This document shows positions 1 through 35,344 of a stretch of DNA of 35,344 bases, one piece after another. The notes under the pieces were generated by a model that saw only the letters and a program-made list of their open reading frames with translations, was not told where the DNA came from and did no database searches. The stretch covers positions 1 to 35,344 of the IMG/VR virus record IMGVR_UViG_3300031823_000019; one strand, 5' to 3'. The stretch is from a virus. Each line of letters begins with the position of its first letter. Position 1 is the stretch's first letter. A program made the translations under genes and the position numbers.

Positions 1-119
1 AGGCCGTACTTGGAACATCTGTTCGTTCCCAAAGAGGCGCGAATGCGCCAGGAAGTGAGAGCCAGATGCCGCAAGAAAAACAAACACCGTTTGAAATCGT
101 AAAACAGTATTTCGTTGAT
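1..119. repeat. Left copy of the 119-bp terminal direct repeat (circle junction)
   Basis: Bases 1-119 are identical to 35226-35344. No inverted repeats or other end signature accompany the match. Coding frames run through it, so it is best read as the overlap of a circular assembly rather than a biological long terminal repeat. The non-redundant length would be 35,225 bp. Confidence 0.93.
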
Positions 120-758
120 TTTCCATCGCCGTCCGAAAATCCGCACGGCTTAGGATCAACGATATTTCTGATCGCGCTGCGTGATCTTTTGAAAGATCAC
201 GCAGCCCTGATCGAAGCCCACGACGCGCTCGCCGCCCGCGTGCAGAACTTGGAAGGGCAACTTGTCTCCGACGAGCAATTCGAGGATCGGCTGCGGCATC
301 CCGTGCCCGATTTCACCCCGCCTAGATATACGGGCGTTGACTATCCGCATCCTGACGATCCGCCGACAAACGGCCACGGACTCCGCTTCACCGTGCCCGA
401 CCTCGACTACATCTACGGCTACGTGAAATCCCGCGCCGCGGTGGACCCCGGCATACTGGAAATCCTGACGCACCGCCCGGAGATTCGCGTAAAGGTGGAG
501 CGCCAGGTGATCCGCGCGAACGGCAACACGCTGGACGGCCGCGTGGCCCTGCTCGTCCACGAAGGATTCTTCGACAAACCGAAAACCCGCGTCGACGTCG
601 GCAACGAGCTGCGCCGCCGCGGCGTGATCGAAAAGAACGCCAACCTAAAAGTGCTCTCCCCGCGCCTATCGAGCCTAGCGGAAAAAGGTTTTCTGACGAT
701 CGAAGGCGACGCGTACAAGTCGGTCCAGGAAATGAAAGCGCAGATTGCGAAAGCCTAA
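1..758 (+). CDS. C-terminal part of the HerA-like ATPase frame; possible separate 230-aa winged-helix protein from 66
   Basis: This frame is the direct continuation of the ATPase frame that starts at 33383, so the whole reading frame is 866 codons. An internal ATG at 66 has an AGGAAG ribosome site about 11 bases upstream and would give a separate 230-residue protein. From that ATG, residues 1-20 are helical, about 30-75 look like a coiled coil, 90-110 are Pro-rich, and 135-225 look like a winged-helix domain (helix-turn-helix around residues 175-190, then a K-G-F-L-T wing). The domain could bind DNA and guide the ATPase, either covalently or as an internal-start product. No specific family was recognised. 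It ends three bases before a hairpin element. Confidence 0.8.
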   Translation, partial: AVLGTSVRSQRGANAPGSESQMPQEKQTPFEIVKQYFVDFPSPSENPHGLGSTIFLIALRDLLKDHAALIEAHDALAARVQNLEGQLVSDEQFEDRLRHPVPDFTPPRYTGVDYPHPDDPPTNGHGLRFTVPDLDYIYGYVKSRAAVDPGILEILTHRPEIRVKVERQVIRANGNTLDGRVALLVHEGFFDKPKTRVDVGNELRRRGVIEKNANLKVLSPRLSSLAEKGFLTIEGDAYKSVQEMKAQIAKA

Positions 759-760
759 GA

Positions 761-817
761 GCAAAAGGCCCCGGTAAGCCTTCGGCAAGAAGGCTCAGGC
801 TAAAGGGGCGCTTTTGC
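761..817 (+). promoter_or_regulatory. Intergenic stop-hairpin-RBS element with nested inner hairpin
   Basis: The outer stem pairs GCAAAAGGCCCC with GGGGCGCTTTTGC. The loop is enlarged by an inner hairpin (AGCCTTC/GAAGGCT). The element begins two bases after the TAA at 758 and is followed by an AAGAGG ribosome site for the 832 ORF. It has no U-tract, so it is not a typical intrinsic terminator. It belongs to the same family as the elements at 8868, 12734, 13943, 18474, 29344 and 33324. Confidence 0.75.
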
Positions 818-831
818 GGAAAAGAGGACGT

Positions 832-918
832 ATGGACTCACGACGTGGATTCGTTGGCAAGTTGGTGGCAGCCAGACTGCCAGCCCGCGCGGAGCAAAGG
901 GACTTGTTCAACAAATGA
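832..918 (+). CDS. 28-aa leader-type peptide, translationally coupled to the next gene
   Basis: A short ORF starts at ATG 832, seven bases after AAGAGG and directly downstream of the hairpin. The peptide is basic (Arg/Ala rich, no membrane segment). Its TGA overlaps the ATG of the 915 gene (ATGA), the coupling used throughout this genome. That placement is the main support; the sequence itself matches nothing I know. It may be a coupling leader rather than a functional protein. Confidence 0.5.
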   Translation: MDSRRGFVGKLVAARLPARAEQRDLFNK

Positions 919-1121
919 AAATTTCCTCCATGACGAAACGACTTGACGAAATCATGCCGGATTACGAGGGCGTCTGCCCCTGCGGGCGCAAATTCTACAT
1001 AGACTCGGCCCATTACGCCGTGATCCATGAGATGCCAACCTGCCAGGAATTCGACAAACGAGAACCGGACGAGTATCTGCGCTACGTCCGTCAGACGCTC
1101 ACCGGGATTGTGGATAACTGA
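915..1121 (+). CDS. Small hypothetical phage protein with a CxC Cys pair, 68 aa
   Basis: The start at 915 overlaps the stop of the 28-aa ORF, and AAAGGGA lies about 12 bases upstream. A C-P-C-G pair at residues 21-24 and a His/Cys pair further on (H-E-M-P-T-C) suggest a small metal-binding fold. Similar short Cys-containing proteins recur in phage early regions, but I cannot name this one. The TGA overlaps the next ATG (TGATG), so it sits in a tightly coupled operon leading to the methyltransferase. Confidence 0.75.
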   Translation: MKISSMTKRLDEIMPDYEGVCPCGRKFYIDSAHYAVIHEMPTCQEFDKREPDEYLRYVRQTLTGIVDN

Positions 1122-1261
1122 TGACCAGACACCCCATTCCCGTTTACCCTGACGAAGGAAGGGCGATTCCCGCCAATACCAGCCCCGCAGGCGCACAAAC
1201 CCGCCCGCCCCGCTATGCGAAGTCCAACCCAACCCCCAAAACGCCCCTTGCGGCGTCCTAG
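1121..1261 (+). CDS. Pro-rich 46-aa hypothetical peptide
   Basis: The ATG at 1121 overlaps the preceding TGA, and the TAG ends four bases before the probable methyltransferase start at 1266. The peptide is rich in Pro, Thr, Ala and Arg, with no hydrophobic core, so it is probably disordered. Support is positional: it fills the gap between two coupled genes exactly. It could instead be a non-functional translational bridge, or untranslated sequence if the methyltransferase starts at 1215. Confidence 0.45.
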   Translation: MTRHPIPVYPDEGRAIPANTSPAGAQTRPPRYAKSNPTPKTPLAAS

Positions 1262-1265
1262 GGCC

Positions 1266-2759
1266 ATGATTTTCGATCCCACGAAGGGCGATATGCAGTT
1301 GATCCAGGCCGACGCCCGGCACCTGCCCATCGAGGACGAATCCGTCCAGTGCATCGTCACATCGCCGCCATATTGGGGCTTGCGCAAGTACGCCGGCGAG
1401 CAGGAATCCATCTGGGGCACTCCGCATCCCGATAGACCAAACCATCCGGACGATTGCAGCGTATTCTCGGGCAAATTGATCAACAGCCCGATCGATGGAT
1501 GGCATCACGTATGGGGCGAATCGATTTCCGTCAACGCCACAAACCACACTGATACCGCCCGATGGAACCACACGCGCAACGGACGCGACGAACTGCAGCC
1601 ACCAGAAAAGCGCGTGGCGTGGCGACGCACGGAAGTGATCCAAGGGAAATTCTGCCAGAAGTGCGGAGCATGGCGCGGGGCGTACGGACTCGAGCCCACG
1701 ATCGAGCTGTACATCTCTCACACGGTGGAAATTCTACGGGAGATGCGCCGCGTCCTGCGCGCCGATGGCGTCCTGTTCTGGAATATCGGGGACAGTTACA
1801 ACTCGAGTCCAAATCAGCGCAAGTCTGGCGATGGCGATTGTCTCGGATATAAGCAGGCGACCAATATAGGCAGCCGCACAGTTGGAAGTCGCAGCGCGCC
1901 AAATCTAAAACCGAAAGATTTGTGTCTGATTCCTGCGCGCGTGGCCATCGCCGCGCAGCAAGATGGATGGTGGATCCGATCGCTGATTATCTGGGCCAAA
2001 CCGAATCCCATGCCCGAATCCTGCACCGATCGCCCCACGGATGCCTACGAGCACATCCTGATGCTCACCAAATCGGAGCGATATTTCTGGGATGCCTACG
2101 CCGTGCGCGAGCCTGCGGCAACTGGCTGGAATGGTTCGCCGAAAGGCACGCATTCGCGCGGCAGGGGTGATGGTGGTCCGAAAGCACGGGCCCGGGCAGA
2201 CGAAGGCGTGCACAAAGATTGGGCGGAGTCGACTCGCGACGTGCTCGGTTACCGCAATATCCGCAACGTCTGGATGTTTCCCACGCAGCCGTTTTCCGGC
2301 GCGCACTTCGCCACATTCCCCGAAGAGATTCCCCACCAGTGCATCCTGGCCGCCACGTCTGTGCGCGGCGCCTGCACGCAGTGCGGCGCCCCATGGGAGC
2401 GCGTGACGAGAGATCCCGCGACCAGTGGAAAAAGCTGGAATGATAATGCGCTGAAATCTCAGGGTATAAACCGGAATCAAAACAGCGATTTCGGCGGCAC
2501 AAACTTCTACGAGAACTACCAACCCGGCGACACAATCGGCTGGCGTCCCACCTGCGAATGCCGCGGACAGCACGGCAAGACGCGCCCGTGCCTCGTACTC
2601 GATCCCTTTGCCGGCAGCGGCACCACGGGACGCGTAGCGCGCGCCCTGCGCCGCCACGCCGTGCTCGCCGATGTCGCCTACGGCGAAAAGGACGAATATC
2701 GCAAACTGGCCCTCGCCCGCCTTCGCAACGTCGACGTAGAACTCCCGTTTCTTGACTAA
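1266..2759 (+). CDS. DNA methyltransferase, N4-cytosine/N6-adenine class, beta-type motif order
   Basis: This transfers a methyl group from S-adenosylmethionine to an exocyclic amino group in DNA. The catalytic motif SPPYW lies at residues 33-37 and the AdoMet-binding motif LDPFAGSGTT at about 445-454, so the order is IV then I (beta class, Pfam DNA methylase N4/N6 type). Two Cys clusters in the central region (FCQKCG and CTQCGAPW with a later CECRG) look like zinc knuckles. The ATG at 1266 is preferred because it couples to the ORF ending at 1261 and begins the conserved domain; an upstream ATG at 1215 would add 17 basic residues. No restriction endonuclease is adjacent, so it is probably an orphan enzyme that protects the phage genome. 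The target sequence cannot be read from the gene. Confidence 0.93.
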   Translation: MIFDPTKGDMQLIQADARHLPIEDESVQCIVTSPPYWGLRKYAGEQESIWGTPHPDRPNHPDDCSVFSGKLINSPIDGWHHVWGESISVNATNHTDTARWNHTRNGRDELQPPEKRVAWRRTEVIQGKFCQKCGAWRGAYGLEPTIELYISHTVEILREMRRVLRADGVLFWNIGDSYNSSPNQRKSGDGDCLGYKQATNIGSRTVGSRSAPNLKPKDLCLIPARVAIAAQQDGWWIRSLIIWAKPNPMPESCTDRPTDAYEHILMLTKSERYFWDAYAVREPAATGWNGSPKGTHSRGRGDGGPKARARADEGVHKDWAESTRDVLGYRNIRNVWMFPTQPFSGAHFATFPEEIPHQCILAATSVRGACTQCGAPWERVTRDPATSGKSWNDNALKSQGINRNQNSDFGGTNFYENYQPGDTIGWRPTCECRGQHGKTRPCLVLDPFAGSGTTGRVARALRRHAVLADVAYGEKDEYRKLALARLRNVDVELPFLD

Positions 2760-2829
2760 ACTTTAGTACCAGACGAACGGTACCCCGGGACTATTACGCC
2801 CAGCCCGCTCCGCGCGCGATTCTCTATGC

Positions 2830-3021
2830 ATGGACCCTTCACAGAAACAGTTCAGGGCAAGCACCGCGGAGAACTCTCCCTTACTGGCGCCGGAAGAGCA
2901 TGCCTGGATCGAACAATTGACCGGGAAAACCCTTACCAATGAGGAAGCGCAGACCCTCTTGCGGGCGGCCAAGCTCACCGCTTCGTGGGAAGATATTTAT
3001 GGGAAAAAGGGGCGGCCATGA
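2830..3021 (+). CDS. Hypothetical 63-aa acidic protein
   Basis: This is a small soluble protein with a helical second half. There is no good Shine-Dalgarno before ATG 2830, which weakens the start. Its TGA overlaps the ATG of the next gene (ATGA at 3018), and it contains one of five exact copies of the 11-mer TCAGGGCAAGC. No family was recognised. It is one of the last genes of the rightward unit. Confidence 0.6.
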   Translation: MDPSQKQFRASTAENSPLLAPEEHAWIEQLTGKTLTNEEAQTLLRAAKLTASWEDIYGKKGRP

Positions 3022-3521
3022 ACATCAATCGTATTCGCCTTGCCATTCAACTAGGTTGGTTTCTCGCGCTCTTTTTCGGTGTGCCGTGCTTCGCGGCGCC
3101 GGCGCCGAAAGACATTCTGCCGGACAAGCCGGAACCTCAAGCCCAAATGGTGGGCGACAAGGATTTCTGGATCGGAGTGGGAGCGGTCGGCGCCGCCTGG
3201 ACGGTGGACGCCGTTTCGACGCACGAACTCTTTGCCGCGCATGCGAACGCCTACGAGGGCGGGGGACTGCTCAACGGTTCGCGGTCCACGGCCAAAGTGA
3301 TGGCGGCGTGGGCGGGCGTTGACGCGGGCATGGGCTTCGCGGCCTACGAGTGGAAAAACCACGTACACAATCGCTATTTACATCCGTTGTGGCGGGCGTT
3401 CTTCGTCGCCCCGATCGTGTGGCACATTCAGGCCGCGCAACACAATTTCACGGTGAAACCGCCATCAACTTCGGGAGGAAATCCATGGCAAGCGCGGCGC
3501 TCACGTGGCTCGTTAACTTGA
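3018..3521 (+). CDS. Exported or membrane-associated hypothetical protein with signal peptide, 167 aa
   Basis: The start at 3018 has AAAGGGG nine bases upstream and overlaps the previous stop. Residues 1-25 form a signal peptide or N-terminal anchor (hydrophobic core, then CFAAPAP). The remainder has amphipathic or membrane-like helices with conserved-looking polar residues (WTVDAVSTHEL, AYEWKNHVHNRY, HPLWRAFF). This resembles small polytopic proteins of unknown function I recall from Acidobacteriota. It would act in or across the cytoplasmic membrane. The final 30 residues overlap the start of the 3485 ORF. Confidence 0.75.
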   Translation: MNINRIRLAIQLGWFLALFFGVPCFAAPAPKDILPDKPEPQAQMVGDKDFWIGVGAVGAAWTVDAVSTHELFAAHANAYEGGGLLNGSRSTAKVMAAWAGVDAGMGFAAYEWKNHVHNRYLHPLWRAFFVAPIVWHIQAAQHNFTVKPPSTSGGNPWQARRSRGSLT

Positions 3522-3745
3522 TTTGTGCGCCGGTGGAAACGCGGACCGGGGAGATGTCGCGCAGATTGAGGGCGATTCGTTTACGTCACGCTGAAATAGT
3601 CAGGCGGAGCGAAAAGATCGCCAATCAACACGGCGAGAAATTCAGTGGGAATGTCGGGTTTACGTTCCAATTCCAAGATGCAAGTAAAGTACTCCATCGT
3701 TCGCAGCTTCGTCAGGATCGGCGTCTCTGTGTCCGCAAGTTCTAG
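3485..3745 (+). CDS. Hypothetical basic protein overlapping the convergent gene, 86 aa
   Basis: The ATG at 3485 has a strong GGAGGA ribosome site with six-base spacing, inside the end of the previous gene. The N-terminal half (hydrophobic start, then Arg-rich helix to about residue 50) looks protein-like. The last 55 codons lie antisense to the end of the leftward gene at 3581-4141. It is the last gene of the rightward unit. The strong RBS argues that it is translated. The C-terminal half may simply reflect antisense overlap. Confidence 0.5.
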   Translation: MASAALTWLVNLICAPVETRTGEMSRRLRAIRLRHAEIVRRSEKIANQHGEKFSGNVGFTFQFQDASKVLHRSQLRQDRRLCVRKF

Positions 3746-4141
3746 AAAGCCCTTCGCATATGGATGCCGTGCTACGTGCGTGAGGGATCGCAAATGCGGG
3801 TTCTGAATATTCCGCGTCGGCAAATTTAGAACCACGTCGAGCCTTTGTTGCAGCTTTAGACTGCCGGGAAACGCATCGATGAATTCACCGCCCTGATAAA
3901 AGGCGCACTGAATTTCCCGCACGCCGAATTCTTCGGGAGCCGGTAAACAACCGCACATCTGCATGTTGGTGTGTTCCAACTCTTTGATCTTGCGTCCGGC
4001 GTAGCATCCCATCGGGATTGTGAACAGATGGGCTTTGTCGCCGGGCATGTTTTCGGGGAGGAAAAGCGTGTCGTACAGGTTATATTTCAGTCGAATGAGG
4101 GGCCATTGCGCATGTCCCTCCGATTTGAGGACTTCTGTCAA
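3581..4141 (-). CDS. Hypothetical beta-rich protein, 186 aa, TTG start
   Basis: The best start is TTG at 4141, with GGAGAG eight bases upstream, five bases after the stop of the preceding gene. A longer frame from an upstream ATG would overlap that gene entirely. The protein is soluble, with alternating hydrophobic strands and several Cys (QMCGC). The C-terminal pattern of strands ending in a L-x-G-x-L-F-A-P segment resembles the last strands of jelly-roll virion proteins, but this is only a pattern. It is the final gene of the leftward unit and overlaps the convergent 3485 ORF by 165 bp. Confidence 0.68.
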   Translation of the reverse strand: MTEVLKSEGHAQWPLIRLKYNLYDTLFLPENMPGDKAHLFTIPMGCYAGRKIKELEHTNMQMCGCLPAPEEFGVREIQCAFYQGGEFIDAFPGSLKLQQRLDVVLNLPTRNIQNPHLRSLTHVARHPYAKGFLELADTETPILTKLRTMEYFTCILELERKPDIPTEFLAVLIGDLFAPPDYFSVT

Positions 4142-4146
4142 AGCGC

Positions 4147-4533
4147 TTACTCTCCAAAATCGTTCAGGATATCCGCAAAGGCGCTGGTGAAATTCTGGCA
4201 GTGCTGCGCGAAAAGCTCCGGGCTGGTGATGATCTTGTTGTGCCCGGGCAGGTTCGATTCCGCCCATAGCAGAATGGACTTCTGCACGAGGGGCGCGGCG
4301 GCCGTCAGTTTGGCCGAACCGGTCTTGGCCCCCGCGATCGAGGGATACATCGCCTCGGCGGCGGAGACGATTCCCGCGAAGGTATTCAGGTCGCCCGCCA
4401 CGGTGGTCACCGTCTGCCCCAGCTTTCCGGGGATCAATCCGAGCAACTGGCTGATGAACGGAAACCCCATAATCTTCGTGATGTCCGAAGCCGCCCCCGC
4501 CAGAAAGATGCCGATCTTTTTCAGTACGCTCAT
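4147..4533 (-). CDS. Small alpha-helical phage protein near lysis genes, 128 aa
   Basis: A GAGGGAA site precedes the ATG at 4533. Residues 5-35 contain amphipathic or weakly hydrophobic segments (IGIFLAGAAS, FISQLLGLIPG), followed by helices rich in Ala. A D-x-x-x-x-A-G-I-V-S-x-A-E-A-M-Y pattern resembles short helical proteins that commonly sit beside holin and endolysin genes in phages. The function is unknown; it could be a lysis accessory or a minor virion protein. It is preceded by a terminator-like hairpin, so it may be transcribed separately or at a reduced level. Confidence 0.78.
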   Translation of the reverse strand: MSVLKKIGIFLAGAASDITKIMGFPFISQLLGLIPGKLGQTVTTVAGDLNTFAGIVSAAEAMYPSIAGAKTGSAKLTAAAPLVQKSILLWAESNLPGHNKIITSPELFAQHCQNFTSAFADILNDFGE

Positions 4534-4598
4534 CGTTCCCTCACGCGCATTCCATATGCGCTTAGCTGCTTGCCCTGAGACGTTTTCATCGAAGGGTC

Positions 4599-4640
4599 AA
4601 AAGGCTGCCGCGCTAGCCGGAATGTTAGCGCAGCAGCCTA
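4599..4640 (-). terminator. Rho-independent terminator-like hairpin (leftward)
   Basis: On the minus strand the stem AGGCTGCTGCGCTA pairs with TAGCGCGGCAGCCT across a 10-base loop and is followed by TTTT. It lies after the tiny membrane ORFs (ending 4702) and 66 bases before the 4533 start codon, so it would attenuate rather than fully end the late transcript. The 60 bases between 4641 and 4701 hold only a degenerate half of the hairpin element family (GCGAAAG). Confidence 0.7.
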
Positions 4641-4701
4641 GTTCTCCCCTCGTCAGTGGCACGATGCTACCACAGTTTTACCGCGAAAGTGCCCGACTGA
4701 T

Positions 4702-4779
4702 TCATCCAAGGATTTGCATCGTGAGCCATTCGAGCGTGCCGAGGATCGTTACCGCCAGGAGCGCGCCCGCCGCCGCCAT
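4702..4779 (-). CDS. Possible 25-aa single-pass membrane peptide overlapping the holin-like gene
   Basis: The ATG at 4779 opens a 25-codon ORF that is almost wholly hydrophobic (AAAGALLAVTILGTLEWL). It overlaps the end of the 56-aa holin-like gene in another frame. Nested short membrane ORFs are common in phage lysis cassettes (holin/antiholin, or inner/outer spanin pairs), but no ribosome site is evident. It may be a by-product of GC-rich sequence. Confidence 0.3.
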   Translation of the reverse strand: MAAAGALLAVTILGTLEWLTMQILG

Positions 4780-4919
4780 GGCCAACCCAAAAACCGCGCC
4801 AGCAAGCAAAACAGCGGCACCGCGTAAAGAAGCGCGGCGAAAAACAGAACGAGCGCGGCGAGGGCGTAAACGGACGGATCGTGCAGTACGTAGCGCGCGA
4901 ATTGTCCGAGCGCGTGCAC
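4749..4919 (-). CDS. Holin-like small membrane protein, 56 aa, GTG start
   Basis: GTG at 4919 follows GGGAAG by about 7 bases and starts right after the endolysin stop at 4923. The protein has a short N-terminal helix, one long hydrophobic stretch (residues 18-44, SVYALAALVLFFAALLYAV onward) and a strongly basic C-terminus (WRRRARSWR). Small size, one or two membrane spans, a charged tail and position directly after the endolysin fit a holin. Holins share little sequence, so this rests on context. The frame avoids the Arg-rich shadows around it, which supports it. Confidence 0.68.
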   Translation of the reverse strand: MHALGQFARYVLHDPSVYALAALVLFFAALLYAVPLFCLLARFLGWPWRRRARSWR

Positions 4920-4922
4920 GGT

Positions 4923-5444
4923 TCAGCTTCCCAATGTGGGGATTCGCAGAAAATCCCATACGGCCGCAACTCCCTGTACTTTGCAAATCGTCTGTACTTC
5001 GCCGGGCGGCTCCGTGGGAATTTCCTGCAGCTCGAGGTGCGGCAGGTCGTGCCAGGATTTGCCGTCGCGCAGTCCGTACTGCGGCGCGAGGGCCACGATG
5101 CGCTGCCAGGCCGGGTGCGTGGCGTTCCAGTCCGGTTCCCGCGTGTCCACGTTCTCCACGAATACGTCCACGGCGCAGCCGATCACGTGATTCGATTGGT
5201 ATAGATCGGCGTGCGTCACGATCGGGCCGGGCAGTTCTCGCCCTTTTACCCAGATGGCGTGCTGTTGCTCCGCGGTGCGGATCCCCGCGTCCACCTGGAT
5301 CAAGATCAAGTCCGTGGCCAGCGCCTCGGCCAAGTTCTCCACGCGCCGCGCGAGCTCCGGATGCACCTTGGCCAGATACTCCCGCGAAGCCTGCGACAAA
5401 ACCATTCCGGTGTCATCGGACATTTTATCCACCGCGCACTCCAT
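4923..5444 (-). CDS. Endolysin: M15/LAS-family peptidoglycan endopeptidase or carboxypeptidase
   Basis: This is a zinc peptidase that cuts peptide cross-links or stems of peptidoglycan to release progeny. The LAS signature is intact: SNHVIGCAVDVFV at residues 84-96 gives Zn ligands H86 and D93, and WHDLPH at 131-136 supplies the third ligand H136 and probable catalytic D133. The length of 173 aa fits a single catalytic domain without a cell-wall-binding module or signal peptide, so holin-dependent release is expected. A possible second start is the ATG at 5423 (seven residues in), which has GGTGGA upstream. The gene is followed four bases later by the holin-like gene. Confidence 0.93.
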   Translation of the reverse strand: MECAVDKMSDDTGMVLSQASREYLAKVHPELARRVENLAEALATDLILIQVDAGIRTAEQQHAIWVKGRELPGPIVTHADLYQSNHVIGCAVDVFVENVDTREPDWNATHPAWQRIVALAPQYGLRDGKSWHDLPHLELQEIPTEPPGEVQTICKVQGVAAVWDFLRIPTLGS

Positions 5445-5529
5445 GTGCGCTGCTACTCCGGGGAAGGGCAGCTCTAGAAGCTGAACGCCCCTTCCCCGTT
5501 TCGCTCTCGTCAGTTAAAAGAAACGAATC

Positions 5530-6066
5530 TCAAAGCGGATCGTCGCCTTCATCATCATCCGAACCCGAACCGAAACTGCAACCGATATCGTGATCTTCCT
5601 CCGGAGTTGCGCCACACTCCGAGCAGCACCGCTCACTTTCGTCACGTTGCGCGGATTCACCGGGCAACGTTTCTGTCAGCATCGGCGCTGCGGCCAGTTC
5701 CAAAAGAATTAGCGGCGGTTCGATGGATCGCTCGATCGCCATCATCGCCGTAGCTTCAGTGCACGGCGTCATCGCGTAGATGGCCGATGGCCCGACAAGT
5801 TTCGTACGCGCGGGAACCGCTTGCCGTTTTACTTTCGATCCCGCCGGGCACCATTTCGTCGTGCTGGCATTCTCCGTGGGCGGATGAAGATTCGCGTGGG
5901 CGGGGCGTTGGAGTGTGTATTCGCGTTCCGGCAGTTCGGGAGTATCAATCCTGAACAGAACCGCCGAACCAAAAATCTGCGTGGTGACAAATCCCACTTC
6001 GCGCTGATGGCCAAACAGTTCCACTACGGCCCATCCTTCAAAGTTGTTTGATTGTTGAGTTTCCAT
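5530..6066 (-). CDS. Hypothetical protein of a recurrent phage family (small beta-barrel-like N-terminus), 178 aa
   Basis: The ATG at 6066 has GGAGTG six bases upstream, immediately after the transglycosylase stop. Residues 8-40 (GWAVVELFGHQREVGFVTTQ then FGSAVLFRIDTPE) and a later GPSAIYAMTPCTE segment match a family I recall in many phages and plasmids: 'W-x-V-V-E-L-x-G-H' followed by 'R-x-D-x-P' and 'S-x-Y-x-x-T-P'. Its function is unknown. A Cys-rich, acidic C-terminus (CCSECG, then an Asp run) is unusual and may bind metal. Confidence 0.82.
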   Translation of the reverse strand: METQQSNNFEGWAVVELFGHQREVGFVTTQIFGSAVLFRIDTPELPEREYTLQRPAHANLHPPTENASTTKWCPAGSKVKRQAVPARTKLVGPSAIYAMTPCTEATAMMAIERSIEPPLILLELAAAPMLTETLPGESAQRDESERCCSECGATPEEDHDIGCSFGSGSDDDEGDDPL

Positions 6067-6068
6067 AC

Positions 6069-6635
6069 TCACTCCAAGAAGCTGAATAGCGCCCATCCTA
6101 CCAGAATCGCGCCGCCAATCCACAGGGCTGTGGATAAATTCCAGCCTTGCGGCAGCACACTCGCCTCGTCCACGGGCGTCCCGTCAGCGGCAGTCGCGCC
6201 CGGCAAGGGCGCGCTATTCAGAGCCACGCTGTACTGGCTCTGAATATTGGAAACGATCGTCTGCACGTAGTCCTGCGTTTCGAGCGGGGCGTAGTTCATC
6301 CAGCCGGCGCCATGCGCGGCGATGGCTTTGTCCATATTGCCCGGGCCCCAGTCGTACGCGCCCAGGGCTTCCGCCACGTTGTTCCCGTAGCGCGCCAGCA
6401 TTTCGGAGAGATATTTCACGCCGCCCTGAATGTTTGCCGTGGTATCGGTGGGATCGACGCCCATGTCCGCCGCCGTCGCCGGCATGAGCTGGAACACTCC
6501 GATCGCGCCGGCCGGACTCACGGCGGATTCGTTCAAGCCCGATTCCTGCACGGCCACTTCCAGCGCCAGCCGAGGATCCACGCCGTACGCCGCAGCCGTG
6601 GAAAGAATCAGCGCGGAAATGTCTTGAGATGTCAT
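6069..6635 (-). CDS. Lytic transglycosylase (SLT) with C-terminal membrane anchor
   Basis: This cleaves the MurNAc-GlcNAc bond of peptidoglycan. The SLT signature is complete: catalytic E31 in VQESG, AIGVFQLMPATA at 44-55, NIQGGVKYL at 69-76, and ALGAYDWGPGN at 90-100. A Thr/Pro-rich linker leads to a single C-terminal transmembrane helix (about 164-186, ALWIGGAILVGWALFSFLE). Tail anchoring is shared with the membrane proteins at 19-24 kb and suggests a virion-membrane enzyme that opens the wall at entry, alongside the soluble M15 lysin. The start overlaps the previous stop (ATGA). Confidence 0.93.
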   Translation of the reverse strand: MTSQDISALILSTAAAYGVDPRLALEVAVQESGLNESAVSPAGAIGVFQLMPATAADMGVDPTDTTANIQGGVKYLSEMLARYGNNVAEALGAYDWGPGNMDKAIAAHGAGWMNYAPLETQDYVQTIVSNIQSQYSVALNSAPLPGATAADGTPVDEASVLPQGWNLSTALWIGGAILVGWALFSFLE

Positions 6636-6874
6636 AACCTGCCCGGCGGGATCAATCCAAGCAACGGTGCGTTTTGTAGAATTTCAGTGAGCGAGTTGGA
6701 CGGTTTCCGAATCGCGTTTCGGCTCGTGATGGTTTGGAATCCATCCTCAAATTCTAAAAGGCAGGAATTCATTTTGCCGCGAACGAGCACCCGGCATCGC
6801 ATTCCCTTACGGTTTGTTGGACGCATGAACGAGGGACCCCATGCGTAGATGTAGGGAAAATCACTCTTCGTCAT
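6632..6874 (-). CDS. Hypothetical basic protein, 80 aa
   Basis: The ATG at 6874 lies inside the last codons of the preceding gene (14-base overlap), and its TGA overlaps the start of the transglycosylase. It is a small beta-rich soluble protein (CRVLVRGKMNSCLLEFEDGF) with an SH3- or Sm-like strand pattern around residues 27-50. No family was recognised. Position between coupled genes is the main evidence. Confidence 0.68.
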   Translation of the reverse strand: MTKSDFPYIYAWGPSFMRPTNRKGMRCRVLVRGKMNSCLLEFEDGFQTITSRNAIRKPSNSLTEILQNAPLLGLIPPGRL

Positions 6875-7085
6875 CGTCGGTCCATTCCGGAATTTCGTCC
6901 ACTTCCTCGGCCACTTCGATCACGCCTTTGTGGCCGCGTTTCAGGGCCGGGCCGAACGCCTGGCATCCCGCCCCGTGATCGTCGCGCAGCCGCTCGCATT
7001 CCTCTAGGGTATCCCCGAAAAAGACGTGCCGCACGCGGATGGTGCCGTCCGCTTCCAGCTTGTCAACAGTGAGACTAAAGGCCAT
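6861..7085 (-). CDS. Hypothetical acidic protein, 74 aa
   Basis: The ATG at 7085 is chosen because residues upstream of it in the longer frame only translate the heptamer repeat (TNHESPNH). The protein has strands then a helix (RHVFFGDTLEECERLRDDH) and an acidic C-terminus. H-x-F-F-G-x-T-x-x-E-C proteins of this size are familiar from phages, always of unknown function. The next gene starts within its end. Confidence 0.75.
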   Translation of the reverse strand: MAFSLTVDKLEADGTIRVRHVFFGDTLEECERLRDDHGAGCQAFGPALKRGHKGVIEVAEEVDEIPEWTDDDEE

Positions 7086-7130
7086 GTGATTCGGTGACTC
7101 GTGATTAGTGACCGTGATTAGTGACTGGTG
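7086..7130. repeat. Heptamer-type repeat array (GTGATTC/GTGATTA variants)
   Basis: The array holds imperfect tandem copies of GTGATTC, GTGACTC and GTGATTAGTGAC in the gap between genes, directly upstream of the 7085 start codon. On the gene-sense strand it reads CACTAATCAC...CACCGAATCAC then ATG. Related arrays lie at 8821, 15372, 26351 and 26864. Confidence 0.8.
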
Positions 7131-7141
7131 AAAACCGGAAA

Positions 7142-7975
7142 TCATCGCGCTGCTTTGTCGTACTTGTCGTTCGTCGTGCGCATTTCTTCTACCTGAGTCC
7201 GCGCGCGATCTGTGCCGTACTCGGCGAGCCAGGCGTCAAGCTGGAAACCTTTGCAGACGCGGTACTCGTCCATTTTATCCAGGCCCAGCGATTCGATGCC
7301 CTTGCGCATCTGCGCTACTTTTTCGGCGAGCGGCATGCGGTGCGTGTGCCACGTGTAGACGCCTTTGTCTCCCGATTCGCGGATCATATCCAGCACGCAT
7401 TTGTATTTCAGCCCGTAGCGCGCGATGTTCCGGGAGAGCACGTAATCGTCGATCAGGTGCGAAGCGTCGATATCCGCCTGCCGCTCGATCACGATGGGCC
7501 GAATTTGGCTGAGTACATTTTGTAATGGCGCATTCCCAAGCGTTCCGTCGAAATTGTCGATCGACCTCAGTGGGTGCCACAAATCCATGCACCAATCGCT
7601 TGCCGCGGCAAACCAGTTGCACGCGCCGATGTTGCGTCCGTCCCGGCGGAAATAGGCGTCCGCGCGGAAGCGGTTGTCCGCGAAGTCCCGGCCGTAGTGC
7701 GCCACGGTATCTTTGGGGATGCGCTCCGTGACGTCAAACATATCCGGAAAAACCATGGCGTCGGAATCGACGTACACGTTCCAATCGTTTCCGCGGCCCA
7801 GATAAAAGATTTGCAGCTTTTCGTAGGTGACGGGCATTTCCGGAAAGAGCCGCGCGTTGATGATCTGGAAATCCGCGCCCATTTTCCGCGCATAGGCCAG
7901 CAGCAGCGGATACGTCAGATCGCACAGTTCCGGAGCGTAGTTCCCGATGTTCAAAGTCCACAGCGTCTTGCGCAT
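7142..7975 (-). CDS. GT-A-fold glycosyltransferase-like protein, 277 aa
   Basis: The ATG at 7975 has AAGGGTGA upstream. The N-terminus (WTLNIGNYAPELCDLTYP, then LLAYARKMGADFQIIN) and VYVDSDAMVFPDMFD at 68-81 form the nucleotide-sugar pocket of GT-A enzymes, with D70-x-D72 as the metal-binding DxD. W-H-T-H near residue 215 may be a second active-site segment. Such enzymes transfer a sugar from a nucleotide-sugar donor. In a late phage operon the target could be virion spikes, host surface glycan or DNA. No DNA-modification partner is visible, so virion or host-surface glycosylation is my preferred inference. Confidence 0.78.
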   Translation of the reverse strand: MRKTLWTLNIGNYAPELCDLTYPLLLAYARKMGADFQIINARLFPEMPVTYEKLQIFYLGRGNDWNVYVDSDAMVFPDMFDVTERIPKDTVAHYGRDFADNRFRADAYFRRDGRNIGACNWFAAASDWCMDLWHPLRSIDNFDGTLGNAPLQNVLSQIRPIVIERQADIDASHLIDDYVLSRNIARYGLKYKCVLDMIRESGDKGVYTWHTHRMPLAEKVAQMRKGIESLGLDKMDEYRVCKGFQLDAWLAEYGTDRARTQVEEMRTTNDKYDKAAR

Positions 7976-8013
7976 GTACGAGTCACCCTTCACTACGTTC
8001 AGGGCAAGCCAAG

Positions 8014-8274
8014 TCACCAATCTGTCGGAGATTTGCCCGCCGCCCAGCCGACTACCACGCGGTTCTGCGCTTCGGCGATCACGGTTTCGCGCAAGCCTTC
8101 GGGTAGCCGTCCGATTACCCATGCGATGCGCACGATGCGCTCCCCGGGCGTGGCTGCGGAATGGACTGCGCGCAGGATCATGCCGATATCGTGCAGCGCA
8201 TCCTGAAAATGCTTTTCCACGAGTTGCGGAGGTTCGTGCGGTTCGGGTTTAGCGGAATCATCGCGAATGGGCAT
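8014..8274 (-). CDS. Hypothetical helical protein, 86 aa
   Basis: This is a soluble, mostly alpha-helical protein with a polar Pro/Glu-rich N-terminus and two helices (EKHFQDALHDIGMILRAVH; RIVRIAWVIGRLPEGLRETV). ATG 8274 lies nine bases after the previous stop, with a weak GGTAGA upstream. No family was recognised. It lies between a small membrane protein and the glycosyltransferase. Confidence 0.68.
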   Translation of the reverse strand: MPIRDDSAKPEPHEPPQLVEKHFQDALHDIGMILRAVHSAATPGERIVRIAWVIGRLPEGLRETVIAEAQNRVVVGWAAGKSPTDW

Positions 8275-8282
8275 GCGCTTTT

Positions 8283-8576
8283 CTACCCTTTCGGCGGCGC
8301 GCCGTCAACCTTTGCGGCGGGCGCGGCTGTGGAATTCCCGTTCGTCAGTCCATTGCCGCCGGCCAGCGCCTTTCCGATGATCGAATCTCCGGGCAGGAAA
8401 TTGCTAGCGATGCGCGGGATCGCGCCGGCCAGTGCGTGCAACACGCCAAACAGCCATTTGTAAAATCCCGAGGAAGCCGGTTCCGGCGGCGGCATGTACA
8501 GCACCATATTGCTGAACGCCCAGAGCGCTGCGATGCACGCGTAGGGATGCTGGTGAATGTACGAATTAATCTGCAT
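8283..8576 (-). CDS. Small holin-like membrane protein, 97 aa
   Basis: The ATG at 8576 follows AGGGAGA. Residues 10-30 form a membrane helix that ends in VLYMPPPEPASSGFYKWLF. That 'membrane helix, Pro-rich, Ser-Ser, Tyr-x-W-L-F' pattern is typical of a small one- or two-span phage protein family I recall near lysis and tail genes. A second helix (FGVLHALAGAIPRI) is amphipathic. The C-terminus is disordered (Gly/Asn/Ala/Pro). Holin or virion-membrane protein are both possible. Confidence 0.72.
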   Translation of the reverse strand: MQINSYIHQHPYACIAALWAFSNMVLYMPPPEPASSGFYKWLFGVLHALAGAIPRIASNFLPGDSIIGKALAGGNGLTNGNSTAAPAAKVDGAPPKG

Positions 8577-8599
8577 CTTTTTTCTCCCTATCCCAAAAT

Positions 8600-8830
8600 C
8601 TATCTTGGGTCAATCAAGTCCGCCAGGTGCATCAGCTTCCGCTTGTTAATCGGTTCATCCTCGGCCAGCGCGCGCAATTGAAACGCGATCGAGCGTCCGT
8701 ACTTTCGTCCCAATCCGTTCACGTCCCCAGCGGTTTTGTTGATCCGAAACCGCATCACCGCCCATGCGCCGCCAGCTCCCGTGAGAGCTCCCGCTGCCGC
8801 GATCAGAAATTCCAGGGTTTCACGAGTCAC
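8600..8830 (-). CDS. N-terminally anchored small membrane protein, 76 aa, GTG start in the heptamer repeat
   Basis: GTG at 8830 is part of the heptamer array (GTG ACT CGT). The only other in-frame start, at codon 26, would remove the hydrophobic helix (residues 6-27, LEFLIAAAGALTGAGGAWAV). The remaining soluble helix is polar. Size and topology fit a minor membrane or lysis protein. The same GTG-ACT-CGT start is used by the 53-aa membrane gene at 15381. Confidence 0.65.
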   Translation of the reverse strand: MTRETLEFLIAAAGALTGAGGAWAVMRFRINKTAGDVNGLGRKYGRSIAFQLRALAEDEPINKRKLMHLADLIDPR

Positions 8831-8855
8831 GAATCACCAAGTCACGAATCACGAG
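8821..8855. repeat. Heptamer repeat array (CACGAATCAC)
   Basis: The array consists of CACGAGTCACGAATCAC, a short interruption, then CACGAATCACGAG. It lies between the 8868 hairpin and the 8830 GTG, which it supplies. It is related to the arrays at 7086, 15372, 26351 and 26864. Confidence 0.85.
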
Positions 8856-8867
8856 GTCAGCTTTACC

Positions 8868-8897
8868 GCAAAAGCGCCCCTTACCGGGGCCTTTTGC
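8868..8897 (-). promoter_or_regulatory. Stop-hairpin-RBS element
   Basis: GCAAAAG.CCCC pairs with GGGG.GCTTTTGC around a five-base GGTAA-type loop. It abuts the stop codon of the 8898-9155 gene with no gap. There is no U-tract on the minus strand. Confidence 0.78.
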
Positions 8898-9155
8898 TCA
8901 GTCATTCGACTCGCACTTCGTTCCCGGTATCACCGACGTCCGCCCGCACTGGCGATTGTATTCCTCCACGATGTCGATATGCTTGGCGTCGTGCGGCAGT
9001 TTATCCAGGCGCAACAGGCTGAGGGCGAATTCCTCGAAGTGCGTGCAGCACGCCTTCACCGGACCCCAGAAATGCGAAGCGGGCACGGGACAATCGGTTC
9101 CGTCCGCGCACCGGAAATCGCATTTCGGAGGAAACTGAAATCCTGTGTCACCCAC
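8898..9155 (-). CDS. Cys-rich small hypothetical protein, 85 aa, GTG start
   Basis: GTG at 9155 lies downstream of a GGGG-rich stretch. The protein carries Cys at several positions (C-D-F-R-C, D-C-P-V, A-C-C-T-H-F) and a late C-G, consistent with a metal-binding or disulfide-bonded fold. Residues 40-75 are helical. No signal peptide and no known family. The 74-base gap between it and the fibre gene at 9230 shows no further signal. Confidence 0.62.
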   Translation of the reverse strand: MGDTGFQFPPKCDFRCADGTDCPVPASHFWGPVKACCTHFEEFALSLLRLDKLPHDAKHIDIVEEYNRQCGRTSVIPGTKCESND

Positions 9156-9229
9156 ATGGCCCCCAGCCCCAGTTTCGCCCTTGCCTATTTCGTTCCATCA
9201 TTCTAACAGTAAATATGCTCCAGCGTATC

Positions 9230-11095
9230 TTAGAAGCATTTCCAAACGGTGCCATTTGAAAATGCCAGCGCGGTGTTCGTACTCCCGCCCACGCAGGTTT
9301 GGCCTTCTGCGGCCACTGCCGTTGAATCCGAAACCACTCTTTGCTGGCCGGCATTTCCCGCCGCCGCGGCTGGCAGTGCGCTCACCGTAGTCGCCGTCGT
9401 GGAGAAAAAACCCTGCACTGCCATAGCCGCCACACCGGATGATCCCGTGTGATTGATATTCAGAGTGGAACTCGGATTAGCTCCTGTTCCAAGTGTGTTT
9501 GTCGAAGTCCAACTATCAAAAGCGGTGGCTGAGCCTGTCCAGTATTGGCCTTTCAAGGAAAAGATGGGGGATGAACGATTCGCCCCACTCGTGGCGGCCG
9601 TTAGATTCGTTAGTTCATGGTTCCCGGCGAACCTGTTTTGCCCACCTGCGGAGTAAAAAGACCAATCGTTCGCGCCCGCGCCAGATTGATTCGCGTCGGC
9701 AGAATAGTACACCGCAGTCAAGGCTGCTTTGCCCACGTTCGTATGCCCCATGAAATCGTTGGTGGAACCAAAGTAGTTTGCCCAGATCCCGATGTTGTTG
9801 GAACCTGTTCCGAGAAATACTTCGCCGAGAAAGTCGGTCATTAATTGTATGGAGCTGGGTGTCGTAAAGTTCTGGGCTGTCCCGTACACGCCGATCAGTG
9901 TTTTGGTTATCCCCGGAGAAAAATTGATGCCTGCACCTGCGAAGCCTTGCACCCACGGAGCTCCGATCGTCGGAGACTGAATATCATTGATCGCGATGGC
10001 ATATTCCCCGTTGATTCCGTTTGTAGGATTGTCCGTATCGCCGATCGCGATCAGGTTCAGGGCCGTCGGTGACCAGTTCGTTCCATGGCCGTAGGCGATA
10101 AACTGGCCTGCCGCGAATCCGTAATTGGCATAGGGCAAATTCCCCGATCCGGCTGGCTTGATGGTTTTTTCCACCAGCGTTGTGTTTGCGGAATCGAATG
10201 CCAGAGCCGCGCCATAATTATTGATATTGGGAATCGTCCACACATCGGCCCACGACATGTTCCCGACGTGCAGCCCCGGCTGAATCGAAGAATATCCGCT
10301 CTCGTTGAACGTCAGGAGGTTGGGGACGCTCACTGCTGGCGTTCCCGTGTCGGTATAGCTTGGCGATGTGACCGTAGCCAGGTATCCGATGGCCACCGGG
10401 CTGATTGAGACGAATACGTCATAGGCCGTCGCGTTGGGAACCGGAATCCATGCGATCACGTTTTTATTGATTGAACTGAGCGTGGCCGTTCCGGTTGCCG
10501 TTGTTCCCTGTGCCGAGGTTGCGATATCGACCGTTCCATTCCGCGCGATGATCGTGTATCCCCAAGTGCTACTTCCCGAAACAGCAGGCGTGACAGTAGG
10601 AGCTGCGAACGGAGGTCCGGCTACGCCCGTGAGCGCAATACCCCCACTCGCTAAAGCAAAGGTTGTTAGCTTGGGCGCCAAGACATTCAGCGATGCCGTA
10701 AGGTTCACGATCGAGCTACCGCTGATCGTGGTACCAGTGCTCGTGAATGTGAATGATTGCGGGCCAGTACCGAGCGGAGCTTGAATCGTGGCGGCTGCGG
10801 AATCGATGGTGATTTGCCATTGCGCGGATCCTGGAGTGATTTGCGCCACGTCTCCGAAATTCACGCTGAACTTTCCCGCAGAATCGAGCTGCACTGGGCC
10901 GACTTGGCCCGAATAGGGCGTTCCACCCAGCGTATAGCCGCCCGAAGATGCGGGCACGAGGATTGCGCTCATGATTGCGCCGGCGTAGGGGATGCCATTT
11001 GGATCAGTGACCGTGGCTGTGACGGTAGTGAACTGCGCAAACGCGGGCGAAGTCCAAGCGATTGCCAGAAACAAAAGCGGCACCCATCGTTTCAT
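9230..11095 (-). CDS. Exported fibre/spike-like protein, 621 aa, paralogue of the next gene upstream
   Basis: A GAGGG site lies nine bases before ATG 11095. Residues 1-21 are a Sec signal peptide ending AFA|Q. Residues 22-150 are a beta domain shared with the 11108-12712 protein (VTDPNGIPYAGA, GYTLGGTPYSGQVGPVQLD, SAGKFSVNFGDV, PQSFTFTSTGTTISGSS). The middle is Gly/Thr/Asn-rich with beta-helix character. The C-terminus (VSALPAAAAGNAG, then VVSDST, GGSTN, NGTVWKCF) matches the closing domain common in phage fibres. It is a probable receptor-binding or surface spike protein. Export is unusual for a dsDNA-phage fibre and suggests assembly at or outside the cytoplasmic membrane. Confidence 0.85.
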   Translation of the reverse strand: MKRWVPLLFLAIAWTSPAFAQFTTVTATVTDPNGIPYAGAIMSAILVPASSGGYTLGGTPYSGQVGPVQLDSAGKFSVNFGDVAQITPGSAQWQITIDSAAATIQAPLGTGPQSFTFTSTGTTISGSSIVNLTASLNVLAPKLTTFALASGGIALTGVAGPPFAAPTVTPAVSGSSTWGYTIIARNGTVDIATSAQGTTATGTATLSSINKNVIAWIPVPNATAYDVFVSISPVAIGYLATVTSPSYTDTGTPAVSVPNLLTFNESGYSSIQPGLHVGNMSWADVWTIPNINNYGAALAFDSANTTLVEKTIKPAGSGNLPYANYGFAAGQFIAYGHGTNWSPTALNLIAIGDTDNPTNGINGEYAIAINDIQSPTIGAPWVQGFAGAGINFSPGITKTLIGVYGTAQNFTTPSSIQLMTDFLGEVFLGTGSNNIGIWANYFGSTNDFMGHTNVGKAALTAVYYSADANQSGAGANDWSFYSAGGQNRFAGNHELTNLTAATSGANRSSPIFSLKGQYWTGSATAFDSWTSTNTLGTGANPSSTLNINHTGSSGVAAMAVQGFFSTTATTVSALPAAAAGNAGQQRVVSDSTAVAAEGQTCVGGSTNTALAFSNGTVWKCF

Positions 11096-11107
11096 GCGAA
11101 ATGGCCC

Positions 11108-12712
11108 TCAGTTCGTAATGTGATAACTGATGCACAAAGGATTCACTGCGGGGGTGGCGCCGCTGGTGATTTGAAAGCTGGTGCCCGCTGTTCTAGCCGT
11201 GATTGCCAAGCCTCCAATCAGTGTGGCCAGCGTGCTGTTGCACGTCACGCTCAATTTAGTGCCCAGGGTATCGTCAGGCGTCACATCGATTTGGCTGTTT
11301 GCGGTCGTGGCCGTAGTATTCACGGTAACCGTAGTGGCTCCTGCGGCTATGACCACGCTGCCTGCCGCCGCAGCAGCACAAACCGCAGGGCTGGCAGAAC
11401 TGCTGCAGTTCGTTTTTGTGGCATACAGGGCCGAAGAAAATATCCCTTGGTCAGTTATGGTGGATGTCGCCGGCGTGTTCATGCCGGTGCCGATTAACAC
11501 ATCCATGATCGTCATCTGATTATTGGATGACCCCGTGATTCCGCTCACCGCATTTCCGATTACGAGATTTCCGCTGCCGGTCGTCAGGAGATTCGTGATG
11601 CCGAGGACGATGTTGGAGCTTCCTGTCGTCAGTCCCGATGCTGCAAGCTCTCCGACAAATGTGTTGTTGCCGCCTGTCGTCATTCCCTGTCCTGCACCAG
11701 TACCGATCAGTGTGTTGTTTCCCGTCGATGGTCCGGTGAACCCTGCATTTTGGCCAACAGCGACGTTGTTATCTGAGGTCGCATTCTGCAAAGCCCCGTT
11801 TCCTACAGCAGTGTTTTTTTGATTCGCTGCACCTAAGCTAAACAGAGCCCCTACGCCCACCGCTGTGTTGTCTTGACCCGTAGTTGTGAGATTCAAAGCG
11901 AAAGGGCCTACGGCCACATTGTTAGGCCCCGTCGTGAGAGCTGAAATGGTGCTAGGTCCTACTCCGAGGTTGTTATTTCCCGCCACTGGGCCGGGGCTGA
12001 GAAAGTTCGCACCGTTGATTTGATAGATCCCGTTGGTTGGGATCGTCATGTTCGGAGTGACAAAGGTGAACCCGGCATTGCCGCCGATGGTATTCGATGC
12101 CGTACCGAAAGCCACCTGAGTGTTGGCGATCGCGCCCGCGATCGTGGCGCCGCTGGTGTTGCATGTGGGGCAGGAAATCGTGCCCGTCGCGATAATCGGG
12201 CTGGGCGTGACTACTATGGGAGCCGACGCCGCGATGCTGGTAACAGTGCCCGACCCGCCGGTGGCGAAATTCGTGAGCTTTGGCGCGAGGGCATTCAGCG
12301 CTGTGGTAAGGCTTACGGGCGAGCTTCCGCTGATCGTGGTGCCCGTGCTCGTGTACGTGAACGATTGAGGGCCAGTGCCCAGCGGCCCGGCGATCGTGGC
12401 TGCGGTGGAATCGATGGTGATTTGCCACTGCGGGCTGCCGGGAGAAATCAGCGTCACGTCCCCGAAATTCACGGTGAATTTTCCGGCGGAATCGAGCGTC
12501 ACCGGGCCAATGCGCCCGGAGTAGGGCTGTCCGCTGAGCGTGTATCCGCCGCCGGTGCTGGGCACCAGTACCGCATTCAGTACCGCGCCGGCGTAGGGGA
12601 TGCCGTTGGGATCCTGCACCGAGGCCGCCGTGGTGGTGAACTGCGCTCGCGCTGCAGGCGCAAAAAGAAACGCCCCGGCAAGTACCAGGGCGACACTGAG
12701 AATTTTTCGCAT
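11108..12712 (-). CDS. Exported fibre-like protein with YadA-head-like repeats, 534 aa
   Basis: AAGGGAAG precedes ATG 12712. A signal peptide ends ARA|Q at residue 23/24. The N-terminal 150-residue domain is paralogous to that of the 9230-11095 protein. Residues about 240-390 hold roughly nine repeats of the form N-x-(A/L)-(V/I)-G-x-x-A (NNVAVG, NTAVG, NTAVG, NNTLIG, NNTFVG, SNIVLG, GNLVIG), typical of left-handed parallel beta-roll heads in trimeric adhesins and some phage fibres. The C-terminal domain has two or more Cys and Ala/Val/Thr strands. It is a probable trimeric adhesin or spike. The stop lies 12 bases before the paralogue, so the pair looks like a local duplication that then diversified. 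Confidence 0.85.
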   Translation of the reverse strand: MRKILSVALVLAGAFLFAPAARAQFTTTAASVQDPNGIPYAGAVLNAVLVPSTGGGYTLSGQPYSGRIGPVTLDSAGKFTVNFGDVTLISPGSPQWQITIDSTAATIAGPLGTGPQSFTYTSTGTTISGSSPVSLTTALNALAPKLTNFATGGSGTVTSIAASAPIVVTPSPIIATGTISCPTCNTSGATIAGAIANTQVAFGTASNTIGGNAGFTFVTPNMTIPTNGIYQINGANFLSPGPVAGNNNLGVGPSTISALTTGPNNVAVGPFALNLTTTGQDNTAVGVGALFSLGAANQKNTAVGNGALQNATSDNNVAVGQNAGFTGPSTGNNTLIGTGAGQGMTTGGNNTFVGELAASGLTTGSSNIVLGITNLLTTGSGNLVIGNAVSGITGSSNNQMTIMDVLIGTGMNTPATSTITDQGIFSSALYATKTNCSSSASPAVCAAAAAGSVVIAAGATTVTVNTTATTANSQIDVTPDDTLGTKLSVTCNSTLATLIGGLAITARTAGTSFQITSGATPAVNPLCISYHITN

Positions 12713-12733
12713 AGCTTCCCTTTCAGTCTTACC

Positions 12734-12763
12734 GCGAAAGCGCCCCTTACCGGGGCCTTTCGC
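12734..12763 (-). promoter_or_regulatory. Stop-hairpin-RBS element
   Basis: GCGAAAG.CCCC pairs with GGGG.GCTTTCGC around the GGTAA loop. It abuts the stop of the 12764-13930 gene and precedes the AAGGGAAG ribosome site of the 12712 gene. It is identical at the core to the copies at 13943 and 18474. Confidence 0.82.
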
Positions 12764-13930
12764 TTACTGGCTTGAAACCGTGATGTCCATAGCGGCGCTG
12801 GCCTTCACGCAGATTCCGTTGTTGAACAGCACGTCGTAAATTTCGGGCGCTGCGGGAAACGTGGTGGTCGCCGTAATCACGGAAACCACGTTCGTGGCGG
12901 GCGTGCCCGTGCAGCTTCCGGATGCCAGGTCAAACAAGCTGATCGTGCCCGCCGCGGGCGTGCCCACCACGACGGTATGCACCACGCCCGGGCCAGCCTT
13001 CACGACGGTGGCCGTCGTGCCCGTGATGTGCGTGTAGGAATTCGTCTGCGATGTGCCCGGCGTAAGCAAAACGTAATCGAAATCGTAATTCGCAGTTGAG
13101 GCTCCACCGCTGCCATAGGCAATGAAGAGCGTGGCGCATGGCGTCGGAGGCACAGCGAATGTTTGGAGTACGTTGATCGTGGTGGCGAGATTGAAACTAA
13201 ATCCGGAACCTAGTCCGTTCGCATCCTGGCAGGTAACGCCGATCGTGGAACCTGCGGGTCCGGCAGCGGTCACAAATTCAAAATAAAGAGTGCCATAGGA
13301 ATTTCCAAACGGCGGAACGAAGGAACTGGTGGTGTAGTTGGTATTCGCCGGCGCTACCGACGCGATCGTTTTATCGATCTGCGAGAACTGGTAACTGCCC
13401 GTCGTCGCGTTGAATGTCGCCTGCGATCCTGAATAACTTAGAAGGAAAGTTCCCGTCGATGCGGGCAGGCACGTGACCGAAACTTGAACTGTGGGAAAAT
13501 ATCCCGTACCGGAAAGCGCTGGTCGATTCCCTGCCACGGCGGGCGTCGGAATTGTGGACATATCCGAAATCACGAATACGTTGCCGGCAAAGTCCACGCC
13601 TTGAATCTGCATCTGCAGATTCGTCACGCTGGCGTTGGGCACTACGTACGCGTAATGCTGCGTTTGGTTTCGGTTCTGCACCACGAACGTCTGGGCAGTG
13701 CCCGTGCAGGCTGTGCCAGCGGGGGCTAGCGTTTGCTGCGTGGGCACGATCGAGACGGGATCTTGCGCATGAGCCGATGAAGCGACCAAGGCGAAAAGGA
13801 TGCAGACCGTCAGCTTCGCCAGGCGCTTTTTCATCGAGGAGATGAATTGCCGCGGCGTCTTTTTATTCGCGAGTGCCTTGCGTAGTCCGCGAATCTGCGC
13901 CGCTTTGGGGATATTGAGTTTTCGTGCCAT
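12764..13930 (-). CDS. Exported beta-sandwich protein with extended N-terminal region, 388 aa
   Basis: ATG 13930 has TAAGGAAG directly after a hairpin element. Residues 1-32 are basic (RGLRKALANKKTPRQF) and precede a standard signal peptide (residues 33-55, ending AHA|Q), giving an unusually long n-region. A second ATG at 13834 would give a normal signal peptide but has no ribosome site. The mature part is Thr/Ser/Ala-rich beta-sandwich sequence with several Cys, like surface or fibre proteins. It forms a trio of exported proteins with the two fibres downstream, all cut before Gln. The Arg/Lys-rich start could be an extended signal that slows export, or a separate DNA- or membrane-binding segment. 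Confidence 0.78.
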   Translation of the reverse strand: MARKLNIPKAAQIRGLRKALANKKTPRQFISSMKKRLAKLTVCILFALVASSAHAQDPVSIVPTQQTLAPAGTACTGTAQTFVVQNRNQTQHYAYVVPNASVTNLQMQIQGVDFAGNVFVISDMSTIPTPAVAGNRPALSGTGYFPTVQVSVTCLPASTGTFLLSYSGSQATFNATTGSYQFSQIDKTIASVAPANTNYTTSSFVPPFGNSYGTLYFEFVTAAGPAGSTIGVTCQDANGLGSGFSFNLATTINVLQTFAVPPTPCATLFIAYGSGGASTANYDFDYVLLTPGTSQTNSYTHITGTTATVVKAGPGVVHTVVVGTPAAGTISLFDLASGSCTGTPATNVVSVITATTTFPAAPEIYDVLFNNGICVKASAAMDITVSSQ

Positions 13931-13942
13931 GACTTCCTTACC

Positions 13943-14002
13943 GCGAAAGCGCCCCTTACCGGGGCCTTTCGCTTGACTTCTTTACCGCGAAAGGCCTTTC
14001 GC
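13943..14002 (-). promoter_or_regulatory. Double stop-hairpin-RBS element, one full and one collapsed copy
   Basis: A full hairpin (13943-13972) is followed by a perfect 16-bp palindrome GCGAAAGGCCTTTCGC at 13987-14002. The palindrome is the same element with its CCCC-loop-GGGG part deleted. It touches the stop of the 14003 gene. The pair suggests duplication followed by loss of the stem top. Confidence 0.8.
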
Positions 14003-14716
14003 TCACCACGCAACCGGGTTATCGGCCGCTTCGAACTGATCGTCCCAGCTTCGCGGATAGAAATAGCCGCTCAGTAGCGCGCCGGCATTGATGTTCGTGG
14101 GTAACGCGTTGTTTCTGAGCACCCAGGCGATCACGTCATTTTCAAAAATACGGATGCCGGAAATCAGCGAGGGCTGATTGATCAGCCCATACGAAGCCTG
14201 CACATTTTGGTAGTTTCGCTCGGCATAGCCGCCGGTATTCACGCCGGCGCCGGGATTGCGCACGATCTGCCACACGGCATCTCCGGAGAAATCCGCCCAG
14301 GCGCCGCCCACGATCACATTGGCGATCCACTTGATCACGCCATTGCGGCCTGGCGGACACGTGACGGACACCACCGTGGTGAACACGGTGGCGCTGATCG
14401 CGGGCACCGCAATGCCCGCCGCGTTGCGGAAGGATTCAGAGTCCGGCGGCTCGATCAGCCAGGGCGCAGCGATCAGCCGCGTACTGCGCTGCACCTGCTG
14501 CATCACGCCCTGCAAATCATTAACCGAGGAAATTAGCGGATCGTCCGTGGTCGCAGGCGCCGGCGGGGGACGCAGGAGAATCTTCGGGCCAAGGTTCACA
14601 TCCGCGCGGCGGCTGTACGGCCACGTAGATGCGCGAATCGAAGAGGCTGCGGCGTCCGTCACGTTCGGTTCTCCAAATGCGTCCGAAGGATCGGCGAAAA
14701 GTTTGTCATACGACAT
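14003..14716 (-). CDS. Candidate jelly-roll virion protein, 237 aa
   Basis: GGGAGTAG (containing the previous stop) sits before ATG 14716. The N-terminal 60 residues are disordered and Pro-rich. From about 90 onward, alternating strands (VFTTVVSVTCPPGRNGVIKW, SGDAVWQIVRN, ISGIRIFENDVIAWVLRNN, LLSGYFYPRSWD) follow the order and closing 'G-Y-F-Y-P' strand I associate with single jelly-roll capsid or spike proteins. No homologue is named; this is pattern-based. It sits in the block of four beta-rich proteins proposed as the shell. Confidence 0.72.
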   Translation of the reverse strand: MSYDKLFADPSDAFGEPNVTDAAASSIRASTWPYSRRADVNLGPKILLRPPPAPATTDDPLISSVNDLQGVMQQVQRSTRLIAAPWLIEPPDSESFRNAAGIAVPAISATVFTTVVSVTCPPGRNGVIKWIANVIVGGAWADFSGDAVWQIVRNPGAGVNTGGYAERNYQNVQASYGLINQPSLISGIRIFENDVIAWVLRNNALPTNINAGALLSGYFYPRSWDDQFEAADNPVAW

Positions 14717-14719
14717 AAG

Positions 14720-15223
14720 CTACTCCCGCCACCAGGTCGAGTATCCGAACATGCACAGGTCCACGATGTTCGTGTGGGTGCCGTCCAGATTTTGAATCTT
14801 GCACACCACGGGAGATCCCGCGGCGATGAAGTGCGGGAAGCGAATCAGTCCCGGCTCGAGCGCTGTGGGCGCGAAGTTGGCTTGATTCTGGCCGTACTTC
14901 GAATATTTGTAGGCGCCCACTTCCTCTGTGATTTGAAAGCGGAAACTGCCCTGGCCGTTGATCGAATCCCGCGATCCGCGGCCCATGATGGCCGTGACCC
15001 AGAAATCCTCGCTCACGGTCACGCGGGTCAAATCGGTTTGCCCGGAGGTGAGCGTGAGATCCGGGAACTGATACCAGTAGAGGTGCGCGCCCTGGAGCGA
15101 GAGACGCGCCCATTGCGGAATCGTCCACGCAGGCGAAGCCATCTTGCGCTTCACCAGCCAGCCGCCCAGCGTGGGATTCATCGGCACGCCGGGCACGCGA
15201 CCCTGTGTCCACGGATTAATCAT
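14720..15223 (-). CDS. Candidate jelly-roll virion protein, 167 aa
   Basis: ATG 15223 overlaps the stop of the 53-aa membrane gene (ATGA); an upstream ATG at 15235 is less likely. The strand pattern includes LTRVTVSEDFWVTAIMG, GSFRFQITEE, LIRFPHFIAAGSPVVCKIQN and NIVDLCMFGYSTW. The 'P-hydrophobic-x-x-G-S-x-hydrophobic-x-N-L...F-G-Y' ending resembles the last strands of small jelly-roll capsid proteins. The length is close to the small major capsid protein of P23-77-like viruses, but that is a size comparison only. Confidence 0.7.
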   Translation of the reverse strand: MINPWTQGRVPGVPMNPTLGGWLVKRKMASPAWTIPQWARLSLQGAHLYWYQFPDLTLTSGQTDLTRVTVSEDFWVTAIMGRGSRDSINGQGSFRFQITEEVGAYKYSKYGQNQANFAPTALEPGLIRFPHFIAAGSPVVCKIQNLDGTHTNIVDLCMFGYSTWWRE

Positions 15224-15381
15224 GTTTTCTTCCACACTTCAAATCGCATAAAGACGTAGACGAAACAACTTCCACCAATTAATGCGCCCCACTGTCCCCA
15301 GAACCGAACTACGAACGCGCTCCACATCGCGGCTATTACAATGGTCAGTATCCACGCCGCGATTTTGTCGCCACGAGTCAC
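15220..15381 (-). CDS. Two-span small membrane protein, 53 aa, GTG start
   Basis: GTG 15381 (GTG ACT CGT) lies in a heptamer array and reads into two hydrophobic helices (residues 7-26, AAWILTIVIAAMWSAFVV; residues 31-46, WGALIGGSCFVYVF), ending FEVWKKT. Its TGA overlaps the next ATG. The absence of charged residues in the spans and the coupled position show that it is real. It could be a virion-membrane component, as it sits between two capsid candidates, or a holin. Confidence 0.72.
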   Translation of the reverse strand: MTRGDKIAAWILTIVIAAMWSAFVVRFWGQWGALIGGSCFVYVFMRFEVWKKT

Positions 15382-15395
15382 GACTCACGAATCAC
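15372..15395. repeat. Heptamer repeat array
   Basis: CACGAGT-CACGACT-CACGAAT-CAC is a three-unit array just after the stop of the 15400 gene. It supplies the GTG start of the 53-aa membrane gene on the minus strand, as the 8821 array does for the 8830 gene. Confidence 0.85.
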
Positions 15396-15399
15396 GCTT

Positions 15400-15885
15400 T
15401 CAGTTCTGGCTCGGCAGCGCGCCGAGCTGCGCGGCCATGGCTGCCGGGTACAGCTTGTAACCCCAGAAATCGATCTGCACGGTGTTGGCGGCGCCGCTCG
15501 AATCGACCGTGGTCACTTTGTACGATCGCTTTTTCGGCATGAGCTGCGGAATCATTCCCGCCGGGAAAGGATTCTGCGCCGTGCCGCAAAAGTTCAGGAT
15601 GTTCACCGCGGCGCTCTGCCAGGCCAGGCCGCCGGCGCTGCCCTCCGTCACCTGAATGGAAAGCGCGCTGCTCGTGAACGTGGCCATCAGCATTAGGAGC
15701 TGGAAATCGGCGTCGGAGTCAATCTGGAACGATTGGTTTTGCGTGTCGTTCCCCGCGTGCGTCAGATTGACGATGTAGTGAAACAGCTTGGCGATATAAA
15801 GCTGCCCGCCGAGCTCCATGATTTGAGGGTCTTGCTGCAGCGAATTCAGTTGATCCTGCGTTAGTGCCGGCGCTTGCGTTGACAT
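15400..15885 (-). CDS. Candidate jelly-roll virion protein, 161 aa
   Basis: GGGGGAA is six bases before ATG 15885; the longer upstream frame lacks an RBS. A helical N-terminal 45 residues (LTQDQLNSLQQDPQIMELGG) precedes beta strands QSFQIDSDADFQLLMLMATF, ALSIQVTEGS, CGTAQNPFPAG, KRSYKVTTVDS and NTVQIDFWGYKLYP. The 'G-T-x-Q-x-P-F-P ... V-x-x-x-F-x-G-Y-K-hydrophobic' pattern matches one I recall in many phage virion proteins with jelly-roll folds. It is the second smallest of the capsid candidates. Confidence 0.74.
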   Translation of the reverse strand: MSTQAPALTQDQLNSLQQDPQIMELGGQLYIAKLFHYIVNLTHAGNDTQNQSFQIDSDADFQLLMLMATFTSSALSIQVTEGSAGGLAWQSAAVNILNFCGTAQNPFPAGMIPQLMPKKRSYKVTTVDSSGAANTVQIDFWGYKLYPAAMAAQLGALPSQN

Positions 15886-16109
15886 CGAAATTCCCCCACG
15901 TCGCGCCGAAGCGCCCGTTTTGTTGGGCGCGAAGGCGGATCGCCACCATCCGGTGTAATGCGTGCGGGCCGACACGCCTTCGCGTCAACGGCCCGCAATG
16001 TCGGAACATGAGTTGGGAATCGTAGCTGCTCGATCTGCCGGTTCCCCCGCCGCAACCCTCTCAAGTTGCGAAAAAGTCCGCTTCGAGACCGAACAGCTAC
16101 GACTTCCAA
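15886..16109 (-). promoter_or_regulatory. Structured 224-bp gap between two capsid candidates
   Basis: No gene is convincing here. A nested hairpin at about 15903-15937 pairs GCGCCC with GGGCGC inside outer CGCC/GGCG arms. A long-range inverted repeat pairs CGTAGCTG (16021-16028) with CAGCTACG (16094-16101). One or both could adjust expression of the 15885 gene relative to the 254-aa capsid candidate upstream. A separate promoter is not evident. Confidence 0.45.
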
Positions 16110-16874
16110 CTAGAGCACCGCACGCGCTTTCTGCCCCTCGAGATACACCCACGCGTTGATACCGGTGCCGATCGGCACGGTATTGTTCGCGTTGGTGGTG
16201 AAGCCCGTGGACTGCGCCCAGGCCGCCAGCGTCGGATCGACTTCCACTTTGAACGCCTGTTGCTGGGCGATCAAAATGCCGTCGATGTTCGGGAACTGGT
16301 CGATACCCGGAGTGCCGTCGCAACCGGGATCCGTGAGCCGGAATCCCTGATGCTCGCTCGGCATGCCGTTGCCCACCGGACCGATGATGGTATTGGCCGC
16401 CGTGGCGCCGAATTGCTGCGCCCAGATGCCGCCGCCCGCCGGAAGCTTGAGAAAGTGCGCGATCACAAAGAACGACTTCGTGGAGATGAAGAAGTTCACG
16501 ATCGTCTGGCTTCCGAACTTGATGGCGTCCGTCTGGTTGCAGAGGTTATCCAGCACGCAGGTGATGCCCCGGACCAACATGCGTTCGGGAGCCTGCAACT
16601 GGTTCGGCTGCACCATGCTCGTCATCTGCAGGGTTTTGGCCACGGTGGCGCCGCCGGTGATGGTGAAGTTGTTGTTCTGCACGATCGAGAACAGCGTTTG
16701 CTTCACTACCGCCGTGGATACGGCCACGCCGTAGTAATCCCATTCCGGCTGAACCACGAAGTCGCCGAGCCCGGCCGCCAGCATGTTCCGCAGGCGGAAC
16801 CGGGGACGTCCGATTTCGTGAGCCGAAATTTCCTGCAAATGCGCAAAGCGTTTTGTGTTCAGATTTCTTGCCAT
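16110..16874 (-). CDS. Candidate major capsid protein (beta-rich, jelly-roll-like), 254 aa
   Basis: AAGGAAG lies nine bases before ATG 16874, below a strong double hairpin. The basic N-terminal arm (ARNLNTKRFAHL) could contact membrane or DNA. From residue 40 the protein is nearly all beta: VVKQTLFSIVQNNNF, ERMLVRGITCVLD, SQTIVNFFISTKSFFVIAHF, GILIAQQQAFKVEVD, GINAWVYLEGQKARAV. The closing 'W-x-Y-L-E-G-x-K-x-R-x-V' strand is like those of jelly-roll major capsid proteins. It is the largest member of the block and has the most prominent leader structure, so it is my first choice for major capsid protein. No recognised family was found. Confidence 0.66.
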   Translation of the reverse strand: MARNLNTKRFAHLQEISAHEIGRPRFRLRNMLAAGLGDFVVQPEWDYYGVAVSTAVVKQTLFSIVQNNNFTITGGATVAKTLQMTSMVQPNQLQAPERMLVRGITCVLDNLCNQTDAIKFGSQTIVNFFISTKSFFVIAHFLKLPAGGGIWAQQFGATAANTIIGPVGNGMPSEHQGFRLTDPGCDGTPGIDQFPNIDGILIAQQQAFKVEVDPTLAAWAQSTGFTTNANNTVPIGTGINAWVYLEGQKARAVL

Positions 16875-16895
16875 TTGCTTTGTACTTCCTTTCTC

Positions 16896-16953
16896 CCGGC
16901 CCTTAGCCGGGAACGTTGGCCGGCCAGTGTTCCGATTTCGGAACGCTGGCCGG
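16896..16953 (-). promoter_or_regulatory. Tandem hairpins in the leader of the capsid candidate
   Basis: The first hairpin (16920-16953) pairs CCGGCCAG.GTTCCGA with TCGGAAC.CTGGCCGG around a TTT loop. The second (16896-16912) pairs CCCGGC with GCCGGG. They fill the space between the stop at 16957 and the ribosome site at about 16884. Sequence differs from the GCGAAAG family but the position is the same. They could stabilise the downstream message. Confidence 0.72.
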
Positions 16954-16956
16954 GTT

Positions 16957-17433
16957 CTAGCTCACGAATTTCGAATAGTTGCGACGGGGACCGAGCATTC
17001 CCATCGCGGCTGCGGCCGCCGGCGTGACCGCGCCCTTGCTTCCGGATGTCTTGGAAGCGGACGCGGCGATCGCGGGCTGCGACTGATAGGCCGGCGTCGG
17101 GATCGTGAAGTTCAACGGCCCGTACTGGCCCATGGACGCGCTGACAAGCGTTCGGCCCGTGACGATGGTGATGGCACGGGAAACCGCCTGCACCGAACCG
17201 CCAATCAGGAAACCTTCGCTCGCGTTGCTGCTCATTTTGTTGAGCAGCCACGAACCGAGGAAGGCCACGCCGAAAGCCATGCCCACGCCCGCCCAGCCGG
17301 TCGAAAGCGACGGGCTGATCATGCTGGGAACGGCGGACGAGGCGACCAGTCCGCCGATGCCTCCGGCGACTTTCACCGCGAGGGCGTTGATGCTGCCCGC
17401 GGCAAAGGGATTGCGATGTCTGTGATGCGCCAT
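16957..17433 (-). CDS. Integral membrane virion-type protein, 158 aa
   Basis: GGAGGAA lies six bases before ATG 17433. After a basic, His-rich start (AHHRHRNPF) come Gly-rich helices (VAGGIGGLVASSAVPSMI; GWAGVGMAFGVAFLGSWLL; GFLIGGSVQAVSRAI) with GxxxG spacing, then an Ala/Ser/Pro-rich C-terminus ending in basic residues. Two or three membrane spans are likely. Position directly before the major capsid candidate fits a membrane protein under the shell. No family was named. Confidence 0.75.
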   Translation of the reverse strand: MAHHRHRNPFAAGSINALAVKVAGGIGGLVASSAVPSMISPSLSTGWAGVGMAFGVAFLGSWLLNKMSSNASEGFLIGGSVQAVSRAITIVTGRTLVSASMGQYGPLNFTIPTPAYQSQPAIAASASKTSGSKGAVTPAAAAAMGMLGPRRNYSKFVS

Positions 17434-17542
17434 AGAAATTCCTCCTTCCCCGCCGTGATTTTCCTTACGGACGCGACGCCGGCGAGCGTCGTACGTCGGA
17501 TTGACAAGTCTGACGATCATTTCGCTGTCAGCCTTTCAAAAT

Positions 17543-17734
17543 CTAGGCGCACTTGATTTGCAAAGTGCGCTGCGGGCCGATCACTTTGCCCGTTTTCTTC
17601 TGTTTCGTACGAAAATGAATTTCCATGAAACTGATCTGCGATTTTTGGATGATCTCGAACATCTTGACCATCGAAAGCGCCATCTGTTTCGGGTCTTTCG
17701 CAGAGAAGTTAAGAACCTTCACGTTTTTCTTCAT
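17543..17734 (-). CDS. Basic 63-aa hypothetical protein
   Basis: This is a small Lys-rich protein. Residues 1-12 form a strand (KKNVKVLNFS), followed by a Met-rich helix (QMALSMVKMFEIIQ) and two strands. The fold could be a swapped beta-alpha-beta dimer. ATG 17734 follows the previous stop by four bases, with AGGACGG upstream. About 110 bases of non-coding sequence with a weak GACGC/GCGTC hairpin follow it before 17433. Confidence 0.68.
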   Translation of the reverse strand: MKKNVKVLNFSAKDPKQMALSMVKMFEIIQKSQISFMEIHFRTKQKKTGKVIGPQRTLQIKCA

Positions 17735-17737
17735 GTT

Positions 17738-18460
17738 TCACCGTCCTGCATTTACTAGCGTTTCGACGGATGGATCACGCCGCACCGCGTCTAAATCGAT
17801 CTCGTCGGAAATGTCATACCTTCCGCCCTTGAAAAACAGTTCCCCGGTGTAGGGATCAACGAGCAGCGCCATCTTCGTGCCGTCAAACGAACTGAGCGAC
17901 GAAATCGGCATCTTGTAGCTGCCGAGCGCGCCCCATGTGGCTTTCCCCGTGGTACCTACCACGATGATTTGCGCCACGGGATGAATCACCAGAAAATTCT
18001 TGAACTTGGCCGAAGCAATTTCCTCGAGCAGTTGCGCAATTTTTGGCGCTTCGCGTTCCTTTTCGCCTTCGGCCAGGTGCGATTGTCCGTGTTGATCGAC
18101 GAGGTACGGGTTCTGTTCCGGGCGATTCGGATCGGGCACGTCCGGCAGCGCGGCGAGTCCGCGGCGCAGTGGCAGGCGCGTGACGATCAGTAAATCCCCT
18201 TCCGGGATCGATCGCGCGATCACCGGGCCGTTTTCCGGCCAGTAGATGCGCCGGCCGACTTTCTCCGCTTTCCACAGCGGCAGCTTGCAATCCTTGTCCG
18301 GCTCGAAATAAATCGTTTCCGTGATTCCCTGCACCACATAGCCGCGGCCAGGCCCGGCGGCGATGCGCTCGCGCTTGATGCGCAGTGAGAAATCGAGATC
18401 CTTCGCAGCGCCCAGTACGATGTTGGCCTTGCTGATTCCGTGTTCAGTTCCCGCTAGCAT
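17738..18460 (-). CDS. Beta-rich hypothetical protein, 240 aa, C-terminal motif shared with the next gene upstream
   Basis: TAAGGAAG precedes ATG 18460 below a hairpin element. Strands dominate the first 100 residues (GYVVQGITETIYFEPDK, GDLLIVTRLPLRR) and a basic/acidic linker follows. The last 60 residues include KMALLVDPYTGELFFKGGRYDI. The pattern 'L-x-x-D-x-x-x-G-x-L-F-x-x-G-G-x-Y-x-I' also ends the 18506-19132 protein, pointing to a shared fold or paralogy. Function unknown; a structural role is plausible from context. Confidence 0.78.
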   Translation of the reverse strand: MLAGTEHGISKANIVLGAAKDLDFSLRIKRERIAAGPGRGYVVQGITETIYFEPDKDCKLPLWKAEKVGRRIYWPENGPVIARSIPEGDLLIVTRLPLRRGLAALPDVPDPNRPEQNPYLVDQHGQSHLAEGEKEREAPKIAQLLEEIASAKFKNFLVIHPVAQIIVVGTTGKATWGALGSYKMPISSLSSFDGTKMALLVDPYTGELFFKGGRYDISDEIDLDAVRRDPSVETLVNAGR

Positions 18461-18473
18461 TGACTTCCTTACC

Positions 18474-18503
18474 GCGAAAGCGCCCCTTACCGGGGCCTTT
18501 CGC
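18474..18503 (-). promoter_or_regulatory. Stop-hairpin-RBS element
   Basis: This has the same 30-bp core as the copies at 12734 and 13943 (GCGAAAG.CCCC/GGGG.GCTTTCGC, loop GGTAA). It starts two bases after the stop of the 18506 gene and is followed by TAAGGAAG and ATG 18460. Confidence 0.82.
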
Positions 18504-18505
18504 TC

Positions 18506-19132
18506 CTAGTTCACGATTCCTTCCGGTTCGATCGTGTATTCCCCGCCCACCAGAAACAGGCGGCCCTGCGGGCCGCGGCGATCGTACATGAGCCGGGGAC
18601 GGCGGCCCGTGACGTCGCCAAACTGGTGGTAGTAATTCGATTCGATCCCGTCGAAGTGCGCCTTTTTCGCGCGGTATTCGATTTCCATGCACTCGCCCAG
18701 GTCGATCATTTCCTTCGAATTGTCCACGCCCAGGTGCGTCAGTTGCCCGCGCGTCACTTTCTGATCCCCGCCCACGAAATAAAGCTGCGAGTGGCCGACG
18801 TTGCCCGCGACCTGCACATCCTTGCCGACGAAATCGAACTCGCCCCATTTCCATCCGCCGGTACGCTTCACCTGCAATTTTCGCAGCACGCCGAGCTGTC
18901 CCAGGTTCGCGGGGCGCGGCTCCGGTTCGATGTAGGTGTCCACGTGCTTGCCCGGCTCGCCGTGGAACTCTTCGTAAACTTGGGAAGCGCCAGCAAGACC
19001 GCTGGCATTTCGCCGGCGCTTCCGCCCTCTCGTACCCGGGTTGCCGCCCATCACCACGAGCTCCGCCGGATTGGCACCCATGAGCACCAGTTCCGCCGGA
19101 TTTTTCTTTCGCGCTCGCATAGGAAGTCTCAC
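18506..19132 (-). CDS. Hypothetical protein of a recurrent phage/plasmid family, about 208 aa
   Basis: GTG at 19132 overlaps the previous TAG (TAGTG); an ATG four codons later is the alternative. The N-terminus repeats NPAELVLMGA/NPAELVVMGG, then a basic stretch. A VYEEFHGEPG segment follows, then a beta-rich core with QLYFVGGDQ and MEIEYRAKKAHFD, and the end HQFGDVTGRRPRLMYD then RLFLVGGEYTIEPEGI. This whole order ('Y-x-x-F-H-G', 'Y-x-x-G-G-D', 'F-G-x-x-x-G-x-x-P-x-L-x-x-D', 'G-G-x-Y-x-I') matches a family I recall from many mobile elements, always without known function. Confidence 0.8.
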   Translation of the reverse strand: MRLPMRARKKNPAELVLMGANPAELVVMGGNPGTRGRKRRRNASGLAGASQVYEEFHGEPGKHVDTYIEPEPRPANLGQLGVLRKLQVKRTGGWKWGEFDFVGKDVQVAGNVGHSQLYFVGGDQKVTRGQLTHLGVDNSKEMIDLGECMEIEYRAKKAHFDGIESNYYHQFGDVTGRRPRLMYDRRGPQGRLFLVGGEYTIEPEGIVN

Positions 19133-19398
19133 TAGGCCGAAGCCGCTTGGTCTCCGTCTGGCTTCGATTCCAATCCGGCCACGTCCGGGCCGTCATCGTC
19201 GGTGGCGTCGTAGAGCGTTTCGGGTGCGCGCGCGACGATGCGGCAGTGATCGCGGTGCCCGGCTTCGTAGATTTTTACGTCCACCAGCTTTTTGCCGAGT
19301 TGGATCGATTCCACCGTGCCGTGAACCGTGATCCCGTCCAGGTCGAACACGACTTTCGTTCCGACCGGAAAATCCTCGATAGTTTTTGTGTTCTCCAT
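19132..19398 (-). CDS. Small SH3-like hypothetical protein, 88 aa
   Basis: AGGAGAG is four to six bases before ATG 19398. Residues 8-45 alternate strands (GTKVVFDLDGITVHGTVESI, KLVDVKIYEA) like an SH3 or KOW-type barrel. An acidic, disordered tail follows. Its stop overlaps the next GTG. The 75 bases upstream (19399-19473) hold no separate gene I can support. Confidence 0.72.
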   Translation of the reverse strand: MENTKTIEDFPVGTKVVFDLDGITVHGTVESIQLGKKLVDVKIYEAGHRDHCRIVARAPETLYDATDDDGPDVAGLESKPDGDQAASA

Positions 19399-19473
19399 TA
19401 CTCTCCTCTTTCGTTTTCGGAAATCCTCGCATTCTGAAACTCTTTGCCCAAGGAAATCCAAGTTTTCCAAGCT

Positions 19474-20292
19474 TCATCGGCGTCTGCCTGTGAAATTGTT
19501 CACCAGCACCAAAGCCCCCACCGCCAGGCCGATATAGATGGCGTTGTTCTCGAGCCATGCGACCGCATCGTTCGCAGTCGCGGCCGCTGCCGCCGGCTGC
19601 CCGCTCGCCGTCGTTCCCGGCGCTACTAAGGTGAGCGACGAAGATTTCAGGCCGTTGTTCGTGATCTGCTGCATCAGGGCGTCGAGCACAGATTTCGCAT
19701 CGCTGATCAGCGCGTGCCCTACACTATCCAGCACGGAAAGACTGAAAGACGCATCCGAAGACCACAATCCCGACGAGCTCACCTGTTGGCTCTCGATCGA
19801 CATGCCATGCGAAGGCAGAAGCGGCGAAAGAGCCTGAATCGCAGCGGCCGAAGTTGTCCACGCTTTCAACGCGGCATAACTCGCCGTGTAAAGCAGCGTG
19901 CTTCCTGGCGGACTCTGGGCAGCCGGCGCGGATGCGGCTTGCCCTGACGAAGGAAGGGGCGGCGTGACGCTCGCCGATGCGGGAGTCGTAGGAACGACTC
20001 CACCGCCGCCGGGAATCGTTACGCCGTACTTTGCGTAGAGCGCGGTGAGCGTGACGTTTCCATTGATCAGGTCGGACAAATCCTGATCTGTCGCGCCCAG
20101 TGAATTCAGCAGCTCGATATCGTTGATGGAGATGCCGGCGTCCACGGCCGCGTTCTCCATCGATGCGGAGAAATCTCCCAGATCATGCGCCGGTGCGGCG
20201 TACCCCAGGAGCGCGTGCGCGCCGGGCTGGTAGCCCAGGTCGCCCATGCCGGCGCGAATCTCAGCGTACGCGGGATGATTCGGGAAAATCAT
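19474..20292 (-). CDS. Tail-anchored membrane protein with YQPGAHALLG motif, 272 aa
   Basis: ATG 20292 overlaps the preceding TGA. The N-terminus carries DLGYQPGAHALLGYA, a motif nearly identical in the 22079 protein. The middle has helices (DIELLNSLGATDQDL) and an Ala/Ser/Pro-rich section. One C-terminal membrane helix (IYIGLAVGALVLVNNF) ends with GRRR. Arg-rich ends after the helix predict the C-terminus inside and the bulk facing the virion or envelope surface. It belongs to a set of four or five such proteins between 19.5 and 23.7 kb. Confidence 0.8.
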   Translation of the reverse strand: MIFPNHPAYAEIRAGMGDLGYQPGAHALLGYAAPAHDLGDFSASMENAAVDAGISINDIELLNSLGATDQDLSDLINGNVTLTALYAKYGVTIPGGGGVVPTTPASASVTPPLPSSGQAASAPAAQSPPGSTLLYTASYAALKAWTTSAAAIQALSPLLPSHGMSIESQQVSSSGLWSSDASFSLSVLDSVGHALISDAKSVLDALMQQITNNGLKSSSLTLVAPGTTASGQPAAAAATANDAVAWLENNAIYIGLAVGALVLVNNFTGRRR

Positions 20293-20480
20293 GTCGGTTT
20301 CACCCTGAATCTTTCGATCGAGAGTTTCAGTTTCTCGATGTCTCCCATCAAATGCTCCGGCACTTCCTGTTCGCAAAACACTCTTCCCGTACCTTCACAA
20401 AACCGCAAAACTAAACGCCCTGAATCATTGAGAAGTAAAACCACTTCTGCCTGCAGGGGTACGCTGTGAATTATTTTCAT
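20289..20480 (-). CDS. Small soluble protein, 63 aa, coupled to tail-anchored neighbours
   Basis: ATG 20480 overlaps the TGA of the previous gene and its own TGA overlaps the next ATG. Strands EVVLLLNDSGRLVLRF and a C-terminal helix (MGDIEKLKLSIERF) suggest a compact alpha/beta fold. No signal or membrane segment. It is one of the small soluble genes that alternate with membrane proteins here. Confidence 0.75.
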   Translation of the reverse strand: MKIIHSVPLQAEVVLLLNDSGRLVLRFCEGTGRVFCEQEVPEHLMGDIEKLKLSIERFRVKPT

Positions 20481-21100
20481 CGGCGACCTTTCTTTCCGCC
20501 GAGAATCCATGAGGCAAACACGACACCGCCGGCGGCCAGAACTCCATTCGGCACGCCGCTCCATAGCGTTTCCTCCGTGAGCCAATTCATCAGGGAAGAA
20601 AAGAAATCCGTGGCCGCCGCCGCGGCCGCTGGTTGCGCTTGCGCAAATTGGGCCGGCGAGGGCGCGGGCGTGCCCTGAATCAAATCCCCCTGCGCGGCCA
20701 GTGCGGAGCCTTGCGGCGTCAACTGATTTCCGCCCGTCAAGAGCGAGCCGGACTGATACAGCGTTTGTGCGTCCTGCGTGAGATATCCCGCGTAGGTAAT
20801 GCCCGTAACCGGATCGATGATGCTGGAAACGTGAATCGGTTCACCCTGAACGGGTTGTGTGAAGGGCAGCGAACCGGACGATGGAGCGGCGCTGGACGAT
20901 TCGGTCACGCCCACTTCGATAGGAGGTTCAGGCGTTGGCGTAATCTGATTGGGTAGCGGCGCCGGTTTACCCTGAGCGGGAGCGATGGGCGTGACGGGAA
21001 AAGTCCTGATCGGTGGCATGATGCGATACAGGATCGGATTATTCCGAGCGGTCACATCGGAGATCGCTGCGCCGAGCGCGGGATGATTCGCTGCGATCAT
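20477..21100 (-). CDS. Tail-anchored membrane protein, 207 aa
   Basis: ATG 21100 (ATGA with the preceding stop) is preferred to the long upstream frame. The N-terminal NHPALGAAI is followed by Pro-rich disorder. Near the C-terminus comes WLTEETLWSGVPNGV, then a hydrophobic helix (LAAGGVVFASWILGG) and KKGRR. The 'W-L-x-x-x-T-L-W-x-G-V-P-N' motif recurs in the 22079 and 22554 proteins. It is probably a virion-membrane protein. Confidence 0.8.
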   Translation of the reverse strand: MIAANHPALGAAISDVTARNNPILYRIMPPIRTFPVTPIAPAQGKPAPLPNQITPTPEPPIEVGVTESSSAAPSSGSLPFTQPVQGEPIHVSSIIDPVTGITYAGYLTQDAQTLYQSGSLLTGGNQLTPQGSALAAQGDLIQGTPAPSPAQFAQAQPAAAAAATDFFSSLMNWLTEETLWSGVPNGVLAAGGVVFASWILGGKKGRR

Positions 21101-21306
21101 GTGCCCTGCCCCGCAACAAAATCGCCAGTAGGCGCGAAACATCGGCCAACTCTTTCGAGTTTCGGATCTGCCTCTAAATCCTGCATGCAGCCTTTCAAAT
21201 GAAACCATTCCTCTGGCGTGAAAATAATTTCTTGATCCTTGTCCACGAGGATCACGCGAACTTGTAATTCGGTTCGCTCCACCGAAACCATCGCGCCGCA
21301 CGTCAT
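21097..21306 (-). CDS. Small soluble protein, 69 aa
   Basis: Overlaps of four bases at both ends (ATGA) place it in the coupled run. Beginning TCGAMVSVERTELQVRVIL, it has paired strands, a short helix (PEEWFHLKGCMQDLE) and three Cys. Fold class resembles the 20289 gene product (strands plus helix), so the two may be distant relatives. No known family. Confidence 0.72.
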   Translation of the reverse strand: MTCGAMVSVERTELQVRVILVDKDQEIIFTPEEWFHLKGCMQDLEADPKLERVGRCFAPTGDFVAGQGT

Positions 21307-22079
21307 CGCCGCCTCTTTTTCGGGCGATCCTGGACCGCGATCGAAAGCCCGATCAGTCCCGCGATCACAACTGCTCCCACTACCATGTTCGGAACGCCTG
21401 GAATGAAAGTTGATCCGGACATCCATGACGAGAGCGAACTCATGGCGCCGGAAAAAGGATTCGTGCTTACCGGCGCGGGCTTGTACAGGTTCCCTTGATT
21501 CAAGAGCGCCTGGCCTTGCGCCGTCAGTTTCCCCGCCGCGTTCACGAGTTGGCCGGCGGCCTGCAGCGCCTGCGCGGCGACGGACAGATTGTTCGTGTTG
21601 ATGGTCGACGTTGCGCCCGTGTTCGGATCGGTGATGTTTATATCTTGCCCCGTGGCAGTTGTGCCCACGCCCGCCGACGTCGCCGCGCCCGTGGTCGCAG
21701 CGGTAATCTGCTCCGCGATGTTGTACGGAACCGTTTGTCCCGTCTGAATGTTCGTGTAGGTGCCATCACCGTTGCTGGTGAACTCCGTGCCCACGCTGGC
21801 CGGATAGGATGAATACACCGAAGGCGAAAGCTGATTCGGCAGCGGCAAATCGATTGGTGGAGTCAGGTCAATGATGGGCGCGGGCTGATCGATTGCGCCG
21901 GGATCGATCAATCCGCCAGTGGGATCGGTAGACGTAGTATCGAAAATGACGGGATCGTCGCCCAGCATTCCGAGTAGCGCATGCGCGCCGGGCTGGTAGC
22001 CGCGCAGTCCGCAACACCGGTCGCCCGTGGGCGACACGGTGAGTCCAGGAAGTGGCGAATTGAGCGCGGCGTAACTCAT
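21303..22079 (-). CDS. Tail-anchored membrane protein with YQPGAHALLG motif, 258 aa
   Basis: ATG 22079 overlaps the preceding TGA. The N-terminus has CCGLRGYQPGAHALLGML, shared with the 20292 protein. A Pro/Thr-rich section, an Ala/Gln-rich helical section (AAQALQAAGQLVNAAGKL) and the membrane motif SWMSGSTFIPGVPNMVV lead into a helix (VGAVVIAGLIGLSIAV) and KKRRR. The shared N- and C-terminal motifs with variable middles suggest duplication and divergence. Confidence 0.82.
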   Translation of the reverse strand: MSYAALNSPLPGLTVSPTGDRCCGLRGYQPGAHALLGMLGDDPVIFDTTSTDPTGGLIDPGAIDQPAPIIDLTPPIDLPLPNQLSPSVYSSYPASVGTEFTSNGDGTYTNIQTGQTVPYNIAEQITAATTGAATSAGVGTTATGQDINITDPNTGATSTINTNNLSVAAQALQAAGQLVNAAGKLTAQGQALLNQGNLYKPAPVSTNPFSGAMSSLSSWMSGSTFIPGVPNMVVGAVVIAGLIGLSIAVQDRPKKRRR

Positions 22080-22219
22080 TTCATGAGACCATCGATTTGG
22101 TCGGGACGCGGCTCACGTACACGTACCTCCGGGCTAGCGAAATACGCAGCTTGCGTACGCGATTTGAGATGCTCGACGGGACAAGGAGCGGATTTTCCCC
22201 CGCTACGGTTTCCGACCAT
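22076..22219 (-). CDS. Basic 47-aa hypothetical protein
   Basis: TGATG overlap at the start and ATGA overlap at the end. It is a polar, Arg/Pro/Ser-containing peptide without a hydrophobic core, with one Cys. Its place in the alternating pattern (membrane protein, small soluble protein) supports it more than its sequence does. Confidence 0.55.
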   Translation of the reverse strand: MVGNRSGGKSAPCPVEHLKSRTQAAYFASPEVRVREPRPDQIDGLMK

Positions 22220-22554
22220 CAGCGGCGCCTCCCACCGAAAACTTTTGCCAAGACGAATACGCCTGCGCCGATGGCGAAAATCGAATTGGGCATGCCGGGC
22301 CAGAGCGTCGACTGCCCCATCCACGTGAGTGCCTGATCCCACAGGCTCGTTTGCGTGGGCACCGTGGCCGTGCTGATGGCGAATTGCCCGCCCGGACCGA
22401 AAGAAATATTCGTAAGGGGCGCGTCACCCATCCCGCGCATTCCTGGCCGCAAGCCCGCATCTTCGCGCGTGGAAAGCGCGGCGTATGCGCCCATGCCACG
22501 CAGGTTCGGGTGCAGCGCGTTGATATTTCGCGTGTTGAGCCGCGCGTATGCCAT
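22219..22554 (-). CDS. Small tail-anchored membrane protein, 111 aa
   Basis: ATG 22554 lies four bases after the preceding stop. The N-terminus has two repeats of the form (N/R)-P-(N/G)-(L/M)-R-G-M-G (HPNLRGMGAY and RPGMRGMGDA). The C-terminus has TWMGQSTLWPGMPNSIF, a helix (AIGAGVFVLAKVF) and GGRRR. It is the shortest member of the family, almost only the two shared motifs, so it may show the minimal conserved unit. Confidence 0.8.
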   Translation of the reverse strand: MAYARLNTRNINALHPNLRGMGAYAALSTREDAGLRPGMRGMGDAPLTNISFGPGGQFAISTATVPTQTSLWDQALTWMGQSTLWPGMPNSIFAIGAGVFVLAKVFGGRRR

Positions 22555-22558
22555 TTTC

Positions 22559-22744
22559 CTATTGTTCACTCGATGCAGTGGCTTCTTTTGTCGTAAGCCA
22601 CGGCTGTACAATCGCACTCAGCCGAAGAGATAGCTGAATAGTATCGATTTTTATGTTCACATAATCTGCGAGTATTTCCGCCATCTTGTCGGGATGCCTT
22701 GCACATGCACACCTAAAAGCCTGACGCAATGCTCTGTCATCCAT
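22559..22744 (-). CDS. Helical hypothetical protein, 61 aa
   Basis: ATG 22744 overlaps the stop of the previous gene (TGATG). Predicted helices (RALRQAFRCACARH, MAEILADYVNIKID, LSLRLSAIVQPWL) fill the length. It contains two Cys close together, no membrane segment, and no recognised family. Confidence 0.7.
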   Translation of the reverse strand: MDDRALRQAFRCACARHPDKMAEILADYVNIKIDTIQLSLRLSAIVQPWLTTKEATASSEQ

Positions 22745-23664
22745 CAGCTCACCGCCCAGGCGCCGATTGCTGCCAGTGCGAGCCATGCCCACGCGGGAAT
22801 CGCGGAAAGACCGCTGCCCGCGGGAACGGGCGAGGAAACGAGACCTGGAACAGTTGACCCGCCCTGCGATGTGCCGCTCTGCGCGGCGGATTCCGCAGCT
22901 ACCGCGGCCGCCTGCGCGGCTTGCGCCTGGAATTGCGCCGTCCAGTACAGCACCATGGCGTACACCACGAGGCTCAGCTCGCAATTGGAATTGCAGAACG
23001 GCGAATCGTTGATAGCTTTTCCGCCGCTGGGAATTCCGCCCGGACCCGACGCGCTGCCCGACGCCCCGCCCGCCGCCATGAACTGCGAGTAAACCGTCTG
23101 CAACGAATTCGCGGCGTCGGCGGGCAGGATATTTCCGGACTGTACGCCCTTGATAATCACGGCCATCGCGTTATTCACCGCGGGAATCGCGGAGCAGCCA
23201 AAAGCCAGGTCGCGCTTCACGGCCTGCGCGTGATGCTGGAAAATCGCTTCGATCATGCCGATGATCGCGCCGACGCCGGCGATCACCCATCCCACCACGG
23301 GCACCGCCGCCGCAGGAATTAAGCTGGTGGCAGCGAGGACTCCCGTGGTAGCGCCGGCCGCGCTCAATCCGATGCCGCTGGCCGTCTGCAAAAGATTCAG
23401 CGGCTGCGCGGTTTGTCCCTGGCAGTCCGGGCCGAAGCCGCCGGTCACGTCGATATTCGCATTGGTAACGGCGGATTCCGCCGCGGCGAGCCAGGCTTGA
23501 TTTTGCGTTTGTGCGGGATTCATGTGTGCGCCGGAATAGGCCTTGATCGCGGCATTGATCGCGTCGGTGGGAGAAAGTGGCAGAGACGAATCACCGAGGA
23601 AACCGAGGCCGCGCAGTCCGGGAGTCATCCCGTTTTCGTTTCGAGTTGAGAGCGGTGCGTACAT
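22744..23664 (-). CDS. Multi-helix membrane protein with PGLRGLG motif, 306 aa
   Basis: ATG 23664 overlaps the preceding TGA. The N-terminal TPGLRGLGFLG matches the motif of the 22554 protein. A large central Gly/Ala hydrophobic region (AAAVPVVGWVIAGVGAIIGMIEAI) may be a helical hairpin in the membrane. A C-terminal helix (AWAWLALAAIGAWAV) ends at the stop without the usual RRR. Several Cys lie in the middle. It may be a large virion-membrane protein, with a role in vesicle or vertex formation possible but unproven. Confidence 0.78.
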   Translation of the reverse strand: MYAPLSTRNENGMTPGLRGLGFLGDSSLPLSPTDAINAAIKAYSGAHMNPAQTQNQAWLAAAESAVTNANIDVTGGFGPDCQGQTAQPLNLLQTASGIGLSAAGATTGVLAATSLIPAAAVPVVGWVIAGVGAIIGMIEAIFQHHAQAVKRDLAFGCSAIPAVNNAMAVIIKGVQSGNILPADAANSLQTVYSQFMAAGGASGSASGPGGIPSGGKAINDSPFCNSNCELSLVVYAMVLYWTAQFQAQAAQAAAVAAESAAQSGTSQGGSTVPGLVSSPVPAGSGLSAIPAWAWLALAAIGAWAVS

Positions 23665-23897
23665 CAGATATTCACAAATAAACCACTCAATTCGGCATCG
23701 CTTTCGGCGCAAACGAACCACTCTTCATTCGCGCAGATGGTGAAAATCTGTATCCAACCGAAAGGTTTTTCTCGCACAAAGCGTTCAAATCGCGGATACG
23801 CACAATCTAATTTAAATCCCAGTTCTCGCACACGGGCCACGAAGTTGCCGTATTCCCTTGGGCTGTACAGCGTGCATCGCTCCTGGGTTTGCGGCAT
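23664..23897 (-). CDS. Small soluble Cys/Trp-containing protein, 77 aa
   Basis: GAAGGA precedes ATG 23897, and the TGA overlaps the next ATG. Residues 13-35 form a helix (YGNFVARVRELGFKL) followed by strands with aromatic residues (FGWIQIFTI, EEWFVCAES). No family was recognised. It couples the transglutaminase-like gene to the membrane-protein run. Confidence 0.72.
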   Translation of the reverse strand: MPQTQERCTLYSPREYGNFVARVRELGFKLDCAYPRFERFVREKPFGWIQIFTICANEEWFVCAESDAELSGLFVNI

Positions 23898-23903
23898 GTT
23901 TTT

Positions 23904-24740
23904 TCAGTCCTTCGTCAACAGCCAGAGGCCGCCGAGGATCGCGCCTACCACCAGTAATTCTCCAATGCCGCTCGAAAGAAAGGGCTGCGCGGCCGGCGGC
24001 GTCATCTGCGCGCTGCCGCCCGGGCCGATTGCCGGGCCGAGCACTTGCTGCACCGTCTGCCCGCCCACGGATTTCAACGCGCCGGAAGCGTCGAGCAACA
24101 CCGTGCTCAGCTCGGAAGTGACTCCGTTCAGTCCGCGAACGCCTGCGGGGACGTATCCCGCCATTTGGCCATCGGAATCTTCCGGATATTCCGCGTGCGA
24201 GCCGTCAATCGTGCTCCACCATTCACGGCGAAAGAAAAAACGCGGTGCGACTCCGAACTGCGCGCCGGGATGCGCGGCATCGAGTGGATACCACGCGCCG
24301 TTCAGGTTTACTTCCACGTAGATGTGGCTGAACAGGTCGGGATGATTCGCGTCGGCGGCCACGGTCACAAATCGCGTTTCGTAACCGATCGTGCCGAGCA
24401 GTGCGGGAATCATATTGGCGTTGATATCGTCGCAGTCTCCCGCCATCAGTTTCAGTAATTCCGTTGTCGGGCGCACCGCTTCCTTGGTCACCGGATCATT
24501 CACGAAATAGAAATTCGTCAGAATCCAGTTGTAGATCGCGCGCACCTGCCCCCAGGAATCGTACGGAAGGACGCCCGCGTTACGAACGATATCGATGGCG
24601 GTGCGATTGACGAACGAATCTTTCCACGCATCGTCCAAGAGTCCGCGCAGTTTCCAAATCGTTTGCTCCGTGCCCGCATCGCCGCCGAGCAGCGGCGTGA
24701 CGAACAACGCGGCCGAATCTTCTGTGGGGAAAATTCCCAT
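23904..24740 (-). CDS. Transglutaminase-like cysteine protease-fold protein with C-terminal membrane anchor, 278 aa
   Basis: The transglutaminase-core triad is in order: C103 in MAGDCDDIN, H139 in FSHIYVEV, D154 in YPLDAAH. The helix before the Cys (WGQVRAIYNWILTNFYF) is also typical. Enzymes of this superfamily form or break amide bonds (protease or cross-linking). A C-terminal helix (ELLVVGAILGGLWLL) anchors it, and GVRGLNG echoes the neighbours' motif. As first gene of the late unit it could cross-link or process virion-membrane proteins, or attack host peptide cross-links at entry. ATG 24740 fits the conserved start, but an ATG at 24809 is possible; neither has a clear RBS. Confidence 0.83.
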   Translation of the reverse strand: MGIFPTEDSAALFVTPLLGGDAGTEQTIWKLRGLLDDAWKDSFVNRTAIDIVRNAGVLPYDSWGQVRAIYNWILTNFYFVNDPVTKEAVRPTTELLKLMAGDCDDINANMIPALLGTIGYETRFVTVAADANHPDLFSHIYVEVNLNGAWYPLDAAHPGAQFGVAPRFFFRREWWSTIDGSHAEYPEDSDGQMAGYVPAGVRGLNGVTSELSTVLLDASGALKSVGGQTVQQVLGPAIGPGGSAQMTPPAAQPFLSSGIGELLVVGAILGGLWLLTKD

Positions 24741-24927
24741 GGGCGCGATTCTGCATGGGCTTTTTGAAACGCGAAAGAACAACTTCGTTGTTATCAACGG
24801 TTGACGCATCCGCTAAGACAACGCGTTGTAGCCGTGACAACGCGCCTTTCGCTGTGCTTTACTAGGCATCACGCACATGGAGTGCGGGACGTAAAAAACG
24901 CTTGGCAAGGGAAAAGAGGACTTTCGA
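24741..24927. promoter_or_regulatory. Divergent control region between late and early units
   Basis: Leftward genes start at 24740 (or 24809) and rightward genes at 24928. Within the gap are a palindrome AACAAC-TTC-GTTGTT (24779-24793), a perfect 12-bp palindrome ACAACGCGTTGT (24818-24829) and a half site ACAACGCG at about 24836-24843. TTGACG at 24801-24806 could be a -35 box, but no convincing -10 follows at 17 bp. Together these look like a regulator-controlled divergent promoter. The assignment is inference. Confidence 0.5.
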
Positions 24928-26265
24928 GTGGCGACCATGACACAGCCCGCGCCCACGCGGACGAAAACCACAATTTTCAAAGAGACACTTCCGCCCGAAG
25001 ATCGCGCGCCGGCGGATGCACAGCCTGGCCCGTTTTACGCGCGAGATTGGGAAATCGTCGTAAACGAACTATCGCCAGACCAATGGCAGGGCCATGTGAT
25101 GCGCGTGTACCGCGCGGACGAGAAGTGGGACCGCAGCTCCTCCCCGATCGACAATACGTTCACCGCGCCTTTCAGCGAGGAAGATATCCGCGCGCGCTTC
25201 GGCGGTGGCCGCTATTTGTTGTGGCTCTACGGCCCGCCGAAGAAACACAATCTGGTCGGGAAATATCAGGTGACGCTGGACGGGCAACCGATTCTGAACG
25301 GCACACCGCGCAATGGGAACGGCGCGACCGGCTCGGACTCCGTGGCGATCGAGGCCATGCGCATGTACGCCAATCCGCAGTTCATGCAATTGCAGATGGA
25401 CGCCATGCGCACGGCCATGATCACCGCGATCGAGATGGTCAAGGGCCAGATTCCCCAGGCGCAGAATCCGCTGGAGACGTTGCGCGCGGCGAAAGAAATC
25501 CTCGGCGGCGGAAATGCCGAGCACGGGCTGCTCGATACGATTCGCGTGCTCAAGGAACTGGGCATCGTCGGCTCGCCCGAAAAGAAAGGCGTGGAAGAAA
25601 TCCTCTCCCTGATCACCACGCTGAAAACTTCCGGGCTGATCGCCAGCGGCGTGCCCAAGGCGGACTTGGCGTCGACGTTCGCGTCCAACCTGCCCATGCT
25701 GGTGGACCGCATGGTGCAGGGACTCAGCGAATTCCGAAAAACGTCCGAAGCGCAGGAGCGCACCATTCGCCTGCAGCGCGGCGAAATGAAGCCAGGAGAT
25801 CCGAACGTGATCGATGTAGCGCCTTCTCCTGCCCCCCAGGCCGCGGCGGTCGCCAACGGTGCCAATTCCACCGTCGCCGCGGCTCCTGCCTCTTATTCCG
25901 ATGCCGCCTCACCGGCGGCGTCCGGCACCGTAACTCCGGAAGTGGCGCAGGCGATCATTGCGCAGTCGCATCTGCACCGGCTGGTCATGGGGATTAAAAA
26001 TCCCAAATCCACCGGGCAGGATATGTACGACTACCTGCGCAACGCCTGGCCGGAAATCCTGGACGAGCTGGTGAAGTTTTCCAAGGAACAGCTCCTCGCC
26101 TTCTTCAAGAGCCGCGAAGCGCAGATGCAATACTTCGGCGCCGCCCTGTTGACGGAAGTGGCCGACGATCCGCGCCTCCCCGCGATCATCGAGGAATTTC
26201 TAAAGATCGCCAAGGAAAACGCCGAACTGGAAAAAGCGGCCACGCCGAGCACGGGTGTGGTATAA
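24928..26265 (+). CDS. Hypothetical early protein, 445 aa, GTG start
   Basis: GTG 24928 has AAGAGGA seven bases upstream; an ATG nine bases further in lacks this spacing. Residues 35-120 form an alpha/beta domain (DWEIVVNELSPDQWQGHVM, FGGGRYLLWLYGPPKKHN). Residues 140-300 are helical (MQLQMDAMRTAMITAIEMV, LETLRAAKEILGG). A Ser/Ala/Pro linker follows at about 300-345, and a helical C-terminal domain at 350-430 (YDYLRNAWPEILDELVKFS). There are no catalytic motifs. As first gene of the replication half it may be a replication accessory, scaffold or regulator. An Arg-rich overlapping frame (24801-25997) is a shadow. Confidence 0.82.
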   Translation: MATMTQPAPTRTKTTIFKETLPPEDRAPADAQPGPFYARDWEIVVNELSPDQWQGHVMRVYRADEKWDRSSSPIDNTFTAPFSEEDIRARFGGGRYLLWLYGPPKKHNLVGKYQVTLDGQPILNGTPRNGNGATGSDSVAIEAMRMYANPQFMQLQMDAMRTAMITAIEMVKGQIPQAQNPLETLRAAKEILGGGNAEHGLLDTIRVLKELGIVGSPEKKGVEEILSLITTLKTSGLIASGVPKADLASTFASNLPMLVDRMVQGLSEFRKTSEAQERTIRLQRGEMKPGDPNVIDVAPSPAPQAAAVANGANSTVAAAPASYSDAASPAASGTVTPEVAQAIIAQSHLHRLVMGIKNPKSTGQDMYDYLRNAWPEILDELVKFSKEQLLAFFKSREAQMQYFGAALLTEVADDPRLPAIIEEFLKIAKENAELEKAATPSTGVV

Positions 26266-26303
26266 GCACTCGAAGGGTAGGACTATTTTGCACCGACATA
26301 GAC

Positions 26304-26350
26304 CGCCCCGCGCCCTAGGTGGTTCGACCATCGCGCGGGGCGCTTTGTTT
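26304..26350 (+). terminator. Intrinsic terminator after the first early gene
   Basis: A 10-bp GC stem (CGCCCCGCGC at 26304-26313, GCGCGGGGCG at 26333-26342) with a 19-base loop is followed by CTTTGTTT. It lies 38 bases after the stop at 26265, so the following genes need read-through or their own promoter. Confidence 0.75.
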
Positions 26351-26371
26351 CGTGATTCGTGATTCGTGATT
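26351..26371. repeat. Three exact tandem CGTGATT heptamers
   Basis: CGTGATT is repeated three times without error just after the terminator and 12 bases before the GTG start of the 26384 gene. Confidence 0.92.
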
Positions 26372-26383
26372 ACTAGGTGAACC

Positions 26384-26542
26384 GTGAAAAACTTAACTGT
26401 CGCGGAACTGATCGAACGATTGAAACTCTTGCCGCAGGACAAGCCTATTCAAATTATCGCCGACAACTTCGAATTCATCATCACGGAATACACGACCATC
26501 GAATACAACGCAGCCGACCAAATGATTTTTATACAGGACTAG
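26384..26542 (+). CDS. Small phage protein with AELIERLKxLPQDKPI motif, 52 aa, GTG start
   Basis: GTG 26384 follows AGGTGA by three to four bases. The N-terminal helix and loop (TVAELIERLKLLPQDKPI) match a short domain I recall in many phages ('V-x-E-L-I-x-x-L-x-x-L-P-Q-D-x-x-V'). The remainder forms strands (QIIADNFEFIITEY, DQMIFIQD). This family has no known activity. A frame starting at 26377 over it is a shadow. Confidence 0.78.
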   Translation: MKNLTVAELIERLKLLPQDKPIQIIADNFEFIITEYTTIEYNAADQMIFIQD

Positions 26543-26905
26543 TTTGTCCACTTCCCCACAGCTTTTCCACCCTTCGCAAAAACACTCAGGGCAAGCAAAT
26601 TCCACAAATCCACATCTTTTCCTCAGACTCTTTAGACACACACGCCGATTTTTTCTTGACCGCCTACCGCGAATACCGTAGCTTCGTCGGCGTTCCCAAC
26701 CGGAACACCCTGATGCCCTGCGCAATTTGCTAGGGCTAGAGAAAGAAGCTGGGGCGCTCAACCTTGCCAGGCGGCGCCCCGGTTTCGTCCTGGCAACCAT
26801 GGAAAAACTTACCCTAGGCGAATTATCTTCCCGCGCATCGCTCCCCATTTGCTATAAGCCCGCACGAATCACGAATCACGAATCACAACTCACGGCGGTT
26901 CGGCC
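26543..26905 (+). promoter_or_regulatory. 363-bp gap before the helicase: TCCAC cluster, possible promoter
   Basis: The first 75 bases contain TTGTCCACT (26544), TTTTCCACC (26563), ATTCCACAA (26599) and AATCCACAT (26607), all near the DnaA-box consensus. TTGACC (26656-26661), 17 bases, then TAGCTT (26679-26684) is a moderate sigma70-like promoter. A 36-codon ORF from 26799 lacks an RBS, and its end only translates the heptamer array, so I do not call it. One exact copy of TCAGGGCAAGC lies at 26586-26596. Confidence 0.45.
26864..26884. repeat. Three exact tandem CACGAAT heptamers
   Basis: CACGAAT is repeated three times, then CACAACTCAC, ending 13 bases before the helicase ATG. It is the reverse complement of the 26351 array, so the two flank the small gene at 26384 in opposite orientation. 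Confidence 0.92.
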
Positions 26906-28381
26906 ATGAGCCGCACGTCCGCCACCGCCGCGCAGACCGCTCCCGAACTGCCGCACAACATCGAAGCGGAACGCGCCATCCTCGGCGGCTTGATGCTGGA
27001 CAACTCGGCACTCGATTCCGTGGCCGATAAGCTGGTCCCCGATTCTTTCTACCACGTCAACCATCGCAAGATTTACGAAGCCATCCTCGCGCTGCACGAG
27101 GATGAATTGCCGATGGACGAAATCCACGTGATCGATTGGATGTCTCAGGCCAAAACGCTGCATTTCCTTCCCGGCGGCCCGGCGGAAGTTTCCGCGCTCA
27201 CGGACGGGCGCCCCACGATCGCCAACCTCGGCCACTACGCGGACATCGTGCAATCGAAGGCGCGGCTGCGCAAACTGATCAAGGAAACGGACTTCATACA
27301 GAAGCGCGCGTTCGACGGATCCTGGGACATCGAGAATCTGGAAGAGGAGCTGCGCAACTCGATCGAGCACAACGCCATCGTGCCGGCGAACGGCAATGGA
27401 AACGGCAACGGGCACCTCGGTTCGTCGCTGATGGAATTCCTGAAAATGGAATTCCCGCCGCAGGAGCATTTGATCGAGGGTTTAATTCCCCGCGGCGCTT
27501 CGGTGATGATCGTGGCGCTGCCGCACCGCATGAAAAGCTTTTTTACTACCGGGCTGGCCCTGGCCGCTTCCGTGGAGACGGACCGCGCCATGGGCAAACT
27601 GGAAGTGAAGAAAGCGATCCGCACCATGCTGGTGCAGGTCGAGGACCCCGAGCAAATCGTGCAGAAGCGCATCCGGGATTTCATGTCCACGTCGCAATTC
27701 CTGAACTGCAATCCGGACAACGTGTGGGTGGTGAAGCGTAAGGATTTTACCGGCTTCACGCCGCAGTGGTGTAAAAAGCTGGTGAAGCAGGCGCTGGAAT
27801 TCAAGGCCGACCTGATCGTCCTGGACGTGCTGCGCCGCATTTTCGAGGGCCACGGGGATCTGAACAGCCCCACGGACACATCGAAATTCCTGGAAATGAT
27901 CGACGCCATCCGGGACGTGACCGGCGCGGCCATCGTGCTCGTCCACCACGAAAACAAGAAAGACGCGGACCTGATGAACGCCGCCGCCGGCAGCTACAAT
28001 TTCCCCGGCTGGGCCAACGTGATGATCCAGTTTAAGCGCAAGACCATGACGGGCAATATCTCCCACGTGGAAATCGAAGTGGACAACAAACTCGGCCCCA
28101 GCGTCGATCCTATGCGCATGATCCTGGATTTGGCGTCCACGAACCCCGTGCGGCTCGAGTCCCTGGAAGATGGCGACGGCCTGGCCAACGCGATCGAAGA
28201 AATGGACACGGAGTGGAATATCCGCACGCTGATGGAAGTGATGAACATCTCCCGCACCAGCGCCCAGCGGCGGATCAAGGCCTGGCTCCTGCAGCACCTG
28301 ATCCGCAAAGTAAGCGGCGGAAAAAAAGGCCGCGGCGGCCTGGCGATGTACACCGCGTCCGGCATCTCGGAAGAACTGTGA
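26906..28381 (+). CDS. Replicative helicase: DnaB N-terminal domain fused to RepA/AAA_25-like ATPase core and winged helix
   Basis: This is the probable hexameric replication helicase. Residues 14-125 match the DnaB N-domain (PHNIEAERAILGGLMLDN, FYHVNHRKIYEAI). Residues 175-385 form a RecA-fold core of the RSF1010 RepA type: Walker B LIVLDVLRR at 303-311 and the VHHENKK segment at 346-352. The Walker A region (ALPHRMKS, 204-211) keeps only Lys-Ser and lacks the usual glycines. A Gly/Asn linker (161-170) joins the two. A C-terminal winged helix (ISRTSAQRRIKAWLLQHL, about 444-462) may bind the origin. The iteron region lies 530 bp downstream. The degenerate P-loop means ATP use should not be assumed. 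Confidence 0.88.
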   Translation: MSRTSATAAQTAPELPHNIEAERAILGGLMLDNSALDSVADKLVPDSFYHVNHRKIYEAILALHEDELPMDEIHVIDWMSQAKTLHFLPGGPAEVSALTDGRPTIANLGHYADIVQSKARLRKLIKETDFIQKRAFDGSWDIENLEEELRNSIEHNAIVPANGNGNGNGHLGSSLMEFLKMEFPPQEHLIEGLIPRGASVMIVALPHRMKSFFTTGLALAASVETDRAMGKLEVKKAIRTMLVQVEDPEQIVQKRIRDFMSTSQFLNCNPDNVWVVKRKDFTGFTPQWCKKLVKQALEFKADLIVLDVLRRIFEGHGDLNSPTDTSKFLEMIDAIRDVTGAAIVLVHHENKKDADLMNAAAGSYNFPGWANVMIQFKRKTMTGNISHVEIEVDNKLGPSVDPMRMILDLASTNPVRLESLEDGDGLANAIEEMDTEWNIRTLMEVMNISRTSAQRRIKAWLLQHLIRKVSGGKKGRGGLAMYTASGISEEL

Positions 28382-28389
28382 GGCTGGCA

Positions 28390-28851
28390 ATGTTGGAATC
28401 GATTTTGAATCGTCTCTTCGGCGAGCCGGAACAAATCAACGGGCACGAACGCTGCGAAACGTATCTTTGGCGCTGGACTGTCGCCAAATGGCGCGGGCGC
28501 GGCATTTACCTGCATCACTTCGTTGGCGACGATTGGTCGCGCGACCTACACGATCATCCAAAGCGGTTTATCTCGATCGGGCTCTGGGGCTGGTATATCG
28601 AGCAAACGCCGTGGCTCGCTGACGTTCCCGGCTCATGGCGTTTCAAAAAATATCAGGCACCGTGGATTCGTTCCTTCCCCGCTACACACATTCACAGACT
28701 CGCCGTCCCTTCGAAGAACTGCTGGACCCTCGTGATCGTGCTAAAGCCAGTCCGCGAATGGGGCTTCTGGCATGAGCGGAAATTCATCCCCTGGAAGCGT
28801 TACGTTGAGGGCCAGGACGGCATCGCCGACAAGATGAAAGCTTGCGACTGA
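28390..28851 (+). CDS. Cupin-like phage protein, 153 aa
   Basis: GAGG lies eight bases before ATG 28390, right after the helicase stop. YLHHFVGDDWSRDLHDHP (residues 41-58), a central GWYIE strand, a later FPATHIHRLAV and WTLVIVLKPVREWGFW form the small cupin barrel seen in many phage genomes. The H-D-H and T-H-I-H histidines are the probable metal ligands. The substrate is unknown. Confidence 0.82.
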   Translation: MLESILNRLFGEPEQINGHERCETYLWRWTVAKWRGRGIYLHHFVGDDWSRDLHDHPKRFISIGLWGWYIEQTPWLADVPGSWRFKKYQAPWIRSFPATHIHRLAVPSKNCWTLVIVLKPVREWGFWHERKFIPWKRYVEGQDGIADKMKACD

Positions 28852-28908
28852 CTCGCCGTATTCCCACTATAATTTTTCTTGGCTCCGCGCGCAGTCTGAA
28901 CATCGTCT

Positions 28909-29085
28909 AAATGCCCACCCCCGAAGAAACGGCGAAGAGTCATCTCTATGCCTCGCGCGCGCGCGTAGAGAGTGGGAAAGTGGGCATTTAGAGCCTAACT
29001 CCAACGTGTACAGTAGGTTCCAAATGCCCACCCCCTGTGGGCATTTGGGCTTTTTGGGCATTTGTGGGCATTTAGGTGGGCATTT
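28909..29085. repeat. Iteron cluster: seven GTGGGCATTT copies, probable replication origin
   Basis: Copies at 28909 (reverse), 28980, 29022 (reverse), 29037, 29054 (TTGGGCATTT), 29064 and 29076. The last three are spaced 10 and 12 bases apart, on one helical face. Copies 29022 and 29037 form an inverted pair with an 11-bp stem. A (CG)6 tract (28954-28965) flanked by TCTCTA/TAGAGA sits between the first two. Iterons plus nearby AT-rich DNA and DnaA-like boxes are the classical layout of a theta-type origin. An initiator protein binding them is not identified. Confidence 0.78.
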
Positions 29086-29293
29086 GGCAAGTGTGTGATT
29101 CTACGCCCCTTCGCTCACTTTTCCACAGCAAAGCCCACCGTTCTCTCCCGCACCCCCCGTGCGAGTGTACCGCGTAAGAATTACACGATAAAACAGAGGG
29201 GTCTGTGGAGAGCGCAGTTCACTAACTTTCTCTTTCTTTCTTTTTGAGCCTACAAGGGTTAGCCGACTTGTCCACAATAAGAAATAATAAGTA
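29086..29293. other. AT-rich arm of the origin with two DnaA-box-like sites
   Basis: TTTTCCACA (29119-29127) and TTGTCCACA (29268-29276) each match the TTATCCACA box at 8 of 9 positions. A pyrimidine tract lies at 29225-29247, and AATAAGAAATAATAAG at about 29276-29291 is a candidate unwinding site. No gene is present from 28852 to 29388. A TATAAT at 28868-28873 has no well-spaced -35. Confidence 0.55.
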
Positions 29294-29322
29294 TTGACAA
29301 GTTTTATTAACGCGCGTATTCT
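29294..29322 (+). promoter_or_regulatory. Strong sigma70-like promoter
   Basis: TTGACA (29294-29299), exactly 17 bases, TATTCT (29317-29322). This is the best promoter match I found in the window. It sits at the edge of the origin and drives the ribbon-helix-helix regulator and the early operon. A hairpin element lies just inside the transcript. Confidence 0.82.
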
Positions 29323-29343
29323 ATCCCTGCCTGGCAAGAGAGA

Positions 29344-29374
29344 GTGAAAGGCTCCCGGTAAGGGGCGCTTTCAC
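29344..29374 (+). promoter_or_regulatory. Hairpin element in the early transcript leader
   Basis: GTGAAAGGCTCC pairs with GGGGCGCTTTCAC around CGGTAA. The stem carries compensating changes relative to the other copies (GTGAAAG/CTTTCAC versus GCGAAAG/CTTTCGC and GCAAAAG/CTTTTGC), which supports selection on structure. It lies about 15 bases after the expected transcription start. Confidence 0.8.
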
Positions 29375-29388
29375 GGTGAATCTGACGA

Positions 29389-29643
29389 ATGGCGAAGAAA
29401 GAGCAAACACCAAGAAAGACTCCGAGCGGCGAATGGATCTACATCACAATTTCGGCCACGCTGGCGGAACGGGAAGCCTACCGGCAAATTTCCGCGCTCG
29501 ATTCGCGCTCAGTGTCGTGGTGGATCCGGGACGTGTTGAACCGGGAAGTAGCCAGGCGGAAAGCGAGCTCGAACAATGAAATCGAACCTGAGAGCGCGAA
29601 TCCAACTGTGGGCGTGGAGGCAGTTTCTCCGGATCGGGCATGA
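29389..29643 (+). CDS. Ribbon-helix-helix-like DNA-binding regulator with frameshifted C-terminus, 84 aa
   Basis: GGTGAA lies eight to nine bases before ATG 29389. After a basic tail, strand IYITISATL (residues 17-25), helix AEREAYRQISAL and helix SVSWWIRDVLNREVAR form an Arc/MetJ-type ribbon-helix-helix. It is probably a repressor of the adjacent strong promoter and origin. Compared with the second copy of this DNA at about 29781, a one-base deletion near 29552 changes the C-terminus from REVAQAESELEQ to REVARRKASS and onward, so the ORF runs 68 bases into the next gene. Confidence 0.75.
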   Translation: MAKKEQTPRKTPSGEWIYITISATLAEREAYRQISALDSRSVSWWIRDVLNREVARRKASSNNEIEPESANPTVGVEAVSPDRA

Positions 29644-29685
29644 TCTCGTTTGGAAAGCGGACGAATGGTTTCAGGCCCAGGAAGT
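29522..29685. repeat. Direct repeat copy 1 of a cassette duplication
   Basis: From GGATCCGGGACGTG to the end of the DLVWKADEWFQ codons this segment matches 29781-29944 with few substitutions and one indel. It contains the end of the regulator gene and the first 35 codons of the following gene. Confidence 0.88.
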
Positions 29686-29839
29686 TGTATTACAAATTTC
29701 AGTGCAGCCTACGTCTGGAGCGCAAGGGATCGCTCGGCAAGCCAGACGTGCGGGCGCACTCGATCGCCTCGGCGTGAATTGGATCCGGGACGTGCTCAAC
29801 CGGGAAGTGGCCCAGGCGGAAAGCGAGCTCGAACAATGA
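29576..29839 (+). CDS. Chimeric 87-aa ORF made by the duplication
   Basis: Residues 1-35 (KSNLRARIQLWAWRQFL onward) equal the start of the 29836 gene. Residues 36-60 are a degraded relic of the 29990 gene (ending ALDRLGVN). Residues 68-87 are the intact tail of the regulator (WIRDVLNREVAQAESELEQ). It starts inside the regulator gene and its TGA overlaps the next ATG. It may be expressed, but its structure is what a tandem duplication with decay would leave. Confidence 0.5.
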   Translation: MKSNLRARIQLWAWRQFLRIGHDLVWKADEWFQAQEVVLQISVQPTSGAQGIARQARRAGALDRLGVNWIRDVLNREVAQAESELEQ

Positions 29840-29944
29840 AATCCAACCTGAGAGCGCGAATCCAACTGTGGGCGTGGAGGCAGTTTCTCCGGATCGGGCA
29901 TGATCTCGTTTGGAAGGCCGACGAGTGGTTCCAGGGCGAAGAAG
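29781..29944. repeat. Direct repeat copy 2 of a cassette duplication
   Basis: Second copy of 29522-29685. It keeps the unshifted regulator tail. It is preceded (29751-29779) by a 28-base segment that also occurs at about 30187-30215 in the 29990 gene. Confidence 0.88.
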
Positions 29945-30330
29945 TAAAACTGAGGGAAGCGCACATAGAGTGCGCGGGAGAATTTAGACATGAAAGCCAC
30001 AATCGAGAGCACGAGCAAGACGCTGATCTGGCAAGGGCTGAATTTCCGCGTTTGGGAAGGCGTGAGCGCCAAGGGGATCAAATTTGTGGCGCTGGTGAAC
30101 CGGCTGGAGACGGCGGACGCGGAGCAGATGCGTCTGTTGATCGCGGAGCTCGCGGGAGCGTCGAAAGACCCGGAATCCACGACGGCGGGCGCGCTCGATC
30201 GCCTCGGCGTGAATCCGCCGCCCGCCGACTACGCGCCAAAACCGGAGCCGCCGACTTCGACCGCCGCATAGTGGCCCGGCGCACTCAGTTCGCCGGGATG
30301 GTACTGGCTCGTTCACAGGAGACGATATGA
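29836..30330 (+). CDS. Basic/aromatic small protein; frame stays open over the nested 29990 gene to 164 codons
   Basis: ATG 29836 overlaps the previous stop. The N-terminal 50 residues (RIQLWAWRQFLRIGHDLVW, DEWFQGEEVKLREAH) are protein-like and conserved between the two cassette copies. After 29990 the frame becomes Arg/Gly/Glu-rich while another gene is read in the +1 frame. The long stop codon overlaps ATG 30327. The N-terminal part is probably real. The C-terminal 110 residues may be overprinted or a shadow. Confidence 0.5.
   Translation: MKSNLRARIQLWAWRQFLRIGHDLVWKADEWFQGEEVKLREAHIECAGEFRHESHNREHEQDADLARAEFPRLGRRERQGDQICGAGEPAGDGGRGADASVDRGARGSVERPGIHDGGRARSPRRESAARRLRAKTGAADFDRRIVARRTQFAGMVLARSQETI
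29990..30271 (+). CDS. Hypothetical protein, 93 aa
   Basis: GGGAGAA lies eight bases before ATG 29990. Residues 3-45 are strands (KTLIWQGLNFRVWEGVSAKGIKFVALVNRLE), then a helix (AEQMRLLIAELAGA) and a Pro/Thr-rich disordered tail. A broken relic of this gene exists at 29695-29779. No family was recognised. It is an early gene downstream of the regulator. Confidence 0.75.
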   Translation: MKATIESTSKTLIWQGLNFRVWEGVSAKGIKFVALVNRLETADAEQMRLLIAELAGASKDPESTTAGALDRLGVNPPPADYAPKPEPPTSTAA

Positions 30331-30767
30331 GAGCAATTCACAACGTCAGAAAATTCTTTCCTCAAGTCGAAACCGTCAAGGATGCTTACAAACGGCTGAC
30401 GATTGAGGTTACAAAGCGCGACGAGGCGAATTCACACCGCAAAAAACACAGTGAATGCGCCATGGCGGTCGCCTGTAAACGCGCCATGAAACTAGACGGC
30501 GTGATCGTGTCCGCCACAACTGCCTATCTGATCAAAGATACCGTCGCGACGCGCTATCAACTTTCGATGGCTGCCCAGAAAGAAGTGGTGGCATTCGATC
30601 GGGGGGGGGGATTCTGTCCCGGTGAATATCAGCTAGTCAAGCCACAGCAAAATCTCGGTCGCCAAGAAGGCGGAAAAGATAAACGCGCAAGGGGAACCAA
30701 GCCAAAGAAACGGCACCATTTCACCGAAGGCATTCGGGCGATTTTAGGATCACGCGAAATAAAGTGA
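30327..30767 (+). CDS. Recurrent phage early protein with G10 tract, 146 aa
   Basis: AGGAGACG lies five bases before ATG 30327. The order 'hydrophobic-x-V-T-K-x-D ... C-A-M-A-V-A-C-K-R ... A-Y-L-I ... R-Y-x-L-S ... F-D-R-G-G-x-F-x-P-G-E-Y-x-L ... R-H-H' matches a phage protein family I recall, of unknown function. A run of ten G at 30601-30610 encodes Gly-Gly-Gly in F-D-R-G-G-G-F and is in frame, so the gene is intact as given. A one-base change there would truncate or replace the basic C-terminus. Confidence 0.78.
   Translation: MRAIHNVRKFFPQVETVKDAYKRLTIEVTKRDEANSHRKKHSECAMAVACKRAMKLDGVIVSATTAYLIKDTVATRYQLSMAAQKEVVAFDRGGGFCPGEYQLVKPQQNLGRQEGGKDKRARGTKPKKRHHFTEGIRAILGSREIK
30601..30610 (+). 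repeat. Homopolymer tract of ten G within a gene
   Basis: CGATC, then ten G, then ATTCTG. It is the longest homopolymer I noticed in the window. It is a candidate slippage site for phase variation, or a place where the assembly could be off by one. Confidence 0.95.
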
Positions 30768-30943
30768 CTTTCGAGCGCGCCATCGTGCTCTATGCCGCGG
30801 TGAACACTGCCGTAATCGCGGCTCTCGCGTGGCGCGTGAATCGGCTGTGGCACTGGAGTTGCAAAATCGGGACGTGGCTCGGCAATTTCAATCGCCGTCT
30901 CGCGGACCTGGAAAGAGTGCCAAGCAAGTGGAAACCACGATGA
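30764..30943 (+). CDS. Small membrane protein, 59 aa, GTG start
   Basis: GTG 30764 overlaps the preceding TGA (GTGA) and its own TGA overlaps the next ATG. One membrane helix (IVLYAAVNTAVIAALAWRV) is followed by a Trp/Arg-rich amphipathic stretch and a basic end. Early expression suggests an inner-membrane factor such as a superinfection or replication-membrane protein. No family is known. Confidence 0.72.
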   Translation: MTFERAIVLYAAVNTAVIAALAWRVNRLWHWSCKIGTWLGNFNRRLADLERVPSKWKPR

Positions 30944-31146
30944 CGCACAAAGGCCGGCAATTGTTGTTACGTTTAGAAATACGAGTCGCTTCTGAATTTG
31001 CGTTGTCCGTGGCAAGGCAGGTACGAGTCAATCCCCCAGACGCGCATGCGCCGTTCGAATGTCATTGTTGGAGAGACGCTTGGGAGATTGTCGGTAAATT
31101 AAAGGGCGGGCCGCCGGTTCAGGTGGAATTCTCGTCGAGAGGCTGA
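30940..31146 (+). CDS. Hypothetical basic protein, 68 aa
   Basis: ATG 30940 overlaps the previous TGA. It has a helix (GRQLLLRLEIRVASEFALSVARQV), a C-H-C patch (FECHCWRDAWEIV) and strand VQVEF. It may bind metal or nucleic acid. No family was recognised. Confidence 0.68.
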   Translation: MTHKGRQLLLRLEIRVASEFALSVARQVRVNPPDAHAPFECHCWRDAWEIVGKLKGGPPVQVEFSSRG

Positions 31147-31148
31147 CA

Positions 31149-31616
31149 ATGGAAAATCCTAATCGGCAAATTCTTCGCTCTATAGCCTTGGTTATGTTCG
31201 GCATCGTGATCGGCGTGATTCCGAAACAGATTCAGTTGGACCAGATTCGCCGCCAGGTGGACGCCGAACTCGCCGAAACCACGAGGCTGAACGAAGAATT
31301 ACGCGCAGCTGTCGCGGACGAAAAACAGAAGCATGCGGCGGAACACGCGGACTGCCAGAACGCCATCCTGGGCGATTCCGGGCGCACTGTGCTCGTGGAC
31401 GTGAACCATCCCTACGGCCCGGAGATTCAACAGCTACTCGGCGTGTCACTCACGTTGCCGCCGCGCGGCAATCCCGCGTTCGCCACCGGGCCGATCTGGG
31501 TGGTTCCGCGCACCATCACGCCGCACGTAGTGGACGGCGTGCTCGGCGGCCTGTACACGCACATCTGGCCCAACGGCCGCAACGACGGCTGGCACATGCC
31601 AAGCAGAGCGGAGTGA
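31149..31616 (+). CDS. Membrane-anchored coiled-coil protein, 155 aa
   Basis: GAGAGG lies six bases before ATG 31149. Residues 9-25 are a membrane helix (ILRSIALVMFGIVIGVI). Residues 26-65 form a coiled coil (QIRRQVDAELAETTRLNEELRAAV without breaks). Residues 80-150 form a beta domain (TVLVDVNHPYGPEIQ, GPIWVVPRTITPHVV). This layout occurs in periplasmic lysis or envelope proteins, but its early position argues for another envelope role. Confidence 0.72.
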   Translation: MENPNRQILRSIALVMFGIVIGVIPKQIQLDQIRRQVDAELAETTRLNEELRAAVADEKQKHAAEHADCQNAILGDSGRTVLVDVNHPYGPEIQQLLGVSLTLPPRGNPAFATGPIWVVPRTITPHVVDGVLGGLYTHIWPNGRNDGWHMPSRAE

Positions 31617-31619
31617 TCG

Positions 31620-31814
31620 GTGGCAGATCTGATCAAATGCGTGGTGCAGTGTCCGGACTGCCGGATGATGTGGCCGAGCCTGATTACGCCGCGGGATACC
31701 ATCGCAATTGATGTGGAATGCACTTGCGGAACAACGCTCGTACTTACTGTGGTGCGGCCAAAGCATCGCGTTGAAGGCGTACTCGTAAAGCGCATCCGCA
31801 CGATGAAGGGATAA
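31620..31814 (+). CDS. Zinc-ribbon small protein, 64 aa, GTG start
   Basis: GGAGTGATCG precedes GTG 31620. CVVQCPDC and a later CTC give paired Cys ligands typical of a zinc ribbon, with strands between. It is a possible DNA- or RNA-binding early protein. A basic tail (KHRVEGVLVKRIRTMKG) supports nucleic-acid contact. Confidence 0.74.
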   Translation: MADLIKCVVQCPDCRMMWPSLITPRDTIAIDVECTCGTTLVLTVVRPKHRVEGVLVKRIRTMKG

Positions 31815-31816
31815 AG

Positions 31817-32257
31817 ATGCATCCGACTGAGAAGGGTTTCACGCTTCCTACGTCAGCGCAAGCGAGTCACGCGGGCGAATCCGAGCCTGCCTGGATTCGA
31901 GACAATCAAATCCCGGGCGTGGCCTTCGCGCCGGAGCTGGACGCGCGCGTGCCGGCGAATTCCTGGATCGCGGAAATCTGCGAAGGGGAAACGTCCTACT
32001 GCGAGCATTGCGGCGCGGGCTTTCCCATGTGGCCCACGAAGGCTTGGGCGGACCATCTCATCACGGCGCACGGCGATGCGCTCACAATTCAGGCGCGCAC
32101 CGGCTCGTCGCTCCTCTGCGCGGACGAGCTGAACGAGTGCCAAACACAATTCTTCGCCATGATGTTTCAATCCAGGGTAAGCCTGCGGCGCCGCGCCTGG
32201 CAGCTCGGCTACGCCAGCGTGAAGCAAGACGAACGGCGAATCCATATTCCGAATTGA
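31817..32257 (+). CDS. C2H2-type zinc-finger-like protein, 146 aa
   Basis: GAAGGGAT lies before ATG 31817. Residues about 62-85 read CEHCGAGFPMWPTKAWADHLITAHG, that is C-x2-C ... H-x4-H, a classic zinc-finger spacing. The C-terminal part is helical and basic (SRVSLRRRAWQLGYASV). It is a possible DNA-binding regulator or antirestriction-type factor. The function is not known. Confidence 0.74.
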   Translation: MHPTEKGFTLPTSAQASHAGESEPAWIRDNQIPGVAFAPELDARVPANSWIAEICEGETSYCEHCGAGFPMWPTKAWADHLITAHGDALTIQARTGSSLLCADELNECQTQFFAMMFQSRVSLRRRAWQLGYASVKQDERRIHIPN

Positions 32258-32264
32258 GGGCTCG

Positions 32265-32582
32265 GTGAAGAGAAAAATAACAGCAGTAGAAGAAGTCAAG
32301 CGCGCGTGCGAATTTGAAGCAGAGCGCGTCCGTAACATCCTAGCTGATTTCTTATCGGAAACCGAAGTCTGTGCGGCGCAGGCTGAGTATGACGAGCAAT
32401 TGGTCAAGACGGCATTCGCTGCATTTCAATTAAAATTGCCGTCTAGTAGTCTTGATAATCTTAGCAGCATCATCCTCATCCAGATTCTCGCTCGCCGTTT
32501 GAAACTAGATCTGAAACTTGGGCCGGCGGACATACAAAATATAGCAGAGCAAGCCGTTTCATTCATTTTAGGGCGCACATGA
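32265..32582 (+). CDS. Helical hypothetical protein, 105 aa, GTG start
   Basis: GAGGG precedes GTG 32265. Almost entirely alpha-helical (VEEVKRACEFEAERVRNIL, YDEQLVKTAFAAFQLKL, LSSIILIQILARRLKL). Its base composition is visibly more AT-rich than its neighbours, which may mean recent acquisition. The TGA overlaps the next ATG. Confidence 0.7.
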   Translation: MKRKITAVEEVKRACEFEAERVRNILADFLSETEVCAAQAEYDEQLVKTAFAAFQLKLPSSSLDNLSSIILIQILARRLKLDLKLGPADIQNIAEQAVSFILGRT

Positions 32583-32746
32583 CGAAATCCACCCCAGACC
32601 GGCACTACGAGAGTGCGCAAGAGGAATTTCAGCGGCGCGTGCGGGAACTGTATCAGCTCGCGGACAAAATGGGCTTACGCCTCGCAGTCACGGTAAAAAA
32701 GAAGAGCCCTACACCGCCGCCGCAAAGACAACCAGGGGAGAATTAA
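32579..32746 (+). CDS. Small basic helical protein, 55 aa
   Basis: ATG 32579 overlaps the preceding TGA. The helix SAQEEFQRRVRELYQLADKM is followed by strand LRLAVTVKKK and a Pro/Gln-rich tail. The stop is followed one base later by the next ATG. Support is from coupling and clean amphipathic helix content. Confidence 0.66.
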   Translation: MTKSTPDRHYESAQEEFQRRVRELYQLADKMGLRLAVTVKKKSPTPPPQRQPGEN

Positions 32747-32747
32747 A

Positions 32748-32975
32748 ATGGCTTTCGGATTCCCAGACATGGAAATTTCTTGGGACGGCGGGGATACCTG
32801 GTACGTCTACGCGAACGCCATCGGCACAGGCTGCCTTGGGCGAATCCGCACTCCGGACGGAAAGACAATCTGGACCGGCCGCGCCGAAGAATATCTGGAA
32901 ACGTGCGGCGGCTGCGATGGGACAGGAAAATCGAAACGGCTGCGATTTGTGGCCAGCGAGCCGGGGGAAAAATGA
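32748..32975 (+). CDS. Small beta-rich protein with CGGC motif, 75 aa
   Basis: GGGGAGA lies eight bases before ATG 32748. Strands (MEISWDGGDTWYVYANAIG, LGRIRTPDGKTIWTG) precede a C-G-G-C-D-G-T-G motif like a DnaJ-type zinc repeat half. The TGA overlaps the next ATG. Function unknown. Confidence 0.7.
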   Translation: MAFGFPDMEISWDGGDTWYVYANAIGTGCLGRIRTPDGKTIWTGRAEEYLETCGGCDGTGKSKRLRFVASEPGEK

Positions 32976-33319
32976 GTCTCGATATTAGTCTCGAAACTCC
33001 GATGTCCTGCCCGCATTGCGGTGGAGATCTTCACGGCGGTACGGAAGTGTTCACCGCGAATATCACCCACAATCTAGGAAAGATGTGGCGGAAGGCGGGC
33101 GTTTGGGATGCGCTCTACGAAAGCGACGGGAGGCGCGCTTCCGATTACATCGAAGCCCTGCGGGCCGGCGTGGCTGACTTCGAAAAGAATTACGCCGAAT
33201 ACGAAAAGCTGAATTCCCCGAATGGTTGGGGACTTGCGGAACACGCGCTCCCGTGGCTCAGGCGAGTGCTCGCAGCGTTCGAGCAGAACCCTGAAGCGAA
33301 TATCAGGGTGTCGCGCTAG
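32972..33319 (+). CDS. Phage protein of the ANITHNLGKM family, 115 aa
   Basis: GGGGGAA lies five bases before ATG 32972. It begins MSLDISLETPMSCPHCGG. The sequence VFTANITHNLGKMWRKAG, then ALYESDGRRASDYIEAL, NSPNGWGLAEHAL and a C-terminal NPEANIRVSR is a distinctive family common in phages and plasmids with no known function. The extra Cys pair near the N-terminus is a zinc-knuckle-like addition. Confidence 0.86.
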   Translation: MSLDISLETPMSCPHCGGDLHGGTEVFTANITHNLGKMWRKAGVWDALYESDGRRASDYIEALRAGVADFEKNYAEYEKLNSPNGWGLAEHALPWLRRVLAAFEQNPEANIRVSR

Positions 33320-33323
33320 GAGA

Positions 33324-33375
33324 GCAAAAGGCCCCGGCTCGCACGGCGAGTGCGACAAAAACGAGGCTCTTTTGC
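33324..33375 (+). promoter_or_regulatory. Stop-hairpin element before the ATPase
   Basis: GCAAAAG pairs with CTTTTGC at the base; the middle carries an inner CTCGC.CGAG-type hairpin. It begins four bases after the stop of the 33319 gene and ends seven bases before ATG 33383. It directly precedes an ATG with only GCGGTAA as a possible weak ribosome site, so the hairpin may help position ribosomes. Confidence 0.75.
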
Positions 33376-33382
33376 GGTAAAC

Positions 33383-35344
33383 ATGATCCTACTCGGCTGG
33401 GAAATCGGGACCGGCAAGCGGGTGGAAATCCCGGAGACGGGGCATCTGGCTTGGTTTGGCCAGACGCAGCTATCCGGGAAAACCACGGCGCTCGAGGCTA
33501 TCGCCTATCGCGGTGAACTGAGGGCCGTCGCGTTCATCACGAAGCAGGGCGAGGGGGGATTCTTGACGGGACGCATGATCCCCCCATATTTCTCCGAACC
33601 GACCAACGACGAAGAGCAGCCGCTATGGCGCTGGGTCAAGTCCATCCTAGAAGCGTCCCAACAGCGGAAACTAAATTTTGAAGAGGCTTGGATAATTCGG
33701 TGCTGCGAGGATCCCCGTTCCGCCAAAACGCTCAAAGATGTGCACGAAAACATCAAGGCACTGCTCGGTGGCGAGGGCGGTTACGTCGAAAAGGGCCGCG
33801 GCAAGAAAAAGAAAAAAGAGTGGAAGTACACGCGCAAGCCTGTGAGCGGAATCAACGCCGGCGTCTACACGTCCCTGAAAGCGTATTTCGACATTGTGAT
33901 GCCGCAACTCGCGCGCCTGCCGTACACGAAGCGGCTCGAGCTGGGCGACGGGCTGAACGTGATGGACCTGCGCGAATACGCCATGGAAACCCAGGCGCTC
34001 GTGATCCGCAGCGTGATGGAGTGGGTCTACCAACATGAAAAAGGCGTCCGCGTCATCGTCCCCGAAGCGCAGGATTTTGTCCCGCAAGGGAAAAACTCGC
34101 CGGTGAAGATGGCCTGCGAGACGCTGGTGCGCAAGGCCGGCGCGAACAAAAACTTCATGTGGCTCGATTCGCAGGATATGGCTGCGGTGGACAAGATCAT
34201 GCTGCGCGCCTGCTCGATCGTGGGGATCGGCGTGCAGACCGAAGGCCATGAAATCGAGCGCAGCCTCGCCGGGCTCTTCACGCCGCAATTGAAACCCGTG
34301 GACATCGCGCGCCTGAAAATCGGCGAATTCTTTGTGCGCACGCCCGAAGCCAAAGTCTCCAAAGTCTACGTCCAGCCCGCCTGGATGGAGAGCGAGCTCC
34401 ACGCCCAAGCCATCGCCAAGGGCGAGGAGCGAGTCGAAAGCGCAAGGCAAATGCTCCGCGCGTTCAAGGATGCCCGCAAAGCGCCCCCCGTTTACCCTGA
34501 GCGAGTTAAACGCGAAGGGCACCAACTGAAACAAATTCTCAGTCAGGAGTCACCCGCCGATGAAGAAGAATCAGCCGGTAAACGAACAGTTGCCACCGAC
34601 GAGACAGAATCAATATTCACAAAAGAACGTCGAAGTCTGGACGGACAGCAACGGCAAAATGATTCTGATCTTCGCGATTCCGCGCGCCATGGTGATAGAG
34701 GGGATTCGTCGGTCCAAACGTCGGATGCTCGACTTCGAGATGGAATTTACGCGGATGGAGGCATTCGATCTACTCAGGGCCATCGCCTGCCATCCGTACA
34801 CGATGGAGATGATGACCAATCCACCGATGACGCTAATCCATCACGCGAACAAGAAGAAATCGAAACCTCGTCCCAAATCCTAAAGGAGCCGCCCGATGTC
34901 GAAGAGAGTGAATCCCTTCCGCCAGTTGACGCCGAGACAACAGCGCGCGATCAAGGCGCGAATCGAGCGGATCGCCCCGGAGATACAGATGGGCATGTCG
35001 GCGCAGACGCTGATCGTGGCGCTGTTCGAGGATTTGGCAACCGTCCCGAGGATGCAGCCGAAACGGAATCGTCCCCGCAATCCCAACTAACACCCCTCGA
35101 AGCAATGCTTCTCGGGGTAAAGGAGCCTGGCAAACATGAAACCCAAATTGAGGACCCCGGCGATACCCGTATCGCCGGAAGTCCTGAACGAACTGAAAGC
35201 GCAAGCGAAACAGCACCTATACATGAGGCCGTACTTGGAACATCTGTTCGTTCCCAAAGAGGCGCGAATGCGCCAGGAAGTGAGAGCCAGATGCCGCAAG
35301 AAAAACAAACACCGTTTGAAATCGTAAAACAGTATTTCGTTGAT
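33383..35344 (+). CDS. HerA/FtsK-superfamily ATPase, probable genome-packaging motor (continues at 1-758)
   Basis: This is an ATP-driven DNA translocase of the HerA type. A P-loop-like G-Q-T-Q-L-S-G-K-T-T lies at residues 26-35, one residue longer than the usual GxxxxGK spacing. Walker B/glutamate VRVIVPEAQDF is at 222-232. The sensor segment LDSQDMAAVDKIMLRACS at 261-278 is typical of HerA-like motors ('S-Q-x-x-x-x-V-D-K-x-x-L-x-x-C'). A basic loop KKKKKEWKYTRK lies at about 150-161. The ATPase domain ends near residue 385. The frame then runs as an acidic Ser/Asp/Arg-rich linker (about 390-636) and joins the C-terminal domain at 1-758, total 866 aa. HerA-like motors package DNA in membrane-containing tailless phages; no terminase is present to compete for this role. 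Confidence 0.86.
   Translation, partial: MILLGWEIGTGKRVEIPETGHLAWFGQTQLSGKTTALEAIAYRGELRAVAFITKQGEGGFLTGRMIPPYFSEPTNDEEQPLWRWVKSILEASQQRKLNFEEAWIIRCCEDPRSAKTLKDVHENIKALLGGEGGYVEKGRGKKKKKEWKYTRKPVSGINAGVYTSLKAYFDIVMPQLARLPYTKRLELGDGLNVMDLREYAMETQALVIRSVMEWVYQHEKGVRVIVPEAQDFVPQGKNSPVKMACETLVRKAGANKNFMWLDSQDMAAVDKIMLRACSIVGIGVQTEGHEIERSLAGLFTPQLKPVDIARLKIGEFFVRTPEAKVSKVYVQPAWMESELHAQAIAKGEERVESARQMLRAFKDARKAPPVYPERVKREGHQLKQILSQESPADEEESAGKRTVATDETESIFTKERRSLDGQQRQNDSDLRDSARHGDRGDSSVQTSDARLRDGIYADGGIRSTQGHRLPSVHDGDDDQSTDDANPSREQEEIETSSQILKEPPDVEESESLPPVDAETTARDQGANRADRPGDTDGHVGADADRGAVRGFGNRPEDAAETESSPQSQLTPLEAMLLGVKEPGKHETQIEDPGDTRIAGSPERTESASETAPIHEAVLGTSVRSQRGANAPGSESQMPQEKQTPFEIVKQYFVD
34560..34883 (+). 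CDS. 107-aa protein nested in the +1 frame of the ATPase linker
   Basis: AGGAGT lies 11 bases before ATG 34560. After a polar N-terminus come strands NVEVWTDSNGKMILIFAIP, basic helix RAMVIEGIRRSKRRML and helix MEAFDLLRAIA, with a Met-rich segment and a Lys-rich tail: a normal hydrophobic core, unlike a shadow. The ATPase frame over the same DNA is low-complexity. Function unknown; a small DNA-binding or virion protein is possible. Confidence 0.78.
   Translation: MKKNQPVNEQLPPTRQNQYSQKNVEVWTDSNGKMILIFAIPRAMVIEGIRRSKRRMLDFEMEFTRMEAFDLLRAIACHPYTMEMMTNPPMTLIHHANKKKSKPRPKS
34896..35090 (+). CDS. 64-aa basic helical protein nested in the ATPase linker
   Basis: AAAGGAG lies eight bases before ATG 34896, a textbook ribosome site. 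Helices (PRQQRAIKARIERIAPEI, AQTLIVALFEDLA) and a basic, Pro/Asn-rich tail look like a small nucleic-acid-binding protein. It is 12 bases downstream of the previous nested gene and in the same frame. Confidence 0.78.
   Translation: MSKRVNPFRQLTPRQQRAIKARIERIAPEIQMGMSAQTLIVALFEDLATVPRMQPKRNRPRNPN
35136..35327 (+). CDS. 63-aa basic helical protein nested in the ATPase frame, crosses the circle junction
   Basis: AAAGGAG lies 10 bases before ATG 35136. Pro-rich start (PAIPVSPEVL), helix NELKAQAKQHLYMRPYLEHL, then a long Arg/Lys helix (ARMRQEVRARCRKKNKHRLKS). It ends 36 codons into the 230-aa C-terminal domain. Complete here at the right end; its last 34 codons also appear at 1-102. It probably binds nucleic acid. 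Confidence 0.76.
   Translation: MKPKLRTPAIPVSPEVLNELKAQAKQHLYMRPYLEHLFVPKEARMRQEVRARCRKKNKHRLKS
35226..35344. repeat. Right copy of the 119-bp terminal direct repeat
   Basis: Identical to 1-119. It carries the end of the 63-aa nested gene and the start of the C-terminal domain ORF at the matching offset (ATG 35291 equals ATG 66). Confidence 0.93.

Follow-up and report, generated by a model that had tools for sequence, protein, structure and literature searches.

Gene overlap is usually explained by de novo proteins arising on old genes, and in-frame internal starts that give two products from a single ring-ATPase frame are familiar from T7 gene 4A/4B and from the long and short forms of ClpB. 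The closest precedent for the locus described here is the polymerase of hepatitis B virus (HBV), an essential enzyme whose variable, probably disordered inter-domain spacer is overlapped by PreS/S in the same +1 phase; the spacer tolerates insertions, and for part of it the polymerase frame is regarded as the newer reading (PMC9093120). A phage precedent for genes nested in another frame is given by A/B/K of phiX174, where a region of the protein A gene is described, on its codon usage, as a de novo overlapping extension (PMC8227390). Tailless double jelly-roll viruses draw their packaging ATPases from the FtsK-HerA superfamily (PMC5894146), to which those of the PM2/corticovirus group and of PH1 belong.

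The locus lies in a viral contig (IMG/VR record IMGVR_UViG_3300031823_000019; the window is the whole stretch that was analysed, 35,344 nucleotides). Unlike HBV, where one long partner gene overlaps the spacer and where both protein and virus are unrelated to those considered here, the linker in this virus family holds one to three small genes that have their own ribosome-binding sites and vary among relatives, and an in-frame internal start follows. Unlike phiX174, a tiny ssDNA phage with a fixed gene order, the window has a swappable set of genes in the linker of a two-domain motor within a 35-kb genome. The motor fold and likely role are shared with the PM2 and PH1 ATPases; however, the window family has a fused C-terminal coil and winged helix together with the internal start, the recognised packaging ATPases among its viral fold matches are mostly about 200–430 aa long, and its contigs are mostly 34–60 kb, compared with 7–18 kb for viruses of the PM2/PH1 type. 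In contrast to T7 gene 4A/4B and ClpB, the predicted short product would retain the DNA-binding tail but no motor. What would be new relative to all of these is the presence of several small genes at once and their exchange between relatives, in combination with an in-frame internal start; in the literature on internal initiation in terminase genes and on overprinted phage linkers nothing equivalent was found.

The reading proposed here, to which we give a probability of about 0.8, is that one viral gene is read in three ways, as a fused motor, as three small proteins in the +1 frame and as a tail made from an internal start, and that the small genes are exchangeable modules in the linker. Translation from 33383 would give an 866-residue HerA/FtsK-type DNA motor, most likely the packaging ATPase of a tailless virus, in which a long, acidic, probably disordered linker leads from the motor to a coil and then to a winged helix that would bind DNA; starts at three sites in the linker would give three small basic proteins, and a start at the in-frame position 35291 (= 66) would give the coil-winged-helix part by itself. 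One messenger would thus supply motor, three small proteins and a free DNA-binding tail, and we infer that all of these predicted products are made. The most likely guess for the free tail is that it would mix with the motor, recognise the packaging site, or regulate or tune the motor ring, and for the small proteins that they would act as accessory host-takeover or DNA-binding factors.

The fused motor and its relatives

The window contig carries a 119-base terminal repeat and is circular. The motor frame (frame 0) is open from 33320, begins at ATG 33383 and runs across the junction to a stop at 756–758, for a total of 866 codons, the first 654 of which occupy 33383–35344 (+); because positions 1–119 repeat 35226–35344, the frame continues at 120–758. 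This open frame, as claimed in an earlier sequence-only reading, was reproduced. An artefact of assembly at the ends of the circular contig might be suspected of any gene that crosses the junction, but the gene is uninterrupted inside other contigs (for example L003 and L007), and the same architecture is contiguous in ten independent close contigs, with 84% of the tail shared in L007, so that practically no probability remains for an artefact.

The ATPase domain comprises residues 1–356 (33383–34450 (+)), with Walker A GQTQLSGKTT and the Walker B-like strand VRVIVPEA. In an alignment of 39 ATPase domain sequences G32, K33, T34, T35, P227, E228 and Q264 are invariant; the GKT of the P-loop and an acidic strand resembling Walker B are thus conserved, as expected for FtsK-HerA. 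A structural model of the domain (pLDDT 88) has a HerA-like fold, and its top PDB matches are nearly all HerA (E 1.5e-13, TM 0.5–0.6); its best viral fold matches include the corticovirus NTPase, the ATPase of haloarchaeal virus PH1 and A32-like packaging ATPases. The end of the fused frame (66–758 (+)) encodes the coil, at about residues 29–76 of that part, followed by a winged helix, the profile match to which extends over 423–755 (+), residues 756–866 of the fused protein; matches are of Fur, LexA and MecI type, with high probability and weak E-values. The intervening linker is acidic and, judged from its composition, probably disordered.

Other products of the window genome are a DnaB-type helicase, a DNA methyltransferase, an M15 peptidase endolysin, an SLT transglycosylase and a transglutaminase-fold protein. 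Among about 20 proteins scanned with Pfam and PHROGs no convincing terminase or tail gene was found; tail-family matches are confined to the SLT domain, and a match of the methyltransferase to terminase (0.17) is noise. No integrase was seen among the window proteins scanned. The virus is probably tailless, and the likely role of the motor is genome packaging, in view of the viral fold matches of the model, the packaging role of the superfamily and the lack, among the proteins scanned, of a convincingly recognised terminase or tail protein. Pfam and PHROGs recognised no capsid protein in the window genome. At 14003–16874 (-) there are four neighbouring proteins of 171–254 aa, without family matches and with capsid jelly-roll-like sequences, which are candidate major capsid proteins. 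Two large paralogous spike- or fibre-like proteins with similar N-termini are encoded at 9230–11095 and 11108–12712 (-) and contain direct repeats of 287 and 87 nt (74–77% identical). Adjoining the DnaB-like helicase is an ORF at 28381–28851 (+) matching PHROG 4786, annotated as cysteine dioxygenase (E 8e-32), and at 29521–29945 (+) part of the sequence is duplicated in tandem (134 nt at 94%, 33 nt at 91%), which makes two near-copy ends of small ORFs.

Directly upstream of the motor start codon is a leader hairpin (33320–33382 (+); -24.7 kcal/mol, z -2.5). The same hairpin, GCGAAAGGCCCC..GGGGCGCTTTCGC GGTAAG, is present in six copies, two on the plus strand (33320–33382 and 758–830) and four on the minus strand (8855–8898, 12721–12764, 13930–13973 and 18461–18504), with z from -2.5 to -4.1; several stand directly before start codons and one follows the winged-helix stop, and the repeat may serve this virus as a common leader or terminator element. 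A search for RNA families and tRNAs found none.

In about 90 uncultivated viral contigs a single uninterrupted frame encodes ATPase, linker, coil and winged helix. With the ATPase part as query, searches yielded ten close viral contigs (L003–L012, 86–99% identical) and about 80 distant ones (roughly 34–50% identity); the same query found no relatives among cultivated phages, and a search of genome contigs gave a single distant relative, contig L078 of a metagenome-assembled genome. The frame runs from the ATPase into the C-terminal domain in every relative that has a complete, unambiguous gene, a statement that leaves aside L024, where the frame is lost beyond the coil, as well as L028 and L156, which run off their contigs. 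Among the sequences compared, fusion of motor and tail is the rule and not a coincidence of the window genome. Where the winged helix is recognised the linker measures 51–399 aa, that of the window being the longest.

Small genes in the +1 frame of the linker

Three small ORFs lie in the +1 frame of the window linker and together span motor residues 393–649: A (34560–34883 (+), 107 aa, upstream AGGAG-10), B (34896–35090 (+), 64 aa, upstream AAGGAG-7) and C (35136–35327 (+), 63 aa, upstream AAGGAG-10). Their coordinates and their Shine-Dalgarno-like sites are as the sequence-only reading had described them. The predicted proteins are basic and have no Pfam or PHROG match, and the third frame over the same stretch contains about 20 stops. 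Linkers of the window clade hold from one to three such ORFs in sets that vary by virus, always in the +1 phase, in which motor position 1 is small-gene position 3. Of the small overprinted ORFs only one, in a relative (L135, 5082–5309), looks C2H2 zinc-finger-like (Pfam E 0.017), and by eye the window ORF at 31817–32257 resembles it.

Just before the first small ORF stands a frame-0 motif, HQLKQILSQE (34520–34549 (+)), which is similar across the near clade; motifs of this HQLLQxQxQE-like kind recur at this place in near-clade relatives, while the rest of the linker varies. In the proposed reading the first small gene would borrow its Shine-Dalgarno site from the Q-E codons (CAGGAG) of this motor motif, which may double as a binding peptide besides serving as ribosome-binding site.

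ORF length was dropped as evidence for small genes, as the length of the +1 ORFs in the window is within the expectation from synonymous codon shuffling (p = 0.61); the significance of the small genes therefore rests on relatives. The same p value is what favours the idea that the motor frame alone is real and that the small ORFs are accidental openings in sequence rich in E, D, S and R. However, it is the +1 proteins that are conserved. A has a homolog in the linker of L010, with identity of 56% in +1 vs 21% in frame 0; B has homologs in the linkers of L004 and L007 (82–86% in +1 vs 65–74% in frame 0); C has homologs in those of L003, L007 and L012 (0.48 vs 0.30 for the last of these), and a module of family F2 gives 0.40 vs 0.19. 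Other small-ORF families occupy the linkers of L003, L006 and L008–L011, and the motors of the window and L003 are 99% identical, with only C common to both linkers.

Substitutions point in the same direction. In the small frame all three ORFs show a third-position excess (A, P = 0.007; B, P = 0.004; C, P = 0.017), and over seven module families the minimum numbers of changes at small-gene positions 1, 2 and 3 are 264, 252 and 356 (P = 2e-6); taken singly, module D and families F1–F3 show a weak excess (P 0.07–0.18). With relatives aligned and both frames compared by codon position, ATPase substitutions peak at frame-0 position 3 (0.389 vs 0.085 and 0.063), and those of module B at frame-0 position 1, the small-gene third position (0.210 vs 0.089 and 0.077). 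ORFs that are true shadows of frame 0 (L152/L154 and L045/L105) have the opposite pattern, so that the position test tells real small genes from shadows. Given this contrast, the suppression of synonymous change in frame 0 and the existence of stand-alone homologs, accidental openings are highly improbable. We regard the small genes as real, with the inner frame under selection as judged from these comparisons.

The view that every +1 ORF of the relatives is a gene was rejected, as several of these ORFs (L152/L154/L159 and L045/L105/L044, which show a second-position excess) shadow conserved frame-0 sequence of the coil or winged helix. In loci other than that of the window, a number of small ORFs have C-termini that only shadow the conserved coil or winged helix, and ORFs in frame +2, also considered, are mostly high-GC openings.

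The motor frame in turn is kept open through the small genes. Across 32 small ORFs synonymous codon shuffling predicts 31 frame-0 stops and none is seen; with one value for each of the nine families that have shown homologs, 11.9 are expected and none is seen (P = 1e-7). Over the same 1642 codons the remaining frame contains 100 stops. The absence of frame-0 stops against this expectation implies that the linker would be translated and that the openness of the outer, motor frame is selected, with the linker sequence free to change, and on the comparative evidence both frames are under selection. The claim of the sequence-only reading that the stretch is dual-coding with three cistrons is thus borne out by +1 conservation, third-position excess and frame-0 stop avoidance; among relatives whose gene is complete the motor frame has no stop over the linker, and where small ORFs of the window are missing from relatives they are swapped or absent, not decayed. 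In the proposed mechanism selection would keep the motor frame stop-free through the small genes, the linker being mainly their second reading. The +1 phase would be the only workable one, since a frame-0 stop then needs T at the small-gene wobble position before AA, AG or GA, and GC-rich third positions would make this phase tolerable; the other phase is full of stops.

Age of the two readings

Codon usage has served as a criterion for telling old from new overlapping frames (PMC8227390, PMC3744397). In all 16 near-clade overlaps, which include homologs and are not fully independent, codon usage in the small frame is closer to that of the genome's genes than is codon usage in frame 0, with third-position GC of 0.60–0.81 in the small frame vs 0.36–0.52 in frame 0 (Wilcoxon 3e-5). 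Linker length rises with the number of small-gene codons (rho 0.78, slope about 1.3). Moreover, two modules exist elsewhere as single-frame genes: the homolog of module E of L003 is an ordinary gene of L006 (16959–17183 (-)) with a gene on either side, and that of module F of L009 lies away from the linker in L133, L133 being a relative that has no small ORFs and a linker of 103 residues. On these three grounds the reading as small genes seems to have come first, and the acidic linker seems to be derived.

Classical overprinting would reverse this order, with a disordered linker present first and the three small genes born de novo on top of it. Such an origin would suit the short-linker fusions without small ORFs found in most of the distant relatives, the lack of any Pfam family match for the small proteins, and the fact that B and C, searched for in viral contigs, were found at this locus only; but codon usage that is genome-like in the small frame and unlike the genome in the motor frame, growth of the linker with small-gene content and stand-alone homologs of E and F all run against it, and we consider it unlikely, although by some distance the least unlikely of the alternatives. 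The sequence-only reading had suggested a long disordered linker tolerating three genes; the overlap stands, and the direction was probably the reverse.

The simplest reading is that the linker is a shadow of genes placed there, which for A, B and C is extended from other modules, stand-alone copies having been found for E and F only and none for A, B or C. The gene would already have been fused when small genes entered its linker, always in the +1 phase. In a distant clade the small +1 ORFs (families F1–F3) come after the coil instead of before it; an ATPase tree places the before-coil and after-coil kinds separately, and its well-supported branches force at least two changes. We lean somewhat towards a wider view of the locus, in which an essential packaging motor would be a docking place, ordinary genes having repeatedly moved into its linker in the single phase whose GC-rich codons keep the motor frame open, and the linker being a by-product of the parked genes: overprinting by insertion, where the inner gene is the older one and the outer reading the newer. 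The route suggested here is the reverse of the usual one, since genes that already exist would come to sit within another gene, at the price of a longer linker in the host protein. With natural replicates in about 90 genomes, several module families and at least two insertion sites, the locus family permits a direct test of how overlaps begin.

The internal start of the coil-winged-helix part

In the window an in-frame ATG at 35291 (= base 66; 35291–35344 (+) and onward from 66), within the last 37 nt of ORF C, is where a separate coil-winged-helix protein of 230 aa is predicted to begin; the Shine-Dalgarno site of this ATG is weak (AGGA-12). Among relatives the signal is conserved. When residues downstream of the coil start were aligned and the preceding codon was then read, that codon was ATG in 30, GTG in 34 and TTG in 5 of 72 loci, i.e. 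a start codon in 69 (58 before one-residue register slips were allowed in two of five motif groups; the score covers loci with a recognisable motif and leaves out about 20 more divergent ones). Neighbouring positions contain almost no ATG, GTG or TTG. All 34 valines at the site are encoded by GTG, which makes up 42% of Val codons overall, and leucine there is encoded by TTG (about 9%). Upstream, Shine-Dalgarno-like matches of at least 4 bases precede all 69 starts, vs 22% of control codons, and those of at least 5 bases precede 45 of the 69, vs 5% of controls; many sites have a perfect AAGGAGG five to eight bases upstream.

This conserved start with its Shine-Dalgarno-like site predicts a free coil-winged-helix protein beside the motor, so that the locus should yield both, and hence two forms of a packaging motor. 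A residue that alternates among M, V and L as ATG, GTG and TTG is a comparative signature of a hidden internal start, which frame-based annotation would miss.

The sequence-only reading had also raised the case that the motor and the winged-helix protein are separate products, their frames fused by chance or selection. In its strict form, with the linker never read as protein and the frames fused by chance, this case draws on the conserved internal start before the coil and on the position of the last small gene, which in all 13 near-clade or sister loci measured ends 28–49 bases inside the internal start, as in ordinary coupled genes; coupled translation would therefore be possible. Yet none of the complete relatives shows a stop downstream of the ATPase, the avoidance of stops in frame 0 across the small genes goes far beyond chance, and a ribosome on the ATPase would meet no stopping place before the winged helix. 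Separate products only are accordingly very improbable; what survives is a universal fusion kept by selection, with a separate tail predicted in addition, by way of the internal start.

The internal start is missing in L004, and the corresponding codon is ATC in L138/L139 and GTT in L152. The L138/L139 pair may have lost the internal start, and comparison of its two members gives 100% conservation of the small ORF in +1.
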